From Roseococcus pinisoli (GTDB lineage: Bacteria; Pseudomonadota; Alphaproteobacteria; Acetobacterales; Acetobacteraceae): DNA of 64,000 bases. The stretch spans positions 620,001 to 684,000 of the forward strand of contig NZ_JAHCDA010000001.1 in the NCBI RefSeq assembly GCF_018413645.1. Direction: 5' to 3'. The notes beneath the pieces are model-generated. The model was given only the letters and a program-made list of their open reading frames with translations. It was not told the DNA's origin and searched no databases. Of the stretch, positions 1 through 64,000 are shown piece after piece. The position numbers were made by a program, and so were the translations under genes. Each line of letters starts with the position of its first letter. The stretch's first letter is position 1.

Positions 1-1
1 G

Positions 2-694
2 GCCCTGGTGCTTACCTTCGTCGCGGGCGCGGTGAATGCGGGCGCGCTGGTCGCGGTCGGGCAGTACACCTCGCACATGTCGGGCATCGTCTCGGCCGTC
101 GCGGACAACCTCGCGCTGGGGGCCTGGATGCTGGTGGCGGGCGGGATCGGCGCGCTGCTCGCCTTCACGCTGGGCGCCGCCGCCTCGGCCTGGCTCATCA
201 ACTGGGGAAGGCGGCACCGGGTCGGCGAGCAATATGCGCTGCCGCTCCTGCTCGAGGCCGCGCTGCTGGCCGGATTCGGCCTCGCCGGCCTGGCGCTGCC
301 CGCTGGCGGCGCCTTCGCCGCCCTCGCCGTCCCGCTGCTCTGCTTCATCATGGGGCTGCAGAACGCGACCATCACGAAGGTCTCGGGCGCGCGGATGCGG
401 ACCACCCATGTGACGGGCATCGTGACCGATATCGGCATCGAGCTCGGCAAGCTCGCCTACTGGAACCGCGACCCGCTCTGGCCCGGCCCCGCCGTGCGGG
501 CGGACCGCCCCAAGCTCCGGCTGCTGACTGCGCTGCTGGCCATGTTCTTCCTGGGCGGGGTGGTCGGCGCCTTAGGCTTCGCGCTGGCCGGCTATGCGAC
601 GACCCTGCCGCTGGCGCTGCTCCTCGCCCTCTTCGGCGGCGCGCCCGCCGTCGCCCGGGCCCTGGCCCGGACGGGCGTTAGTCGCCGGGCCTAG
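2..694 (+). CDS. DUF1275 (YoaK-like) membrane protein, 5' partial
   Basis: Integral membrane protein of the DUF1275/YoaK family, whose function is not established. The frame is open to the left edge of the window, and the first visible residues (ALVLTFVAGAVNAG) match the first transmembrane segment of the family, so the true start lies upstream. About six hydrophobic segments follow. The family-typical stretch GLQNATITKVSGARMRTTHVTG is present around visible residues 118-140 (approximate). The stop overlaps the convergent Rieske gene by 4 bp. Family call is firm, function unknown. Confidence 0.8.
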   Translation, partial: ALVLTFVAGAVNAGALVAVGQYTSHMSGIVSAVADNLALGAWMLVAGGIGALLAFTLGAAASAWLINWGRRHRVGEQYALPLLLEAALLAGFGLAGLALPAGGAFAALAVPLLCFIMGLQNATITKVSGARMRTTHVTGIVTDIGIELGKLAYWNRDPLWPGPAVRADRPKLRLLTALLAMFFLGGVVGALGFALAGYATTLPLALLLALFGGAPAVARALARTGVSRRA

Positions 695-1038
695 CGGCCG
701 GCCTCCACCGGCACGCGGACCTCGCCTTCCTCGATCCGCACGGCCACCGCCTCCAGCACGTCGCCGATGCAGGGGCCGGAGATGCACTCGCCATCCTCGA
801 TCCGGAAACGCGCGCCATGGGCCGCGCAGACGATTCGCTCGCCCTTGCGGTCCAGGAAGCGATGCGGGACCAGCTCCAGCGGCACGCCGACATGCGGGCA
901 GGAATTCACATAGACCAGCACCTGCTCGCCCCGCCGGATGGCGAAGAGGCCGGTGAAGCCGCCGGGCGGGGCATCGAAGCCGCGCGATTCGCCATCGGGG
1001 AGGTCCTCGAGGCGGCAGAGGGTGCGCCACTCGCTCAT
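691..1038 (-). CDS. Rieske (2Fe-2S) ferredoxin-like protein
   Basis: Small soluble 115-aa Rieske protein, probably an electron-transfer ferredoxin. The two cluster-binding boxes are intact: CPHVG at residues 47-51 and CAAHG at 71-75, giving the two Cys and two His ligands. There is no signal peptide, membrane anchor or fused oxygenase domain, so it resembles NirD/BphF-type small Rieske proteins rather than the bc1 subunit. No oxygenase or reductase partner is adjacent, so its electron acceptor cannot be deduced. It ends 4 bp inside the convergent DUF1275 gene. Confidence 0.85.
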   Translation of the reverse strand: MSEWRTLCRLEDLPDGESRGFDAPPGGFTGLFAIRRGEQVLVYVNSCPHVGVPLELVPHRFLDRKGERIVCAAHGARFRIEDGECISGPCIGDVLEAVAVRIEEGEVRVPVEAGR

Positions 1039-1132
1039 GCGCGGGGCTTCCCAGGGATCATGACGGCGGCGTGCCGCGCGGGGATCATCGCCGGCGCGCC
1101 CACCAGCCTATGGTCGCGGAGGCTGGCGGCCT

Positions 1133-1561
1133 TCACCCCTTCGCCATCTCCAGGATCACGGCGGAATGCTCCGGCGTGATGGGCATGACGGAAAGGCGCG
1201 ACTGCCGGACGAGGGAAATGCCCTCGAGCCTCGGCTCGGCCTTGATGGCGGCCAGCGTCACCGGATGCTTCACGGGTTCGATGGCCTTCATGTCCACGCA
1301 GACCCAGCGGCCGGTCTCGTCGCTCGGATCGGGATAGGCCTCGCGGACGACCTCCACGATGCCCACGATCTCCTTGCCGATGTTGGAATGATAGAAATAG
1401 GCGCGGTCGCCCTTCTTCATCGCCTTGAGGAAAGCGGCGGCCTGGTGGTTGCGCACCCCGGTCCAGGGCTCGATGCCGTTGGCGACCTGCTGGTCCCAGC
1501 TGAAGGCATCGGGCTCGGACTTCACGAGATGGACGGGAATTTTCGGCGATCGGGCGGGCAT
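1133..1561 (-). CDS. EVE domain-containing protein
   Basis: Protein of 142 aa made up entirely of one EVE domain (PUA-like fold, thymocyte nuclear protein 1 family), proposed to bind modified bases in nucleic acids. Diagnostic stretches are LVKSEPDAFSWDQQ near the N-terminus, WTGVRNHQAAAFLKAMKKGD, and FYHSNIGKEIVGIVEV. The start was placed at the ATG giving MPARSPKIPVHLV, because this is where family homology begins; longer in-frame extensions run into the divergent ccmC region and look non-coding. It is divergent from ccmC, with 187 bp between the starts. Confidence 0.85.
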   Translation of the reverse strand: MPARSPKIPVHLVKSEPDAFSWDQQVANGIEPWTGVRNHQAAAFLKAMKKGDRAYFYHSNIGKEIVGIVEVVREAYPDPSDETGRWVCVDMKAIEPVKHPVTLAAIKAEPRLEGISLVRQSRLSVMPITPEHSAVILEMAKG

Positions 1562-1748
1562 GCGGGCGTTTCCTGGGAGGCGCTGCAGCCTAGAGCGCAC
1601 GGCGCCGGGACGAAACACCCGGGCGCCATCCGCCAGGACATGATCCAGATCAAGGGAAGCCAAGGCGAGGGCCGATAGTCGGAGCCAAGGCCGTTCGGCA
1701 AAGGCATCATACCGCCCCCCTGGCTTTGAACGAAGGACGCTAAGGCTT

Positions 1749-2543
1749 ATGTTGCGCGGCGTGGACGCCACCTCTCCTTCGGCCAACCTGCCTCGTCCCG
1801 GCGGGTCGCTGCATCGTTTCGCCAATCCGGGCCGCTTCCTGCGGCTGACGGACAGCTGGCTGCCCGTGCTCGCCGCCGCGGCGGCGCTGGTGCTCGGCTG
1901 GGGCGTGGTCTGGGGCCTGTTCTTCGCGCCGCCCGACTGGCAGCAGGGCGAGACCGTCCGGATCATGTTCGTCCATGTCCCGATGGCCTGGCTGGCCATG
2001 GGCGGCTATCTCGGCCTCGCTGTGCTCTCCCTCATGTCGCTGATCTGGCGGCATCCGCTGGCCGATCTCACGGCGCGCGAGCTCTCGCCGATCGGCGCCG
2101 CGGTCACCGCCCTCTGCCTCGTCACCGGCAGCCTCTGGGGCCGGCCGATGTGGGGCACCTGGTGGGTCTGGGACGCGCGGCTGACCTCGGTGCTGGTGCT
2201 GTTCTTCCTCTGGCTCGGCCATGCGGCCCTCGTCCGCGCCTTCGACGATCCGGAGCGCGGCGCACGCATGGGCGCGATCCTGGCGCTGGTGGGCGTGGTG
2301 AACCTTCCCATCGTGAAGTTCTCGGTCGACTGGTGGAACACGCTGCATCAGCCCGCGAGCCTGACGCGGATCGACGCACCGGGCATGCATGTCGATATCC
2401 TGTATCCCCTGCTGGTCTGCGCCGTGGGCTTCAGCCTGGCCTTCGCCGCGCTGGTGCTGGCCGCCACGCGCGCGGCCGTGATGGAGCGGCGCGTGCGCGC
2501 CCTGCAGATGGCGGCCGCCCGCCGTGCCGAGGCTTCGGCATGA
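1749..2543 (+). CDS. ccmC: Heme exporter/transfer protein CcmC
   Basis: Integral inner-membrane protein of 264 aa that delivers heme to CcmE in system I cytochrome c maturation. Six hydrophobic segments are visible. The tryptophan-rich WWD motif GTWWVWDARLTS lies between segments, with the flanking conserved stretches FVHVPMAW and VKFSVDWWNTLHQPAS carrying the two periplasmic heme-ligand histidines. It is the first gene of a tightly packed ccmCDEFGHI operon and its TGA overlaps the ATG of ccmD. The ABC-type partners CcmA and CcmB are not next to it. Confidence 0.95.
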   Translation: MLRGVDATSPSANLPRPGGSLHRFANPGRFLRLTDSWLPVLAAAAALVLGWGVVWGLFFAPPDWQQGETVRIMFVHVPMAWLAMGGYLGLAVLSLMSLIWRHPLADLTARELSPIGAAVTALCLVTGSLWGRPMWGTWWVWDARLTSVLVLFFLWLGHAALVRAFDDPERGARMGAILALVGVVNLPIVKFSVDWWNTLHQPASLTRIDAPGMHVDILYPLLVCAVGFSLAFAALVLAATRAAVMERRVRALQMAAARRAEASA

Positions 2544-2674
2544 GCACCCATTGGACCTATGTGGCCATCGCCTGGGGCCTCGCCGGCGCCGTCTTCCTCG
2601 CCCTCTCCACCATGTCGGTGACGCGCTACCGCCGGGCGAAGCGCCTGCTCTCGCGCCTGGAGACCCGGCGATGA
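2540..2674 (+). CDS. ccmD: Heme exporter protein CcmD
   Basis: Very small (44 aa) single-pass membrane protein that helps release holo-CcmE from the CcmABC complex. The start (MSTHWTYVAIAW) overlaps the ccmC stop as ATGA, and its own stop overlaps the ccmE start. One transmembrane helix (about residues 7-27) is followed by a strongly basic tail (RYRRAKRLLSRLETRR), the usual CcmD architecture. Primary sequence is poorly conserved in this family, so the call rests on size, topology and position between ccmC and ccmE. Confidence 0.85.
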   Translation: MSTHWTYVAIAWGLAGAVFLALSTMSVTRYRRAKRLLSRLETRR

Positions 2675-3165
2675 ACCGCAAGAAGCGCCGCCTCTACATC
2701 CTCCTGCTCTGCGCGATCGGCATCGGCTCGGCGACCGCGCTGACGCTGACCGCCTTCCAGGACAACCTCGTCTTCTTCCTCGCCCCCAGCGACATCGCCC
2801 GCGAGGCGCCGCCGCCCGGCCGCGCCTTCCGCCTCGGCGGCCTGGTCGAGGCCGGCAGCGTCGAGCGGGGCGGCGCCACGGTGCGCTTCCGCGTGACGGA
2901 CGGCGCCCATACCATCTCCGTCACCTTCAGCGGCGTCCTGCCCGACCTCTTCCGCGAGGGCCAGGGCGTGGTCGCGCAGGGCGTGATGGGCCCTGACGGC
3001 ACCTTCGCCGCGCGCGAGGTGCTGGCGCGCCACGACGAAACCTACATGCCGCCGGAGGTGGCCGCCGCGCTCCGCCGCTCGGGCCACTGGAACCCCTCGC
3101 AGGGGGCCGCGCCGCCGGCCGCGACGTGGAACACGCTGAGCCCGGCGACACGGACTGGCTCGTGA
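2671..3165 (+). CDS. ccmE: Cytochrome c-type biogenesis heme chaperone CcmE
   Basis: Periplasmic heme chaperone of 164 aa, anchored by an N-terminal helix after the basic start MNRKKRRLYI. It carries heme covalently on a histidine: the conserved motif LARHDETYMPPEV is intact with the heme-binding residue at His121 and the following Tyr at 125. The OB-fold region spans roughly residues 45-130, and the C-terminal tail is short and low-complexity. It overlaps ccmD upstream, and its TGA overlaps a GTG start for ccmF, consistent with translational coupling. Confidence 0.95.
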   Translation: MNRKKRRLYILLLCAIGIGSATALTLTAFQDNLVFFLAPSDIAREAPPPGRAFRLGGLVEAGSVERGGATVRFRVTDGAHTISVTFSGVLPDLFREGQGVVAQGVMGPDGTFAAREVLARHDETYMPPEVAAALRRSGHWNPSQGAAPPAATWNTLSPATRTGS

Positions 3166-5129
3166 TCCCTGAACTCGGACATTTTGCGCTCATCCTCGCG
3201 GCGGCGCTCGCCATCGCGCAGTCGATCCTGCCGCTCATCGGCGCGCAGCGCGGCGACGCGCGGCTGATGGGTTCCGCTCCGCCGCTGGCGCTGGCCGGCC
3301 TCATCGCCGTCGCCGTCGCCTTCGGCGCGCTGGTCTGGAGCTATGCGACGAACGACACCACCGTCGCCAATGTCGTGGCCAACAGCCATTCCGCGAAGCC
3401 GATGATCTACAAGATCAGCGGAACCTGGGGGAACCACGAGGGCTCGATGGTCCTCTGGGTGCTGGTGCTGGCCATCTGCGCTGCGGCGGTCGCCGGCTTC
3501 GGGCGGGACCTGCCTTCCGCGCTCCAGGCCCGCGTCATCGCGGTGCTGGGCACGATCTCGCTCGGCTTCCTCGCCTTCATCCTCTTCACCTCCAATCCCT
3601 TCGAGCGTGTCTGGCCGCCGCCGCCGGACGGCAACGGCCTCAACCCGCTGCTGCAGGATCTCGGCCTCGCCGTGCATCCGCCGCTGCTCTACGCGGGCTA
3701 TGTCGGCTTCTCGGTCACCTTCGCCTTCGCCGTGGCCGCGCTCATCGAGGGGCGCGTGGACGCGGCCTGGGGCCGCTGGGTGCGGCCCTGGGCGCTGGGC
3801 GCCTGGTCCTTCCTGACGCTGGGCATCGCGATCGGCTCGTGGTGGGCCTATTACGAGCTCGGCTGGGGCGGCTACTGGTTCTGGGACCCGGTGGAGAACG
3901 CCTCACTCCTGCCCTGGCTGGCCGGCACGGCGCTGCTGCACTCGGCGATCGTGGTCGAGAAGCGCGAGGCGCTGAAGATCTGGACCGTGCTGCTGGCGCT
4001 GCTGGCCTTCGCGCTCTCGCTGCTCGGCACCTTCCTGGTGCGCTCGGGCATCCTGAATAGCGTGCACTCCTTCGCCTCCGACCCGTCGCGCGGCGTCTTC
4101 ATTCTCGTGCTGCTCGGCATCTACATCGCGGGCGCCTTCCTGCTCTTCGCCTGGCGCGCGCCGGCGATGGCGCCGACGGGCGTCTTCGCCCCGGTCTCGC
4201 GCGAGGGCGCGCTGGTGCTGAACAACCTGCTGCTCTGCTCGATCACGGCGGTGGTGCTGGTGGGCACGCTCTACCCGCTCTTCCTCGACCTGCTGACGGG
4301 CCAGATGATCTCGGTCGGCCCCCCCTTCTTCAACACCGCCACCGCGCCGCTGGCCGTGCCGATGATCGCCGGCATGGCGATCGGCCCCATGATGCCCTGG
4401 AAGCGCGCGACGCTCTGGCCGGTGCTGCAGCGGCTGTGGTGGGCCGCCTGCCTGGCGCTGGCCGCCTTCGTGCTGACCCTGGCCTTCGCCGGCTGGCACG
4501 TACTGCCGGCCTTCGGCTTCGCCTGCGGATTCTGGCTGATCGGCGGTGCGGCGGCCGATATCGCGGACCGCGCCGGCCTCGGCCGCACGCGCCTCGCCAA
4601 TGTGCTGAACCGCGCGCGCAATCTGCCCCGCTCCGCCTGGGGCGCCGCGGTCGCGCATGCCGGCATGGGCGTGACGCTGCTCGGCGTCGCCGGCATGGGC
4701 CTCGCCACCGAGCACCTCGCCTCGCTGCGGGCTGGCGAATCGACCTCCTACGCCGGCTACGAATGGCGCCTGGACGGCGTGCGCGACGTGACGGGCCCCA
4801 ACTTCACCGCCCGCCGCGCCACCCTCACCCTCCTGCGCGACGGCCACGTCGCCCATGTCATGGAACCGTCGCGCCGCTTCTTCCCGCAGGGCCGCACCAC
4901 CACCACCGAGACCTCCATCCGCACCAACCTGGTCCGCGACCTCTATGCCGTGCTGGGCGAGGAGCATGAGGGCCTCGCCGTGCTACGGCTGCACGTCAAT
5001 CCGCTGGCACCCTGGATCTGGCTCGGCTCCTTCATCATGGCGCTGGGCGGCGCGCTTTCGCTGAGCGACCGGCGCGTGCGCGTCGCCGCCCCCGCAGCCC
5101 GGCGGCGCGAGGCCGAGGCGCGGGCATGA
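3162..5129 (+). CDS. ccmF: Heme lyase subunit CcmF
   Basis: Large polytopic membrane subunit of the heme lyase complex that ligates heme from CcmE to apocytochrome c. It carries the WWD-type heme motif WGGYWFWDPVENASLLPWL and conserved heme-ligand His regions (for example HPPLLYAGYVG). I chose the GTG at 3162 (MIPELGHFALILAAAL), which overlaps the ccmE stop as GTGA and matches the family N-terminus, giving 655 aa. An ATG at 3126 would add 12 residues lying inside ccmE. The stop overlaps the ccmG ATG. Confidence 0.93.
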   Translation: MIPELGHFALILAAALAIAQSILPLIGAQRGDARLMGSAPPLALAGLIAVAVAFGALVWSYATNDTTVANVVANSHSAKPMIYKISGTWGNHEGSMVLWVLVLAICAAAVAGFGRDLPSALQARVIAVLGTISLGFLAFILFTSNPFERVWPPPPDGNGLNPLLQDLGLAVHPPLLYAGYVGFSVTFAFAVAALIEGRVDAAWGRWVRPWALGAWSFLTLGIAIGSWWAYYELGWGGYWFWDPVENASLLPWLAGTALLHSAIVVEKREALKIWTVLLALLAFALSLLGTFLVRSGILNSVHSFASDPSRGVFILVLLGIYIAGAFLLFAWRAPAMAPTGVFAPVSREGALVLNNLLLCSITAVVLVGTLYPLFLDLLTGQMISVGPPFFNTATAPLAVPMIAGMAIGPMMPWKRATLWPVLQRLWWAACLALAAFVLTLAFAGWHVLPAFGFACGFWLIGGAAADIADRAGLGRTRLANVLNRARNLPRSAWGAAVAHAGMGVTLLGVAGMGLATEHLASLRAGESTSYAGYEWRLDGVRDVTGPNFTARRATLTLLRDGHVAHVMEPSRRFFPQGRTTTTETSIRTNLVRDLYAVLGEEHEGLAVLRLHVNPLAPWIWLGSFIMALGGALSLSDRRVRVAAPAARRREAEARA

Positions 5130-5731
5130 GCGGGAATGCCGACCAGGACGCGGCGCGGCCCGCCCGGCCGTCCCGCCGCAAGCTGATGCTCTACGCGCCG
5201 CTCGCCGTCGCGGGCGTGGGAGGCCTGGGCTTCTGGGCCATGCTCCGCGGCCTCGGCGACGGCAGCTTCAATCCGCGCGGCGTTCCCTCCGCGCTGATCG
5301 GCAAGACGGCGCCGGAATTCTCGCTGCCGGGCGTCGAGGGCCTCGACCTTCCGCCGCTGTCCTCACCGGACCTGCTGACCTTCGACCGGCCCATCGTCGT
5401 GAATTTCTGGGCGAGCTGGTGCGTGCCCTGCATCGTCGAGCATCCGCAGCTCATGGCGCTGCATCGCCAGGGCGTGCCCGTGCTCGGCATCAACTACAAG
5501 GACCGCGCGCCCGATGCGCGCAACTTCCTGACGCGCCATGGCAATCCCTTCACGCGGCTGGGCGCGGACTTCCCCGGTCGCACCGCCATCGACTGGGGCG
5601 TCTACGGCGTGCCGGAGAGCTATGTGCTCGACCGCCGGGGCGTGATCCGCTGGCGCTGGGCCGGCCCCATCACGCCCGAGGTGATGAGCGAAAGCATCGT
5701 TCCCCTGATCCGCTCGCTCGGGCGCGCGTGA
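5126..5731 (+). CDS. ccmG: Thiol:disulfide oxidoreductase CcmG/DsbE
   Basis: Membrane-anchored periplasmic thioredoxin-like protein of 201 aa that reduces apocytochrome c or CcmH disulfides before heme attachment. An N-terminal anchor (about residues 20-40) precedes the thioredoxin fold, with the active site FWASWCVPC (Cys99, Cys102). The CcmG-specific GxNYKD-type region (LGINYKDR) and the cis-Pro context GVPESYVLD are also present. Its ATG overlaps the ccmF stop, and its TGA shares a base with the ccmH ATG. Confidence 0.95.
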   Translation: MSGNADQDAARPARPSRRKLMLYAPLAVAGVGGLGFWAMLRGLGDGSFNPRGVPSALIGKTAPEFSLPGVEGLDLPPLSSPDLLTFDRPIVVNFWASWCVPCIVEHPQLMALHRQGVPVLGINYKDRAPDARNFLTRHGNPFTRLGADFPGRTAIDWGVYGVPESYVLDRRGVIRWRWAGPITPEVMSESIVPLIRSLGRA

Positions 5732-6216
5732 TGGCGCGGATGCTGTCCCTGCTGGTGCTGCTGCTGGCCGCGCCGCTGGCGCCCGCTTCCGCCCAGATCG
5801 CCGACCGCCTGGCCGACCCTGTCGCCGAGGCGCGCGCCCGCGAGATCGGGCGCGAGCTGCGCTGCCTCGTCTGCCAGAACCAGTCCATCGAGGACAGCGA
5901 GGCCGACCTTGCGCGCGACCTGCGCCGCATCGTCCGCGAGCAGGTCTCCCGCGGCGCCTCGCATGACGAGGTGATGCGCTTCGTGCACGACCGCTACGGC
6001 GACTTCGTGCTGTTGCGCCCGCCCTTCCGGCTCTCGACGCTGCTGCTCTGGGCGACACCCGTGCTGGCCCTGCTGGGCGGGCTCTTCGCCATCTGGCGCC
6101 TGCGCCGTCGCCGCGCGGTGCCCGTGGGCGAGCTCACCGAGGCCGAGCGTGCGCGCCTCGCCGAACGCCTCGGCCCTTCCCTGTCCGACAAGTCTCAGGG
6201 CGAACCCCGTACGTGA
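5731..6216 (+). CDS. ccmH: Cytochrome c-type biogenesis protein CcmH
   Basis: Periplasmic, membrane-anchored thioredoxin-like component of the heme lyase, 161 aa. A cleavable signal sequence (residues 1-21, ending ASAQ) is followed by the LRCLVCQNQSI motif with the redox pair Cys45 and Cys48, a helical domain, and a C-terminal membrane helix at about residues 108-125. This is the short CcmH form, with the TPR portion encoded separately by ccmI downstream. The start is the ATG overlapping the ccmG stop; the stop overlaps the ccmI GTG. Confidence 0.95.
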   Translation: MARMLSLLVLLLAAPLAPASAQIADRLADPVAEARAREIGRELRCLVCQNQSIEDSEADLARDLRRIVREQVSRGASHDEVMRFVHDRYGDFVLLRPPFRLSTLLLWATPVLALLGGLFAIWRLRRRRAVPVGELTEAERARLAERLGPSLSDKSQGEPRT

Positions 6217-7004
6217 CCTGGCTCGCGCTCGGCCTCCTGGCCGCCCTCATCCTCTCGCCGCTCGCCTGGGCCGCGCTGCGCCCGCCGCGCGCACGCGGCC
6301 GCGCGGAGACCGACCTCGCGCTGTTCCGCTCGCAGCTCGCCGAGCTCGACGCCCAGCGCGCCGAGGGCCGGCTCGACGAGACCGCGCATCGGGCCGCCAC
6401 GCTGGAGGTGCAGCGACGCCTGATCGCGGCCCCGGCCCCCGAGGCGGCGCTGCCGGCGGACCGCCCTTCGCCCGTGCTGCTGGCGGCGCTGGTCCTCGTG
6501 CCGGTGACGGGCGTGCTGCTGTACCTGGACCGCGGCCATCCCGGCATGCCCTCCGCCACGCTGACCGAGCGCCGCGAGGCCGCGGCGGCGGACGACCTCA
6601 TCATCCTCCGCCTGCGGGAGCGCCTGCGCACCGCCGATCCGGCGACGGAATCCGGGCGGCAAGGCTTCATCCTGCTCGGCAATGCCGAGCGCGCGCGGGG
6701 CCGCCTCGCGGAAGCTTCCGCCGCCTATAGCCGCGCGCTGGAGAACCGCTTCGACCTCGGCCTCGCCATCCGCTTCGTGGAGGTCGAGATCGAGCGCGGG
6801 GAGACGGAGAACGCGCTCGCCTGGATCGACCGCAGCCTCGTGACCGAGCCCGATCCGCGCCTTCGCTTCCTCAAGGGCCTGGCCCTGGTGCGGGCCGGCC
6901 GACCGGAGGAGGCCCGCGCGACCTGGCAGGCGCTGCTCGCCGAGGCGCCGGCCGATGCGCCCTGGCGGCCGGCCGTGCAGCAGAGCCTGGACGGCCTGCC
7001 CTAG
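6213..7004 (+). CDS. ccmI: Cytochrome c-type biogenesis protein CcmI
   Basis: Apocytochrome c chaperone of 263 aa. Two membrane helices at about residues 3-22 and 85-105 flank a cytoplasmic leucine-zipper-like loop (FRSQLAELDAQRAEGRLDE). A periplasmic TPR domain follows (ILLGNAERARGRLAEASAAYSRALENRFD is recognisable in shape). It starts with GTG, overlapping the ccmH stop as GTGA. It is the last gene of the ccm operon and converges on a small membrane-protein gene 2 bp away. Confidence 0.9.
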   Translation: MTWLALGLLAALILSPLAWAALRPPRARGRAETDLALFRSQLAELDAQRAEGRLDETAHRAATLEVQRRLIAAPAPEAALPADRPSPVLLAALVLVPVTGVLLYLDRGHPGMPSATLTERREAAAADDLIILRLRERLRTADPATESGRQGFILLGNAERARGRLAEASAAYSRALENRFDLGLAIRFVEVEIERGETENALAWIDRSLVTEPDPRLRFLKGLALVRAGRPEEARATWQALLAEAPADAPWRPAVQQSLDGLP

Positions 7005-7006
7005 GT

Positions 7007-7231
7007 TCAGGACGGGACGGCCGCGCCTAGCAGCGACGGCGCGTACCTGAAAAAGGCCCAGGCGATGATGCCGCCGAGGGCGAGCAGCGCGCTCAGCACG
7101 CCGGCCGCGAAGGGGATCAGGCCGTCCATCTCGTCGAAGCGGCGGCTGCCCTCCGCGGTCAGCAGGCCCCACCAGGCGAAGACGCCCAGCGCCGCGGCGA
7201 GGAATAGACCGATCGACGCCGTGCGACGCAT
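7007..7231 (-). CDS. Small two-helix membrane protein, unknown function
   Basis: 74-aa protein with two predicted membrane helices (about residues 5-25 and 40-65) joined by a short acidic loop (SRRFDEMDGLIP). No family recognised. The start is an ATG with AGGAAAGAGAG a few bases upstream. It sits between the convergent ccm operon and mobA on the same strand, separated from mobA by only about 36 bp, so the two could be cotranscribed. There is nothing to link it to cytochrome or molybdenum metabolism beyond position. Confidence 0.6.
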   Translation of the reverse strand: MRRTASIGLFLAAALGVFAWWGLLTAEGSRRFDEMDGLIPFAAGVLSALLALGGIIAWAFFRYAPSLLGAAVPS

Positions 7232-7267
7232 GGAAGCTCTCTTTCCTGGCAGTGGAAGGGCAATTCG

Positions 7268-7855
7268 TCAGGACGGTCCCGGATGCGCCAGCAGCCGCTC
7301 GGCCGCCTCGAGTTCCTCGAGGGTGTTCACGTTGAAGAAGGGATCGCCCTCCCAGGCCACCGTGGCCACGCCGTGCCGGGCGGCCCAGGCGCCGACGCGC
7401 CTTTCGCCGTCGAGGATCGCCGCGCGGAGCTCGCCGGCCAGCCGCCGCGGCCAGAGCGCCACCGGCGGATGCGCGCGCCCCTCCGAGGCAGCGCAGGCCA
7501 GCGCCGCACCCGCGCCGTGCAGCCGCTCCACCAGGTCCGGCGGAAGGAAGGGCGCGTCGCCGGTGACGGTCACCACCCAGGGCAGCGGCGAAGATTCCAG
7601 CGCCGCGAGGATCCCCGCCAGCGGCCCGGGATGCCCCGGCACGCTGTCCGGCCAGACCGGCAGGCCGAAGGAGCCGAAGCGCGCGGGGTCGCCATTGGCG
7701 TTGATCGCGAGGCCCTCGCATTGCGGGGCCAGCCGCTCGATCACATGGGCCAGCATCGGCCGGCCGCCGAGCCGGCGCAGCGGCTTGTCGCCGCCGCCCA
7801 TCCGCCGGGAAAGCCCGCCGGCGAGGATGACGCCGAAGGTCGGTGGTGTCCTCAT
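7268..7855 (-). CDS. mobA: Molybdenum cofactor guanylyltransferase MobA
   Basis: Converts Mo-molybdopterin plus GTP to the bis-MGD precursor in the cytoplasm. The 195-aa protein begins with the nucleotidyltransferase signature [16 protein letters not shown] (residues 11-26), and the metal-binding Asp is in [12 protein letters not shown] (Asp100). The start at [14 protein letters not shown] was chosen because a longer reading adds 27 Arg/Ala-rich residues lacking homology. It is divergent from the TPP-enzyme gene downstream. No other moco genes or molybdoenzymes are in the window. Confidence 0.92.
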
Positions 7856-7978
7856 AACCCTCCCACGTCGCGCGCCGCCCCGTCTTGCCGATTCGCCATC
7901 TTCGGCCCAGGCTGCGCGCGACGTCCATGAGGACAATCACGGCGGGCCAAGCCCCCGGACCTTTGAGGAGAGTTACGC

Positions 7979-9520
7979 GTGAACGGTGCGGAAAGCCTGG
8001 TGCATAGCCTGCTGAAAAGCGGCGTAGATGTTTGTTTCGCCAATCCCGGTACCAGTGAGATGCACTTCGTCGCCGCGCTCGACCGCGTGCCGGGCATGCG
8101 TTGCGTGCTGGGTCTGCAGGAAAACGTGGTGACCGGCGCCGCCGACGGCTATTGGCGCATCAAGGGCAAGCCCGCCGTCACGCTGCTGCATTGCGGCCCC
8201 GGCCTCGCCAACGGCCTCGCCGGCCTGCATGACGCGCGCCGCGCCCATTCTGGCGTCGTGAACTGCGTGGGCGACCAGGCCACCTACCACCGCGTCTACG
8301 ACGCGCCGCTGACGGCCGACACCGAGGGCTTCGCGCGCGGCGTCTCCGCCTGGGTGCGCACCGCCACCAAGGCCAGCGAAGTCGGCCAGGACGTGGCGAA
8401 TGCCGTGCAGGCCGCGAAGACCTCGCCCGGCCAGGTGGCGACGCTGATCTGCCCGTCGGACACCTGCTGGGACGAGGGCGGCGTGGTCGCCGAGGCCCTG
8501 CCCGTGCCGGCCGTGCCGCAGGCCGAGGCGCATGCCATCCGCAACGCCGCGAAGGTGCTGCGCGAGAAGAAGAACGTCCTGATCCTGCTCGGCGGCCCGA
8601 CGGCGCTGACCGAGGCGGCGCAGGTCCAGGCCCAGCGGATCATCGCGCATACCGGCGCGCATATCCTGGCCGAGACCTCCAACGCCAAGATCGAGCGCGG
8701 CCAGGGCCGCCTGCAGCTGGACCGCGTGCCCTATCCGCCCGATCACGCCGTGGCGCGCCTCAAGGACTACGAGCAGATCATCCTGGTCGGCTCCAAGGCG
8801 CCGACGGGCTTCTTCGGCTATCCGAACCACCCCTCGCTGCACTACCCGCCGAATGCCATCCTCACGGTCCTCACGCGCCAGGAGCAGGACGCCGTCACCG
8901 CGCTGACCGCGCTGGCCGAGGAGCTGGGCGCGCCGAAGGTGGCGATGCCCGACAACGGCCCGAAGCCCGAGCTGCCGCGCGGCGCGCCCTCGCCGGAAGG
9001 CCTGGCCCGCGTGATCGCGGCGCTGATGCCCGAGAACGCGATCATCGTCGATGAATCGGTGACCTATGGCCGTGGCCTCTCGCCGCTGACCCATTGCGCG
9101 CCGAAGCACGACTGGCTGCAGAACCGCGGCGGCGCCATCGGCTACGGCTTCCCGGTCGCGACCGGTGCGGCGGTGGCCGGCGGCGACCGGCGCGTGATCT
9201 CGCTCCAGGCCGACGGCTCGGGCATGTACACGGTGCAGGCGCTCTGGACCCAGGCGCGCGAGAAGCTGCCGATCACCACGATCGTGCTGTCCAACCGCAA
9301 GTACCAGATCCTGATCGGCGAGTATCAGAACGTGGGCGCCAATCCCGGCCCGACGGCGATGCAGATGCTCGACCTCGGCAACCCGGACATCAACTGGGTG
9401 CAGCTGGCGAACGGCATGGGCGTCGAGGCCGCGACGGCGTCGACGCTGGAGGAGCTGGCGGACCTCGTGTCGCAGAGCCTCGCGCAGGATGCGCCGTTCC
9501 TGATCGAGTTTCTGATCTGA
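7979..9520 (+). CDS. Acetolactate synthase large subunit-like TPP-dependent enzyme
   Basis: Thiamine-diphosphate enzyme of 513 aa with the three-domain layout of acetolactate synthase, benzoylformate decarboxylase and their relatives. The cofactor-activating Glu48 is in [17 protein letters not shown]. The TPP/Mg motif appears near residue 410 as [12 protein letters not shown], followed by [10 protein letters not shown], with Ala in place of the usual first Gly of GDGS. It starts with GTG after GAGGAGAG. No small regulatory subunit (IlvN/IlvH) is adjacent, and the sequence is shorter than biosynthetic IlvB, so a biosynthetic role is doubtful. Substrate not assignable from sequence. Confidence 0.8.
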
Positions 9521-9554
9521 GGCTCGCATCGGAAAGCGGTTTGGTGAGGTCGGT

Positions 9555-10133
9555 TTGATCCAGGCGCTGAACCGCTTTCCGAAGACCCTCTGGGTCGCGA
9601 TCCTGCTGGGGATGGTCGCCGTCACGGCGGCCATCCTCCTTTCGATGGGCCGCGTGCCCATCTGCACCTGCGGCAGCGTGAAGCTGTGGCACGGCGCGGT
9701 GAACAGCTCCGAGAATTCGCAGCACCTCACCGACTGGTACACCCCCTCCCACATCATCCATGGCGTGCTGTTCTACGGCGCGCTGCACCTCGTCGCGCGG
9801 CGCCTCGGCCTGCTGCCGCGGCTCGCGATCGCCACGATCGTCGAGGCCGCCTGGGAGATCGCCGAGAACACCAATGCGGTGATCAGCCGCTATCGCGAAG
9901 CGACCATCGCGCTCGACTATTTCGGCGACAGCGTCATCAACTCGGTCAGCGACATCTTCGCCATGTGGCTGGGCTTCTTCCTCGCCTCGCGCCTGCCGGT
10001 CTGGGCCTCGGTCCTGATGGTGCTGGTCTTCGAGATCGGCGTGGGCTGGATGATTCGCGACAACCTGACGCTCAACGTGCTGATGCTGCTCTGGCCGCTG
10101 GAGAGCGTGAAGGCCTGGCAGGGCGGCGCCTAG
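9555..10133 (+). CDS. DUF2585 (UPF0314) family membrane protein
   Basis: 192-aa integral membrane protein of the DUF2585 family, with an N-terminal helix, the conserved core [20 protein letters not shown] and [14 protein letters not shown], the acidic stretch [10 protein letters not shown], and the segment [14 protein letters not shown]. Four to five membrane helices. Function of the family is unknown; conserved Cys, His, Asp and Glu residues near the membrane suggest an enzymatic or metal-binding role, which is inference. It starts at TTG 34 bp after the TPP enzyme and may be cotranscribed with it. Confidence 0.85.
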
Positions 10134-10174
10134 AATCCCTTGTCATGCGCCGTCCGGCGCGAAGGCGGAACGAG

Positions 10175-11611
10175 ATGATCTACGACCGGTCCCTGATCAA
10201 CCTGACCGCCCGCGAGGCGGTGGCCCTGCTGCGCACGGGAAAGGTCTCGCCCCTCGAGCTGGTGGAGGCCGCGGCCGGCCGCATCGCCGAGGTCGAGCCC
10301 TCGGTGAACGCGCTGCCCATCCTCTGCCTGGACCGCGCGCGCGACCAGGCGCGCGCCATCGCCGGCACGGCGGCGCGGAGCGGCGATCCCAACTGGCTGG
10401 CCGGCCTGCCCCTCACCATCAAGGACCTCGACGAGGTCGCGGGCGTGCGTCACACCAGCGGCGGCTCGGTGCTCTTCGAGAACTACGTCTCCACGAAGTC
10501 CAGCCCCTCGGTGGAGCTGCTCGAGGGCAATGACGGCGTCACGCTCGGCAAGTCCAACTCCCCGGAATTCGGCTTCAACGCCAGCACGATCAACGAGCTC
10601 TTCGGGCCCACGCGCAACCCCTTCGACACGCGGCTGACGGTGGGCGGCTCCTCCGGCGGCGCGGCGGCTTCCGTCGCGACGGGCGAGGCCTGGATGGCGC
10701 TCGGCTCCGACCTCGGCTCCTCGATCCGCCTGCCGGCCGCCTTCTGCTCGGTGGTGGGGCTGCGTCCCTCCCCCGGCCGCGTACCGCGCGCGCGGCGTGG
10801 CATGAGCTTCTCCATGCTCCCCGTCGTCGGTCCCATCACGCGCACCGTCGGCGATTGCGGGCTGATGCTGGATGCCATGTCCGGCGAGGTCTGGACCGAC
10901 CCGCTGAGCCTGCCCAGCGCCCCGCCCGGCACCTTCGGCGAGGCCGCGGTGACGCCGCGCAAGCCCGGCCGCGTCGGCTTCTCCATGGATCTGGGCGTGA
11001 CGCCGGTGGACCCCGAGGTCGCCAAGGTGGTCGAGGCGGCGATCGCCCGGCTGGCTGCGGCCGGCGCGGGGATCGAGGCCACGGCGCCCGATCTCTCGCA
11101 GGGGCGCGACGTCTTCCACGCCATCCGCGGCGTGAACCATCTCGCGGCCTTCGCGCCGCTGATCGCGCAGCATGGCGAGCGCGTGATCCCCGAGATCCAT
11201 TCGAGCACCGAGCGCGCGGCGGCGCTGCCCATTGCCGACTACGCGAAGGGCGAGAATGCCCGCGTTGCGATGTTCCAGCGGCTGATGGACTTCCTCGCCA
11301 CGCACGAATTCCTCATCTGCCCGACCGCGATCATGACGCCCTTCCCCGCCGAATGGCGCCGGGTCGAGCGGCTGGGGAATCACGAATTCGATTCCTACAT
11401 CGACTGGATCGCCATCACCTTCACGCTGTCGCTGACCGGCTGCCCGGTTATCTCCATCCCCTGCGGCTTCACCGCCTCAGGGATGCCGGTGGGCCTGCAG
11501 ATCCTGGGCCGACCGCGCGGCGAGGCGGCGCTGCTGCGCATGGCCGCCTGGTGCGAGGAGGTGCTCGGCGCCCTGGGCAAGGCGCCGCGCGACCCCAAGG
11601 TCACGCACTGA
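10175..11611 (+). CDS. Amidase signature family protein
   Basis: Amide hydrolase of 478 aa with the full Ser-cisSer-Lys triad: Lys83 in LTIKDLDEVAG, cis-Ser159 in GGSSGGAAAS, and nucleophile Ser183 in GSDLGSSIRLPAAF. The 24-residue spacing between the serines is the family norm. The usual GGS preceding the nucleophile is GSS here, a mild deviation. The start is the ATG after GAAGGCGGAACGAG. It converges on the dehalogenase-type gene with an 11-bp overlap. Substrate is unknown; a GatA role is unlikely without gatB/gatC. Confidence 0.88.
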   Translation: MIYDRSLINLTAREAVALLRTGKVSPLELVEAAAGRIAEVEPSVNALPILCLDRARDQARAIAGTAARSGDPNWLAGLPLTIKDLDEVAGVRHTSGGSVLFENYVSTKSSPSVELLEGNDGVTLGKSNSPEFGFNASTINELFGPTRNPFDTRLTVGGSSGGAAASVATGEAWMALGSDLGSSIRLPAAFCSVVGLRPSPGRVPRARRGMSFSMLPVVGPITRTVGDCGLMLDAMSGEVWTDPLSLPSAPPGTFGEAAVTPRKPGRVGFSMDLGVTPVDPEVAKVVEAAIARLAAAGAGIEATAPDLSQGRDVFHAIRGVNHLAAFAPLIAQHGERVIPEIHSSTERAAALPIADYAKGENARVAMFQRLMDFLATHEFLICPTAIMTPFPAEWRRVERLGNHEFDSYIDWIAITFTLSLTGCPVISIPCGFTASGMPVGLQILGRPRGEAALLRMAAWCEEVLGALGKAPRDPKVTH

Positions 11612-12485
11612 GGAAGGGATCGAGCGCCGCCAGGACCTCCTGCGGCGCCTCCTCGGCCAGGTAGTGGCCGCTGTTCACGGCATGGCCGCTGACGGGCCCC
11701 TGGGCGTATTGGCCCCAGACCTCCAGCGGCTTGTACCACTGCCCGATCTTGCCCTTGGCGCCCCATAGGACCAGCAGCGGGCACTGCACCTTCTCACCGG
11801 CCGCGCGGCTGGCGCGATCATGCTCCAGGTCGATGCTGGTGGCGGCGCGATAATCCTCGCAGATGGCGCGCACCGTGCCGGGAAGCTTCAGCGCGGCCAG
11901 GTAGTCCGCGCGCGCCTCGGGGTGGAAGAAGCTCTTGTCCTTCGGCTCGCGCGAGGTGTGGATGTCGAACCAGACTTCCGTGTCCTGCTCGATGATCGTC
12001 TCGGGGCCGGGATGCGGCTGCGCCAGCCAGAACCAGTGATAGTAGCCGAGGCCGAAGGCCATATCGACATGCTCGAAGTGATGCAGCGTCGGCACGATGT
12101 CCATGGTGCAGAGCCGCTCGACGCTCGCAGGATGGTCCAGCGCCACGCGATGCGCGAGGCGGGCGCCCCGGTCGTGGCTCACCACCTGGAAGCGCGGGAA
12201 GCCGAGCTCGTGCATCAGCCCGACCACGTCCTTCGCCATCTCGCGCTTCGAATAGGGCATGTGGTCGGCCGTCGCCGGCGGCTTTTCCGAATAGCCGTAG
12301 CCGCGGATGTCCGGGGCGACGACGGTGAAGCGCTTCGCGAGCTCGGGCGCCACCTTGTGCCACATCGCATGCGTCTGCGGGTTGCCGTGCAGCAGCAGCA
12401 GCGGCGGCCCCTTGCCGCCCTTGCGGAAGCGCACGGCATGGCCGTCGACGCTTCGCGTCTCCAGCGTGAATCCTTCGAAGAACAT
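11601..12485 (-). CDS. Fluoroacetate dehalogenase-type alpha/beta hydrolase
   Basis: 294-aa alpha/beta hydrolase carrying the full residue set of fluoroacetate dehalogenases. Nucleophile Asp105 is followed by the carboxylate-binding Arg106 and Arg109 (HDRGARLAHR), with acid Asp129 in MDIVP, halide-pocket His150-Trp151 in YYHWFWLAQP and Tyr212 in CEDYRA, and catalytic His274 in SGHYLAEE. The order and spacing mirror the characterised Rhodopseudomonas enzyme (Asp110, Arg111, Arg114, Asp134, His155, Trp156, Tyr219, His280, from memory). The Asp nucleophile separates it from esterases. Natural substrate could be another haloacetate or an epoxide-like compound. Confidence 0.88.
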   Translation of the reverse strand: MFFEGFTLETRSVDGHAVRFRKGGKGPPLLLLHGNPQTHAMWHKVAPELAKRFTVVAPDIRGYGYSEKPPATADHMPYSKREMAKDVVGLMHELGFPRFQVVSHDRGARLAHRVALDHPASVERLCTMDIVPTLHHFEHVDMAFGLGYYHWFWLAQPHPGPETIIEQDTEVWFDIHTSREPKDKSFFHPEARADYLAALKLPGTVRAICEDYRAATSIDLEHDRASRAAGEKVQCPLLVLWGAKGKIGQWYKPLEVWGQYAQGPVSGHAVNSGHYLAEEAPQEVLAALDPFLSA

Positions 12486-12611
12486 AAGCTTCTCCCGATG
12501 GTGGCCGCGATGGTCGGCCCCGACAGGCTAGCCCCGTTCCGGAAGCCTGCCCATTGACCGGCCAGAGGCCCTGCGCGAGCGTGCGGCCATAGGATTCATA
12601 AGGAGAGAGAG

Positions 12612-13016
12612 ATGTCCGCCGACGACGAAGCCCTGTTCCAGAAGGGCATGCCCATCCGCCGCGCCGTGCTCGGTGCCGAATATGTCGATTCGAGCATGGC
12701 CAAGGCCGACGACTTCATGATGTCCTTCCAGCGCGCCACGACGGCGATCGCCTGGGGCTGGGCCTGGGGCGACGACACGCTGCCGCGCAAGACGCGCAGC
12801 CTGCTCAACCTCGCGATGCTGACGGCCCTCGGCCGCACGCCCGAGATCAAGCTGCACGTGAAGGGTGCGCTGAACAACGGCATCTCGGTCGAAGAGATCA
12901 AGGCCACCCTGCTGCACGCCACGGCCTATTGCGGCATCCCCGCCGGCCTCGACGCCTTCAAGGCCGCGCATGAGGTCCTGCTGGCCGAGGGCGCGATCAA
13001 GCCCAAGGAGAAGTAA
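12612..13016 (+). CDS. Carboxymuconolactone decarboxylase family protein
   Basis: 134-aa AhpD/CMD-fold protein. The helical core (RKTRSLLNLAMLTALGR, then HVKGALNNGISVEEIKATLLHATAYCGIPAG) is that of 4-carboxymuconolactone decarboxylase relatives. A single Cys in the YCGIP segment replaces the CxxC of AhpD-type peroxidases, favouring a decarboxylase-like enzyme over an alkylhydroperoxidase. AAGGAGAGAGAG precedes the ATG. It is 5 bp upstream of the dehydrogenase gene and clearly in the same operon, suggesting a joint role in organic-acid breakdown; the true substrate is unknown. Confidence 0.85.
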   Translation: MSADDEALFQKGMPIRRAVLGAEYVDSSMAKADDFMMSFQRATTAIAWGWAWGDDTLPRKTRSLLNLAMLTALGRTPEIKLHVKGALNNGISVEEIKATLLHATAYCGIPAGLDAFKAAHEVLLAEGAIKPKEK

Positions 13017-13021
13017 CTCCC

Positions 13022-13915
13022 ATGGCACGCGTCGCCTTCGCCGGCATCGGCAACATGGGCTGGCCGATGGCGGCCAACCTGGTCAAGGCCGGCTTCGATG
13101 TCGTCGTCACCGACATCTCGGCCGAGCGCACGGCGCAATTTGCCTCCGAGGTCGGCGGCCACGCCGCCGCCTCGCCGGCGGAAGCCGTGAAGGGCGTGGA
13201 TGCCTTCATCTGCATCCTGCCCACCAGCAAGGAAGTGGCGCTCGTCGCGGAGGCCGTGGCCGAGGCGCTGCCGGAAGGCGCGCTCTTCATCGACATGACC
13301 TCGGGCAATCCCACGCGCACGCGCGAGATCGCCGAGAAGCTGTCGGCCCGGAAAATCCGCATGGTGGACTGCCCCGTCTCGGGCGGCGTGCCGCGCGCGA
13401 AGACGGGCGAGCTCGCCATCATGGCCGGCGGCACCGAGGCCGACCTCGATGCGGCGGAGCCCTACCTCAAGGCCGTCGGCACTTCCATCCATCGCTGCGG
13501 GCCGATCGGCGCCGGGCAGGCGATGAAGGCGCTGAATAACCTGACGAGCGCGGGCGGCTTCCTCATCGCGGTGGAGGCGCTGCTGATCGGCCAGAAGTTC
13601 GGGCTGGAGCCCGGGCTGATGGTGGACGTGCTGAACGCTTCGACGGGAATGAACAATTCCACGCAGAAGAAGTTCAAGCAGTTCGTGCTCTCGCGCCGCT
13701 TCGATTCCGGCTTCGGGCTCGACCTGATGGTGAAGGACCTCTCCATCGCGCTGGAGGTCGGCAAGGAGGCGGCGGTGCCGACGCCCTTCGCCGCGCTCTG
13801 CCGCGAGATGTGGGCCAGTGCGGCCAGCTTGCTCGGCAAGGGCGAGGATCACACCGCCGTCGCCAAGCTCTCCGAGCACCTGGCGCAGCAGACCCTCACC
13901 GGCGGCAACCGATAA
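13022..13915 (+). CDS. 3-hydroxyisobutyrate dehydrogenase family oxidoreductase
   Basis: NAD(P)-dependent beta-hydroxyacid dehydrogenase, 297 aa. The Rossmann motif FAGIGNMGWPMAANL (residues 6-20), the substrate-binding DCPVSGGVPRAKTG (117-129) and catalytic Lys169 in GAGQAMKALNNL are all present, with the all-alpha C-terminal domain complete. Members oxidise 3-hydroxyisobutyrate, tartronate semialdehyde/glycerate or similar acids; the sequence alone does not decide. It is cotranscribed with the CMD-family gene. Confidence 0.88.
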   Translation: MARVAFAGIGNMGWPMAANLVKAGFDVVVTDISAERTAQFASEVGGHAAASPAEAVKGVDAFICILPTSKEVALVAEAVAEALPEGALFIDMTSGNPTRTREIAEKLSARKIRMVDCPVSGGVPRAKTGELAIMAGGTEADLDAAEPYLKAVGTSIHRCGPIGAGQAMKALNNLTSAGGFLIAVEALLIGQKFGLEPGLMVDVLNASTGMNNSTQKKFKQFVLSRRFDSGFGLDLMVKDLSIALEVGKEAAVPTPFAALCREMWASAASLLGKGEDHTAVAKLSEHLAQQTLTGGNR

Positions 13916-13978
13916 GCCGACGGCACGCTTCGCCTCACGCCAGGGCCGGCCACCGCCGGTCCTGGTCGAGCCTTCCGA

Positions 13979-15268
13979 TCAGCCTGACGTATCCCACCGC
14001 CGCGCCAGGGAGAGCCCCTGGTCGACGTGATAGCGGCTCGCCGCCACTGGCTTGGGCTGGTCGAAGAATTTCGAGAAGTAGACGTCTTCCTGCGTCTCGG
14101 GCCGATAGGCATTCATCCGTACCCCGAGCACGGAGGCCGCGGACTGGCGGATCAGCCCGATCTGCGCCGCGGAATTGGGCCTTTCGACCACGACCGCCCC
14201 CAGCGCCCCGGCCGCCGCCTCGGCCGCCGCCCGCCGCGGCAGGTTCGGAAAGCGCCGTGCCAGGACGCCATAGAGGCGGGTGATGTATTCGCGGTACTCC
14301 GGCGCCCGCGCCGGCGTCAGCGCATCGGGGTGATGCTGCTGGGCCATCTTCGACAGCTCATCCCCCGCGATCTCGACGAATTTCGTCTCCGGCCCATGCC
14401 CCAGGAAGGGCGGGTACATGCGCCCCGTGCCATGATTGCGGTGGGCATAGCTGTCGCCGAAGGGATGCAGCGAGAAGCCGAACTCGAAGAAGCCGCCGGA
14501 CATGTCCGCGGCCAGGCTGATCCTCTCCCGGCGGGCGGTCTCGTCATTCCAGTTGGCGCCGGTCAGGCAGTGAAGCCCCCTCTGAACGCTGAGATTGACC
14601 TCGGTTTTCTTTTCGGCCTCGCGGGGCGCTCGATAGGCCATGCGCCCATAGCCGCGGAGGTACTTTTCCGAGATCTGGTTGTTCGCCTCGGCCCAGAAAT
14701 TGTGGAAGCCGGTCGGGACCTTGTCGAGTTGCACGCCGACCCAGTCCATCGCATCGCCGACGAAGGAACCGGGGATGTCGAAGCCGGCCTTCACCGCGTC
14801 GAGCTCCGAGACCTCGTCGGGAAACTGCGCCCAGAAAGCGATCCGCATGGCGTCGTCGTTGGCGACGCCGCAGGCCAGGGCGGTGTAGTAGATCGTGTAG
14901 TAGTGGCCCGCCTCCTCCCAGCACAAAGGCTGGGACGGATCGGCCGGCACCTCGACCCGGCAGGGCAGGCCGGCCAGGGCACGCCGCGCCAGATGCCGCG
15001 CCTCCCGCTCCGCCACCGCGATCCCTGCCGCCCCGGGCAGGCGCGCCTGCAGGAGGTGCACGACCTCATGCGCCAGCACCTCGGCCGAGGCTTCCGCCCC
15101 CAGCAGGATCGCCCCGTCGACCGCGCAGGCGCGCGTGCGCAGCGCCCGCGTGACGCGCCGCGCGCCCGCGCAGCGATGCACGCGCACCGACGAGAGATCG
15201 GCGCCGAAGCTGCGCTCCCATCCAAGGCGGAGCGCATTCGGCAAAGGGCTTCCGCCACGGACGGACAT
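13979..15268 (-). CDS. DUF4157 (HEVVH) multidomain protein, putative effector or metallohydrolase
   Basis: 429-aa protein with two parts. Residues about 8-80 form a DUF4157 domain: LPNALRLGWERSFGADLSSVRVH, then AEVLAHEVVHLLQ, where HEVVH (67-71) is a zinc-protease-like signature. The remainder, from about residue 115, begins HYYTIYYTALACG and holds the His/Asp-rich stretch HPFGDSYAHRNHGTG plus GHGPETKF. This resembles the DUF6765/zinc-dependent phospholipase-like all-helical fold; that resemblance is inference. No signal peptide is seen. The start is set by an AGGAGG box just upstream of this ATG, in preference to one 10 codons earlier. DUF4157 is common in effectors of contractile injection systems, but no such machinery is nearby. 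Confidence 0.7.
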   Translation of the reverse strand: MSVRGGSPLPNALRLGWERSFGADLSSVRVHRCAGARRVTRALRTRACAVDGAILLGAEASAEVLAHEVVHLLQARLPGAAGIAVAEREARHLARRALAGLPCRVEVPADPSQPLCWEEAGHYYTIYYTALACGVANDDAMRIAFWAQFPDEVSELDAVKAGFDIPGSFVGDAMDWVGVQLDKVPTGFHNFWAEANNQISEKYLRGYGRMAYRAPREAEKKTEVNLSVQRGLHCLTGANWNDETARRERISLAADMSGGFFEFGFSLHPFGDSYAHRNHGTGRMYPPFLGHGPETKFVEIAGDELSKMAQQHHPDALTPARAPEYREYITRLYGVLARRFPNLPRRAAAEAAAGALGAVVVERPNSAAQIGLIRQSAASVLGVRMNAYRPETQEDVYFSKFFDQPKPVAASRYHVDQGLSLARRWDTSG

Positions 15269-15272
15269 GCTT

Positions 15273-15278
15273 CCTCCT
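15273..15278 (-). promoter_or_regulatory. Strong ribosome binding site for the DUF4157 gene
   Basis: Perfect AGGAGG four bases upstream of the ATG at 15268 on the minus strand. It decides the start: the alternative in-frame ATG at 15298 lies upstream of this box and has no comparable site. Confidence 0.7.
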
Positions 15279-15357
15279 GAGACAGCGAGATGCCTCATGA
15301 AATCATGGAAGCGGGCATTCCGCGAGGCGCGGATTTGTCGCGTCGCCCGCGCGCGCC

Positions 15358-16101
15358 CTACTCCTTGTGCACGCGCAGCGGGCCGAAGGCCTGGCCCACC
15401 GGCATCATCTGCAGGGTGTTGATGTTGACGCGCGGCGGCAGCGTCGCGACCCAGTGCACCGCCTCGGCGATGTCGTCCGGCAGCAGCGGATCGGTCCCGG
15501 CATAGACGCCGGCCGCCTTCGCATCGTCGCCGAAGCGGACATTGCTGAACTCCGTGCCGCCGACGAGGCCGGGCTCGATATCCGTCACCCGCACCTTCGT
15601 GCCCCAGAGGTCGGCGCGCAGGTTCAGGCTGAAATGGCGCACGAAGGCCTTGCTGGCGCCATAGACGTTCCCGCCCGGATAGGGGAATTCACCCGCCGTC
15701 GAGCCGATGTTGATCACGTGGCCGCGGTTGCGCGCCACCATGCCCGGCAGCACCGCGCGGGTGACGTACATCAGCCCCTTGATGTTGGTGTCGACCATGC
15801 GGTCCCAGTCGTCGAGGCTGGCGTCCTGCGCGCCGCTGAGGCCGAGGGCGAGGCCCGCATTGTTCACGCAGACGTCGATCTCCGCCCATTCGGCGGGAAG
15901 GGAGGCGATCGCGCTCGTCACCGCCTCGCGGTCGCGCACGTCCAGCACCAGCGGCAGGACATTTTCGCCGAGCTCCGCCCGCAGGGCCTCGAGGCGCTCC
16001 TCGCGCCGTCCCGCGGCGATGATCTTCGCGCCGTCGGCGGCGAAGCGCCGGGCGATGGTAAGGCCGAAGCCGGCCGTGGCGCCGGTAACCAGGATGATCA
16101 T
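15358..16101 (-). CDS. ydfG: NADP-dependent 3-hydroxy acid dehydrogenase YdfG (SDR)
   Basis: Classical short-chain dehydrogenase, 247 aa, matching E. coli YdfG along its full length. In E. coli the enzyme oxidises L-allo-threonine, serine and 3-hydroxy acids and removes malonic semialdehyde. The cofactor motif TGATAGFG (6-13), the NNAG motif, and the catalytic Ser134, Tyr147 and Lys151 fall at the same positions as in E. coli. The C-terminal PGLVGGTEFSNVRF and VNINTLQMMPV stretches are YdfG-specific. The start is the ATG giving MIILVTGATAG. Divergent from the RND efflux operon. Confidence 0.92.
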   Translation of the reverse strand: MIILVTGATAGFGLTIARRFAADGAKIIAAGRREERLEALRAELGENVLPLVLDVRDREAVTSAIASLPAEWAEIDVCVNNAGLALGLSGAQDASLDDWDRMVDTNIKGLMYVTRAVLPGMVARNRGHVINIGSTAGEFPYPGGNVYGASKAFVRHFSLNLRADLWGTKVRVTDIEPGLVGGTEFSNVRFGDDAKAAGVYAGTDPLLPDDIAEAVHWVATLPPRVNINTLQMMPVGQAFGPLRVHKE

Positions 16102-16153
16102 GTGAAATCCGCTCCGTTCAGTTTCACGAAAGCTATCATTCAGCGCCCGTAAA

Positions 16154-16186
16154 TCCCCCCCCACCTATCGACGTGGGGCGGGGAAT
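16154..16186. promoter_or_regulatory. C-run/G-run hairpin between ydfG and the RND operon
   Basis: A run of nine C (16155-16163) followed by AC can pair with GTGGGGCGGGG (16074 region onward, 16174-16184), giving a strong stem with one bulge and an 8-base loop. It sits between divergent genes, so it is more likely a leader structure or operator than a terminator. Function inferred only. Confidence 0.3.
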
Positions 16187-16198
16187 TTTGATTTCCGA

Positions 16199-16212
16199 TT
16201 CGTGAACGAATT
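16199..16212. promoter_or_regulatory. Dyad ATTCGT-GA-ACGAAT upstream of the RND efflux operon
   Basis: Perfect 6-bp inverted repeat with a 2-base centre in an AT-richer stretch, about 80 bp upstream of the efflux operon and about 100 bp upstream of ydfG. Size and symmetry suit a dimeric repressor such as a TetR- or MarR-type protein. No regulator gene is adjacent, so this is a candidate only. Confidence 0.35.
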
Positions 16213-16291
16213 TCAACGTCAGCAATCAGGACGTCGAGGCACGCGCCGCATCCTCGGGGGGAAACCGGGACAATAAATTCGGGAGTACGTG

Positions 16292-17410
16292 ATGCCCTTG
16301 GCCATCGCGCGCCGTTTCTGCGCGCCTCTTCTCATCGCCCTCGCGGCGCCCGCCTTGGCTCAGCCCGGCACGTCCGACGTGTCCATCCGCCTCGACGAGC
16401 GCCAGCTGCGCGTCGGCGCCTTCGAGTTGGTCAATCCCGAACCCGAGAGCGGCCCCGCGGAGATCGCGCTGCCGGGGGTGGTGGTCGTGCCCCCCATGCA
16501 GCTGCGCGTCATCGCGGCGCCCGCCGCCGGCCTGCTGGAGACGCTCACCGTCTCGCCCGACGAAACCGTCCAGCGCGGCCAGGTCATCGCCCAGCTCCGC
16601 AGCACCGAGCTGGTGGAGGCGCAGCGCCTCTTCCTCCAGGCCGTGACGGCGCATGACCTGGCTGCCGAGAAGCTCCGCCGCGACGAGCAGCTGCACCGCG
16701 AGCGCGTCATCGCCGAGCGTCGCCTGATCACCACCCGCGCGGAAGCCATCGCCGCTGGCGCCGCGCTCGACGAGCGCGTGCAGCTGCTGCACCTCGTCGG
16801 CCTCAGCGACGAGGAAGTGGAGCAGCTGCGGCGGACGCGGCGGATCCAGCCCTCGCTCTCCGTGCGCAGCCCGGTGGCCGGCGTCGTGCTCACGCGCGTC
16901 GCCACGGCGGGGGAGCGCGTGGCGCAGGCGGCGCCGCTGGTCACCATCGGCGACCTCCGGGTGCTCTGGATCAACGCGCAGGTGCCGGTGGCCCGCGTGC
17001 CGGCGCTGGAGGACGGCGCGCGCGTGCTGGTGCCCGCCCAGGGCGCCGAGGGCCGGGTACTGCGCATCGGGCGCTCGGTCGACGCCGCGACGCAGAGCGT
17101 GGTGGCGGTAGCGGAGATGACGGGGGGCACGAACGCGCTGCGCCCCGGCCAAGCCGTCACCGTGGCGCTGGAGCTGCGCGGCAATGGCGGCGGGCAGTTC
17201 CGCGTGCCGGCCGGCAGCGTCGTCCGCCATCGCGAGCGCAGCTGGGTCTTCCTCCGCATTCCCGAGGGCTTCCGCGCCCGCCCGGTGACCGTGCTGAACG
17301 AGACCGCGCAGTTCACCTCGATCCGCGGCGAGCTCTCCGCCACGGATCAGGTCGCGACGCGCGGCATCCTGGCCCTGCTGGGCGAGCTTTCCGACCTGGA
17401 CGAGAGCTGA
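16292..17410 (+). CDS. RND efflux periplasmic adaptor (membrane fusion) subunit
   Basis: Exported adaptor protein of about 372 aa in the CzcB/CusB-like branch, linking the inner-membrane pump to the outer-membrane channel. It has a signal peptide (about residues 1-22, ending ALAQP), a lipoyl half (PPMQLRVIAAPAAGLLETLTVSPDETVQRGQVIAQL), a helical hairpin at about 110-170, the second lipoyl half (SVRSPVAGVVLTRVATAGERV) and a beta-barrel. GTG 16289 and ATG 16292 are both possible starts; GGGAG spacing favours the ATG. No His-rich metal-binding extension is seen. First gene of a three-gene operon. Confidence 0.88.
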   Translation: MPLAIARRFCAPLLIALAAPALAQPGTSDVSIRLDERQLRVGAFELVNPEPESGPAEIALPGVVVVPPMQLRVIAAPAAGLLETLTVSPDETVQRGQVIAQLRSTELVEAQRLFLQAVTAHDLAAEKLRRDEQLHRERVIAERRLITTRAEAIAAGAALDERVQLLHLVGLSDEEVEQLRRTRRIQPSLSVRSPVAGVVLTRVATAGERVAQAAPLVTIGDLRVLWINAQVPVARVPALEDGARVLVPAQGAEGRVLRIGRSVDAATQSVVAVAEMTGGTNALRPGQAVTVALELRGNGGGQFRVPAGSVVRHRERSWVFLRIPEGFRARPVTVLNETAQFTSIRGELSATDQVATRGILALLGELSDLDES

Positions 17411-17414
17411 GGCC

Positions 17415-20400
17415 ATGCTCGCACGCCTCGTCGAGCTCGCGCTGCGCCAGCGGCTGCTGGTGCTCATCCTCGCGGCCGGCCTCGCCGTCTGGGGTTTCCG
17501 CTCCTACCAGGGCCTGCCCATCGACGCCTTCCCCGACGTCTCGCCGACACAGGTGCTCGTCTCGCTGCGGGCGCCCGGCCTGGCACCCGAGGAGCTGGAG
17601 CAGCGCGTCACCAGCCCGATCGAGCAGATGATGCGGGGCATCCCCGACCTCGTCTTCATGCGCTCCACGACGCGCTTCTCCGTCACGCTGATGACCTTCG
17701 AATTCTCCAACGGCACCGACATCTTCTGGGCCCGCGCGCAGGTGAACGAGAGGCTGCAGCAGGCCATGGGAGACCTGCCGGACGGCGTCTCGGGCGGGCT
17801 GGCGCCCATCGTCACGCCGCTGGCCGAGATGCTGATGTTCACGATCGAGGGCGAGAACATCACGCCCATGGACGCCCGCACCCTGATGGACTGGGTGGTG
17901 CGGCCGGCCCTGCGCTCCGTGCCCGGGGTGGCCGACGTGAACGTGCTGGGCGGCTTCGTCCGCACCTACGAGGTGATCCCGAGCCCGGCGGCCATGGCCG
18001 CGCGCGGCATCTCCACAGCCGTGCTGCGCGAGGCGCTGGAGCACAACAACCGCAATGACGGCGCGGGCCGCGTCCGCGACGGCGAGGAAGCGCTGCTGGT
18101 CCGCGTCGAGGGCCGCATCCGCAGCCTGGAGGATGTGCGCTCCATCGTGCTCGCCGCGCGGCCGAACGGCGTGGTGCGCGTGGGCGACGTCGCGGATGTG
18201 CGCTTCGGCGCGCTGCCGCGCAACGGCGTCGTCACCCGCGACGGCGAGGGCGAGGCGGTCTGGGGCATCCTGCTCGGACTGCGCGGCGTGAACGCACGCG
18301 ACGTGGTGGAGGGCGCCCGCGCCCGCTTTCCCGAGATCGAGCGGCAGCTGCCCGAGGGCGTGCGCCTCGTCACCTTCTACGACCGCGCGGACCTCATCGG
18401 GAAAGCGGTCTGGACCGTGCAGAAGGTGCTGCTGGAGGCCATCGCGCTGGTGGTCGTGCTGCTGCTGCTCTTCCTCGGCAACTGGCGCGCGGCGCTCGTG
18501 GTCTCGCTGAGCCTGCCGCTGGCCGTGCTCGTCACATTCGGCGTCATGTCGCTCTACGGCCTTTCCGCGAACATCATGTCGCTGGGCGGCCTGGCCATCG
18601 CGATCGGCCTGCTGGTGGATTGCGCGGTCGTCGTCGTGGAGAACACGGCGCACCGCCTGTCCGAGCAGCCCACCAACCCCACGCTGAAGCAGCGCCTCAG
18701 CCTCGTGGGCGAGGCGACGCGCGAGGTGATGGTCCCGCTGGTCTCGGGCATCATCATCATCCTCGCTGTCTTCGTGCCGCTGCTCTCGCTGCAGGGGTTG
18801 GAGGGGCGACTCTTCGGGCCGGTGGCGCTGACCATCGCCTTCGCGCTGATCGCCGCCCTGGTGCTGGCGTTGACCATCGTGCCGGTCATGTGCGCCTTCC
18901 TGCTGCGCGGCGGGCATGCCCGCGAGCCCTGGCTCGTCCGCAAGATGCACGCGGTCTACGACCCCTTCCTGGAATGGGCCATGCGCCGGCCGCTCTGGGT
19001 CGGCGGCACCGCCGTCACGGGCCTTGTGCTGGCCGGGCTGGCCTTCTCGCAGGTGGGCAGCATCTTCATTCCCGTGATGGACGAGGGCACGCCCGTCATC
19101 ACCCTGCGCAAGCATCCCACCATCAGCGTCGAGGCCGCGGCCGAGATGGATCTGCGCATGCAGCGCGAGATCATGACGGCGGTGCCGGAGGTGCGCGGCA
19201 TCATGGCCCGCGCCGGCGCCGACGAGCTGGGCATCGACCCCGTCGGCCTCAACGAGACGGACATGTTCCTCACCATGGCGCCGCCCGACGAATGGCGGCC
19301 CGAGATGCGGGCGGGCGGAATGCCCGCGCTGATGGAGGCGATCCGCCAGGTGATGGAGAGCGTCCCGGGCATCACTTTCTCCTTCAACCAGCCCATCGAC
19401 ATGCGCGTGCAGGAGATGATCATCGGCTCGCGCGGCGACGTGGTGATCAAGGTCATCGGGCCCGACCTCGAAGAGCTGAACCGCATCGGCCGCGACATCG
19501 CCGCCGCCGTGCGCGACATCCGCGGCAGCTCGGATGTCTTCGCGCTGCGCAACGGCGGCATGGCCTATCTGACCGTCGAGGTGGACCGCCTTGCGGCCGG
19601 CCGCGTCGGCCTCAATGCCAGCGACGTGCAGGATGCGCTGCGCGTCTGGGTGGATGGCCGAAACGTCGGCGTGGTGCTGGAGGGCGACCGCCGCATCCCC
19701 GTGCTGCTGCGCGGCGAGGCGGGGCTGCGCGGCTCGGCCGTCGGCCTCTCGCGCGTGCAGATCGCGCTGCCGGGCGGCGGCACCGTGCTGCTGAGCCAGG
19801 TGGCCGACATCCGCGAGGAGGACGGCCCCGTGCAGGTCATCCGCGAGCAGGCGGACCGCTTCGCGACGGTGCTGACCAATGTGCGCGGCCGCGACATCGG
19901 CGGCTTCGTCGCCGAGGCGCAGGCGGCGGTGGCGCAGGGCGTGCAGCTGCCGCCGGGCTACCGCCTTATCTGGGGCGGGCAGTTCGAGAACCAGCAGCGC
20001 GCCATGGCCACGCTCTCCATCGTCGTGCCGATCGCGCTGGCGGCGATCTTCCTGCTGCTCTTCCTCACCTTCGGCTCGGTCCGGCAGGCGACGCTGGTCT
20101 TCTGCAACGTGCCCTTCGCGCTGATCGGCGGGATGATCGCGCTCTGGGCCTCGGGCGAGTTTGTCTCGGTGCCGGCCTCGGTGGGCTTCCTCACGCTCAT
20201 CGGCATCGCGGTGCTGAACGGCGTGGTGCTCATCAGCTACATCAACCGCCTCGTCGCCGAGGAAGGGCTGGAGCTGCAGGCCGCCGTGCGCGAGGGCGCG
20301 CGGCGCCGCATGACGCCGGTGACGCTGACGGCCTCCATCGCGGCGCTGGCACTGGTGCCCTTCCTCTTCGCGACGGGGCCGGGCAGCGAGATCCAGAAGC

Positions 20401-20534
20401 CGCTCGCCATCGTCGTCATCGGCGGCCTGGTGACGGCGACGGTGCTGACCCTGGTGCTGCTGCCCATCCTCTACGAGCGCTTCGCCCTTCCGAAGGCGAA
20501 GGCGCCCGCCCCCTCCTCGGCGCCGGCGGAGTGA
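17415..20534 (+). CDS. RND efflux inner-membrane transporter, CzcA/CusA (heavy-metal) family
   Basis: Proton-driven RND pump of 1039 aa with twelve membrane helices and two large periplasmic loops. The N-terminus (GLPIDAFPDVSPTQVLVSLRAPGLAPEELEQRVT, split over residues 34-65) and the ADELGIDPVGLNETDMFLTM stretch in the second loop place it in the heavy-metal efflux branch. TM4 reads GLAIAIGLLVDCAVVVVEN, with the proton-relay Asp, rather than the DFG form of CzcA, so it is nearer the CusA/SilA layout. Which ion it carries cannot be read from the sequence. It starts 4 bp after the adaptor gene. Confidence 0.88.
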   Translation: MLARLVELALRQRLLVLILAAGLAVWGFRSYQGLPIDAFPDVSPTQVLVSLRAPGLAPEELEQRVTSPIEQMMRGIPDLVFMRSTTRFSVTLMTFEFSNGTDIFWARAQVNERLQQAMGDLPDGVSGGLAPIVTPLAEMLMFTIEGENITPMDARTLMDWVVRPALRSVPGVADVNVLGGFVRTYEVIPSPAAMAARGISTAVLREALEHNNRNDGAGRVRDGEEALLVRVEGRIRSLEDVRSIVLAARPNGVVRVGDVADVRFGALPRNGVVTRDGEGEAVWGILLGLRGVNARDVVEGARARFPEIERQLPEGVRLVTFYDRADLIGKAVWTVQKVLLEAIALVVVLLLLFLGNWRAALVVSLSLPLAVLVTFGVMSLYGLSANIMSLGGLAIAIGLLVDCAVVVVENTAHRLSEQPTNPTLKQRLSLVGEATREVMVPLVSGIIIILAVFVPLLSLQGLEGRLFGPVALTIAFALIAALVLALTIVPVMCAFLLRGGHAREPWLVRKMHAVYDPFLEWAMRRPLWVGGTAVTGLVLAGLAFSQVGSIFIPVMDEGTPVITLRKHPTISVEAAAEMDLRMQREIMTAVPEVRGIMARAGADELGIDPVGLNETDMFLTMAPPDEWRPEMRAGGMPALMEAIRQVMESVPGITFSFNQPIDMRVQEMIIGSRGDVVIKVIGPDLEELNRIGRDIAAAVRDIRGSSDVFALRNGGMAYLTVEVDRLAAGRVGLNASDVQDALRVWVDGRNVGVVLEGDRRIPVLLRGEAGLRGSAVGLSRVQIALPGGGTVLLSQVADIREEDGPVQVIREQADRFATVLTNVRGRDIGGFVAEAQAAVAQGVQLPPGYRLIWGGQFENQQRAMATLSIVVPIALAAIFLLLFLTFGSVRQATLVFCNVPFALIGGMIALWASGEFVSVPASVGFLTLIGIAVLNGVVLISYINRLVAEEGLELQAAVREGARRRMTPVTLTASIAALALVPFLFATGPGSEIQKPLAIVVIGGLVTATVLTLVLLPILYERFALPKAKAPAPSSAPAE

Positions 20535-20538
20535 CCCC

Positions 20539-21759
20539 ATGAAGATCCTGATGCTCGGCGCGGCCCTGCTGCTGCCCCTCGCCGCCCATGCCCAGAATGC
20601 CGCCCCGCGGGGCCGTGCGGCCGCCACTGCGACGCAGAATGGCTCGCTGTCCCGGCACCTGGAGGCCGCGCTCGCCTTGGATGCCAGCCTGCGTGCCCTG
20701 GAGGCGCAGCAGACGGCGGCCGGCGCGCGCGGCGTCACCGCACGGTCGGCGATCGCGGGCCCACCCTCGATCAGCGGCTCCTTCCGTTCGGACACGCGTG
20801 GCCCCCGCGACCAGCGCGAGATGGAGATGGACTTCTCCGCCCCCCTCTGGCTGCCCGGCCAGCGCGGCGCGCTGAGCGGCACGGTCACCTCCTCCGTCGC
20901 CGAGTTCGGGCAGCGCATCGCGCTCCGCCGGCTGGAGGTCATGGGCCTGCTGCGCGAGGCCTGGTGGGAAGCCGCCGAGGCGCGCCGCAGCGTGCAGTTT
21001 GCGCGCGGCCGGCTCGGCACCGCGCGCGAGATCGCACGCGACGTCTCCCGCCGCGCCGAGCTCGGCGACATCCCGCCCACCGAGGCGCTGCTGGCGCGCA
21101 ACGAGACGCTGGCGGCGGAGCTCGGCCTCGCCCAGGCCCAGGCCCAGGCCGACCAGAGCGTCGAGGCCTATCGCGTGCTGACCGGCGGCCTGGAGCCCAA
21201 CCTGCCCGTGGAGGTCGTGCGGGCGCGCCGCGCGCATCACCCCGCCCTGCTGGCGGCGGAGGCCACCCTGGCCCATGCGGAAGCGCGTCAGCGCCTGGTC
21301 GCCGCGACGCCGCGCGACAACCCCGAGCTCGGCACCTTCCTGCGGCAGGAGAACGGCGTCGGCACCAATGACGCGACGAGCATCGGCCTGCGCTTCCGCC
21401 TGCCGCTCGCGACCGAGGCGCGCAATGCACCCCGCCGCGCCGAGGCGCAGAGCGAGGTGACCCGCGCCGTCGCGCTGCTCGCCCAGGCCCGACGCCTGGT
21501 AGAAGCGGAGGTCGCCCGCGCCCGCGCGCAGCTCGCCGCGTCGGAGCAAACGCTGACGCTGGCGCGGCAACGGCTCTCGGTCGCGAACGAGCAGGAGCAG
21601 ATCGCCCTTCGTGCCTTCCGCAGCGGTGAGACCGGCACCTTCGACCTCTACCGCGTGCGCCAGCTCCGGCTGGAAGCCTCGAACGAGGAAGGGCGCGCGG
21701 GGATCGAGGCGAATCGCGCCAGGTCGCGCCTGAACCAGGCGATGGGCGTGGTGCCCTAA
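20539..21759 (+). CDS. TolC/CzcC-family outer membrane efflux protein
   Basis: Outer-membrane channel of 406 aa completing the tripartite RND pump. It has a signal peptide (residues 1-19, ending AAHAQ) and long alpha-helical repeats typical of the OEP family (for example LEASNEEGRAGIEANRARS and EVARARAQLAASEQTLTLA). It starts 4 bp after the pump gene and is the last gene of the operon. The N-terminal region between the signal peptide and the first helix is Ala/Thr-rich and short. Convergent with a small His-rich exported protein, with a hairpin between. Confidence 0.85.
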   Translation: MKILMLGAALLLPLAAHAQNAAPRGRAAATATQNGSLSRHLEAALALDASLRALEAQQTAAGARGVTARSAIAGPPSISGSFRSDTRGPRDQREMEMDFSAPLWLPGQRGALSGTVTSSVAEFGQRIALRRLEVMGLLREAWWEAAEARRSVQFARGRLGTAREIARDVSRRAELGDIPPTEALLARNETLAAELGLAQAQAQADQSVEAYRVLTGGLEPNLPVEVVRARRAHHPALLAAEATLAHAEARQRLVAATPRDNPELGTFLRQENGVGTNDATSIGLRFRLPLATEARNAPRRAEAQSEVTRAVALLAQARRLVEAEVARARAQLAASEQTLTLARQRLSVANEQEQIALRAFRSGETGTFDLYRVRQLRLEASNEEGRAGIEANRARSRLNQAMGVVP

Positions 21760-21767
21760 AAACGCGA

Positions 21768-21793
21768 AAGGGCGGACCCTGCGGCCCGCCCTT
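21768..21793. terminator. Hairpin between RND operon and convergent small gene
   Basis: AAGGGCGG pairs with CCGCCCTT across a 10-base loop, 8 bp after the efflux operon stop and 9 bp from the stop of the convergent gene. A bidirectional terminator is the simplest reading; the T-run is short on both sides. Confidence 0.5.
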
Positions 21794-21802
21794 CCTTCAC
21801 GC

Positions 21803-22075
21803 TCAGCGCCAGCCGTACTGGCGATAGGGGCGGTGCGGCGGGGTGTTCCACCCGTAATGGCGCGGCCGCGGCGGGGGCGGCGCGTAGTGGCGATGCGCAT
21901 GCCGCGGCGGGACGTAATGCGGCGCCCGGTGGCCATAGGGCTGATGCACCTGAGTGATGGCGTTGCCGACCACGACATGCGGCGCGCGCGTGGCGGCCTG
22001 GGCCGCGCCATCCGTGGGGGCGAACCCCAGAAGGAAGGGAACGGCCAGGGCGGCGGCAATGAAGAATTTCGGCAT
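21803..22075 (-). CDS. Small exported His/Pro/Tyr-rich protein
   Basis: 90-aa protein with a clear signal peptide (about residues 1-26) and a mature part rich in His, Pro, Tyr and Arg: nine histidines in about 60 residues, with clusters such as PPRHAHRHYAPPPP and HRPYRQYGW. GGGAGG lies just upstream of the ATG that gives MPKFFIAAAL. Not a recognised domain. The composition could support periplasmic metal binding, and it faces a heavy-metal-type efflux operon, but that link is inference; similar low-complexity exported proteins of unknown role are common in this family of bacteria. Confidence 0.65.
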   Translation of the reverse strand: MPKFFIAAALAVPFLLGFAPTDGAAQAATRAPHVVVGNAITQVHQPYGHRAPHYVPPRHAHRHYAPPPPRPRHYGWNTPPHRPYRQYGWR

Positions 22076-22195
22076 CAGATCCTCCCTCGAAGGAATTTCG
22101 ATCGAGGGAAGGATCGGGTCCGCCCAAGGCCGGTTCGGGGCTGGATTACCGCCGAACCAAGGCAGGACGTAACGGCGTGAATCACGCCGACACAA

Positions 22196-22224
22196 AAAAG
22201 GCGGGGCACGAGGCCCCGCCTTTT
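22196..22224 (-). terminator. Rho-independent terminator of typA
   Basis: A 12-bp perfect stem (AAAAGGCGGGGC with GCCCCGCCTTTT) and 5-base loop directly after the typA stop; read on the minus strand the stem ends in TTTTTTG. It is the clearest intrinsic terminator in the window. Confidence 0.8.
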
Positions 22225-22225
22225 C

Positions 22226-24070
22226 TCAGGCCGCTTCGCCCTTGACCGGCAGGCCTTCGGCCTTGCGGCTCATGCGCTTGCGGTCATGCGGGTCCAGGTA
22301 GCGCTTGCGGATGCGCACGACGGAGGGCGTCACCTCCACCAGCTCGTCGTCCTCGATATAGGCAATCGCCTGCTCGAGGCTCATGCGCCGGGGCGGGATC
22401 AGCAGCAGCGCATCATCCTTGCCGGCGGCGCGGATGTTGGTGAGCTTCTTCTCCTTCACCGGGTTCACTTCCATGTCGTCGCCACGGGAGTTCTCGCCGA
22501 TGATCAGGCCCTCATAGACCTTCTGGCCGGGATCCACGAAGAGCGTGCCGCGCTCCTGCAGCGCGAAGAGCGCGTACTGCGTCGTCTCGCCGTCCACGTT
22601 GGAGATCAGCGAGCCGTTGCGGCGACCCTCGATCGTGCCGGCATAGGGCGCGTAGCCGTGGAACAGGCGGTTCATGATGCCCGTGCCGCGCGTGTCCGTC
22701 AGGAACTCCGAGTGGTAGCCGATCAGGCCGCGCGACGGCATGATGAAGGTGATGCGGGTCTTGCCACCGCCCGAGGGGCGCATGTCCTGCATCTGCGCCT
22801 TGCGGAGCGACAGCTTCTCGACGACGACGCCGGTATAGGCCTCGTCCACGTCCACCAGCACCTCCTCGAAGGGCTCCTCGCGGACGCGGGTCTCGGGGTT
22901 CTCCCGCATCAGCACCCGGGGGCGGCCGATGGTGAGCTCGAAGCTCTCGCGGCGCATGGTCTCGATGAGCACGCCCAGCTGCAGTTCGCCACGGCCGGCC
23001 ACCTCGAAGGCGTCCGTCTCCTCGCTGTCGCGGATGCGGATGGCGACGTTGCCCTCGGCCTCGCGGTGCAGGCGGTCGCGGATCTGGCGCGACGTCACCT
23101 TCTTGCCCTCGCGGCCGCCGAGGGGGCCGTCATTGACGCGGAAGGTCATGGCCAGCGTCGGCGGATCGACCGGGATGGCGGGCAGTGGCGTGGGCTGCTC
23201 GGGCGAGCAGATCGTGTCCGGGATGGTGGTGTCGGACAGGCCGGCAATGGCGATGATGTCGCCCGCATGCACCTCGTCCACCGGCACGCGCTCGAGGCCG
23301 CGGAAGGAGAGGAGCTTGGAGAGGCGGCCGGTCTCGGCCACCGTGCCGTCGGCGCGCAGCACCTTCACCGGCATGTTGAGGCGGGCGGTGCCCTGCTCGA
23401 TGCGGCCGGTCAGGATGCGGCCCAGGAAGTTGTCGTATTCCAGCAGCGTCGCGTTCATCGCGAAGGGCGCGTCCGGCAGGACGGTCGGCTCCGGGACGTG
23501 GTTGACGACGAGCGAGAACAGCGCGTCCAGGTTCTGGCGCGGGCCTTCCATCGTCGTATCGGCCCAGCCCTGGCGGCCCGAGGCGAAGAGCATCGGGAAG
23601 TCGAGCTGCTCGTCGCTGGCGTCGAGGCTGGCGAAGAGGTCGAACACCTCGTCATGCACCTCATGGGCGCGCGCGTCCTGGCGATCGACCTTGTTCACGA
23701 CCACGATGGGGCGGATGCCGCGGGCCAGCGCCTTGCCGAGCACGAACTTGGTCTGCGGGAGGACGCCCTCGGCCGCGTCGACCAGCAGGATCGCGCCGTC
23801 GACCATCGAGAGGATGCGCTCCACCTCGCCGCCGAAATCGGCGTGGCCAGGGGTGTCGATGATGTTGAGCTTCACGCCCTGCCATTCGACGGCCGTGCAC
23901 TTGGCCAGGATGGTGATGCCGCGCTCACGCTCCAGGTCGTTGCGGTCCATCGCCCGCTCGGCCACCTGCTGGTTTTCGCGGAAGGTACCGGATTGCTTGA
24001 GGAGCTGGTCGACGAGGGTGGTTTTACCGTGGTCGACGTGCGCGATGATCGCGAGGTTACGCATGGACAT
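22226..24070 (-). CDS. typA: Translational GTPase TypA/BipA
   Basis: Ribosome-associated GTPase of 614 aa involved in stress adaptation and 50S assembly. G-domain motifs are intact: AHVDHGKTT (G1, about 10-18), RGITI (G2), DTPGHADFGGE (G3), NKVDRQDA (G4) and SGRQGW (G5 region). The BipA-specific C-terminal stretch MPSRGLIGYHSEFLTDTRG and the MRPSGGGKTRITF segment separate it from LepA and EF-G. The start may be here or two codons downstream (MRNLAIIAHVDHG). Monocistronic, with its own terminator. Confidence 0.96.
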   Translation of the reverse strand: MSMRNLAIIAHVDHGKTTLVDQLLKQSGTFRENQQVAERAMDRNDLERERGITILAKCTAVEWQGVKLNIIDTPGHADFGGEVERILSMVDGAILLVDAAEGVLPQTKFVLGKALARGIRPIVVVNKVDRQDARAHEVHDEVFDLFASLDASDEQLDFPMLFASGRQGWADTTMEGPRQNLDALFSLVVNHVPEPTVLPDAPFAMNATLLEYDNFLGRILTGRIEQGTARLNMPVKVLRADGTVAETGRLSKLLSFRGLERVPVDEVHAGDIIAIAGLSDTTIPDTICSPEQPTPLPAIPVDPPTLAMTFRVNDGPLGGREGKKVTSRQIRDRLHREAEGNVAIRIRDSEETDAFEVAGRGELQLGVLIETMRRESFELTIGRPRVLMRENPETRVREEPFEEVLVDVDEAYTGVVVEKLSLRKAQMQDMRPSGGGKTRITFIMPSRGLIGYHSEFLTDTRGTGIMNRLFHGYAPYAGTIEGRRNGSLISNVDGETTQYALFALQERGTLFVDPGQKVYEGLIIGENSRGDDMEVNPVKEKKLTNIRAAGKDDALLLIPPRRMSLEQAIAYIEDDELVEVTPSVVRIRKRYLDPHDRKRMSRKAEGLPVKGEAA

Positions 24071-24243
24071 GGGTCAGGTTTCCGGGCGTGGCTGAGCCCG
24101 CGCGCGAAGTTGCCCGGGCGGCGTTGACTTATCGTGTCGATGTTGCTGCGGCGCACACATAGGGGCTGCGCAACAAAATTGCCAGCGGCAATCGAACGCC
24201 GCGGCATCGGTCTGGAACATGGCTCGGCCGCGTGCTCGACGAA

Positions 24244-24269
24244 TCGGGGGCGGGATATCAGGCGCCCCC
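24244..24269. terminator. Possible hairpin downstream of the SnoaL-like gene
   Basis: CGGGGGCG pairs with CGCCCCCG across a 10-base loop, about 50 bp beyond the stop of the minus-strand operon. There is no T-run, so it may be a weak or factor-dependent terminator. Otherwise the 249 bases between the two genes show nothing recognisable. Confidence 0.3.
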
Positions 24270-24319
24270 GGAACGATACCAGTTTGGCATGCGGCGGGAC
24301 GAATCGCCCGCCGCGGAAG

Positions 24320-24787
24320 CTACCGCGCCTTCACCGGGCGGTTGCCGTGGCTGTCGGCGGGAACGCCGCGCGCGAGCGACATGTGGCTGTGCACCGCGAG
24401 CCAGCCCTCGGCGCCCGGCACCAGGATCAGCGTGGTGCGGCCCGGCCGGTCGAAGGGCGTGCCGTCGGGCGCGTAGCCCGTGGAGGTGAAGGGCGCGATC
24501 GCCACCGCCATCCGCCCGTCCGGGCTGGCCAGGACGCGCGTGACGTCGAGCCGGAAGCGGAAGTCGCTCGTCTTCGGCCAGACGCTCTCCCACTGGCGGT
24601 CGCGGAAGGGCTCCAGCCCCTCCACCAGCGCCTGCACCGTCCCGAAGGCGATGATGCGGGGGTGCCAGAAGGGATAGGCGCTGCGGTAGTCCACCTCGCG
24701 CACCGTCGCCGCGAAGCGGTCGAGCCAATCGAGGATGGCGTCGCGAATCGGGGCGGGGGCGTCGGGAAGGTCAGGGGTCATCGGCAT
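24320..24787 (-). CDS. SnoaL-like/DUF4440 nuclear transport factor 2-fold protein
   Basis: Cytoplasmic protein of about 155 aa with the NTF2-like cone fold: an N-terminal helix (PIRDAILDWLDRFAATVREVD), the segment YPFWHPRIIAFGTV, strands VTRVLASPDGRMAVAIAPFT, and a C-terminal strand WLAVHSHMSLARG. Members are small enzymes or ligand-binding proteins; activity is not predictable here. Starts at 24787 or 24781 are both in frame and neither has a clear ribosome site. It follows the upstream gene with a 1-bp gap, so translation may be coupled. Confidence 0.75.
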   Translation of the reverse strand: MPMTPDLPDAPAPIRDAILDWLDRFAATVREVDYRSAYPFWHPRIIAFGTVQALVEGLEPFRDRQWESVWPKTSDFRFRLDVTRVLASPDGRMAVAIAPFTSTGYAPDGTPFDRPGRTTLILVPGAEGWLAVHSHMSLARGVPADSHGNRPVKAR

Positions 24788-24788
24788 C

Positions 24789-25268
24789 TCAGCGCGGCTG
24801 GCGGCTGGGCCGCAGGGGACGGTCGATCGCCGCCAGGGCGGCCTCGATCTCGCGCTGGGCGGAGGCGCGGTCATTGCCCAGGATGGCGGCGCGGGCGCGG
24901 GCGATATGACCGATGGGGCCGCCGCTCACGGCCTCGCCGGCGCGGGCTGGCGAGGTGTCGCGGGTCAGCAGGCGGGTCTCTGCACGCTCCAGGAACTCGT
25001 TGGCCGGACCGGCGCGGCCGGTGCGCAGCGCGGTCAGCGCGCCCCGCAGCTGGCCCGCCGCATCGTCCAGGCTGGCCGCATCCACCTCGGCCTGGTCGCG
25101 CCGCTGGGCGGCCACGCCGGGCGGCTGGTCCGGATTGGCGCGGGAGCGCTGCAGCTCACGGACCGAATCGGCCTGCGCGAGCTGGGCGATGGTTTCGAAA
25201 CGGCTGCCGCTATGCGCCTGGGCCAGGGCCGGCACCAGCAACGCGGCAAGGACGAGGATGCGGATCAT
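24789..25268 (-). CDS. Exported protein of unknown function
   Basis: 159-aa protein with a signal peptide (residues 1-18, ending AQAHS) and a helical, Ala/Arg-rich mature region (for example QRRDQAEVDAASLDDAAGQLRGALTALR and ARARAAILGNDRASAQREIEAAL). No known domain recognised. Its ATG overlaps the stop of the adenosine-kinase gene as ATGA, showing translational coupling to it. The function and any link to nucleoside metabolism are unknown. Confidence 0.6.
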   Translation of the reverse strand: MIRILVLAALLVPALAQAHSGSRFETIAQLAQADSVRELQRSRANPDQPPGVAAQRRDQAEVDAASLDDAAGQLRGALTALRTGRAGPANEFLERAETRLLTRDTSPARAGEAVSGGPIGHIARARAAILGNDRASAQREIEAALAAIDRPLRPSRQPR

Positions 25269-26242
25269 CGCACGAGCTCCTTCAGGTCCACCTGCGGCCG
25301 CGCCCCGTAATGGCTGATGACCTCGGCCGCGGCGATGCTGCCCCAGCGTCCGGCTTCCGGCAAGGAGAGGCCACGGGCCCAGGCCGCCAGGAAGCCGGCC
25401 GCATAGGCATCGCCGGCGCCGGTGGTGTCGACCACCTTCGTGGGCTGCGCGGCGACCAGGTGCCGCGCGCCGCCGGAGATGATCACGGAGCCCGCTTCGC
25501 TGCGGGTCAGGGCCGCGATCTCGACCTCACGCGCGGCCTGGGCGGCGGCGGCCTCGAAGTCGTCGGTCTCGTAGAGCGCCAGGATCTCCGCCTCGTTGGC
25601 GAAGAGGATGTCGGCCTCCTCCTTCACGAAGGCGCGGAAGGCATCGCGGTGGCGGCCGACGCAGAACGGGTCGGAGAGGGTGATCGCCACCTTGCGGCCG
25701 GCGGCATGGGCGGCGCGGGCGGCGGCACGGAAGGCGGACTGGGCCTCCGGCGGGTCGAAGAGGTAGCCCTCGAGATAGACGACCTTGGCGCGGGCGATCT
25801 CGGCCGCGTCTACGTCCTTCTCGCCGAAGGTGACGCAGGCGCCGAGGAAGGTGTTCATCGTCCGCTGGCCATCAGGCGTGACCAGGATGAGGCAGCGCGC
25901 CGTGGGCGCCCCGCCGGTGAGCGGCGGCGTGGGGAAATGCACGCCCACCGCCCGGATGTCATGGCCGAAGACCTGGCCGAGCTGGTCGTCGGCGACCTTG
26001 CCCAGGAAGCCCACCTTCGCACCGAGCGCCGCAGCCACCGCGCAGGTATTGCCGGCCGAACCGCCCGAGCTCTCGACGCCGGCGGGCATGGCGGCGTAGA
26101 GCGCCTCGGCCTCGTTGGTGTCGATGAGGCGCATGCTTCCCTTGGACAGCCCCTGCTCCACGATGAAGGCCTCATTCGTGGGGGCAAGGACGTCCACGAT
26201 GGCATTGCCGATACCGAGGATATCGAGCGTGGGAGAGGTCAT
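25265..26242 (-). CDS. Adenosine kinase-like PfkB family sugar kinase
   Basis: Cytoplasmic ribokinase-family enzyme of 325 aa. The N-terminal ILGIGNAIVDVLAPTNEAF and the SSGGSAGNTCAVAAALGAKVGFLGKV signature match the alphaproteobacterial adenosine-kinase group. The PfkB signature 2, VVDTTGAGDAYAAGF (around residues 270-285), holds the catalytic Asp and anion hole. It probably phosphorylates adenosine or a related nucleoside or sugar with ATP. First gene of a three-gene operon with the exported unknown and the SnoaL-like protein. Confidence 0.85.
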   Translation of the reverse strand: MTSPTLDILGIGNAIVDVLAPTNEAFIVEQGLSKGSMRLIDTNEAEALYAAMPAGVESSGGSAGNTCAVAAALGAKVGFLGKVADDQLGQVFGHDIRAVGVHFPTPPLTGGAPTARCLILVTPDGQRTMNTFLGACVTFGEKDVDAAEIARAKVVYLEGYLFDPPEAQSAFRAAARAAHAAGRKVAITLSDPFCVGRHRDAFRAFVKEEADILFANEAEILALYETDDFEAAAAQAAREVEIAALTRSEAGSVIISGGARHLVAAQPTKVVDTTGAGDAYAAGFLAAWARGLSLPEAGRWGSIAAAEVISHYGARPQVDLKELVR

Positions 26243-26397
26243 GCGGGGCCGTTTCCTGTTGCGTCGCGGCGGAAGGCGTAGCCGCCAATCCCGCGGATGG
26301 CAAAGGCCCGGACGATAATTTGCAGCCCGGCGTTGCCCCGGGTAGGTGCCGCGTTATAAACTCCCCTCAACGCCCAGAACTTGTAAGGATTGCCAGC

Positions 26398-26961
26398 ATG
26401 TCGATCTTCGGCCGTAAGAAGGATGACGGTTCTGAGGCTCAGGGGCCGCAGGAATCGGTGAGTGTTCCGACGGCCCGCGACGCCGAGCTGACGATGCCGA
26501 CCTATCGCGCCCCCTCGGCGAACAGCGCGCCCGTGGGCATGCCGCCGAAGCCCGGCGCCGCCCCGACCCGCCCCGGCATGCCGGCCACGGCCCCCGGCGC
26601 CGCCCGCTCGCCCCGCCCCGAGGGCCAGACCGAGCGCCGCACGCTGATCGTCGGCCGCGGCATCAGCCTCCAGGGCACGGTGGCCGATGCCGAGCGCCTC
26701 GTGGTCGAGGGCACGGTCGAGAGCCAGATGATCCAGGCGGCCGAGCTGTCGGTGACGCAGACCGGCGTCTTCCGCGGCGAAGTGCAGGTCGAGGACGCCG
26801 AGATCGGCGGCCTGTTCGACGGCACGCTGACGGCGCGCGGCAACCTCATCATCCGCTCCACCGGCAAGGTGAAGGGGATGGCGCGGTACAAGAAGCTTTC
26901 CGTCGAGGAAGGTGGCCAGATCGTCGGCAGCATGGAGATGCTGCAGGGCGAGGGTACCTGA
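26398..26961 (+). CDS. Bactofilin family cytoskeletal protein
   Basis: 187-aa bactofilin (DUF583). An N-terminal flexible Pro-rich region (about 1-75) precedes the right-handed beta-helix core RTLIVGRGISLQGTVADAERL to GNLIIRSTGKVKGMARYKKL, then a short tail. Bactofilins polymerise without nucleotide and organise cell-wall or envelope proteins. The start MSIFGRKKDDG is usual for the family, with TAAGGAT upstream. Followed by a hairpin terminator. No peptidase of the M23 type, often paired with bactofilins, is adjacent. Confidence 0.93.
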   Translation: MSIFGRKKDDGSEAQGPQESVSVPTARDAELTMPTYRAPSANSAPVGMPPKPGAAPTRPGMPATAPGAARSPRPEGQTERRTLIVGRGISLQGTVADAERLVVEGTVESQMIQAAELSVTQTGVFRGEVQVEDAEIGGLFDGTLTARGNLIIRSTGKVKGMARYKKLSVEEGGQIVGSMEMLQGEGT

Positions 26962-26977
26962 GCCGACTTCGATCCTG

Positions 26978-27001
26978 AGGCCCGCCCCGTTCGGCGGGCC
27001 T
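26978..27001 (+). terminator. Intrinsic terminator after the bactofilin gene
   Basis: AGGCCCGCC pairs perfectly with GGCGGGCCT across a 6-base loop, 16 bp after the bactofilin stop, followed by TTAACCCTCTTT. A good GC-rich stem with a modest T content downstream. Confidence 0.6.
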
Positions 27002-27027
27002 TAACCCTCTTTCTGGATGTTCGCGCG

Positions 27028-27534
27028 ATGCCGCGCTGGATCCTGCTCCTGCCCCTCTTCCTTCCGGCCTGTGCCGGGGAGCCGGATCGCGAGGTCGAGG
27101 CGGCCCGCGCGTCCCTGGCCTCGCAGCAGGCGAGCCTGGCCGCGCTGATCGGGCGGCCCTCAGCGCCGCCTCGCGCCCCGGCGCCCAACAGGGTGCCGGG
27201 CCGGATTGCCGGCTCCTCACGCCCCTCGGTGGCACCTCACGCCGCTTCGACGCTGCTCGGCGCCTCGCCGGAATCGGTGCGGGCCGCGCTCGGCGAGCCC
27301 ATGCTCCAGCGCAGCGAGGGGCCTGCCCAGGTCTGGCTCTACGCGGGCGGGGGCTGCCAGCTCGACATCGTCATGTATCCCTCTGACGCCGGGCCGCGCG
27401 TCGCGCATGTGCAGGCGCGCGCGGGCGGCCTGGCCCAGCGCACCGAGACCTCCTGCCTGCGGGACCTGGCGGGACGTGGCTCCTCGCACCAGGCGCCGGC
27501 CCCTGAGGCCCCCCCCGTCGAGCTCGGCGCGTGA
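27028..27534 (+). CDS. Putative lipoprotein of unknown function
   Basis: 168-aa protein with a lipobox: the hydrophobic signal MPRWILLLPLFLPAC ends in Leu-Pro-Ala-Cys, with Cys15 as the lipidated residue. The mature part has a Pro-rich linker and a conserved-looking segment LLGASPESVRAALGEPMLQRSEG followed by VWLYAGGGCQLDIVMYP. This segment is reminiscent of the SmpA/OmlA-type fold, but that is only a shape match. The tail is Pro/Ala-rich. Probably envelope-located; function unknown. Confidence 0.65.
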   Translation: MPRWILLLPLFLPACAGEPDREVEAARASLASQQASLAALIGRPSAPPRAPAPNRVPGRIAGSSRPSVAPHAASTLLGASPESVRAALGEPMLQRSEGPAQVWLYAGGGCQLDIVMYPSDAGPRVAHVQARAGGLAQRTETSCLRDLAGRGSSHQAPAPEAPPVELGA

Positions 27535-27611
27535 GCCTGGCGTGACGGGTCCTTTCCGCGCCGGGGCGGCGTTCCCCTGCCCGCGCGACCGTCGCTGACA
27601 ATCGAGGCCCC

Positions 27612-28532
27612 GTGCTCCCCTATATCGATGCCTTCGTGCCCTGCTTCGGGCTGCTCGCGCTCGGCGCGCTGCTCAAGCGGCGCCTGCTGCGCGAGGAGAT
27701 CATCTGGGCCGGCATCGAGCGGCTGATCTTCTGGGTCCTGCTGCCCGCGCTGCTCGTCGCGGCCATCGGCTCGGTAAAGCTCGGCGAAGTGCCGATCCTG
27801 GGCATGCTGATCGCCATCTGGGTGGCGCTCGGGCTCGGGACCCTGCTGTCGCTCGGCATCTCGCGCTATTTCGGCCAGGGCCATGCGGCGATGACCAGCG
27901 TGGTGATGGGCGGCATCCGCTTCAACAACCTCATCGGCTTCGCCGTTGCCGGGGCCATGTTCGGCCTGCCGGGGATCGCGCTGGGCGCCGTCTCCTCCGG
28001 GCTGATCGTCCCCTTCGTGCAGTTCGTGAGCAACGCCGCCTTCGCCTCCGAGAAGGGCTTCCGGCCCTGGCCGATCCTGCGGCAGATCCTGACCAATCCG
28101 CTGATGCTGGCCTGCGCCCTCGGCTTCGCGGTGGCGGCGGCCGGCGGCCTGCCGCCGGGCGTGAAGCCGCTCCTCGAATCGCTCGGCCGCGCCTCCGTGG
28201 CGCTCGGCCTGCTGGCCGTCGGCGCGGCGCTGTCGGTCGGCGCGATGACGGACCGCATGGCGCTTCAGCTCACGACCACCTTCCTCAAGCTGGTGATCGT
28301 GCCCGGCCTTACCCTGGCGATCTGCCTCTGGCTGGACCTGGCGCCGCTGGCGACGCTCATCGCCGTGCTCTTCATGGCCCTGCCCACGGCCGCGACCTCC
28401 TATGTGATGGCCCGCGCCATGGGCGGCGATGCGCCGCTGATGGCGGCCATCACCTCCTGGGAGCATTTCCTCTCCATCCTCACGCTGCCGCTCTGGATGC
28501 TGGCGGTGAAGGCGATCACCGGGCTGGGCTGA
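27612..28532 (+). CDS. AEC (auxin efflux carrier) family transporter
   Basis: Inner-membrane permease of 306 aa with about ten helices in two five-helix repeats. It starts with GTG giving MLPYIDAFVPCFGLLALGALLKRR. Conserved features include GIRFNNLIGFAVAG in the first half, and LKLVIVPGLTLAIC with the PTAATSYVMARAMGGD stretch in the second, typical of bacterial AEC/MdcF-like carriers that move dicarboxylates or malonate. Stands alone; substrate unknown. Confidence 0.88.
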   Translation: MLPYIDAFVPCFGLLALGALLKRRLLREEIIWAGIERLIFWVLLPALLVAAIGSVKLGEVPILGMLIAIWVALGLGTLLSLGISRYFGQGHAAMTSVVMGGIRFNNLIGFAVAGAMFGLPGIALGAVSSGLIVPFVQFVSNAAFASEKGFRPWPILRQILTNPLMLACALGFAVAAAGGLPPGVKPLLESLGRASVALGLLAVGAALSVGAMTDRMALQLTTTFLKLVIVPGLTLAICLWLDLAPLATLIAVLFMALPTAATSYVMARAMGGDAPLMAAITSWEHFLSILTLPLWMLAVKAITGLG

Positions 28533-28600
28533 GGTCGCGGCAACCTCCTGTTCACCTTCTCGCGGCAATCTCGCCGCGGAACGAACCGGACCGAGCCGAG

Positions 28601-29689
28601 ATGCCACCCTCCCCTGTCGCAGCCGCGGCACTGTCCGACGGCACTGCCCGACGGGATCCGAATCTCGTCCTCGCCCACGCGGCCATGGCCTCGATGCAGC
28701 GGCAGGGGCTTTCCCCCACCCCGGCCAATTACCTCGTCTGGTTCGGCTATCACGACGGCGCCGAGCCCGGGCTGCGGGAGGCAATCGACGCCGGGCTGGC
28801 CGGCGGCGGGCGGATCACCCAGTCCCTGATGGACGAGCTGCGCGCCCGCTTCTTCGATGCGGGCCGGGAGGCGGTGTCGCTGCACGAGATGTCCCGCCGG
28901 CTCGAGGAGGCGGTCGGCGAGGCGGTCGGCCTGATGGACGGCGCGCGGGAAGCCGCCTCGCGCTACGGCGGCTCGCTGCGCGCGGCATCGGACGGGCTCA
29001 CGGACGAGCCGGAGGCGCTGGGCGCGGTGCTGCAGCGCCTGCTGGCCGATACGCGCGAGATCACCCGCCGCAGCGATGCCGCCGCCCGCCGGCTGACCGA
29101 GACCGCGCTGCGGACGCAGGAGCTCCGGGCCGAGCTCGCCGAGGCGCGGCGCCTCGCCACCACCGATCCCCTCACCGGCCTCGCCAATCGCCGCGGCCTG
29201 GAGGAAGCGATGCGCAGCGGGCTGGAGAACGCCGCGACGGCGCCGCTGACCCTCCTCCTGCTGGATGTGGACCACTTCAAGGCCGTGAACGACGCACATG
29301 GCCATCCGGCCGGGGACCATCTGCTGCGCCTGCTCGCGGAGACGCTGCGAGAAGCTCTCGAGACGCTTCCGCATGGAGGGGAGGCGCTGCCCGCCCGCTT
29401 CGGCGGTGAGGAATTCTGCGTCCTGCTGCGCGGCGCCGGGCTGAAGGAGGCCACGGGCGCAGCCGAGGCGATCCGCCTGCGCATCGCCGGCGCCTCCCTT
29501 CTGCTTCGCCCAGCGGGGCCGCGGCTTGGCGTCACGGTCTCGCTGGGCATCGCCATGGCCCTGTCGGGCGACGGCCCCGCCCAGCTGATCGAGCGCGCCG
29601 ATGCCGCGCTCTACGAGGCCAAGCGCAGCGGCCGCAACCGCGTCTGCACCGATCCCTCCCTGCCCAGGGCCGGCTCCATCTGGGGATGA
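28601..29689 (+). CDS. Diguanylate cyclase (GGDEF domain), soluble
   Basis: 362-aa cytoplasmic protein. Residues about 1-190 are helical and coiled-coil-like (a probable dimerisation or sensory part with no membrane helix). The C-terminal GGDEF domain runs from TTDPLTGLANRR onward. The active-site loop is GGEEF at about residues 267-271, with the metal-binding Asp in LLLDVDHFKAVND, so it should make c-di-GMP from two GTP. The inhibitory I-site RxxD upstream of the loop is missing, which predicts no product inhibition by that route. A natural target in the window is the PilZ domain of BcsAB. Confidence 0.9.
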   Translation: MPPSPVAAAALSDGTARRDPNLVLAHAAMASMQRQGLSPTPANYLVWFGYHDGAEPGLREAIDAGLAGGGRITQSLMDELRARFFDAGREAVSLHEMSRRLEEAVGEAVGLMDGAREAASRYGGSLRAASDGLTDEPEALGAVLQRLLADTREITRRSDAAARRLTETALRTQELRAELAEARRLATTDPLTGLANRRGLEEAMRSGLENAATAPLTLLLLDVDHFKAVNDAHGHPAGDHLLRLLAETLREALETLPHGGEALPARFGGEEFCVLLRGAGLKEATGAAEAIRLRIAGASLLLRPAGPRLGVTVSLGIAMALSGDGPAQLIERADAALYEAKRSGRNRVCTDPSLPRAGSIWG

Positions 29690-29764
29690 CCGGAAGGCAA
29701 TGACCATCTTGGAAGGCCGCGATCCTGCCTTCATGATGGGCAGCTATTCCGGAGAGATCGACAC

Positions 29765-30736
29765 ATGCTGCCACGACGCAACCTGCTTCGAACGGGCGCC
29801 GCCATGGCCGCCGCGCTGCCGGTCGCCGCGCAGGCGCAGGGCTTTCCCGACCGCTCCCTCCGATGGGTCGTCGGCTATCCGCCGGGCGGCGCCTCGGACA
29901 CCTTCGCGCGGCTCATCGGCGCGAGCCTCGCGACCCGGCTCGGCCAGAGCGTGGTGGTGGAGAACCGGCCCGGCGGCGGCGCCGTGCTGGCGAGCGAGAT
30001 CGTCGCCCGCTCCGCCCCCGATGGCTACACCTGGCTGCATGTCGACAACGGCATCCTGACCTACAACCCGGCGCTCTATTCGCGCCTGCCCTACAACCCC
30101 GACACCGATCTCACCGGCATCGGCTTCATCGGGCGCTTCCCGCTCTACATCGTCGTCCGCACCGAGAATGCGCCGACGGATTTCGCCGGGCTCCTCGCCG
30201 CCTCGCGCCAGAAGTCGATCACCTACGGCACGCCCGCCGTCGCCTCGCCGCATCACCTGGCGATGGAGCTGGTGCGGCGGCGCACGCAGATCGACGTGAC
30301 GCATGTTCCCTATCGCGGCGGCCCCGCCGCCATGCAGGACCTCCTGGCCGGCCAGGTGGATTGCGTGGTGATCGACACCGCGACCGGCCTGCCCTTCATC
30401 CGCGACGGCAAGGTCCGCGCGCTCGCCGTCCTCACCGAGGCGCGCACGCCCGGCGCGCCCGAGGTGCCGACCATGGCGGAGCTCGGCTACCCCAATACCG
30501 TCGCCTATGGCTGGCAGGGGATGAGCGTGCCCAGCGCCACGCCCGCGCCTATCGTGGCGCGCCTCTCCGCCGCGATGATCGAGGCGATCCAGTCGCCCGA
30601 GATCACCTCCCGCATGCGCGGCCTCGGTGTCGACTACCAGCCCTGGACGCCGGTGCAGTTCGCGGAGTTCGTCGCGGCGGAGAATGCGCTCTGGCGCCCG
30701 CTGATCCGCGAGCTCGGCATCCGGCTGGACGGCTGA
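29765..30736 (+). CDS. Bug-family tripartite tricarboxylate transporter substrate-binding protein
   Basis: Periplasmic binding protein of 323 aa in the Bug/TctC family. The N-terminus MLPRRNLLRTGAAMAAALPVAAQAQGF has a twin-arginine-like start and a cleavable signal. Family landmarks present are WVVGYPPGGASDTFARLI, VENRPGGGAVLASE, THVPYRGGPAAMQDLLAGQVD and the C-terminal TPVQFAEFVAAE. The cognate TctA/TctB membrane components are absent here, as is usual for the many orphan Bug genes in these bacteria. GGAGAG precedes the ATG. Confidence 0.92.
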   Translation: MLPRRNLLRTGAAMAAALPVAAQAQGFPDRSLRWVVGYPPGGASDTFARLIGASLATRLGQSVVVENRPGGGAVLASEIVARSAPDGYTWLHVDNGILTYNPALYSRLPYNPDTDLTGIGFIGRFPLYIVVRTENAPTDFAGLLAASRQKSITYGTPAVASPHHLAMELVRRRTQIDVTHVPYRGGPAAMQDLLAGQVDCVVIDTATGLPFIRDGKVRALAVLTEARTPGAPEVPTMAELGYPNTVAYGWQGMSVPSATPAPIVARLSAAMIEAIQSPEITSRMRGLGVDYQPWTPVQFAEFVAAENALWRPLIRELGIRLDG

Positions 30737-30753
30737 ACCGGCACGCCTGTGCC

Positions 30754-30770
30754 TGCCCGCCCGGCGGGCA
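30754..30770 (+). terminator. Short hairpin downstream of the Bug gene
   Basis: TGCCCGC pairs with GCGGGCA over a 3-base loop, 18 bp after the stop, followed by TCCCCTTC. A weak terminator candidate. Confidence 0.3.
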
Positions 30771-30878
30771 TCCCCTTCGACGGCCTCGCCGCGAGGGGGT
30801 ATCGCCCCCGGCAGGCGCAACGGTGTCCGGCCCACGCCCGCGAGGCCCGGCCGGACGTCAGGGAAGGAGCAGGTTTCG

Positions 30879-31517
30879 GTGTCGGTTTCCCAGCATGATG
30901 CGGGTGGTCTCTTCACCCACCCGAAAGAGTTCCTGACGGCCAACCTCCTCTGCATGCGCGGCAGCCTTCCGACGGTGGCGGGCGTCCATAACTTCTCCTT
31001 CAGCAACGTGACGGCGGAGCTGGGCTACACCTGCAGCCGCAAGTCGAAATACTTCTGGAAGAGCGACCACTCGATCAACGTCTGGGACATCCGCCACGTG
31101 GCGAGGGGTGGCAGCGCGGCCTTCCACCTGCCCTACGAGCCCGGGCAGATGAAGCGGGCGATCCTTCCGAACGAGGCCATGCTGATGTTCACCTCGGAGA
31201 TGACCGGCTGCACCTTCGGCATGGCGACCTACCGGGACGGGACCATCGAGATCTGCCATGCCAATTACCAGACGAAGAACGGCCACCTGGATACCGCCCG
31301 CCTCTCCCGCGAGACGGCCTGGTGCGCGAAGCGCCTGGAGGATCATCGCTACCGCGAGACGGTCCGGGGCAGGGCGGTGCCCAACCTCGCGCGGCAGGCG
31401 CGGATGGGCGCGACGGTGATCGGCGTGCGCAGCCCCCGCGGCTGGACGGTCTATGCGCAGCAGTGGGAGAATCTCGATGGCACCAACTTCAAGTATCTGG
31501 ACCTGATCGAGCTATGA
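30879..31517 (+). CDS. Protein of unknown function coupled to a HAD hydrolase
   Basis: 212-aa cytoplasmic-looking protein with no signal peptide or membrane helix and no family I recognise. It starts with GTG after AAGGAG. The central region NEAMLMFTSEMTGCTFGMAT, then IEICHANYQ and KNGHLD, gives a Cys-His-Asp order (about Cys110, His126, Asp137) within strand-like segments. That pattern recalls papain-like-fold toxin/deamidase domains; this is a weak inference only. Aromatic-rich C-terminus (GWTVYAQQWENLDGTNF). Its stop overlaps the next ATG as ATGA, so the pair is probably expressed together. GC content looks slightly lower than in neighbours. Confidence 0.55.
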   Translation: MSVSQHDAGGLFTHPKEFLTANLLCMRGSLPTVAGVHNFSFSNVTAELGYTCSRKSKYFWKSDHSINVWDIRHVARGGSAAFHLPYEPGQMKRAILPNEAMLMFTSEMTGCTFGMATYRDGTIEICHANYQTKNGHLDTARLSRETAWCAKRLEDHRYRETVRGRAVPNLARQARMGATVIGVRSPRGWTVYAQQWENLDGTNFKYLDLIEL

Positions 31518-32149
31518 ACCGTCCTTCCTGGGTCGTCTTCGATGTCGGCGGCGTGCTGGTCGACGAGGCACGCCTCATCCGCGGCTGGGCCGGTGTGCTG
31601 GAGCTGGGCGAGGCCGCCTTCACCGAACGGCTGCGCGAGGGCATCGCGGCGGAGAAGGGGATCGGCGGCACCATCCGCGAACTCGCGCCGCAGCTGGACA
31701 TCAAGGCGCACCGCGCGCGCCTCAACGGCCTGGAGATCCCGGGCGAGGCGGACCTCTATCCGGATGTGCGGGCGGGGCTCGCGGCGCTGCGGCAGGCGGG
31801 CTTCCGCGTGGGCATCGCGGGCAATCAGCCGGCCGGCGTGGCCGAGGCGCTGCAGGCCTTGCGCCTCGAGGCGGATTTCATCGCCACCTCGCACCAATGG
31901 GGCGTGTCGAAGCCCGATCCGCGCTTCTTCGACGAGGTGCTGAAGGCGACCGGCGCCGCGGCCTCGGAGATCGCCTATGTGGGCGACCGGCTGGACAACG
32001 ATGTCGAGCCCGCGCGCGCGGCGGGAATGCATCCGGTCTTCATCCCGCGCGGCCTCTGGGGCGAGGTGCACGACGCGCGCGTAAGCGGCGTGACCCGCAT
32101 CACCTCGCTCCCCGAATTGTGCCGCTGCTTCGAAGCCCCCAACGGGTAG
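31514..32149 (+). CDS. HAD-superfamily hydrolase
   Basis: 211-aa HAD hydrolase of subfamily IA. Motif I is VFDVGGVLVDE, where the second catalytic Asp of DxD is replaced by Gly, as in other DxGGVL-type members. Motif II is IAGNQP, with no Ser/Thr at the usual place. Motif III is the Lys in GVSKPDPRFF and motif IV is YVGDRLDNDVEPARAAG. A phosphatase is possible but the motif changes make activity uncertain. Translationally coupled to the unknown 212-aa protein upstream. Confidence 0.82.
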   Translation: MNRPSWVVFDVGGVLVDEARLIRGWAGVLELGEAAFTERLREGIAAEKGIGGTIRELAPQLDIKAHRARLNGLEIPGEADLYPDVRAGLAALRQAGFRVGIAGNQPAGVAEALQALRLEADFIATSHQWGVSKPDPRFFDEVLKATGAAASEIAYVGDRLDNDVEPARAAGMHPVFIPRGLWGEVHDARVSGVTRITSLPELCRCFEAPNG

Positions 32150-32168
32150 CGGCGCGCCATCGAAGAAT

Positions 32169-32187
32169 CCGGCCGCACAGCGGCCGG
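32169..32187. terminator. Hairpin between the convergent HAD and chvI genes
   Basis: CCGGCCGC pairs perfectly with GCGGCCGG around a 3-base loop in the 126-bp convergent gap. No T-run; plausible as a shared terminator. The rest of the gap shows nothing. Confidence 0.4.
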
Positions 32188-32275
32188 CGCCGCCCGCTCA
32201 ACTTCCCGGCCCGGGCGCTACCGCCGCACGACGAAGCCAGCCGCGCAGAGCGCGCGCCCGGTGCCTGAGGGCAGG

Positions 32276-32977
<702 letters not shown>

Positions 32978-33117
32978 GGGGTGGCTCCTTGGCGCCCGGT
33001 CGGGGCCTGATCGCACCGGGGGATCCCGATGCCTGAATCGCCCCCTAGATACCCGGCGACGGGGGCGTAAGACAGCCCGTCCCGCAACCGATTCGCCACT
33101 CCCTTGGCATCAGGCCC

Positions 33118-33960
33118 CTACCTCGGCTTCAGGGGAAGCAGAATGTCGGTCAGCCATTCGGCGGGCGGCAGGCTCCGGCAGTCGTTGAGGTAGTGCTCGA
33201 GGGCCGGCTGGTCGGCCGGCTCCTCGCCGCTCGCCGGCAACCATTCGCCATAGAGACGGTCATAGGCGCCCTCGAGCTCGCTGTAGGGCCCCTGGAACCG
33301 GAGCCGGGCGCAGCGCAGCGGCGGCAGGGACAGGGCCTCGACTCCCTCTCCCAGCGGCGTGCCCGCCGGGACGGTGAGGGCCGCGCGGGAGCGGAGCTGC
33401 TCCGCCGGCACCGTGTGCGGGTCGTCCCAGTAGAGGCCGTAGAACTTCGTCTCGGGCCCAATGAGCCCCTGGCCGCCCGCCCAGGCGGCCAGCCGCTCGA
33501 AGGCGCCGCCGATCTCGGTATAGGCCCCGCGATGGGCCAGCGTGGCGAGATGCATCGCCGGGAGGTCGGTGAATGTCACGTCGGTCATGTCATGCTCCTG
33601 GACGGCGCCGATGCCGGCGCGCTGGCGATAGGCGCCCGGGGGCAGGCCATGGGCCTCCCGGAAGGCGCGGGTGAAGGCGGCGACCGAGCCGTAGCCGGCC
33701 TCGCGGGCGATGCGGCCCATCGGATGGCCGGTGCGCAGCAGCGCCGCCGCGGCGCGGGAGAGGCGCAGGCGCGTCAGCGTCTCGGCCGGCGTCTCCCCCA
33801 TCATCGCGCGGTAGACGCGGTGGAAGTGGCAGGGCGAGAAGGCGGCGACGCCGGCCAGCTCCTCCAGGCTCGGGGTCCGGTCCAGCCGTTCCGACAGGTG
33901 CCCGACGACCCGGCTGATGCGGGCGGCGTGGTCGGTGAGGGTCGTGGTCTTGATCGGCAT
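33118..33960 (-). CDS. AraC-family regulator with GyrI-like effector domain
   Basis: 280-aa transcription regulator. An N-terminal AraC double helix-turn-helix (about 1-110, with FSPCHFHRVYRAMMGETP and GYGSVAAFTRAFREAHGLPPGAYR) is followed by a GyrI/SbmC-like ligand-binding domain (about 126-280, beginning VTFTDLPAMHLATLAHRGAY). This Rob/BmrR-like layout senses small hydrophobic or cationic molecules. Divergent from the HugZ-like gene with about 56 bp between starts, so that gene is a likely target. Confidence 0.9.
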   Translation of the reverse strand: MPIKTTTLTDHAARISRVVGHLSERLDRTPSLEELAGVAAFSPCHFHRVYRAMMGETPAETLTRLRLSRAAAALLRTGHPMGRIAREAGYGSVAAFTRAFREAHGLPPGAYRQRAGIGAVQEHDMTDVTFTDLPAMHLATLAHRGAYTEIGGAFERLAAWAGGQGLIGPETKFYGLYWDDPHTVPAEQLRSRAALTVPAGTPLGEGVEALSLPPLRCARLRFQGPYSELEGAYDRLYGEWLPASGEEPADQPALEHYLNDCRSLPPAEWLTDILLPLKPR

Positions 33961-34016
33961 GGACGTTGTATGCCGCAGGCCGGCTTGATCGCGCTTGCGA
34001 AGTTGAGGACCGGACC

Positions 34017-34739
34017 ATGACCGACGAGGCGGGCTTCGAGGCCCGGAAGATCATCCGCGCGGCGCGGGCCGCGACCCTGGCGACGCAGCTCGAGGGCCAG
34101 CCCTTCGCCAGCCTGGTCACGCCCGCCTGCGGGCCGGACCTCGCGCCCCTGCTCTGGATCTCCACCCTGTCGGCCCATACGCGGCAGCTGATGCGCCAGC
34201 CGCGCTGCGCCCTGCTCTTCACGGGCCCCGCCCAGGACGCCAATCCGCAGACCGCGCCGCGCGTTACCCTCACGGGAATCGCCGAGCAGATCGAGGACCC
34301 GAAGCTGAAGGCGCGCTGGCTCGCCCGGCATCCCTATGCCGCGATCTATGCCGATTTCGGCGATTTCGCCCTTTGGAAAGTGAAGCCCGGCGAGGCCCTG
34401 CTGGTGGGCGGCTTCGCGCGCGCCAAGCGGCTGCGACTGGCCGAGCTGCTGCCCGATCCGGCCGCGGTGGAGGCGGTGGCGGCCGCAGAGGCGGAGATCC
34501 TCCAGCACGTGAACGACGACCATGCCGATGCCGTCGCCGCCATCGCGCAAGGCCTGCTGGGCGGCGGATCTGGGGCGTGGCGGCTCACCACGGCGGATGT
34601 CGACGGGCTGGATTTCGCGCTGGGGGAAACCGTCCTGCGGCTGGATTTCACGGCGCCTGTCGACGGGCCCGAGGGCATCCGCAAGGAGCTGATTCGCGCG
34701 GCGCGCCTGGGCCGCGCCAGCAATGCTGCATCGCAATAA
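34017..34739 (+). CDS. HugZ-like pyridoxamine 5'-phosphate oxidase fold protein with DUF2470
   Basis: 240-aa protein. The N-terminal split-barrel flavin/heme-binding domain (RAARAATLATQLEGQPFASL, FTGPAQDANPQTAPRVTLTG, HPYAAIYADFGDFALW) is joined to a C-terminal DUF2470 domain (ILQHVNDDHADAVAAIAQGLLG). This arrangement is that of HugZ/HutZ heme-degrading proteins and a larger set of uncharacterised relatives. No heme-uptake genes are nearby, so heme use is not certain. Starts at the ATG after GAGGACCGGACC. Confidence 0.85.
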   Translation: MTDEAGFEARKIIRAARAATLATQLEGQPFASLVTPACGPDLAPLLWISTLSAHTRQLMRQPRCALLFTGPAQDANPQTAPRVTLTGIAEQIEDPKLKARWLARHPYAAIYADFGDFALWKVKPGEALLVGGFARAKRLRLAELLPDPAAVEAVAAAEAEILQHVNDDHADAVAAIAQGLLGGGSGAWRLTTADVDGLDFALGETVLRLDFTAPVDGPEGIRKELIRAARLGRASNAASQ

Positions 34740-34902
34740 AGGGCTCGGTCACGTTTTTTGCGACAAATCCCGACTCGCGTCGGTTGATTCTCATTGCCAC
34801 CAGGGCTTAGCCGCCCTAATTCCGTCGCAAGTCTCGTCGAAACAGCCCGGGCCGGGGTCGCACGCGATCGATCCTGGCTGCTCGCTTCTCTGGGAACCCC
34901 CT

Positions 34903-36495
<1,593 letters not shown>

Positions 36496-36505
36496 TCTCC
36501 TGCCT

Positions 36506-36529
36506 CCGGGCGGCGGTCCCGCCGCCCGG
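36506..36529 (+). terminator. Hairpin after pckA
   Basis: CCGGGCGGCG pairs perfectly with CGCCGCCCGG over a 4-base loop, 10 bp after the pckA stop. Very stable, but no T-run follows, so termination would be imperfect. Confidence 0.5.
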
Positions 36530-36609
36530 GCTGCGCGCCGTGGAAACGGCGCCGATGACGATGGGGGGTGCGGGCCCCCTCTTCCGCCCCCGCTGGATGG
36601 GATGGTGAC

Positions 36610-37008
36610 ATGCCTGACGGTTTCATCCCCCGCCGCGAGGAGCGGCCCGTGGCCCGCAACGTTCTGGGCGGCGTGCTGCTCCCCTGCAGCATGGCGCCGC
36701 TGACCGGCTGGTTCCGTGACGGCTGCTGCAACACCGGGGAATCCGATACCGGCCTCCACACCATCTGCGTGGAAATGACGGCCGAATTCCTCGCCTTCTC
36801 CCAGGAGAGGGGCAACGACCTCTCCACGCCGCGGCCGGAATACGAGTTCCCCGGCCTCAAGCCCGGCGACCGTTGGTGCCTTTGCGCCGCGCGATGGGAA
36901 GAGGCGCGCCGCGCCGGCAAGGCGCCGCGGGTCGTGCTCGCCGCGACGCATGAGGCGACACTGCTGGTCGCGGACATCGCCCATCTACGGGCGCATGCGA
37001 CGGCCTGA
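36610..37008 (+). CDS. DUF2237 family protein
   Basis: 132-aa protein matching DUF2237 across its length. It has ARNVLGGVLLPCSMAPLTGW, FRDGCCNTGESDTGLHT, ICVEMTAEFLAFSQERGNDLSTP and FPGLKPGDRWCLCAARWEEA, with conserved cysteines and His consistent with a small metal- or cofactor-binding protein. Family function is unknown. It follows pckA by about 114 bp with a hairpin between, so cotranscription is uncertain. Confidence 0.88.
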   Translation: MPDGFIPRREERPVARNVLGGVLLPCSMAPLTGWFRDGCCNTGESDTGLHTICVEMTAEFLAFSQERGNDLSTPRPEYEFPGLKPGDRWCLCAARWEEARRAGKAPRVVLAATHEATLLVADIAHLRAHATA

Positions 37009-37296
37009 GCGACGCTCCTTCCTCGCTCCGCTTGCGCGGTACGCCTCCGGAATACATGCCTTTTCCTGCATCCCGCGACCGCCGGGGACAGCATGGGCAC
37101 CCCCTGAAAGTTTAAGGCCTCGTGGGTTCCACGGTTGTGGCCGCGCGGCATTGCGCAACCCGAGTCGGCGATGCTAAGGCCGAAGAAATTCTCCTATGAA
37201 TTGAGGCAGGACCATGCGCCGCGCAGCTGAACGCATCGTGGCCTCCGGAGGAGCGATGCGGTCCCGATCCTTGCCGCGCAAGGAAGGCCGCGACGC
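37009..37296. other. Intergenic region before the acyltransferase operon
   Basis: Contains no gene I can support. It presumably holds the promoter for the MBOAT/AlgJ-like pair; the only clear signal is GGAAGG nine bases before the MBOAT ATG. A five-codon frame starting at 37214 is too short to credit. Confidence 0.4.
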
Positions 37297-38715
37297 ATGA
37301 TCTTCGCCTCCTTCGAGTTCCTCTTCCTCTTCCTTCCCGTCTTCTTTTTCCTTTATTTCCTGACGCCGGCCCGGCACCGCAACTGGACCATCCTGATCCT
37401 CTCCTGGGCCTTCTATGCCTGGTGGCGGGTGGATTTCCTGGGGCTGCTGGTCTTCGTCACGGCCTTCAGCTTCGTCACCGCCCGGCTGATTGATCGCCTC
37501 CCGCCCGGGCCAGCGAGGAACCGGCTGCTGGCCTTCGGCCTCACCGTCATCCTGGGCGTGCTGGCCTATTTCAAATACGCCAATTTCGGTGTGCAGACCT
37601 TCAATGACGCGGTCACCGCGCTGGGCCTGACGCCCACGGCCTGGTCGGAGATCATCCTGCCGATCGGCCTCTCCTTCTACGTGCTGCAATCGGTCAGCTA
37701 CCTGGTCGACGTCTGGCGCGGCACCGTTCCGGTCAGCCGCAGCTTCGTCTCCTACGCGGCCTACAAGGCCATCTTCAGCCAGCTCATCGCCGGCCCCATC
37801 GTGCGCTACGCCGAGCTCCAGGAGGACCTGAAGCACCGCGTCCACACGCTCGAGAAGTTCGGGCTGGGCGCGCGGCGCTTCATGATCGGCTTCTGCATGA
37901 AGGTGCTGATCGCCGACACCATCTCGCCCATGGTGGACGCCGTCTATGCGCTGCCCAATCCCAGCATGGCCGACGCCTGGGCCGGCGCCGTCGGCTACAC
38001 GCTGCAGCTCTTCTTCGACTTCGCGGGCTATTCGGCGATGGCCATCGGCCTCGCGCAGATGTGCGCCTTCCGCTTCCCGGAGAACTTCAACAATCCCTAC
38101 CTGTCGGGGAACATCCAGGAATTCTGGCAGCGCTGGCACATGACGCTGAGCCGCTTCCTGCGCGACTACCTCTACATCTCGCTCGGCGGGAACCGGAAAG
38201 GCTCCTTCCGCACCTATGCCAACCTGCTACTGACCATGGTGATCGGCGGCCTGTGGCACGGCGCCAACTGGACCTTCATCTTCTGGGGCTTCTGGCACGG
38301 CAGCCTGCTCGCCCTCCATCGCGCCTGGCGCGCCGCCGGCAGGGGCCCGATGCCCTACCTGCCCGGCCATCTCCTGCTGATGCTGGTAGTGATCCTCGGC
38401 TGGGTCGCCTTCCGCGCGCACGACATGGGCAATGCGCTGGCGATGTACGGCGCCATGTTCACGCCCGGCAGCCTCAGGGTCTCCGACGAGTTGGCCTGGC
38501 AGGTGACGCCGGACCAGTGGTGGTGCCTGCTGATCGCGACGGTGCTGGTCTATCTGCCGCTGCTGGGCGAGCACCTTCCCTTTCTGCGGGCACCGCAAAG
38601 CATGGGCGCCTTCTGGCGCTACGGCTGGGCCGCGGCGCCCCTGGCGGGCTTCGTGCTGGGCATGATCCTGCTCTACAGCCGCGCCGCCGTCCCCTTCCTC
38701 TATTTCCAGTTCTGA
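37297..38715 (+). CDS. MBOAT O-acyltransferase, AlgI/WssH-like
   Basis: Polytopic membrane protein of 472 aa. It moves acetyl groups across the inner membrane for exopolysaccharide O-acetylation, as AlgI does for alginate and WssH for Pseudomonas cellulose. The N-terminus MIFASFEFLFLFLPVFFFLYFL, the QFFFDFAGYS-type segment LFFDFAGYSAMAIGLA and LSRFLRDYLYISLGGNRKG are all family hallmarks. Active-site His321 lies in GGLWHGANWTF, the same context as AlgI His322, with a second His at 334. It starts the operon with the AlgJ-like gene and converges on the bcs operon. Confidence 0.93.
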   Translation: MIFASFEFLFLFLPVFFFLYFLTPARHRNWTILILSWAFYAWWRVDFLGLLVFVTAFSFVTARLIDRLPPGPARNRLLAFGLTVILGVLAYFKYANFGVQTFNDAVTALGLTPTAWSEIILPIGLSFYVLQSVSYLVDVWRGTVPVSRSFVSYAAYKAIFSQLIAGPIVRYAELQEDLKHRVHTLEKFGLGARRFMIGFCMKVLIADTISPMVDAVYALPNPSMADAWAGAVGYTLQLFFDFAGYSAMAIGLAQMCAFRFPENFNNPYLSGNIQEFWQRWHMTLSRFLRDYLYISLGGNRKGSFRTYANLLLTMVIGGLWHGANWTFIFWGFWHGSLLALHRAWRAAGRGPMPYLPGHLLLMLVVILGWVAFRAHDMGNALAMYGAMFTPGSLRVSDELAWQVTPDQWWCLLIATVLVYLPLLGEHLPFLRAPQSMGAFWRYGWAAAPLAGFVLGMILLYSRAAVPFLYFQF

Positions 38716-38722
38716 GGGCGCG

Positions 38723-39835
38723 ATGCGGATTCGGAACTGGCTTCGCAAGATCGCCCTCTGGCAGGCCGTCATGGTCATCGCCATCCTCGCCTGGGGCTTC
38801 TCCGAGGGGCTGCGCGCCATCGCCCTCCCGGCGGCGCAGCAGCGTCTGCAGCCCACGCTGACCGGCGAGGCCTTCATCGCCGGGCGGACGGCCGCGGCGA
38901 TCAACCACATCATGGCCCACAACCTGCCCATCGACCCCTGGGCGCGCGCGGCCGGCGGCCTGTTCCGCTGGGGCTTGTTCCGCTCCGGCGGGCCGCAGGT
39001 GCGTGTGGGCTGCGACGGCTGGCTCTTCCTGAACGAGGAACTCCGCCCCTGGCCCGATGCCGAGGCCGCGATGGGCGAGCGCGTCGCGGCGCTGGCACGC
39101 ATCCGCGACCGGCTGGCCGCGCGGAACATCGCCCTGCTGGTGGCGGTGGTGCCGGACAAGGCGCGGGTGCATGGCGACCGGCTCTGCGGCGCGCCGCTTT
39201 CCGCCCAGGCGGCCGCGCGTCACGACCGCTTCCTCGCCGCGCTGGAGGCTAGGAACCTCTCCCCCCTGCCGCTGCTGGCGCCGCTGCAGGCCCTGACCGC
39301 CCGGCAGGACGCCTATTGGCGCACGGACACCCATTGGAACCAGGACGGCGCGGCCACGGCCGCCCAGGCCATTGCCGCCCGCGCGGCAGGCCTCACGCTG
39401 GACCGGCCCGGCGGCTTCACCACGACCCGCGACGTCATCCTGACCCCTGGCCCGGGCGACCTGCTGCGCCTGATGGGCCTCGACATCCTGCCCGACGGGC
39501 TGCGGCCGCCGATCGACCGGCAGTACCTCGCCCATACCCGCGAGCCCGAGGCCTCCGGTGGCCTGCTGGACGACGATGCCGGCGCGCCGCAGGTGGCGCT
39601 GATCGGCTCCTCCTATTCGGTGAACGCCAATTTCCACGGCGCCCTGCAGGAGGCGCTGGGCACCAGGGTCACGAATCTGGCCCGGGCGGGCGGCGGCTTC
39701 TCCGGCGCCGCCTCGGACTATTTTTCCGGCGCGACCTTCCGCGAGAGCCCGCCGCGGCTGGTCATCTGGGAAATCCCGGAGCGGGTGATCGGCCAGCCCG
39801 TCACGCCTGAGGAGCGGGCCTTTCTCGAGCGATAG
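38723..39835 (+). CDS. AlgJ/WssI-like periplasmic O-acetyltransferase (SGNH/DHHW)
   Basis: 370-aa membrane-anchored periplasmic protein, with an N-terminal helix at about residues 9-30. It has the AlgJ/AlgX-type SGNH layout: the Asp-His pair in RTDTHWNQDGA (about Asp201, His203) and the nucleophile Ser in LIGSSYSVNANF. The segment GCDGWLFLNEE is the typical entry to this domain. It would accept acetyl groups from the MBOAT partner 7 bp upstream and pass them to polymer. Ends 6 bp from the convergent SGNH hydrolase stop. Confidence 0.87.
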   Translation: MRIRNWLRKIALWQAVMVIAILAWGFSEGLRAIALPAAQQRLQPTLTGEAFIAGRTAAAINHIMAHNLPIDPWARAAGGLFRWGLFRSGGPQVRVGCDGWLFLNEELRPWPDAEAAMGERVAALARIRDRLAARNIALLVAVVPDKARVHGDRLCGAPLSAQAAARHDRFLAALEARNLSPLPLLAPLQALTARQDAYWRTDTHWNQDGAATAAQAIAARAAGLTLDRPGGFTTTRDVILTPGPGDLLRLMGLDILPDGLRPPIDRQYLAHTREPEASGGLLDDDAGAPQVALIGSSYSVNANFHGALQEALGTRVTNLARAGGGFSGAASDYFSGATFRESPPRLVIWEIPERVIGQPVTPEERAFLER

Positions 39836-39841
39836 GCCGCG

Positions 39842-40576
39842 TCAGCGCAGCGTGTCGCGCAGGATCGGCTCGATCGCCGTCGAGAGAATCGCGTAGCCGA
39901 CCATGGTGAGGTGGAGCGTGTCGAAGGACACGTAGTTGCCGAGATTGCCCGCCCCATCGAGCAGCAGCGGGCCAGGATTGGCGAAGACGACGCGCCGACC
40001 ATCCGCACAGGAGGCAATGAGGCGGTTGGTCTGCTCGACCAGCGGCCGCACCGGATCGGCCGTCGTGGTCCCGCGCGGCAGGATGCCCAGCAGCAGGATC
40101 CGCGACGTCGGCGAAAGCTGCTGCAGCTTGGCCACGATGGCGCCGATGCCCGCCGCGGTATTCTCCGGCGTCGAGCCGTAGCCGAGATTGTTCGTGCCGA
40201 TCATCAGCACGATGAGCTCGGGGCGCAGCCCGTTGGGCCAATGCCCGTTCTCCAGCCGCCACAGCAGGCCCTGGGTCGCGTCGCCGCCCAGGCCGAGGTT
40301 CAGCGGCGCGCGATGCCCGTAGAACTGCTGATAGATCTGTGCCTGCCAGCCCTCGATGATGGAATCGCCGAGGAAGACCAGCCGGCTATGCGATACATTG
40401 GTCTGCCGCAGCCGCGCCGTCAGCGCGTCGGCGCCCACCCCCCAGGGCGGCCAGGGTTGCCGGCTCGCCTGCGCTTCCGCCGGTAGCGCGAGCCCCCGGT
40501 GCGGCGCCGGGCATGCCGCGAAGGCGGGCAAGGCGAGCCCGGCGGCCAGGGCGGCGGCCGTGAGCCACAGCCGCAT
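39842..40576 (-). CDS. Exported SGNH/GDSL hydrolase
   Basis: 244-aa secreted esterase-type protein of the platelet-activating-factor-acetylhydrolase-like SGNH group. Signal peptide is residues 1-21 (ending AFAAC). Block I is FLGDSIIEGW (Ser72), the Gly block is NLGLGGDATQG, the Asn block is MIGTNN (Asn130) and the C-terminal pair is Asp219/His222 in FDTLHLT. The catalytic set is complete. It is the last gene of the bcs operon, 8 bp after bcsC. In Komagataeibacter the type II cellulose operon carries an SGNH gene (bcsX) with an acyltransferase, so a role in acyl editing of cellulose is plausible; this is inference. Confidence 0.85.
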   Translation of the reverse strand: MRLWLTAAALAAGLALPAFAACPAPHRGLALPAEAQASRQPWPPWGVGADALTARLRQTNVSHSRLVFLGDSIIEGWQAQIYQQFYGHRAPLNLGLGGDATQGLLWRLENGHWPNGLRPELIVLMIGTNNLGYGSTPENTAAGIGAIVAKLQQLSPTSRILLLGILPRGTTTADPVRPLVEQTNRLIASCADGRRVVFANPGPLLLDGAGNLGNYVSFDTLHLTMVGYAILSTAIEPILRDTLR

Positions 40577-40584
40577 CCCCTGGC

Positions 40585-43500
40585 TCACCAGACCGGCCGG
40601 GTCGAGCCCTGCGGGAGCTGAACCCATTCCGGCCGTCCCTGCCGGTAGCTGCTCTGGATGGGGTCGTTCACGTTCGGCCGCGGATAGGCCGCGCCGTCAT
40701 AGAAGGGCTGCAGATCCGCCCGCGGCTGATCCAGGCGCCAGCGGAGGTAGAAGAAGCCCGCCGCCTCGTCCCAGTTGCCCACCCGCTCGTAGCGGCCGGC
40801 CGCGCCCAGGCGCAGGTTCGGCGTGAGCGCGTATTCCAGGTTCGCGAAGATCGAGCCGGTCGGTCCCGTGCTCCGGTAGCCCGCGACGCGCGTGGCGAGC
40901 GAGCTGTCCAGCGCGGCCGCCTGCTCCAGCTGCGCCTGCATGGCGGCATTGGTGGGGAAGACCGCGCTCGAGCTCGTGCGATAGGCCTGGTAACCAGCCC
41001 CGCCCACCGTGCGGAAGGACCAGTCGCCCCAATGGCCGATATACTCGGCCTGGACCTGGCCCTGCAGGCTCTGCTGCGGGCTGAAGTAGCCGCCATGGCC
41101 GAAGGTGAAGCCGCTCAGATTGTGGTCGTAGCCGGTGTAGAAGCCGCCGACGCCCAGGGTCAGGCTCTGGTTCCGGTTGCGCAGCACGTTGTAGTAGGCG
41201 CCGACCGAGGCCTCGATCCGCTTGTTCGACTGCACGTTCTGGCCGTCGATCGAATAGCCGCCGACCCCGGCATAGGCGCCCCAGCGTCCGCCCGGCGTGT
41301 ATTCCAGCTGCACCCGGCCGCCGGTCCGCACCACGCCGCCCCAATTCGTCGGCCAGTTGCGCTCGCGCTGGCCGGCATAGGAGAGGATGCTGTCCGTCAT
41401 GGCGCGGCGCTCGAAGGTCATGCGCACGCGGAACTGCTCGTTGATGCGCGGCACGACTTCCACGCCGCCCACCACGGTGGGGTTGGCGAAGCCAAGCGGC
41501 GTCGAGCCGATATCGGCGCGGAAGTTGTTGCGCAGATAGGTCAGCCGCAGCGCCGCGCCGTCGACCGCCGCATTGGGCCGGCGGAATTCCGACTGCGGCA
41601 GCAGCGGGTTGGTGCCGAACTGGCGCCCCGCCGCGAGGTTGTTGGCGAGACGCCCAGCATTCATCGAGACCGTGTCGAGCCCGACCACGACGCGCCCGCC
41701 GATCCCCGGCACGGGCGTCGAGACCTCGACGGGCACCACCGTCGTCGTCGCACGCGAAAGGCCGGCATCGCCCGTGCGGCTCTGGATCTGGACGCCGGCC
41801 TGCAGCCAGGTCGCCGCCTCGTCGCGGGCGCGCACCAGCTCTTCCGCGATCTGGATCGAGGTCCGGTCGGTGAGGCCGCTGGTGGTGCCGCGCCGCGTGG
41901 GGCTGAAGGCGCGGGCGGTCTGGTCCGCCTCGACGATCTGCCCGCTCTGCCGCAGGTGATCCAGCCGACGCGCCGCGACCCGCTCCAGCACCTGCAGCGT
42001 GCGCACATAGTCGCCACGCGCCCGGGCCACGCGGCTTTCCGCCATCAGCACCTGGCTGTCATTGGGATGGAAGAAGGCCGTCTCGGTGAGCAGCGCATCC
42101 GCCTCGCGAAAGTTGCCCTCCGCGGTCGCGACGTCGATCAGCGCGAGGCGCGCCTGCAGGTTGCGCGGATCGCGCTCCAGCACGGCCTGCACGAGCTCCC
42201 GCGCCTCGGCGAAGCGGCGCGCGCCGACATAGAGGCGCACGAGCGCCATGTTCAGCGGCACGCTGGTCGGCTGGGCCTCGAGGTTGGGCCGCAGCGCCTG
42301 ATAGGCTTCCTCCGGCGCCTCGCGGGCGTTCAGCGCATCGGCCTGCTGGACCGCGCCCTGCTCCATCACCCGCGCGAGCTCACGCCGCGTCTCGACCGGC
42401 AAGCTAGTATCGGCCGCGAGCGGATTGGCCAGCGCCGCGGCGTCCTCCATCCGGTCGGCCTCGAGCAGCGCGCTTGCAAGGTCGATGCGGTTCTGCGCCG
42501 TCGTCATCGGATTGGCGACGAGCGCCGCGCGCGCGGCAAGGCCCGCGCCGTAGCTGTCGCCGAGGCGGGCGAAGGCCCGCACCGCCGCCGGGCCGCTGGC
42601 GAAGCTGGGGTCGCGACGGCCGGCCAGGGCCAGCAGCGCCTCGCGCGCGCCCGGACGGCCCTCGCGCACCTGGTATTCGACCTGGCGCACCTCGGCCTCG
42701 CGCCGGGCATTGGCCAGCAGGCGGTTCGTGTCGCTGTTGCGCAGCCGGACCGGGATACGGTCCAGCAGGGTCAGCACGGTGCCGTAGCGCTCGTCCTCAG
42801 CCGCCAGAAGGGCCGCGGCCGTCGAGCTGTCGGCGCTGGTGTCCTGCTCCATCTGGGCCTGCAGGGCCCGGGCTTCGTCCAGCCGATCCATCGCGCGCAG
42901 CTGGCGCACGACGTCGAGCCGCACCCAGGCATTGCCAGGATCCTGGGCCAGCGCGCGCCGCAGGGCCTCCAGCCGGGCCTCCGGATCGTCCAGCAGCAGC
43001 GCGCGATCGCGCATGACGATGGCGCGCGCCTCGCCGGCGCCGGCGATGGTCAGCCCCGCCTCGCGCTGCAGCGCATCGGCCTCGGCGATCCGGCCCTGGC
43101 CGGTCAGCGCGAAATAGAGGCCCGTCTGGGCGTCGCGCAGGCTCGGCCGCAGACCCAGGGCGTTGCGGAAGCGCGTCTCGGCCGTCCCGTAATCCCGGCG
43201 CTGCAGGGCGACCTGGCCGAGGATCAACTCCGCATCCAGGCGCTGCTGGCCGCGCGCCGAAAGTCCCTGGCGCGCCAGACGGTCCGCCGCGTCCAGGTCG
43301 CCGCGTTGAAGCGCACGCCAGCCCTGGGCCGTCGGCGGCGAGACATAGCCGCCGCCGCCGGTGCCGGTCGCGCGAGTGGAATAGGGCCTGAGGTCGCCGA
43401 CGGACCGCGTGAACTCCGCGGCGCGATCCGGCGCCAGGGCGACCGCGCGCTCCAGCAGGCGGCGCGCCTCGTCCATCCGGTTCTGGATCTTGCGCAGCAC

Positions 43501-44487
43501 CGCGAGGCCCAACACGGCCTCCGCATCATTCTCGTCGAGAGCGAGGGCCGCGTTGAAGCGGCGTTCGGCCTCGGCATAATCCCGGCGGTCGATCTCCGCC
43601 CAGCCGACGATGCGCGCTTCGGGTCCAGGCGCAATTCCGCCCTGCGCGGCCTGCAGCTTCGCCTCGAGCTCGCGATCGCCGGGGAAGGCGGACAGATAGG
43701 CCTGGACTCGGACGGCCGTCTCGGCCTCGTCGCCGAGCCATAACAGCGCCTGCCGCCAGGCCTGCCGCGCCGGCTCGCGCATGGCGGGGCGTCGGGCCAG
43801 CTGCTGCAGGCGGTCGACGCCCTCGGCGCGGGTGTCCTCGCGATAGGTCAGGATCTGGGCATAGGTCAGCGCGAGGCGCGTGTCGTTCGGCGCGGCCGCG
43901 ACCTGCCGGTTGAGCGCCTGCACGGCCTCGCGGTAGCCGGCCTCGGAGGACGAGGCCAGCACCTGGTAATATTCGGAGGACAGCGCCGCAGGGACGCGGC
44001 CGTCGCGGAAGACCTGGCGATAGCGTTCCACCGACTCGGCGCCGCGGCCCGCCGCGGCCAGCGCGCGCGCCGCCGCCAGGGCTTCGGCATCGTCGTTGAG
44101 AAGCCGCACGAGATCGCCGAGGCGGGTCAGCCGGGCATCCTGCGGCGCTATACGGCGGAACTGCTGCAGATGGCGCTGCGCGGCGGCGGTCTGGTTGCTG
44201 ACGGCCGCCGTCTCCACCGCACCGCTCAGCGCGTCGAGGTTGTTGGGCTCCACGGCCAGCAGGCGCTCATAGGCCTGCAGGGCCCGCTCCGGGTGCCCCT
44301 GCTGCTGCCAGAACTGCGCCTGCTCCACGAGGTTGTTCGCCGCCGAGCCGCCGGAGGTGCGGACATCGGCCGGCGCCTGCGCCTGGGCCGGCACCGTCGC
44401 GGCGAGAAGCGCGGCGAAGGCCACGTAGGCGGCGGACGAACGACGAGTGTCCTGACGCGCGCCCTTACGGCTCCGGTGCGGCATCAT
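40585..44487 (-). CDS. bcsC: Cellulose synthase outer-membrane subunit BcsC
   Basis: Cellulose export protein of 1300 aa. A signal peptide (about 1-32, ending AQAQAP) precedes a long periplasmic series of TPR repeats (for example AQFWQQQGHPERALQAYERLL) filling about residues 40-850. The C-terminal BCSC_C outer-membrane beta-barrel begins near DAGLSRATTTVVPVEVSTP and ends in a PVW-type aromatic terminus. The start is the ATG with AAGGAAAGG upstream (MMPHRSRKG). It sits between the AlgF-like gene and the SGNH hydrolase. Size and layout match the acetic-acid-bacterium and enterobacterial proteins. Confidence 0.93.
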   Translation of the reverse strand: MMPHRSRKGARQDTRRSSAAYVAFAALLAATVPAQAQAPADVRTSGGSAANNLVEQAQFWQQQGHPERALQAYERLLAVEPNNLDALSGAVETAAVSNQTAAAQRHLQQFRRIAPQDARLTRLGDLVRLLNDDAEALAAARALAAAGRGAESVERYRQVFRDGRVPAALSSEYYQVLASSSEAGYREAVQALNRQVAAAPNDTRLALTYAQILTYREDTRAEGVDRLQQLARRPAMREPARQAWRQALLWLGDEAETAVRVQAYLSAFPGDRELEAKLQAAQGGIAPGPEARIVGWAEIDRRDYAEAERRFNAALALDENDAEAVLGLAVLRKIQNRMDEARRLLERAVALAPDRAAEFTRSVGDLRPYSTRATGTGGGGYVSPPTAQGWRALQRGDLDAADRLARQGLSARGQQRLDAELILGQVALQRRDYGTAETRFRNALGLRPSLRDAQTGLYFALTGQGRIAEADALQREAGLTIAGAGEARAIVMRDRALLLDDPEARLEALRRALAQDPGNAWVRLDVVRQLRAMDRLDEARALQAQMEQDTSADSSTAAALLAAEDERYGTVLTLLDRIPVRLRNSDTNRLLANARREAEVRQVEYQVREGRPGAREALLALAGRRDPSFASGPAAVRAFARLGDSYGAGLAARAALVANPMTTAQNRIDLASALLEADRMEDAAALANPLAADTSLPVETRRELARVMEQGAVQQADALNAREAPEEAYQALRPNLEAQPTSVPLNMALVRLYVGARRFAEARELVQAVLERDPRNLQARLALIDVATAEGNFREADALLTETAFFHPNDSQVLMAESRVARARGDYVRTLQVLERVAARRLDHLRQSGQIVEADQTARAFSPTRRGTTSGLTDRTSIQIAEELVRARDEAATWLQAGVQIQSRTGDAGLSRATTTVVPVEVSTPVPGIGGRVVVGLDTVSMNAGRLANNLAAGRQFGTNPLLPQSEFRRPNAAVDGAALRLTYLRNNFRADIGSTPLGFANPTVVGGVEVVPRINEQFRVRMTFERRAMTDSILSYAGQRERNWPTNWGGVVRTGGRVQLEYTPGGRWGAYAGVGGYSIDGQNVQSNKRIEASVGAYYNVLRNRNQSLTLGVGGFYTGYDHNLSGFTFGHGGYFSPQQSLQGQVQAEYIGHWGDWSFRTVGGAGYQAYRTSSSAVFPTNAAMQAQLEQAAALDSSLATRVAGYRSTGPTGSIFANLEYALTPNLRLGAAGRYERVGNWDEAAGFFYLRWRLDQPRADLQPFYDGAAYPRPNVNDPIQSSYRQGRPEWVQLPQGSTRPVW

Positions 44488-44515
44488 CGGCCTTTCCTTC
44501 ATCATGCCCCGCCCG

Positions 44516-45208
44516 TCATCGCTGATACCGTGCCGTCGTGTCGCGGGTCATGAAGCCGCGGACATCGCTGCCGGAGCCCATGAGCCAGATGCTGTACATG
44601 CCGCCCGCCTCGAGGCCCTGCAGCTCGATCGGCGCCGCCGCGCGGTCGCCGCAGCTCGCGCCGACACGCGCCGTCACCGGGTTCACGCTGCGGGCGCGGG
44701 TGCCCAGTGCCGCCACACCCTCGAAGATCGCCGGGCCCGAAGGCAGCAGCGCGAGGCTGGCGGCCGGACAATCCGGCAGGGCGTTGTAGAAGGCGATGCG
44801 CGAGCGCGTCTGGTTGAAATCGGCCGTGTCCACCACCGCGGTGGCGCCGATGCCGTCCGCCGTCCGGTGCAGCAGCACGGTGTTGAAGCTGCCAGGCTCG
44901 ACCCGCAGCGTCGCGTTGCCGCGGTGCTGGCCTTCCTGGAACTCGAGCCGGAGCGTCCGGCCGGCCACGTTCTCGACCGCCGTATAGGCCATGATGCGCT
45001 GCGCCGGCTCGGTACCGAGCCGCTGTGCCGGCAGGAAGTCAGGGCGCGCCTGCACCTCGCCGCCCAGGCCGTTCACGAGGCGGAGATAGGCCGAGCCGCG
45101 CGGTGGCACCGGGTCGTAAACCTGACTCTGCGCCTGCGCCTGGAAGGCGAGGCCGGGAGCGAGGGCGAGGAATGCCGCCGCTAGCGTCGCACGAAGAAGG
45201 CGCCTCAT
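44516..45208 (-). CDS. AlgF/WssG-like periplasmic O-acetylation protein
   Basis: 230-aa exported protein (signal peptide about 1-26, ending AQAQS) of the AlgF family. The start of the mature domain, VYDPVPPRGSAYLRLVNGL, and the closing region GMYSIWLMGSGSDVRGFMTRD match the family pattern. In alginate and Wss systems AlgF/WssG is needed for acetylation as a periplasmic adaptor with AlgI/AlgJ/AlgX. Its ATG overlaps the stop of the AlgX-like gene, so the two are coupled. bcsC follows 28 bp later. Confidence 0.85.
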   Translation of the reverse strand: MRRLLRATLAAAFLALAPGLAFQAQAQSQVYDPVPPRGSAYLRLVNGLGGEVQARPDFLPAQRLGTEPAQRIMAYTAVENVAGRTLRLEFQEGQHRGNATLRVEPGSFNTVLLHRTADGIGATAVVDTADFNQTRSRIAFYNALPDCPAASLALLPSGPAIFEGVAALGTRARSVNPVTARVGASCGDRAAAPIELQGLEAGGMYSIWLMGSGSDVRGFMTRDTTARYQR

Positions 45209-46191
45209 GCCGCCACGAGCCGGCGGATCTCGGAGATAAAGGTCGTGGGCGCCATCGCCGCCTGACCCCAGGCCGGATTGTTGGTCGAGGTCACCATGTC
45301 GGGTTCCAGCAGGTTCCAGACCAGCGCGCGCGGCCGGTTGCGGCGGAAATCCTCGCTCTTGAGATATTCGAGCAGCGTGAAGTACGGGCCGACACTGTTC
45401 GGCTTCCAGGACAGCGCCACGGGGCGGAGAACCTGATTGGACAGCACGGGCTGGAAGCCGAAGCGCGGTTGCACGTTGCTGGTGCCGATGATGGTCACGT
45501 CGGTCTTGTCGTCGTCGAGCAGCGCGGCCGCGCCCTCGGGGGCGAGCACCTGCCGGATCCAGGATTCCTCGGCGCCATAGGAGGCGCGCTGCGCCTGGCC
45601 GACGTAAGGCGTGAGATCGCCCGCCGCGAGCGTCATGGCCCGCAGGTCACCGAGCCGCGTGCCCGGAAGGTCACTGCGCGGCAGGCCGAGCCGCTCGCGC
45701 ATCTGCCGCGCGACCTCGATGGCCGCGACCTCGGCGCCGACCGGCGTCCAATGCGTGTCCGTCTTCCAGAAGAGCTGGCGCTCGGGCGTGCGCTGCATGA
45801 CCTCACGGAAATGCGCGTCGAGATCGGGCGCCAGGGCACCCGCGCGCCGCACTTCCTCGAGGGTCACGCTGTAGCGGCGCGCAGCCTCCGGCGAAGGACG
45901 CGCGCCCGGCGCCAGGAAGCGCTGCATGAGCCGCTTGCGCGAGGGCACCAGGCACATGACGACGTCCATCCGCCCGCCGCGCAGCGCGGTGACGGCGTTG
46001 GACACCACCTGCACAGTGTCGCGCAGCGCCGCCTGATCCAGCCCGTCGATGCGGTCCCAGACCGGGAAGAGCCAGCCCTGCGTGCCGATCTGGACCAGCC
46101 CGCTCTGCTGCTGCGCGACAGCCGGTGCCGCCGCCATCGCGACGAGCGGCGCCGCCAGCAGGCCGCGACGGGGGAGACGCGCGGCCGTCAT
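45205..46191 (-). CDS. AlgX/WssF-like periplasmic O-acetyltransferase
   Basis: 328-aa exported SGNH-like protein. The N-terminus RLPRRGLLAAPLVAMAAAP has a twin-arginine-type start and cleavage near AVAQQ. The catalytic Asp145 and His147 lie in WKTDTHWTPVGAEV, and the Ser is in VTIIGTSNVQPRFGF. It lacks the C-terminal carbohydrate-binding module of AlgX, so it is nearer WssF/AlgJ. It would place acetyl groups on cellulose in the periplasm. It lies 40 bp after bcsAB and overlaps the AlgF-like gene. Confidence 0.85.
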   Translation of the reverse strand: MTAARLPRRGLLAAPLVAMAAAPAVAQQQSGLVQIGTQGWLFPVWDRIDGLDQAALRDTVQVVSNAVTALRGGRMDVVMCLVPSRKRLMQRFLAPGARPSPEAARRYSVTLEEVRRAGALAPDLDAHFREVMQRTPERQLFWKTDTHWTPVGAEVAAIEVARQMRERLGLPRSDLPGTRLGDLRAMTLAAGDLTPYVGQAQRASYGAEESWIRQVLAPEGAAALLDDDKTDVTIIGTSNVQPRFGFQPVLSNQVLRPVALSWKPNSVGPYFTLLEYLKSEDFRRNRPRALVWNLLEPDMVTSTNNPAWGQAAMAPTTFISEIRRLVAA

Positions 46192-46231
46192 GAGCCGCGC
46201 CCCACCCAGACGCTGGATACCGGCCGGCTCG

Positions 46232-49200
46232 TCACGCCGAGCGCTCCCGCAGGCGCCGCACCGCACGGCGGCGCAGGATCCAGTAAAGCGGCGCCGGCAC
46301 CAGGATCAGCACGACGAACAGGACGCCGAGGAGGTACCAGGGGTTGTTGCCCAGGTAGAATTCCGGCCACAGCCAGGGCGGCAGCTGGCCGACCTCGTAG
46401 GTCCGGTTGACGCGATAAGCCGCGACCCGGCCGCCCGAGAGCAGCGCGAGATCGCCCTGCACGCGCGGCACCTGCTCGGGGTCGCGCAGCGCGGCGACCA
46501 TGTTCTCGAGGCCCGCCGGGCTGGAGCCCGTCAACGCCACGACCGAGCGGCCTGCGTGCAGCGGGCTCTCGAAGCCGATGAGCGCACCGAGTGCCTCGCC
46601 CGGCGCCGCCAGCTGCGCCGAGACGCGCTCCAGCTCGCCCCGGCGGTCGCCGCCGAAGAGGTTGCGGAAATCGCCCATGCCGTCGTTCAGCTGCACGGTG
46701 AGCCGATTGCCGTCGGCCCGCAGCGGGCTCGCGTCGCGCAGCAGGGTCTGCAGGGCGGGCTGCCGGCCGAGCGTGCCGATCACGATCAGGTCCTTGTCGG
46801 CATTCTCCTGCAGCGCGCCGGGTCGGATCACCTGCATGTTCACGGGCGGATAGCCGACCAGCGCCGCGATGCGGCCCGTCATCGTGAAGAAGGCTTCCAG
46901 CTCCTGCTGGCTCGGCCGCTCCGGCAGCACCACCGCCGTCTCGGAGAGGTCGGCGAACTTCGTGAAGGGGAAGCCCGAGCTCACGAAGAAGGCCAGGTTC
47001 GGCAGCGTCGTGAAGCGGTAGGCGCCCGTCAGGTCGATCGTGCTGTCCGGATCCACCGAGGCGCGGATGTCGCCCGGCACGGCGATGCAGTCGCCGCGAT
47101 GCAGCGGGCGCATGTCGAAGCGCAGCTGCAGCTCGTTCTGGCCGAAGAGCATGTAGCTGGGCAGGGCGATCTGTGCCTCGTCCATCTCCGGCGAAACGAA
47201 CTGCCGCTGGATCCAGCTCAGGGGCCAGGTCAGATCCGCCGCCCGCAGGGGAACGGAGCGGAGGTAGACGTCGTTGATCGCGACATCGAGGCGCGAGACC
47301 GCGACGTCCATGATCGGGCCCGGCGGGGCGCGGAAGCGCACGAGCGCGGAGAGGGCGCGCTCGCGCGGCGTGTAGAGATCGGGCGCGGTGCGGAACGGCA
47401 CGGCGATCGGGCCGGGCACATAGCCGAAGGCCTGCAGCTCGGAGGGATCCATGATCTCGCCGAAGCGCAGCGGACGATCCGTGCGCACCCAGCGCGGCGC
47501 GTCATAGGCCGTGCGGGGCGGAACCAGCTGCTCCTGGATGGTCGCGATCTCGCCGGAGAGGGCCTCGCGGCCCACGCCGAGCGCGGTCGCCGCGGCCACC
47601 GCCTCCTGGCCGTTGCGGCCGGCGATGACCAGCAGCAGGCCGTGCGGGTCGGAAGGATTGGCCACGATGGCCAGCGTTGGCCCCTCGAGGCGCGGCAGCA
47701 CGAGGCCCGGGATCGCATCGACGCTGGTGGTGACGACGATCGCGTTGCCCTGGGGCGGCAGGCCCGTCGCCACCGGGAAGTTGGCGCCGCGGTAGTCGGC
47801 CTGCACCGCGAACCACGAAGTTACGATGGCGGCGGAGCGCAGCGCCTCGTTGCTCGGAGTCTCGGGCAGGACGATGGGCAGCGACAGGGGCTCGCGCAGC
47901 AGGCGCGGGTCGAAGAAGGGCTCGGGCAGGCGCGCAAGGTCGCGCGTCACCGGCAGCCGCTCCAGCCGCAGCGAGAGGGTCGAGTTGTCGGAGATTGTGC
48001 TCCAGAGCAGGCCGGAGAGCGGGTCGTTGCACTCGATCGCGTAGCGGCCGGTGAAGCGGAAGTTCAGCCGGTTCACGTCGGCGAAGAAGAAGGGATTGAT
48101 CGGGAATTCGAGCGGGCCGAAGGCCGGCCGCGAACGGTCCGGCTGGACGGTGCCGACGAACTGCTCGTTGAGCGTGAAGGCGATCTGGCTGAGCTCGGGA
48201 ATGAGCGCGGGTGAGGTCGCGCCCTGCAAAGTGAGCCGTGCCGAGGTCACCACCTCGTCGCCGCGCACGCCGAAGAGGATGCCCTGCAGGTCGGACACGC
48301 CGCGCATCTGCATGGGGCCGCGCAGGCCGAGCTGGCGCAGCGTCCGGGTTTCGGTGCGGCCGGTGGGGGCCTCCTGGCCCTCGGCCTGCGTCGGCAAGGC
48401 GCCGTCCGTGCCAGGCGCCTGATCGGCCGGCGAAGCGGCTGTCGGCTGAGGCGAGAGGATCGGCGGTAGCAGTGGCGAGGGCGACAGCACCGGCGCCGCC
48501 GGCGAGCCAATGCCGGGCGGCGCGGGCAGCGCACCAGGCGGCGGCGAGAGCGCCGGTGCGGCCGGGGCGGCGGAGCCCGCCGGGTTCAGCGGGGAGCCGG
48601 GCGTGCGCGTCTGGCCCAGCGCCGGGCCGGACAGCATCAGCAGCAGCGCACCGCTGATGGCCGCCGGCACGCCGGGGCGGCGGGGAGCCTGGCCAGTGCC
48701 CGGGGGCGGCGCCATGGGCGGCCGGTCAGAGGGATCGGCATGCCGCCGCTGACGACGGCGGAAGCTGAACTGCGAACCACCGGAGAAGAGGCCACCAATC
48801 GACACGAATACTTCCTTCAGCGAGCGCAGCGGACGGTCGGCGCGGATGTCGTCCCAATCGACCCAGGCGTCGGCACGCCCGAGCGTCGCGATCACGATGG
48901 CGCCCTCATCGTGGATGTCCTGCGGGAGGAAGCGCAGGTTCACGCGGCCGCCCTGCCAGCGCAGCACCTCGGCCGGCACCCGGACGATCTGCGAACCGGC
49001 GTCGAGCTCCACCATCACCAGTTGGTCCTCACCGATCTGCTCGGGCGTCTCCATGCGCAGCGCAGCACCGCCGAGCGACATATCCTCCGAGATACCCGGG
49101 ATGCGGCGACCGTCGGCCAGGACAATCGTGGTGCTGACTTCCGCCGCGACACGCGCGCGCTCGCGGACCTGTCGACGCTCTCGGCCGACGGCGAGGCCGG

Positions 49201-50869
49201 CCAGCACGGTGATGAGGCAGAAGGCCGCCCAGATGACGTTCAGCGCATAAGCCTGGAACTCCAGGCTGGACACCGGATTGGTCGAGAGGCCCCAGACGCC
49301 CAGCAGGACGCCGAAAATCAGCGCCGTGGCGAGGACCATGTTCGGCCCCACGGCCCGCAGGTCGAAATAGCCTTCCTCGAGCGTGCCGCCCTTGTCGGTG
49401 ACGTTGAAACGGCCGCGCTTGGGATCAAGCAGCGTCGCAAGCGTGACCGGCAGCAGATAGACGGTCAGCACCGTCTCGTAGATCTCGGACCAGAAGGAAT
49501 GGCGCACGTTCTTCTGGATGCGCGAGTTCGTCACGATCGAATGGACGATATGCGGCCCGGCATAGGCGACGATGGCCAGAGGCGACGCCGCGATGATGCT
49601 TTCGCCGAAGACGAGGAAGGCCAGCGGCGCCGTCAGGAACACGAAGCGCGGCAGCGGAAACAGGAAATGGAACATCGCCATGAAGTAGCAAAGGCGCTGG
49701 GGCAGGCTCAGGCCATGGGCGAAGAGCGGGTTCTCCAGCCGCATGATCTGGATCATGCCGCGCGCCCAGCGCATACGCTGGCCGATATGCAGCATCAGCC
49801 GCTCGGTCGCGAGGCCGGCGGCCAGCGGCACGCGCAGATAGGCCGTACGCCAGCCGAGCTTCTGCATGCGCAGCGAGCAGTGGCAGTCCTCGGTCACCGT
49901 CTCGGTCGGCACACCGCCCACGGCCTCGAGCGCGCTGCGCCGCATGACCGCGCAGGAGCCGCAGAAGAAGGTGGCGCCCCAGAAGTCGTTGCCCTGCTGG
50001 ATCAGGCCATAGAAGAGCAAACCCTCATTCGGCACGCGCTGGCCGGAGGCCAGGTTCCGCTCGAAGGGATCGGGCGAGTAGAAGTGATGCGGTGTCTGCA
50101 CCATCGCGAGGCCGTGGTCGCGCAGCATCCATCCGAGGCTGAGCTGCAGGAAGCCGCGCGTGGGCACGTGGTCACAGTCGAAGACGACGACGAATTCGCC
50201 GGAAGTCTGGGCCAGCGCGTTGTTGATGTTGCCGGCCTTCGCGCCCTTGTTGTCGGAACGCGTGATATAGCCGCAGCCCACCTCGGCGGCGAAGCGGCGG
50301 AAATCCTCGCGACGGCCGTCATCCAGCAGATAGACGTTCAGCTTCTCGGCCGGCCAGTCCAGCGCGAGCGCGGCGAAGATGGTCGGCCGAACAACGTCCA
50401 GCGGCTCGTTGTAGGAGGGGATGAACACATCCACGACCGGCCATTCGTCGACATTGGCCGGCATGGGCGCCGGCTTGCGCTCGAGCGGCCAGAGCGTCTG
50501 GAAGTAGGACAGGATCAGCGCGATGACCGCATAGACCTCGGCCAGGAGCAGTCCGGTGCCCAAGAAAGTCTGCAGGAAGGTGCTGAAATCCAGCGTCTCC
50601 GTCATGCGCCAGAAGATGTAGCGCAGGGAGACGATGGTAGAGAGCAGCGCCAGCAGTAGCGTCGCCGTGCGCCCGCCGAAGCGGCCGAAGACCAGGTAGA
50701 AGAAGAAACCACCCAGCGCGAAGATGATCTGCTGCTCAGGCTGCATGGGAACCGTGATGACGGTCGCCGCGGCGACCAGGCCAACAAGCGTGACCAGCCA
50801 GCCGATCCACTTGTTCCGCATGAAGGGAAGACGCGCGAGATGCTCGCGATGGGCGGCTATTTCGTTCAC
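46232..50869 (-). CDS. bcsAB: Cellulose synthase BcsA-BcsB fusion (UDP-forming)
   Basis: Single 1545-aa polypeptide combining catalytic BcsA and periplasmic BcsB, as in Komagataeibacter AcsAB. The glycosyltransferase-2 core is intact: DDG at 183-185, DCD at 231-233, TED at 326-328 and QRMRW at 364-368, flanked by about eight membrane helices. The c-di-GMP-binding PilZ domain follows with the RxxxR region at 565-573 and DMSLGG at 596-601. A Pro-rich linker with a signal-like helix (GVPAAISGALLLMLSGPALG) at about 733-752 leads to the BcsB domain, which ends in a C-terminal membrane anchor at about 1510-1535. GTG start overlapping the bcsQ stop as GTGA. Confidence 0.95.
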   Translation of the reverse strand: MNEIAAHREHLARLPFMRNKWIGWLVTLVGLVAAATVITVPMQPEQQIIFALGGFFFYLVFGRFGGRTATLLLALLSTIVSLRYIFWRMTETLDFSTFLQTFLGTGLLLAEVYAVIALILSYFQTLWPLERKPAPMPANVDEWPVVDVFIPSYNEPLDVVRPTIFAALALDWPAEKLNVYLLDDGRREDFRRFAAEVGCGYITRSDNKGAKAGNINNALAQTSGEFVVVFDCDHVPTRGFLQLSLGWMLRDHGLAMVQTPHHFYSPDPFERNLASGQRVPNEGLLFYGLIQQGNDFWGATFFCGSCAVMRRSALEAVGGVPTETVTEDCHCSLRMQKLGWRTAYLRVPLAAGLATERLMLHIGQRMRWARGMIQIMRLENPLFAHGLSLPQRLCYFMAMFHFLFPLPRFVFLTAPLAFLVFGESIIAASPLAIVAYAGPHIVHSIVTNSRIQKNVRHSFWSEIYETVLTVYLLPVTLATLLDPKRGRFNVTDKGGTLEEGYFDLRAVGPNMVLATALIFGVLLGVWGLSTNPVSSLEFQAYALNVIWAAFCLITVLAGLAVGRERRQVRERARVAAEVSTTIVLADGRRIPGISEDMSLGGAALRMETPEQIGEDQLVMVELDAGSQIVRVPAEVLRWQGGRVNLRFLPQDIHDEGAIVIATLGRADAWVDWDDIRADRPLRSLKEVFVSIGGLFSGGSQFSFRRRQRRHADPSDRPPMAPPPGTGQAPRRPGVPAAISGALLLMLSGPALGQTRTPGSPLNPAGSAAPAAPALSPPPGALPAPPGIGSPAAPVLSPSPLLPPILSPQPTAASPADQAPGTDGALPTQAEGQEAPTGRTETRTLRQLGLRGPMQMRGVSDLQGILFGVRGDEVVTSARLTLQGATSPALIPELSQIAFTLNEQFVGTVQPDRSRPAFGPLEFPINPFFFADVNRLNFRFTGRYAIECNDPLSGLLWSTISDNSTLSLRLERLPVTRDLARLPEPFFDPRLLREPLSLPIVLPETPSNEALRSAAIVTSWFAVQADYRGANFPVATGLPPQGNAIVVTTSVDAIPGLVLPRLEGPTLAIVANPSDPHGLLLVIAGRNGQEAVAAATALGVGREALSGEIATIQEQLVPPRTAYDAPRWVRTDRPLRFGEIMDPSELQAFGYVPGPIAVPFRTAPDLYTPRERALSALVRFRAPPGPIMDVAVSRLDVAINDVYLRSVPLRAADLTWPLSWIQRQFVSPEMDEAQIALPSYMLFGQNELQLRFDMRPLHRGDCIAVPGDIRASVDPDSTIDLTGAYRFTTLPNLAFFVSSGFPFTKFADLSETAVVLPERPSQQELEAFFTMTGRIAALVGYPPVNMQVIRPGALQENADKDLIVIGTLGRQPALQTLLRDASPLRADGNRLTVQLNDGMGDFRNLFGGDRRGELERVSAQLAAPGEALGALIGFESPLHAGRSVVALTGSSPAGLENMVAALRDPEQVPRVQGDLALLSGGRVAAYRVNRTYEVGQLPPWLWPEFYLGNNPWYLLGVLFVVLILVPAPLYWILRRRAVRRLRERSA

Positions 50870-51663
50870 ATGGCCCCCCGGGCGGCGAAAAGCTCGGGCG
50901 CGGCGCCCAGCGCCGCCTCGATGGCGGTGGTGGTTTCCTGCAGATCCAGGGCCGCCTGGCTGCCAGGCGCGACATCGAGCAGGAAGCGTTGCGCGGCAAC
51001 CGCCTCGGCCATCATTTCCTCCCGGCAGATCGCGCCGAGGAGGCGAGGGCCGAGATGCCTCGTCAACATTTCCGAGACCGCTCTCGACAGGCGCGACTTG
51101 GGCTCGATCCCGTTGAGAATGACGCGAAGCCGACCTGCCATGAGGTTGGCTATGGTGCCGCCTCCCAGGAAGCTGCCATTGCTGATCTCCGGCACCAGCG
51201 CCGCGCTGGTGGCATCGGCCAGCAGCACAGCGCAGACCATGTTCGACATCGGGGCCAGGATGCTGAGCGCATGCGAGGCGCCGGGCGGGGTATCGGCGAT
51301 CACCACGAGGTTGGGGTCGGCCAGGATCTCGCGCATCGGCGCGGCGAGAAGCTCCGGTTCCCGGTCGAGCGCCTGGGCGAGGTTGAGGGCCCCACGCACA
51401 TCCGTGGCGCCATGCGGCAGGAGGAAAACGCCCGAGGACGTCCGGCGAACCAACGTCCGCCAGTCGGGTCGCTGGGGCAGCTGGCTCATGAAGCCGGAGG
51501 TGTCGGTGATCGGCAGCGCGAAGTGCAGGCGCAGCGCGTTCTGCGCATCGAAATCGATAGCCAGGACACGACGGCCTCGGCGCTGCAGCGCATCGGCAAC
51601 ATTCGCCGCCAAGGTGGTCTTGCCGACACCGCCCTTAGGGGACGCAAAGCAGATAAGGGGCAT
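50866..51663 (-). CDS. bcsQ: Cellulose biosynthesis ParA-like ATPase BcsQ
   Basis: 265-aa MinD/ParA-type ATPase of the BcsQ/YhjQ family. The deviant Walker A ASPKGGVGKTT lies at residues 7-17, switch I region is IDFDAQNALRLHF and switch II is VIADTPPGAS. In enterobacteria BcsQ localises and supports the cellulose machinery with BcsR. GGAGG lies four bases before the ATG. It lies 14 bp after the BcsR/BcsP-like gene, and its stop overlaps the bcsAB start, giving tight coupling to the synthase. Confidence 0.9.
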   Translation of the reverse strand: MPLICFASPKGGVGKTTLAANVADALQRRGRRVLAIDFDAQNALRLHFALPITDTSGFMSQLPQRPDWRTLVRRTSSGVFLLPHGATDVRGALNLAQALDREPELLAAPMREILADPNLVVIADTPPGASHALSILAPMSNMVCAVLLADATSAALVPEISNGSFLGGGTIANLMAGRLRVILNGIEPKSRLSRAVSEMLTRHLGPRLLGAICREEMMAEAVAAQRFLLDVAPGSQAALDLQETTTAIEAALGAAPELFAARGAM

Positions 51664-51677
51664 TATGCCTCCGGCGT

Positions 51678-52439
51678 CTAGAAGGGCGAAGACGACCGCG
51701 GGGCGGCGCCGAACGTATCATTGGGGGGTGCCGGCGACGGGGAGGCCCCGGCCATCGAACGGATAGCCTCACCTAATGGAAATGTCACGGCGGGATCGGC
51801 CGATTGAACTGCCCCGGCAGGCGAGGCGACTTGCTGGCGTAGCCGGGCCAACGTGCCCTCTGGCGTCGGTCGGGCGGCCACGGGCGGGGACTCCAGCGCG
51901 GCCTGGATCGAATTCAACAGGGTGAATTCCGGAACGGCAGGCCCTGCCGGCGCCACGAGGGGAAGCGGCACTGCCAGGCCGGCATCGAGGGTAGGGGCAG
52001 GCATCGGCAACGGCGCGGCCGTGACCGGGGCTGGCGGAAAGAAGCTTGGCGGAGGGATGGGTGCGGATGGAGGGGCGGCTGCCACGGCCGGCTGGACGGG
52101 AAAGGTGGGCGCCACGTGCAGGGGCGCCATCGCCGGAGGAGGCGGCGCGGGCGCCGGGGCAACGGGGGCCGGCGTGAATCCCGAAGCCGGGAAGGTTACC
52201 GTATCGCCTTCGACGTCCATGGCCGCAGACGCACGCGGCGGAAGGCTGGCTTCACCCTCGGCCAGGCGTACCGCCGCGGAAGTGGAGCGAAGCTCGCGGA
52301 GCACGACCTCGGGACTCTGGGACGAGGCCTCACGGCGCGGCGCATCGGTCCGCACCGGCATATTGCCGAAGCTTCGATAACGCAGCCCAGGCGCGTTAAA
52401 CGCCGCAGCGACTCGCGCCACGTCGGGTTCGTTCGCCAT
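51678..52439 (-). CDS. BcsR/BcsP-like proline-rich cellulose biosynthesis protein
   Basis: 253-aa protein, first gene of the bcs operon. The N-terminus EPDVARVAAAFNAPGLRYRSF fits the short BcsR/BcsP motif (Asp-Val, hydrophobic helix, then Tyr-Arg). Most of the rest (about 85-175) is Pro/Ala low-complexity sequence, followed by EFTLLNSIQAALESPP and a short tail. No signal peptide. BcsR partners BcsQ in regulating BcsA; BcsP-like proteins with Pro-rich extensions occur in beta-proteobacteria. Assignment rests on the short motif plus position. Confidence 0.65.
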   Translation of the reverse strand: MANEPDVARVAAAFNAPGLRYRSFGNMPVRTDAPRREASSQSPEVVLRELRSTSAAVRLAEGEASLPPRASAAMDVEGDTVTFPASGFTPAPVAPAPAPPPPAMAPLHVAPTFPVQPAVAAAPPSAPIPPPSFFPPAPVTAAPLPMPAPTLDAGLAVPLPLVAPAGPAVPEFTLLNSIQAALESPPVAARPTPEGTLARLRQQVASPAGAVQSADPAVTFPLGEAIRSMAGASPSPAPPNDTFGAAPRSSSPF

Positions 52440-52828
52440 CGCCAGTTACACCTTCAGTTAAAATCCGACCGGAGAATGCCCACAAACCGCGATCCGGCAA
52501 ACCATTTTTTCGACGTTTTAACCTTTCCTGAAGGACTGCGTCCGTCAAGCCATGCTGTGTCGCGTGCGTCCCGCAGCCGCCGACCCTCCAAATACTGGAC
52601 CCGGCAAGCTCCTTTCGGATCCCAACCATATCCTTGGTATCCAGAATTCGGGTGTAATGAGGTCGTAGAACACCCGTTCAGGCCTCAGGAGAACAGATCA
52701 GCGATTCCGAGATGGAATTCATCATTAATGATGAATTGTCTTATTTTTTAAATGATCGTTCCAGCCGGGGCTTGTCATTTCGCCGATGAGACCTTCCCCT
52801 GAGGAAAGTCCTATCCGAGGAACGCCAG
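52440..52828. other. AT-rich divergent intergenic region upstream of the bcs operon
   Basis: 389 bases without a supportable gene, clearly lower in GC than its surroundings, with runs such as ATTTTTTCGACGTTTTAAC near the bcs start and TTATTTTTTAAATG near the hydrolase gene. It must hold the promoters of the bcs operon (minus strand) and the FAH-family gene (plus strand). It contains a perfect 22-bp palindrome (separate entry). GAGG about 20 bases before the FAH ATG and GAAGGTG before the bcs ATG are the likely ribosome sites. Confidence 0.6.
52716..52737. promoter_or_regulatory. Perfect 22-bp palindrome, candidate operator
   Basis: AATTCATCATT followed directly by its exact reverse complement. 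It lies 91 bp from the FAH-family start and about 277 bp from the bcs operon start, with a T-rich stretch immediately to the right. Perfect symmetry without a loop suits a dimeric DNA-binding protein better than an RNA hairpin. The regulator is unknown. Confidence 0.5.
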
Positions 52829-53719
52829 ATGACGCTCAAGCTCGTAACCTTCTCCAGCGCGGCCGGCCCGCGCCCCGGCGCCATGCTGGGCGACGCCGAG
52901 ATTCTCGACCTCCAGGCTGCCGGCCTTCCCTATGCCGACCTCGCGGCCGTCATCGCCGAGGGCGCGCCTGCCGTCGCCGCCATCCGCGCGAAGGTCGCCG
53001 CGCCGCCGGCCGCCGCCCGCGTGGCCCTGGCCTCGACCAAGCTGCTGGCCCCCCTGCCCCGTCCGGCGCGCAACATCTTCTGCGTGGGCCGCAACTACAT
53101 GGACCATGTCGCCGAGGGCGACCGCACCCGCGGCATCACCAGCAGCGAGCTGCCGAAGTTTCCCCAGTTCTTCACCAAGGCGCCCGAGAGCGTCATCGCC
53201 CCGGGCGACACCATCCCCGACCATGGCGCCACCGGCGTGACCGAATGGCTGGACTACGAGGCCGAGCTGACGCTGATCATCGGCAAGCCCGGTGCCAACA
53301 TCTCGAAGGAGGACGCGCTCAGCCACGTCTTCGGCTGGACCATCGCCAATGACGTGACCGGCCGCGATCTGCAGCGCCGCTACGGCCAGTGGTTCAAGGG
53401 CAAGTCGCTGGACAAGTCCTGCCCCCTCGGCCCCTGGATCATCCCCGCCGAGGACCTCGACGCCTCCGACCTCGCCATCCAGCTCTGGATCAACGGCGAG
53501 CAGCGCCAGTCCAGCCGCACCAGCAAGATGATCTTCGACGTGAAGGACATCATCCATCACCTCTCGAAGGGCTTCACCCTGCTGCCCGGCGACGTGATCA
53601 TGACCGGCACGCCCGAGGGCGTCGGCTATGCCATGGTGCCGCCGCAGGTCCTGAAGACCGGCGACGTGGTGAAGATCGCCGTCGAAGGCATCGGCGAGCT
53701 GACCAACCCGGTCGGCTGA
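52829..53719 (+). CDS. Fumarylacetoacetate hydrolase family protein
   Basis: 296-aa FAH-fold enzyme. A short N-terminal domain leads to the catalytic core, with NIFCVGRNYMDHVAE, the metal ligands in EWLDYEAELTLIIG, WTIANDVTGRDLQ and DVIMTGTPEGVGYAM. Members hydrolyse C-C bonds in acylpyruvates, decarboxylate oxaloacetate or hydrate dienoates; the exact substrate is not evident. First of three catabolic genes between the bcs operon and bcsZ, and divergent from bcs. Confidence 0.9.
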   Translation: MTLKLVTFSSAAGPRPGAMLGDAEILDLQAAGLPYADLAAVIAEGAPAVAAIRAKVAAPPAAARVALASTKLLAPLPRPARNIFCVGRNYMDHVAEGDRTRGITSSELPKFPQFFTKAPESVIAPGDTIPDHGATGVTEWLDYEAELTLIIGKPGANISKEDALSHVFGWTIANDVTGRDLQRRYGQWFKGKSLDKSCPLGPWIIPAEDLDASDLAIQLWINGEQRQSSRTSKMIFDVKDIIHHLSKGFTLLPGDVIMTGTPEGVGYAMVPPQVLKTGDVVKIAVEGIGELTNPVG

Positions 53720-53773
53720 ACCGGTCCGGATCGCGGCCGCCTTGGCGTCCGCGATCCCCGCACCGGCGGGCCG

Positions 53774-54559
53774 TCAGCCCGCCGGCATCACGTCGAGGCG
53801 GTACACGTCCGGCGCCGCTTCCGGGTACATCGACCGCACCAGCGGATCATGGCCCGCGATCACATGGTCCCTGCCCTCGCCCAGGCTCGGCAGCATGGCG
53901 ATCCCGTCGAGATATTCCTTCACGTTCACGATCACCGGGAAGGGATTCCCCGTCTCGCCATTGGCGAAGTAGTGCATCGCGTCTGAGGCGAGGACGACCC
54001 AGCCGCGCTTCGTGTGCACCCGCACCACCTGCAGCCCCGCCGCATGCCCGCCGACATGGCGGACGGTGATGCCGTCTGCCACCACGCCCTCGCCCTCATG
54101 GAACTGCACGCGGTCGCCATGCACCAGGCGCACGAAGTCCACGATCTGCTCCACGTCATAGGCGCGCCGCATGAAGGGCTTGCACATGCAGGGGCCCGTC
54201 GCATGCGCGATCTCGCAGGCCTGGGCGTGGAAGCGCGCGCGCGGAAAGCGCGAGAAGTTGCCCGCATGGTCCCAGTGCAGATGCGTGCTGATGACCGTCT
54301 CGATCTTCGTCGCGTCGACGCCGATCTCCTTGAGCCCCTCGGTCGGGCAGCGCAGGAAGTCATTGCCGCGCGTCTCGCAGAGGGCCTTGTCGGCGCCGCT
54401 GTCGATCAGGATCGCACGGCCGTCCTTCACCGCGGCCCAGACGAAGTAGTCCATGGGCATCAGCGCGTCATGCGGATCGGCCGGGGCGATGACAAAATTG
54501 TCGCGCGCCTTCTTCCGCGGATTCGTGGCGTAGCGGATGGCGTAGAGGTCCCAGGTCAT
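53774..54559 (-). CDS. Metallo-beta-lactamase fold hydrolase, AHL-lactonase-like
   Basis: 261-aa MBL-fold enzyme with the dinuclear zinc motif THLHWDHAGN (His93, His95, Asp97, His98) and further ligands in VGGHAAGLQ, SDAMHY and AGHDP. N-terminal KKARDNFVIAPADPHDALMPMDYFVW and ILIDSGAD are typical of the N-acyl-homoserine-lactonase-like group (AttM/AhlD). It could open a lactone in catabolism rather than quench quorum signals. The start was set at MTWDLYAIRYATN, where homology begins. Divergent from the alcohol dehydrogenase gene. Confidence 0.85.
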   Translation of the reverse strand: MTWDLYAIRYATNPRKKARDNFVIAPADPHDALMPMDYFVWAAVKDGRAILIDSGADKALCETRGNDFLRCPTEGLKEIGVDATKIETVISTHLHWDHAGNFSRFPRARFHAQACEIAHATGPCMCKPFMRRAYDVEQIVDFVRLVHGDRVQFHEGEGVVADGITVRHVGGHAAGLQVVRVHTKRGWVVLASDAMHYFANGETGNPFPVIVNVKEYLDGIAMLPSLGEGRDHVIAGHDPLVRSMYPEAAPDVYRLDVMPAG

Positions 54560-54639
54560 TGTGCGTCTCTCCCTGCCCGGATGCTGGACAGACATCGGGT
54601 CCGCGTCCAGCCTGCGGAAAATCCGGGAGGAGTTTCCGC

Positions 54640-55773
54640 ATGCGCATGAAGGCCGCCGTTCTGCACGCCCAGGGCCTGCCGCGCCCCTATGCCGAGACGC
54701 AGCCCATGCAGATTGAGGAGGTCGAGCTCGATCCGCCCGGCCCCGGCGAGGTGCTGATCGAGATTGCCGCCGCCGGCCTCTGCCATTCCGACCTCTCGAC
54801 GGTCGAGAACCAGCGGCCGCGCCCGCTGCCCATCATCATCGGCCATGAGGGCGCCGGCATCGTGCGCGCGCTGGGCGAGGGGGTGACGGGGCTCAAGCCG
54901 GGCGACCACGTGGTCGCGCTCTTCGTGACCAGTTGCGGCGAGTGCCGCTACTGCGTGCGGGGGCGGCCGAACATCTGCGCTTCCTCCTTCGACGCGCGCG
55001 CCAAGGGCACGCTCATGTCGGGCGCGAAGCGCCTGAAGCGGCTGAACGGCGAGCCCATCAACCACAATTCCGGCCTCTCGCTCTTCGCGCAATTCGCCGT
55101 GGTGATGCGCGACAGCCTGGTGAAGATCGACCCCGACATTCCGCTCGAGGACGCGGCCATCTTCGGCTGCGCGGTCATGACGGGCGCTGGCGCGGTCCTC
55201 AACACCGCGCGGCTGCGGCCGGGCGAGGAGATCGCCATCGTCGGCCTCGGCGGCGTGGGCATGAACGCGCTGATGGCGGCCGTCGCCGCCGGCGCCTCGC
55301 GCATCATCGCCGTCGACACCAGCACGCAGAAGCTGGAGCTCGCGAAGGAATGGGGCGCGACCGATACCTTCCTCGCCGGGAATGCCGACTGCGCGGCGGC
55401 CGTGCGCGACGCGACGGCGGGCGGCGTGGACACGGTGATCGAAACCGCGGGCAGCATCCCAGCGTTGGAACTGGCCTATGCCATCACCGCGCGCGGCGGC
55501 AGCACCATCAGCGCGGGCCTGCCGAACGTCGCCTCGAAATTCTCCTACCTGCACGCGGCGCTGGTGAGCGAGGAGCGCAGCATCCGCGGCAGCTACATGG
55601 GCAGCTGCGTCCCGCAGCGGGACCTGCCGATGCTGCTGTCGCTCTACCGGCGCGGCAAGCTGCCCGTGGACCGGCTGAAGAGCGGCTTCGTCTCCCTGGA
55701 TGAGATCAATCTCGGCTTCGACCGCCTGTCGGACGGCACGGTGCTGCGGCAGATCCTGCGGCCGAACGGCTAG
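54640..55773 (+). CDS. Zinc-dependent alcohol dehydrogenase family protein
   Basis: 377-aa medium-chain dehydrogenase. Catalytic-zinc ligands lie in GLCHSD and GHEGAG, the four structural-zinc cysteines in CGECRYCVRGRPNIC, and the NAD-binding motif is VGLGGVGMNALMA. The long variable region around MSGAKRLKRLNG and FAQFAVVMRDSLVKID fits the class III-like group. GGGAGGAG precedes the ATG giving MRMKAAVLHAQG. Substrate uncertain; formaldehyde adducts or other alcohols are possible. Confidence 0.9.
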   Translation: MRMKAAVLHAQGLPRPYAETQPMQIEEVELDPPGPGEVLIEIAAAGLCHSDLSTVENQRPRPLPIIIGHEGAGIVRALGEGVTGLKPGDHVVALFVTSCGECRYCVRGRPNICASSFDARAKGTLMSGAKRLKRLNGEPINHNSGLSLFAQFAVVMRDSLVKIDPDIPLEDAAIFGCAVMTGAGAVLNTARLRPGEEIAIVGLGGVGMNALMAAVAAGASRIIAVDTSTQKLELAKEWGATDTFLAGNADCAAAVRDATAGGVDTVIETAGSIPALELAYAITARGGSTISAGLPNVASKFSYLHAALVSEERSIRGSYMGSCVPQRDLPMLLSLYRRGKLPVDRLKSGFVSLDEINLGFDRLSDGTVLRQILRPNG

Positions 55774-55885
55774 CTCTCAATCCCCTTGCGTTTGTCGGGC
55801 GAGGACCGCCACGCTGAGGGATCGCGACGGCTGACCATGCATCGTGCCGGGCCAGGGTGGCAGAGACGGAAGAATAGAGGCGGAT

Positions 55886-57169
55886 ATGGCACGCAATCGG
55901 CAGGGTCGGGCAGGTGGGCGGTTGGCCCGCGGCTTCTGCTTTCTCCTGCTCGCGCTGTCGCCGCTCCCGGCCGCCGCCCAGGCACCGGCGCAGGCACCGG
56001 CCGATGCCGAATGGCGCGCCTTCAGCCGCCGCTATGTCGCGCCGGGCGGCCGGATCATCGACACGGCGAACCAGGGCATCTCGCACAGCGAGGGCCAGGG
56101 CTACGGCATGTTCTTCGCCGTCTATTTCAACGACCGTGCCGCCTTCGAGCGCATCTGGGGCTGGACGCAGCGCACCCTTTCGCGCCGGCAGGATGCGCTG
56201 TTTTCCTGGCGATACGATCCGCGCAGCAGCTTTCCCGTCTCCGACCCCAACAACGCGACCGACGGGGACATCTTCATCGCCTGGGCCCTGCTCATGGCCA
56301 GCGAGCGCTGGGACGTTCCCGACTATCGGGCGGCGGCAGCACGCGTCGCCACCGCGATCCTGAACTGCTGCACCGTCGAGGTCGGCAACCGGCTGGTGCT
56401 GCTTCCCGGCATCTCCGGCTTCCAGCGCGCCGAAGGCATCGTGGTGAACCTCTCCTACTACGCCTTTCCCGCCCTGCGCGCCCTCTCGCGCGTCGTGCCG
56501 GACCGGCGTTGGGCCCGGCTGGAGCGTGATGGGCTGGAACTGATCCGCGAGGCCGCCTTCGGCCAGCCGCAGTTGCCGCCCGACTGGCTGCTCCTGGGCC
56601 GCTCGGACGAGCGGCCGGCCATCGCGCCGGGCTGGCCCCCGCGCTTCTCGTGGGATGCCGTGCGCGTGCCGCTGAACCTCGCCTGGCAGCGGGTCGATGC
56701 GCCCACGCTCTCGGCCGCCAACCGTTTCTGGGCCAATCCCGAGAATCCCCATCGCCCTCCCGCCTGGATCGACCTGCGCTCGGGCCAGATGCCGCCCTAT
56801 GCCGGGCATGCCGGGACCCGGGCGGTTCATGCCCTGACCCGCGCCCGCCTGGGCGAAGCTTCGGGGAGGCCGTTGCGGGTGGCGGATGCGCCGGATTACT
56901 TCGGCGCCGCCCTCGTCCTGCAGGCCCGCATTGCCGAGACCATGCCGCCGGAACCGCCCGCCCTGGAGCCGCCGGAAGCAAGTCCCCCGCCGCCGCAAAA
57001 CAGGTGGTTCACGGAGTTGGGGCGTGCCGTCCTGACGCGGATACGCCGCGAGGACCGGGAGGATCCGAACCCCGTGACCGAGGCACGGTGGTCCCGCCCT
57101 GATTTCCTGGAGCCGTCCCAGGTACGGGGCGTGCCGTCCGGCCTGCGCGGCCTGGTGCCGCCCCGGTGA
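55886..57169 (+). CDS. bcsZ: Endoglucanase BcsZ (glycoside hydrolase family 8)
   Basis: 427-aa secreted cellulase of the cellulose-synthesis type (BcsZ/CMCax). Signal peptide is about residues 1-32 (ending PAAAQA). Catalytic acid Glu69 lies in SEGQGYGMFFAV, and the substrate-binding Asp126 in NNATDGDIFIAW. The Trp/Tyr-rich groove residues (IWGWTQRTL, LFSWRYDP) are present. The extra C-terminal tail (about 350-427) is Pro/Arg-rich and longer than usual. It is outside the main bcs operon, 3.4 kb away, and overlaps the following gene as GTGA. Confidence 0.93.
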   Translation: MARNRQGRAGGRLARGFCFLLLALSPLPAAAQAPAQAPADAEWRAFSRRYVAPGGRIIDTANQGISHSEGQGYGMFFAVYFNDRAAFERIWGWTQRTLSRRQDALFSWRYDPRSSFPVSDPNNATDGDIFIAWALLMASERWDVPDYRAAAARVATAILNCCTVEVGNRLVLLPGISGFQRAEGIVVNLSYYAFPALRALSRVVPDRRWARLERDGLELIREAAFGQPQLPPDWLLLGRSDERPAIAPGWPPRFSWDAVRVPLNLAWQRVDAPTLSAANRFWANPENPHRPPAWIDLRSGQMPPYAGHAGTRAVHALTRARLGEASGRPLRVADAPDYFGAALVLQARIAETMPPEPPALEPPEASPPPPQNRWFTELGRAVLTRIRREDREDPNPVTEARWSRPDFLEPSQVRGVPSGLRGLVPPR

Positions 57170-58308
57170 GCGGTCCCGGTCGCCGCGCGCTACTGGGCAG
57201 CGCCCTGACGCTTCGTGCCGCCACGGCAGAAGCCCAGCCTTCGGCAGCGTTCCGCCTGTCGTTCCCGAGCCGGTGGGCGCCCAGCCTGATGCCGGCCCTG
57301 GCGGAGTTCAGCAAGCAATACCCCCATCTCCGGGTCGATATCGGCACGGAGGCCCAGGACGTCGACTGGGTCAGCACGGCGCTCCAGGACGACCTGCAGA
57401 CCGAGCGCCCGGACGTGGCCCTTGTCGGCGCGGCCGCGCTCGCGCTCGGGAAGACGCGCGGCCTGTGGCGGGTTCTTCCGGCCGGGCTGCGCGAGGCCAA
57501 CCATGCCTCCATGGGGGGGCTCGCGGCGCAGATGCGGCCGCTCACGGGTGAGGAGGCGATCGTCGTCAGCGCCGACCCCGGCGGGCCGTTCCTGCTTCAT
57601 CGACGCTCGGTCCTGTCGGAACCGCCGCGCGGCGCCGCCACCCTGCTGGACTACGCGCGCCAGAATCCCCAGCGCTTCCTCTATCCCCGGCCATCGGCTG
57701 CCGCCTTCGGGCAGCAATTCGTCATGGCGCTGCCGTACCTGCTCGGCGACCGCAATCCGTCGGACGCGCAGAGCGGCTGGGAGCAATCCTGGCGCTGGAT
57801 GCGGGAGATCGATCCCTACGTCGCCTATTATGCGAGCGGAAGCGGGGAGGCGATGCAGGAGTTCAGCGAGGGCGGGATCGACCTGCTGCCGGTCTCGCTG
57901 GGCGCCTTCCTGCAGGGACGCATGAGTGGCCGCCTGCCCGAGGATGCGCGCCTTGCCAGCTTCGACATCGCGCCGGCGATCCCGCGCGGCCTGTTTCTCG
58001 TCGTCCCGAACCATGTTCCGCCCGAACGGATGGTTCATATCGAGGCCCTGGCGAGCTTCCTCCTGCGGCCGGAGATGCAGACACTCGCCTTCGGCCGGGG
58101 CCTGCTGCCCGCGGGGCCGGAATTCGGGATAGACGGGCCGGCGCCAAGGACCGATGCGGAAAAAGCCGCCTGGGACCGCGCGCTGCCCATGGCGACGGCC
58201 GTCATGGCCGCGCGGCGTCGGCTATCCCCGCTGCCGGCCGACCAATTGGCCTTTGTGCTGGGTCGCTGGGATGAGGAGATCGGCGCGACGCATAATGACG
58301 GCCGCTGA
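57166..58308 (+). CDS. Periplasmic solute-binding-like protein coupled to bcsZ
   Basis: 380-aa protein shaped like a type 2 extracellular solute-binding protein: FRLSFPSRWAPSLMPALAEFSKQYPHLRVDI, PDVALVGAAALALGK, a two-domain layout, and a closing helical region. The N-terminus has GRRALLGSALTLRAATAEAQ, a twin-arginine-like export signal. It starts with GTG overlapping the bcsZ stop, so it is translated with it. No ABC permease or ATPase is near, so it is unlikely to be a simple importer component. It may bind oligosaccharide or act as a structural partner; function unknown. Confidence 0.65.
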   Translation: MSGPGRRALLGSALTLRAATAEAQPSAAFRLSFPSRWAPSLMPALAEFSKQYPHLRVDIGTEAQDVDWVSTALQDDLQTERPDVALVGAAALALGKTRGLWRVLPAGLREANHASMGGLAAQMRPLTGEEAIVVSADPGGPFLLHRRSVLSEPPRGAATLLDYARQNPQRFLYPRPSAAAFGQQFVMALPYLLGDRNPSDAQSGWEQSWRWMREIDPYVAYYASGSGEAMQEFSEGGIDLLPVSLGAFLQGRMSGRLPEDARLASFDIAPAIPRGLFLVVPNHVPPERMVHIEALASFLLRPEMQTLAFGRGLLPAGPEFGIDGPAPRTDAEKAAWDRALPMATAVMAARRRLSPLPADQLAFVLGRWDEEIGATHNDGR

Positions 58309-58367
58309 GCCCGAAGGCGGCTGGAGCTTCTTGTCTTCGCGCGCGCCTTTACCCGGCCGGATGATGC

Positions 58368-59555
58368 TTAGCGCAGCGCCTTCGCGAGCCCGTCGAGCCC
58401 TTCCAGCGTCATCGGGAACATGCGTCCCTCGACCGCGTCCTGGAGCATGCCGATCGTCGTCGTATAGCCCCAGTGCTTTTCAGGCGTCGGATTGAGCCAG
58501 GCGACGCGGCGGAAGTGGCCGGTGATACGCTTCATCCAGACCTTGCCGGATTCCTCGTTCCAGTGCTCGACGCTGCCGCCCGGCTCCACCACCTCGTAGG
58601 GCGACATGGAGGCGTCGCCGACGAAGACCACGCGCCAGTCGGGCCCATAGGTGCGCAGCACGTCCCAGGTCGGGATCTGCTGCTCGTGCCGGCGGCGGTT
58701 GGACTTCCAGAACCGCTCATAGGGGCAGTTGTGGAAGTAGAGGTGGACGAGGTGCTTGAACTCCGATTTCGCGGCGGAGAAGAGCTCCTCCGAGGCGCGG
58801 ATGTGGTCGTCCATGCTGCCGCCGATATCCAGCAGCAACAGCACCTTCACGGCGTTGCGGCGCTCGGCCTGCATCTTGATGTCGAGCGTGCCGGCATTGC
58901 GCGCGGTGGCGCCGATGGTGCCGTTGACGTCGAGCTCGTTCGCCTCGCCCTGGCGCGCGAAGCGGCGCAGCCGGCGCAGCGCGAGCTTCATGGCGCGCGA
59001 GCTGAGCGCGGCATCATCGTCGAGGTCGCGGAACTCGCGCTTGTCCCAGACCTTCACGGCGCGGCGGTTGCGGCTGCCCTCCTGCCCGATGCGCACGCCC
59101 TCGGGATTGTAGCCCTCGGCGCCGAAGGGCGAGGTGCCGTTGGTGCCGATCCAGCGATTGCCGCCCTGGTGGCGCTTCTTCTGCTCGGCCAGGCGCTCCT
59201 TCAGCGTCTCCATCAGCTTGTCGAAGCCGCCCAGCGCCTCGATCTTCGCGCTCTCCTCCTCGGAGAAAAGGCGCTCGGCCAGCTTTTTCAGCCATTCGGC
59301 CGGCAGCTCGCGCTCGATGATCTCGCCGGTCACCGTCGTCTCGGGCTCGAGACCCTTGAAGAACTGGCTGAAGGCCTTGTCGAAGCGGTCGAGGTGACGC
59401 TCGTCCTTCACCAGCGTGGCGCGCGCCAGGTAGTAGAAGTCGTCGAGATCGTAGTCGGCGACGCCCTCCTTCATCGCGCCCATCAGCATGAGCCATTCGG
59501 TGATGGAAGCCGGCAGGCCGGCCTTCCGCAGCTCCTGGATGAAGGGCGCGAACAT
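58368..59555 (-). CDS. VWA domain-containing protein, CoxE-like
   Basis: 395-aa cytoplasmic protein with an N-terminal helical region and a C-terminal von Willebrand A domain. The MIDAS-type motif is LLLLDIGGSMDD, in which the central Ser of DxSxS is Gly; this variant is common in the CoxE-like group. Other landmarks are YFHNCPYERFWKSNRRRHEQ and FVGDASMSPYEV. Members pair with MoxR AAA+ ATPases to activate or insert metal into enzymes. The partner is directly upstream, 4 bp away. Confidence 0.88.
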   Translation of the reverse strand: MFAPFIQELRKAGLPASITEWLMLMGAMKEGVADYDLDDFYYLARATLVKDERHLDRFDKAFSQFFKGLEPETTVTGEIIERELPAEWLKKLAERLFSEEESAKIEALGGFDKLMETLKERLAEQKKRHQGGNRWIGTNGTSPFGAEGYNPEGVRIGQEGSRNRRAVKVWDKREFRDLDDDAALSSRAMKLALRRLRRFARQGEANELDVNGTIGATARNAGTLDIKMQAERRNAVKVLLLLDIGGSMDDHIRASEELFSAAKSEFKHLVHLYFHNCPYERFWKSNRRRHEQQIPTWDVLRTYGPDWRVVFVGDASMSPYEVVEPGGSVEHWNEESGKVWMKRITGHFRRVAWLNPTPEKHWGYTTTIGMLQDAVEGRMFPMTLEGLDGLAKALR

Positions 59556-59559
59556 GGGA

Positions 59560-60405
59560 TTACCTGCGGGCGCGGTTCAGGAAGGCCAGCCGCTCGAAGA
59601 GATGCACGTCCTGCTCGTTCTTCAGCAGCGCGCCGTAGAGCGGCGGGATCGCCACCTTGGAATCGCTGGAGCGCAGCGCCTCGGCCGGCATGTCCTCGAT
59701 CATCAGCAGCTTCAGCCAGTCCAGCAGCTCGGAGGTCGCGGGCTTCTTCTTCAGCTCGCCCACTTCGCGGATCTGGAAGAAGACGTTCAGCGCCTCGCGC
59801 GCCAGGTCGGCGCGCAGGTCCGGATAGTGGCTGTGCAGGATGCGCTCCATCGTCTCCCGGTCCGGGAAACGGATGAAGTGGAAGAAGCAGCGGCGCAGGA
59901 AGGCGTCCGGCAGCTCCTTCTCGTTGTTGGAAGTGATGATGACGATGGGCCGCTGCCGCGCCACGATCGTCTCCCGCGTCTCGTAGACGTGGAACTGCAT
60001 GCGATCGAGCTCGAGCAGCAGGTCGTTCGGGAACTCGATATCGGCCTTGTCGATCTCGTCGATCAGCAGCACGACCGGCGTCTCGGAGGTGAAGGCCTCC
60101 CAGAGCTTCCCCTTGAGGATGTAGTTGGACACGTCCCGCACGCGCTCGTCGCCGAGCTGGCCGTCGCGCAGGCGGCTCACCGCGTCATATTCGTAGAGGC
60201 CCTGCTGCGCCTTGGTCGTGGACTTGATGTGCCATTCGATGAGCGGCAGGCCGAGGCTGCGGGCGATCTCCTGCGCCAGCACCGTCTTGCCCGTGCCCGG
60301 CTCGCCCTTCACCAGCAGCGGGCGCTGCAGGGCCACCGCGGCGTTGACGGCCACCTCCAGCTCGCGCGGGGCGATATAGCGTTCGGTGCTGGCAAATTTC
60401 TTCAC
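59560..60405 (-). CDS. MoxR-family AAA+ ATPase
   Basis: 281-aa AAA+ chaperone-like ATPase. Walker A is GEPGTGKT (34-41), Walker B is VVLLIDEIDKAD, sensor 1 is IVIITSNNEKELPDAFLRRC with the Arg finger, and the C-terminal lid follows. I chose the GTG start (MKKFASTERYIAP) with AAAGGAT upstream, since family homology starts there; an ATG 25 codons earlier adds unrelated sequence. It works with the VWA protein downstream. No CO-dehydrogenase or methanol-dehydrogenase genes are in the window. Confidence 0.9.
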   Translation of the reverse strand: MKKFASTERYIAPRELEVAVNAAVALQRPLLVKGEPGTGKTVLAQEIARSLGLPLIEWHIKSTTKAQQGLYEYDAVSRLRDGQLGDERVRDVSNYILKGKLWEAFTSETPVVLLIDEIDKADIEFPNDLLLELDRMQFHVYETRETIVARQRPIVIITSNNEKELPDAFLRRCFFHFIRFPDRETMERILHSHYPDLRADLAREALNVFFQIREVGELKKKPATSELLDWLKLLMIEDMPAEALRSSDSKVAIPPLYGALLKNEQDVHLFERLAFLNRARR

Positions 60406-60490
60406 GCGGGATCCTTTCGGGCAGTCCGCAGAGTGTTCGCCCGGTCGGGCGGCCTTCGCAAGAGCCGGAGGCTCGGACATAAGGGTTGGG

Positions 60491-60823
60491 ATGAACCTCT
60501 ATTTTCTCGCGATGCTGTTTCTCGGCGTAGCCGGAATGATCCAGAACCGGTGCAACATCCCCGAGATGCGGCCGGAATACCCGCCGGCGGACCGTGCCTT
60601 CAGCCTGCTCGGCCTGTTCTCTTTCGTCATGTGGCTGGCGCTGATCGTCTTCGGCTTCTGGAAGCTGCATTGGTCGGAGCCGGTGGTGGCGATCGTGGGC
60701 TCGCTCTGCGCCAATGCGCTGGTGGCGACCCAAGGCGCGCGGACCTGGTGGCCGGCGGCCTCGATGGCGTTGGCGCTGCTGGGCCTGGGCATGGCCAGCA
60801 AGCTGTTTTTCGAGGCTTTCTAG
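60491..60823 (+). CDS. Small membrane protein, unknown function
   Basis: 110-aa protein with about four hydrophobic helices (MNLYFLAMLFLGVAGM, then FSLLGLFSFVMWLALIVFGFW, then VVAIVGSLCANALVA, and MALALLGLGMASKLFF). Short loops, one of them RCNIPEMRPEYPPADR. GGGTTGGG just before the ATG is the only ribosome-site candidate. Divergent from moxR. No family recognised and no functional link to the neighbours. Confidence 0.6.
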   Translation: MNLYFLAMLFLGVAGMIQNRCNIPEMRPEYPPADRAFSLLGLFSFVMWLALIVFGFWKLHWSEPVVAIVGSLCANALVATQGARTWWPAASMALALLGLGMASKLFFEAF

Positions 60824-60889
60824 AGCGTCGCCCGATCAGATGGCCTCAGCTGGTCGGGTAAAGATGCTCGAAAGACCATGCTCTGCGGC

Positions 60890-61273
60890 TCAGCCGCGCG
60901 CGCTGCGCATCCCCGGACGCTTCACGACCGAGGCATCGGCCAACAACCGCGCGTAATCCGGGCTTTCGACGGCGACGAGCGCGACCCGCCCCTCGGAATC
61001 GTGGTGCAGCCCATAGCCATGCTTCTTCACCAGCGGCGAGGCGCGCAGGCAGGCCTGGGGCTTCGCGAAGAAGGCCTCGGCCGTCACCGCGCCCTTGCGG
61101 TCATTCTCGACGGCGAGGAGCATCTGGTCCGAGGTCATGGCATAGGGCGCGGCGGAAAGCAGCGCAAACTGCCGCCCTGCCACCGTTTCCTCCTTGGTGG
61201 GCGGCGTCGCCACGGTCACCGGGCAATCGCCCGACATGGTGATCAGCGTGTCGCGGTAATTGGTGGTGTGCAT
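60890..61273 (-). CDS. DUF6157 family protein
   Basis: 127-aa soluble protein matching DUF6157: MHTTNYRDTLITMSGDCPVT at the start, QFALLSAAPYAMTSDQMLLAV, AEAFFAKPQACLRASPLVKKHGYG and ALVAVESPDYARL. The family has no known function. Cysteine near residue 17 and another in QACLRASP are conserved-looking. Stands alone, 20 bp after rppH on the same strand. Confidence 0.82.
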   Translation of the reverse strand: MHTTNYRDTLITMSGDCPVTVATPPTKEETVAGRQFALLSAAPYAMTSDQMLLAVENDRKGAVTAEAFFAKPQACLRASPLVKKHGYGLHHDSEGRVALVAVESPDYARLLADASVVKRPGMRSARG

Positions 61274-61293
61274 CGCCCCGCGCCCTCAACCGG

Positions 61294-61773
61294 CTATCGT
61301 GCGAAAGCCGCGAAATCCGCTGCCAGCCGCACATAGATCTCGCGCTTGAAGGCCACCGCCATCGCCGGCAGCTCCGACAGCCGCGCCCATCGCCAGGCGT
61401 CGAATTCCGGATGCGGGTCGAGGTCGAGGCGGATATCCGCATCGGTGCCGGTGAAGCGCAGCGCGAACCATTTCTGGGTCTGGCCGCGATACTTCCCGCC
61501 CAGGGCCTTGCCCTGCAATTCGGCCGGCAGGTCGTAATTCAGCCATTCCGGATGCTCGGCGATGATCTCGGCCTTGGCGGTGCCGATCTCCTCCTCGAGC
61601 TCGCGCAGGACCGCGGCGCGCAGGTCCTCGCCGGGATCGACGCCGCCCTGCGGCAGCTGCCAGCCGCCCGCGGCCCCTTCCGCATTGGGCATGTCGGCGC
61701 GGCGGGCGACCAGGATCAGCCCCTCCGCATTGAACAGGACGGCGCCGACATTCGGCCGATAGGGCAATTTCAT
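61294..61773 (-). CDS. rppH: RNA pyrophosphohydrolase RppH
   Basis: 159-aa Nudix hydrolase that removes pyrophosphate from 5' triphosphorylated RNA and starts mRNA decay. The start MKLPYRPNVGAVLFNAEG and the Nudix box GGVDPGED...RELEEEIG (residues 43-64) are intact; GGWQLPQGG and KYRGQTQKWF are RppH-typical. Its ATG overlaps the yibQ stop as ATGA. Part of the ctpA-yibQ-rppH block often found in alphaproteobacteria. Confidence 0.93.
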   Translation of the reverse strand: MKLPYRPNVGAVLFNAEGLILVARRADMPNAEGAAGGWQLPQGGVDPGEDLRAAVLRELEEEIGTAKAEIIAEHPEWLNYDLPAELQGKALGGKYRGQTQKWFALRFTGTDADIRLDLDPHPEFDAWRWARLSELPAMAVAFKREIYVRLAADFAAFAR

Positions 61774-62816
61774 CGAGAGGCGGTCTCCGGGCGTCTGGCG
61801 CCGCCTGTAGCACCCTCCGCGCGGCGCATCACCGCCGTCACGGGTGCGAGAACCACGCTGCGCGTCTCGATCCCCGCGGCCCAGGCCGAAAGGCGCTCCA
61901 GCGCGACGGGGGTGATCTCGCCAAGATAACCCAACGCCGCGCCGCGTGCCCGCGCCACGCGCTCCAGCTCCGCCAGGCGCGCGTCGATCTCGACCCGCTG
62001 TGGCGGATCGTCCACGACGACGTCCACCGCCCGCCCCCAGGCGCGCTGCGGGTCCCCCGCCCCGGGGCGGGGGTCGATATACAGCAGCCCACGATCCGCC
62101 AGGGCGATCTGCAGGCGCGAGAAGGGGTCGGCCAGGGAGGCGAAGCGCTCGCCCCGCATGGCGCCCAGGGCGCCCACCGCGCCCACATGGCCGGGATAGC
62201 GGGCCAGCAGCCAGTCCAGCCGCTCGGCATTCGCGGTCCAGGGCAGCGTGGTCATCAGCGCGCGATTGCCGGGATCGTGCAGCGGGAAACCCGCCGGCTC
62301 CATCGGGAGGGCAAGAAGCGTCTCGAAGCCGCGCCCCCGCGCGCGCTCGATCAGGGGCTCGGCGCGGGCGGCATAGGGGCTGAAGGCCAGCGCGACGGTC
62401 CGTGGCAGCGTGTCGATGGCCTCTTCCGAAAGCGCGTTGGACAGGCCGATGCCGCCCACGATCAATGCGACGCGCGGCCGCGTCTCGCTGGCCGGGAAGT
62501 CCCGCGCATAGGCGCGCAGCGGCATCTGCCCGTCACCGCCGATCTTGGGCAGCAGGCCGACGGGGCTCGCCTCGATGAGGTTGGGGTCGATGTAGCGCTG
62601 CAGCACGGGCGGCAGGCGGGCCTGCAGCGGACCGAGGGTGAGGGGCGGCGCCGGATCGAGCGGCGCGGGAGGCTCGGCGGCCGCGACAGGAGGGCCATCG
62701 GGCGGCCCCAGCACGGCGAGGCGCCAGGCGCCCCCGCCGAAAACCAGCAGGACAAGGACCCAGAACAGCCCCAGCCAGCGCCAACCGCGGCTGCCGCGCG
62801 CAGAAGCCTCGCTCAC
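61770..62816 (-). CDS. Divergent polysaccharide deacetylase family protein (YibQ-like)
   Basis: 348-aa envelope protein. An N-terminal membrane anchor (about residues 13-32) and Pro-rich linker precede a divergent polysaccharide-deacetylase barrel from VALIVGGIGLSNALSEEAID onward (ALAFSPYA, LLALPMEPAGFPLHDPG, and the closing WAAGIETRSVVLAPVTA). The usual first motif DDIG is VGGIG here, so the metal-binding Asp is lost and catalytic activity is doubtful. GTG start. It lies 12 bp after ctpA and overlaps rppH. Confidence 0.85.
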   Translation of the reverse strand: MSEASARGSRGWRWLGLFWVLVLLVFGGGAWRLAVLGPPDGPPVAAAEPPAPLDPAPPLTLGPLQARLPPVLQRYIDPNLIEASPVGLLPKIGGDGQMPLRAYARDFPASETRPRVALIVGGIGLSNALSEEAIDTLPRTVALAFSPYAARAEPLIERARGRGFETLLALPMEPAGFPLHDPGNRALMTTLPWTANAERLDWLLARYPGHVGAVGALGAMRGERFASLADPFSRLQIALADRGLLYIDPRPGAGDPQRAWGRAVDVVVDDPPQRVEIDARLAELERVARARGAALGYLGEITPVALERLSAWAAGIETRSVVLAPVTAVMRRAEGATGGARRPETASR

Positions 62817-62828
62817 GCCATCACGTGC

Positions 62829-64000
62829 TCAGCGCTGGGCGCGGCGCTGCGGCTGGGCCGCCATGGCGCGGACCAGCGAGGTCGCCTGCTGGAGCTGGAA
62901 ATCCGTCTCCGGCTTCGTGGGGTCGAGCGCGGGGAAGCCTTCCGGCGGCTGGCGCTGCACGCGCTCGGTGATGGCGGCGGGCAGGTTCAGCGGCGGCAGC
63001 GGCGTCGCGCCGTTCTGCGTCTCCGAGCCTTCGGCGCGGAGCGCGCGGCGCAGATCGGCCTCGCGGTCCCGCGGATTGGCCGAGGCGGTCTGCGGATCCT
63101 GCCGCGCGGCGCGCACCTCGATGTCCGGCTCGATGCCGGTCGACTGGATGGAGCGGCCGGAGGGCGTGTAGTAGCGCGCCGTGGTCAGCCGGATGGCGCC
63201 GTTATTGCCGCCCAGCGGCATCACGGTCTGCACCGAGCCCTTGCCGAAGCTGCGCGTGCCGAGGACGACCGCGCGGCGATGGTCCTGCAGGGCGCCGGCC
63301 ACGATCTCGCTGGCCGAGGCGCTGCCGCCATTCACCAGCACCACGATCGGCAGGCCGTTGGCGATGTCGCCCGAGCGCGCGTTCCAGCGCTGCGCATCCT
63401 CCGGACGGCGGGCGCGGGTGGAGACGATCTCGCCCTGGTCGAGGAAGTCGTCGGCGACCTGGACCGCCTGGTCGAGCAGGCCGCCCGGGTTGTTGCGGAG
63501 GTCGAGCACCACGCCCTTGAGGTTGCCGCCCGCCTGCTGGCGAAGCGCCGTCATGGCGCGGCGGAGGTTGGTGTCGGTCTGCTCGTTGAAGGAGGTGACG
63601 CGGATATAGGCGACGTCGTTGCCCTCGAGCCGGTAGCGGACCACCTGCGGGCGGATCACATCGCGCGTGATGGAGACCTCGACGGGGCGGGCCTCGCCCT
63701 CGCGGCGGATGGTGAGGCGGATCGCGGTGCCGCGCTCGCCGCGCATCTGCTCCACGGCCTCCTGCAGGGTCAGGCCCTGGGTGCTGGTGCCGTTGAGGTG
63801 GGTGATGAAGTCGCCGGGCTTCACGCCCGCACGGGCGGCCGGCGTCTCGTCGATCGGGGAAATGACGCGGATATAGCCGTTCTCCTGCGTCACCTCGATG
63901 CCGAGGCCGCCGAACTCGCCCCGCGTCTGCACCTGCATGTCGCGGAAATTACGCGGGTTCAGGTAGGCGCTGTGGGGATCGAGGCCGGTGAGCATGCCGT
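62829..64000 (-). CDS. ctpA: S41 family C-terminal processing peptidase CtpA, 5' partial
   Basis: Periplasmic carboxyl-terminal protease; the visible part is about 390 aa and the frame runs off the right edge, so the signal peptide and N-terminus are missing. GMLTGLDPHSAYLN begins the visible region, then a PDZ domain (GLGIEVTQENGYIRVISPIDETPA), then the catalytic region with Ser in VNGGSASASEIVAGAL and Lys in GTRSFGKGSVQT. The C-terminal tail is Pro/Gln-rich. First visible gene of the ctpA-yibQ-rppH operon. Confidence 0.93.
   Translation of the reverse strand, partial: GMLTGLDPHSAYLNPRNFRDMQVQTRGEFGGLGIEVTQENGYIRVISPIDETPAARAGVKPGDFITHLNGTSTQGLTLQEAVEQMRGERGTAIRLTIRREGEARPVEVSITRDVIRPQVVRYRLEGNDVAYIRVTSFNEQTDTNLRRAMTALRQQAGGNLKGVVLDLRNNPGGLLDQAVQVADDFLDQGEIVSTRARRPEDAQRWNARSGDIANGLPIVVLVNGGSASASEIVAGALQDHRRAVVLGTRSFGKGSVQTVMPLGGNNGAIRLTTARYYTPSGRSIQSTGIEPDIEVRAARQDPQTASANPRDREADLRRALRAEGSETQNGATPLPPLNLPAAITERVQRQPPEGFPALDPTKPETDFQLQQATSLVRAMAAQPQRRAQR

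Follow-up and report, generated by a model that had tools for sequence, protein, structure and literature searches.

Does the cellulose locus of Roseococcus pinisoli (Acetobacteraceae) direct the synthesis of acetylated cellulose, and which protein would pass the acetyl group to the polymer? The question arose from a 64,000-nucleotide stretch of contig NZ_JAHCDA010000001.1 (hereafter, the window), in which a sequence-only reading had seen a complete Wss-type O-acetylation set within a cellulose locus and had predicted a partially acetylated cellulose. In our analysis, a cellulose with partial acetylation was upheld as the best reading of the predicted gene products, and we consider it probable that cellulose is made by this locus and receives O-acetyl groups in the periplasm, with an AlgX-like protein in the place of WssF. 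Gene content and order, protein families, catalytic residues, clades, and modelled folds for the AlgF-like and AlgX-like proteins were established here, and the roles of the enzymes follow by homology.

Organization of the Locus

Positions 39842–51663 of the window (minus strand) hold a BcsQ-BcsAB-BcsC cellulose operon, with the genes of an AlgX-like and an AlgF-like protein inside it and that of a GDSL esterase last. An MBOAT–AlgJ-like gene pair (37297–39835, plus strand) converges on this operon, with 6 nt between the opposing stop codons. These coordinates agree with the earlier description of two converging transcripts with two acetylation genes between bcsAB and bcsC. Open frames were confirmed for all genes, and analysis of GC by codon position gave third-position values of 0.83–0.93, which are of the coding type, in all eight bcs and acetylation genes. 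The overlaps of bcsQ with bcsAB and of algX with algF are 4 nt each, and the gaps are 40 nt from bcsAB to algX, 10 nt from algF to bcsC, 8 nt from bcsC to the GDSL gene, and 7 nt from the MBOAT gene to algJ. Terminator-like sites numbered 4, against 5.9 expected, with none between the converging stops.

The cellulose machinery comprises a BcsQ-like ATPase (50866–51663, minus; PF06564, 99 bits; TIGR03371, 156 bits, slightly below the cut-off of 157.85), a BcsAB fusion of a PilZ-containing cellulose synthase with BcsB (46232–50869, minus; TIGR03030, 850 bits; PF03170, 585 bits; plus GT2 and PilZ), and the cellulose exporter BcsC with its TPR region and outer-membrane barrel (40585–44505, minus; PF05420, 283 bits). 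A BcsZ-like GH8 endoglucanase gene (55844–57169, plus; PF01270, 202 bits) lies on the opposite strand, 4 kb upstream of the operon. Immediately upstream of bcsQ is a gene for a proline-rich protein (51678–52439, minus; 51 prolines in 253 residues), which showed atypical codon GC and no family match in the Pfam and TIGR profile scan; proline-rich frames occupy the matching position in 8 of the 10 relatives inspected.

The search for the same gene order that had been proposed earlier showed bcsAB-algX-algF-bcsC to be kept in all 10 algX-holding genomes among the 14 sampled from the genus, the window included, with the contig ending within bcsC in one of the 10. The MBOAT-AlgJ pair is located elsewhere in four of these genomes and its place is undecided in one. 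Across the family, AlgX matches were obtained in 40 genomes, from which G003 was dropped because its sole match was its AlgJ; loci were read for 36 of the remaining 39, the others being G000, which is the window itself, and G270 and G305, which were not fetched. The AlgX and AlgF profile matches were at most 153 nt apart, on one strand, in 35 of the 36 loci, and this closeness, together with the kept order in the genus, suggested that the arrangement is more than chance.

The MBOAT and AlgJ-like Proteins

Pfam matches and, for the AlgF-like protein, sequence intermediates and fold confirmed four proteins of the acetylation type within the BcsAB-fusion operon and next to it. The MBOAT O-acyltransferase (37297–38715, plus; PF03062, 92.8 bits) is of the WssH type. 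Its His321, noted earlier as AlgI-type, was borne out as invariant in 24 of 24 distinct sequences. The protein has a C-terminal FLYFQF containing Tyr469, which conforms to the acyl-shuttle motif FXYXXF. All 98 distinct MBOAT frames compared contained FLYFQF, namely 35 alphaproteobacterial or plasmid, 8 Pseudomonas wss, and 55 alginate-type frames, the last being assigned from gene order (MBOAT-AlgJ-AlgF) and the presence of a longer frame of AlgX size rather than from other alginate genes. This conservation fits the acetyl-Tyr shuttle demonstrated for PatA, which gives the motif its meaning (PMC12148441, in excerpt). In phylogenetic analysis, the MBOAT grouped with WssH and was separated from 14 alginate-type AlgI proteins at 99% SH-aLRT, and a second tree split the WssH clade from two AlgI proteins at 100/100; two other MBOATs encoded by the same genome lay far from it. 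The alphaproteobacterial WssH-type proteins formed a separate group next to that of Pseudomonas rather than within it (98%; 87/92 and not starred in the other tree, with the root unsettled). Several genomes duplicate named loci, as seen from identical rows in the MBOAT tree, and the surveys below count genomes only, not named loci.

The AlgJ-like SGNH acetyltransferase (38723–39835, plus; PF16822, 236.9 bits) fell into the WssI clade of the PF16822 tree (98% SH-aLRT), and its top PDB match was AlgJ (4o8v, E 1.1e-38). The triad D202-H204-S297 was invariant in 23 of 23 distinct sequences, and the hydrophobic N-terminal stretch, as judged by eye, is a candidate membrane anchor.

The AlgF-like Protein and the GDSL Esterase

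The predicted periplasmic adaptor (44516–45208, minus), with two beta-sandwich domains, was the sole scanned acetylation or bcs product below the Pfam cut-off, scoring 17.0 bits alone against PF11182 (cut-off, 34.4). A relative (L051), however, scored 40.5 bits, and a profile of the AlgF-like relatives matched Pseudomonas WssG at 89–120 bits. The AlphaFold model (pLDDT 88.6) matched the PepT2 ectodomain and the AlgF C-domain (6d10). Sequence intermediates and the modelled fold thus identify the protein as an AlgF/WssG relative.

The GDSL/SGNH protein (39842–40576, minus; PF13472, 88.7 bits) has a signal-like N-terminus, resembles PAF-acetylhydrolases (PDB 3dt6, E 5.9e-31), and retains the G-D-S and D..H residues in 25 of 25 sequences; we propose that it is a putative trimming acetyl esterase. 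A GDSL-profile match was absent from all nine Pseudomonas loci. We also considered the GDSL gene as the counterpart of WssF and rejected this assignment, since it matches PAF-acetylhydrolases and co-occurs with WssF in several loci.

The AlgX-like Protein and the Absence of WssF

The remaining protein (45205–46191, minus; PF16822, 157.4 bits) possesses the D-x-H and G-x-S catalytic residues of the family, and its triad D145-H147-S238 was invariant in 52 of 52 sequences. It belongs to a third PF16822 clade apart from alginate AlgX and AlgJ (99%), a lineage that has apparently not been recognised before. With 328 residues, as compared with 456–487 for AlgX PDB chains, it has no AlgX-type C-terminal CBM, and the AlphaFold model (pLDDT 88.4) consists of one SGNH-type domain whose closest solved fold was AlgJ (4o8v; E 3.5e-22; TM 0.83 by target), followed by AlgX (4knc). 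The protein is therefore nearer to AlgJ than to AlgX in fold, as it is in sequence. The signal-like N-terminus carries an arginine pair that was invariant in 18 rows of alignment A4. Under a strict rule (RR plus an apolar stretch), 30 of 43 AlgX-like, 18 of 38 AlgF, 6 of 23 GDSL, and 2 of 14 AlgJ proteins qualified, as did none of 47 long alginate-type frames, which include some non-AlgX frames. These counts hint weakly at a Tat signal in the AlgX-like lineage, the pattern being blurred by the arginine richness of the genomes.

The protein had earlier been labelled AlgX/WssF-like, a label that could not be retained. Pseudomonas WssF is an SGNH protein of about 220 residues outside PF16822 and is not AlgX-like; profile comparison of the two gave a probability of 6.5%, so that a remote relationship detectable by profiles was rejected. 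WssF also had no match in the genome of the window (G000), and the set is in this respect not a complete Wss-type one. Among 53 WssF frames with a GDS motif (L185 and L188 contributing twice; seven more frames lacked the motif), 44 had only 13–16 residues ahead of GDS, which leaves no room for a signal peptide, and nine extended longer upstream. The AlgX-like protein, by contrast, begins with a signal-like stretch, and the two proteins may therefore act in different compartments.

Alternation of WssF and the AlgX-like Protein

A WssI-type AlgJ protein was found in 51 of 397 family genomes, 33 of which held the AlgX-like gene only, 11 WssF only, three both, and four neither (three of the four being 69–85% complete); the AlgX-like gene was thus present in 36 and WssF in 14, with three genomes in both counts. 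Cassettes with WssF replacing AlgX were read at L201, in the genus of the window, and at L203, L205, L206, L210, and L213. On the MBOAT tree, the partner switched seven times, six of them forced by starred branches, and six switches were among alphaproteobacteria with the partner in the same locus. G006 and G374, which hold both genes, were labelled WssF in this count, and a recount without them still gave seven. The AlgJ tree likewise required seven changes of the AlgX-only label at starred branches. Swaps occurred within single genera at least twice (G365 in the genus of the window; G010 versus G105).

Fisher tests uncorrected for kinship gave p values for exclusion of 7.8e-6 (51 WssI genomes), 0.0018 (160 BcsB genomes), and 0.78 (all 397 genomes). 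With phylogenetic correction by pairs on the tree of the 51 genomes (52 rows, G015 being counted as two copies), 0.3 pairs were the same, 2.6 opposite, and 4.1 without difference, with a median p of 0.5. The pair test on loci gave 0 same, 4–5 opposite, and 1–2 without difference of six (p 0.0625–0.125), and is biased because the loci were picked for having one or the other gene. Mutual exclusion is thus weakly indicated, being strong only when phylogeny is left uncorrected.

Proposed Mechanism and Alternative Readings

By homology, the WssH-type MBOAT would load acetyl from cytoplasmic acetyl-CoA onto Tyr469 of FLYFQF with the help of His321, and the membrane-anchored WssI-type protein would accept it on Ser297. 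The AlgF-like adaptor would join the AlgJ-like and AlgX-like proteins at the TPR domain of BcsC, where the AlgX-like protein (Ser238) would acetylate the glucan as BcsAB releases it; the GDSL esterase may trim acetyl groups. The least certain points of this scheme are the choice of terminal transferase between the two PF16822 proteins and the assumption that the AlgX-like protein and WssF serve the same step.

The acceptor could instead be another exopolysaccharide, with common regulation or common use of a TPR/export protein accounting for the position in the bcs operon. Homology searches went half way toward such an unrelated polysaccharide: seven Roseomonas/Pararoseomonas cassettes lack bcsAB over a span of about 20 kb and have a protein of about 900 residues with TPRs (one was scanned), and on a Paraburkholderia plasmid the order AlgF-MBOAT-AlgJ-AlgX lies beside NfrA (PF13283, 189 bits), wecB, and a GT2 protein, a setting that corresponds to an NfrBA-type exopolysaccharide locus (PMC8669469, in excerpt). 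These loci suggested that the acetylation set is not cellulose-specific as such. For the window, however, another acceptor is very unlikely, as algX and algF sit between synthase and exporter here and in nine relatives, the MBOAT and AlgJ-like proteins cluster with the cellulose-linked WssH and WssI, and 16 of the 36 algX loci contained full-length BcsC or BcsAB (15 of the 36 span less than 20 kb). A division of labour in which the WssI-type protein is the terminal enzyme, and the AlgX-like protein acts as an esterase or as a second, redundant acceptor, would accord with the in vitro acetylation of cello-oligomers by WssI alone, whose authors considered two terminal transferases plausible (PMC10302187, in excerpt), and with the four WssI-type genomes holding neither partner. 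We regard it as unlikely in view of the full triad throughout the AlgX-like sequences and of the near-constant AlgX-AlgF adjacency, which is expected of the AlgF-AlgX pair in the alginate model (PMC10641220, in excerpt).

A stronger, though still doubtful, alternative is that WssF/BcsX and the AlgX-like protein have different jobs and alternate by an accident of lineage sorting. The missing profile similarity, the differing N-termini, the corrected exclusion test, and the coexistence of both genes in three of the 51 genomes and on a Methylobacterium plasmid favour this explanation, but it is at odds with the repeated switches between otherwise matching cassettes, even within single genera. We infer that the AlgX-like protein likely does the job of WssF, and go no further than inference because exclusion was not significant after correction and WssF lacks room for a signal peptide. 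At somewhat less than even confidence, we suggest that cellulose acylation may be modular, with independent exchange of two parts: a membrane loader, either MBOAT plus AlgJ and AlgF or the acyltransferase-3 BcsY, and a final SGNH protein, either WssF/BcsX or a member of the third AlgX-like lineage. The window would, in the same joint reading, combine the former loader with the AlgX-like protein, and the swap would place WssF at the step of the AlgX-like terminal transferase, although no export signal is apparent in WssF.

Among 1733 genomes surveyed in 2020, four acetylated-cellulose operons were counted, and an origin from Pseudomonas alginate operons was proposed (PMC7112194, in excerpt); here, by comparison, a WssI-type protein occurred in 51 of the 397 genomes from a single family. 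The natural swap of WssF and the AlgX-like protein offers a direct route to asking what WssF does, and bacterially made acetyl-cellulose is also of material interest.

Comparison with Known Systems

The contrasts drawn earlier with Komagataeibacter type II and Pseudomonas wss loci were supported by reading such loci. The type II order bcsAB-bcsX-bcsY-bcsC (genomes of that order, PMC9318390) shares with the window the BcsAB fusion, acylation genes between bcsAB and bcsC, and more than one bcs operon per genome. Its BcsX is WssF-like and its BcsY an acyltransferase-3, and those loci have no MBOAT, AlgJ, or AlgF; acyltransferase-3 (PF01757) had no match among the nine window proteins scanned, and BcsX is absent from the genome. 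Orthology of the window operon to the type II operon was rejected, as its BcsA fell in another clade of a quick-method tree. The Methylobacterium aquaticum plasmid pMaq22A_2p (L197) carries bcsC-bcsD-MBOAT-AlgJ converging on AlgX-AlgF, plus GDSL and GH8 genes, and differs in also having WssF, a second AlgF-like gene, and bcsD. Of the suggestion that the hybrid arrangement may be undescribed, it stands that we found no description in the open-access literature; the convergent layout, however, is not unique to this locus, as it recurs on this plasmid and in other genera of the family.

Alginate AlgI-AlgJ-AlgF-AlgX represents four families of like kind, including two PF16822 proteins and an AlgF adaptor. 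In contrast, the MBOAT and AlgJ-like proteins of the window side with Wss proteins rather than the AlgI and AlgJ clades, the adjoining polymer genes are bcs, and the AlgX-like protein forms a clade separate from alginate AlgX (SGNH plus CBM).

With wssA-J of the Pseudomonas fluorescens type, the locus has in common the BcsA/B/C machinery, a WssH-clade MBOAT, a WssI-clade AlgJ-like protein, and an AlgF/WssG-like protein; one of the nine Pseudomonas loci read (L172) had WssF and AlgF matches and no MBOAT or AlgJ match. In place of WssF, the window encodes a GDSL esterase and an AlgX-like protein of PF16822; another enzyme thus appears to have taken over from one member of the Pseudomonas acetylation system. 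BcsA and BcsB are fused here, algX and algF lie between bcsAB and bcsC, and the single co-directional operon of wssA-J corresponds to two converging units.

Organization and Genomic Setting of the Locus

The window (620001–684000 of contig C1 in genome G000) has a GC content of 70%, and Roseococcus and Rubritepida are the nearest named relatives of its genome. Gene families of the locus were assigned with Pfam and NCBIfam. The minus-strand unit opens with a proline-rich gene and continues through bcsQ, a bcsA-bcsB fusion, genes of the AlgX-like and AlgF-like kinds, and bcsC to a GDSL esterase gene, all closely spaced or overlapping. In the plus-strand unit, an algJ-like gene comes after an MBOAT gene, and, by their coordinates, the stop codons of the two converging units lie 6 nt apart. 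The proline-rich protein (51678–52439, minus strand; 51 prolines in 253 residues) is encoded directly upstream of bcsQ, and proline-rich frames with similar C-terminal stretches occupy the matching position in relatives; it may be a BcsP- or BcsH-like accessory protein. A GH8 endoglucanase gene (55844–57169, plus strand) overlaps the start of a solute-binding-protein gene, the pair spanning 55844–58308; the genome has two further GH8 genes.

The genome carries a second bcsQ-bcsAB-bcsC operon, in which no acetylation gene was matched within the 19 kb read, and two MBOAT genes besides that of the locus. One of these and the gene for a weak AlgJ-like protein lie side by side at 7508–10083 of locus L115, with a glycosyltransferase-like gene in the vicinity, and the two probably form a different surface-polymer acetylation pair.

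Identity of the Acetylation Proteins

The proteins were compared with those of nine Pseudomonas wss-type loci, from genomes reached via named Pseudomonas loci, of 59 named alginate-type acetylation loci (nearly all Pseudomonas), and of Acetobacteraceae loci. The whole set was present in eight of the nine wss-type loci, the ninth (L172) being without an MBOAT or AlgJ match. The window MBOAT clustered with WssH, apart from AlgI (99% SH-aLRT), a grouping supported at 100/100 in a careful tree with two alginate-type rows, and the AlgJ-like protein clustered with WssI (98%). The AlgF-like protein alone fell below the Pfam cut-off; a relative in locus L051 scored above it (40.5 bits). The AlgF-like profile matched WssG in all nine Pseudomonas loci (89–120 bits), and a single-sequence search matched AlgF in 58 of the 59 alginate-type loci (24–37 bits). 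The AlphaFold model of this protein (pLDDT 88.6) had its more significant match in the PepT2 ectodomain (E 1.8e-9) and a weaker one in the C-terminal domain of AlgF (6d10; E 0.0069, TM 0.81 by target, rmsd 2.2, 89 columns); PepT2 is also reported as a structural neighbour in a passage of the AlgF structure paper (PMC10641220).

The AlgX-like protein and its relatives formed a third PF16822 clade (99%, stem of 1.22 changes per column), separate from both the alginate AlgX clade (99%) and the AlgJ clade (86%). Its 328 aa do not reach the length of the alginate AlgX chains (456–487 aa). Its AlphaFold model (pLDDT 88.4) best matched AlgJ (4o8v; E 3.5e-22, TM 0.83 by target), followed by AlgX (4knc; E 2.3e-15, TM 0.49 by target) and then by a DHHW protein and PatB1, and this predicted fold supports assignment as an SGNH transferase. 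Judged by eye, the N-terminus of the AlgX-like proteins is signal-like; an arginine pair is present there in all 18 aligned rows.

WssF of the Pseudomonas loci is an SGNH protein of about 220 aa; the one sequence scanned gave weak GDSL and DUF459 matches and nothing stronger, and WssF did not match the AlgX-like profile in any of the nine loci. In two genomes whose Komagataeibacter-type loci were recognized by gene order, the WssF profile matched the protein in the BcsX position (316 bits), in agreement with the relevant part of PMC9318390. It found one of 14 genomes in the window's genus (G365) and had no match in the window genome, so that the "complete Wss set" claimed in the sequence-only reading does not hold. 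That reading was right in three of its four families and probably also in the function it proposed, cellulose acetylation; its label "AlgX/WssF-like" joined two distinct proteins. Passages in PMC4148444, PMC10302187, and PMC10641220 describe WssF as analogous or homologous to AlgX, which may be the source of the label. In 44 of 53 WssF/BcsX frames, the GDS motif begins after only 13–16 residues, which leaves no space for a signal peptide, and PMC9318390 describes that of BcsX as questionable. This short N-terminus speaks against WssF and the AlgX-like protein having equal function.

Proposed Mechanism

PatA, a related MBOAT, is described in part of PMC12148441 as acetylating the tyrosine of its own C-terminal FXYXXF motif and passing the acetyl group to its SGNH partner, a shuttle that its authors also propose for WssH-containing cellulose systems. 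The C-terminal motif is FLYFQF in the window MBOAT and in all 98 distinct WssH- and AlgI-kind MBOAT frames read; it is FLYFRF and FIYFQF in the genome's two other MBOATs. The catalytic residues were invariant in 23 AlgJ-like, 52 AlgX-like, and 25 GDSL sequences. For alginate, a section of PMC10641220 proposes AlgF as an AlgJ-AlgX adaptor linked to the TPR protein AlgK; BcsC would likewise supply the TPR domain for the AlgF-like adaptor. The GDSL protein may act as an acetyl esterase, because it resembles PAF-acetylhydrolase.

Distribution and Related Cassettes

The family sample held 397 genomes, one per species and many fragmented. BcsB was found in 160 of them, WssI-type AlgJ in 51, WssF/BcsX in 41, and the AlgX-like protein in 39 (40 matched; the match in G003 was its AlgJ and was left out). 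The 51 AlgJ genomes held AlgX-like only (33), WssF only (11), both (3), or neither (4), and AlgX-like and WssF occurred without AlgJ in 3 and 27 genomes, respectively. The type II order (WssF between bcsAB and bcsC, no MBOAT) was seen in 19 of 47 WssF-search loci read; in the one scanned, an acyltransferase-3 gene followed WssF.

AlgF lay next to the AlgX-like gene in 35 of 36 AlgX-like loci read, which contained BcsAB in 12, full-length BcsC in 14, either in 16, BcsC or a BcsC-like TPR protein in 30, MBOAT plus AlgJ in 13, and GDSL in 20. In the window's genus, 10 of 14 genomes had the AlgX-like gene, always between bcsAB and bcsC; MBOAT-AlgJ converged on the operon in five, lay elsewhere in four (G301, G322, G352, and G377), and was undecided in G338, where both ends fall at contig ends. 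In four of these ten, the GDSL gene is followed by another copy of algX, which in one case is in pieces. One locus (L118, genome G143) is a single co-directional run, bcsAB-TPR-MBOAT-AlgJ-AlgX-AlgF-TPR-GDSL-AlgX-TPR.

The acetylation set is not tied to cellulose everywhere, as cassettes from other genera demonstrate. Seven from Roseomonas and Pararoseomonas (L041, L043–L047, and L050) encode a BcsC-like TPR protein of about 900 aa, with no BcsA or BcsB match in about 20 kb; the one TPR protein scanned (L044) had no barrel-domain match. On plasmid pII of Paraburkholderia dioscoreae (L198), AlgF-MBOAT-AlgJ-AlgX lies beside NfrA and wecB in an NfrA/NfrB-like exopolysaccharide locus, a system described in part of PMC8669469, and this arrangement suggests an O-acetylated NfrB polymer. 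Within a single stretch of 16 kb, a Methylobacterium aquaticum plasmid (L197) combines bcsC-bcsD with genes for WssF, an AlgX-like protein, two AlgF-like proteins, and a GDSL protein, as well as two GH8 genes.

Proposed Exchange of AlgX-like and WssF Modules

Repeated gain and loss of both modules was supported by partner changes on the MBOAT and AlgJ trees. The MBOAT tree required seven changes, six forced by starred branches; seven were counted without the genomes holding both partners and six when the count was confined to alphaproteobacterial loci that themselves contain the partner. The AlgJ tree, which covered all 51 genomes, gave 10 changes for AlgX-like and 8 for WssF, and mutual exclusion of the two was not borne out after phylogenetic correction. 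A search of open-access papers found no published description of the window arrangement. The locus is real and is a variant of known acetylated-cellulose systems. In 5 of the 12 WssF loci with MBOAT and AlgJ (L201, L203, L206, L210, and L213), WssF-MBOAT-AlgJ converges on GDSL-AlgF-BcsC; these share the layout of the window but have WssF before MBOAT and no AlgX.
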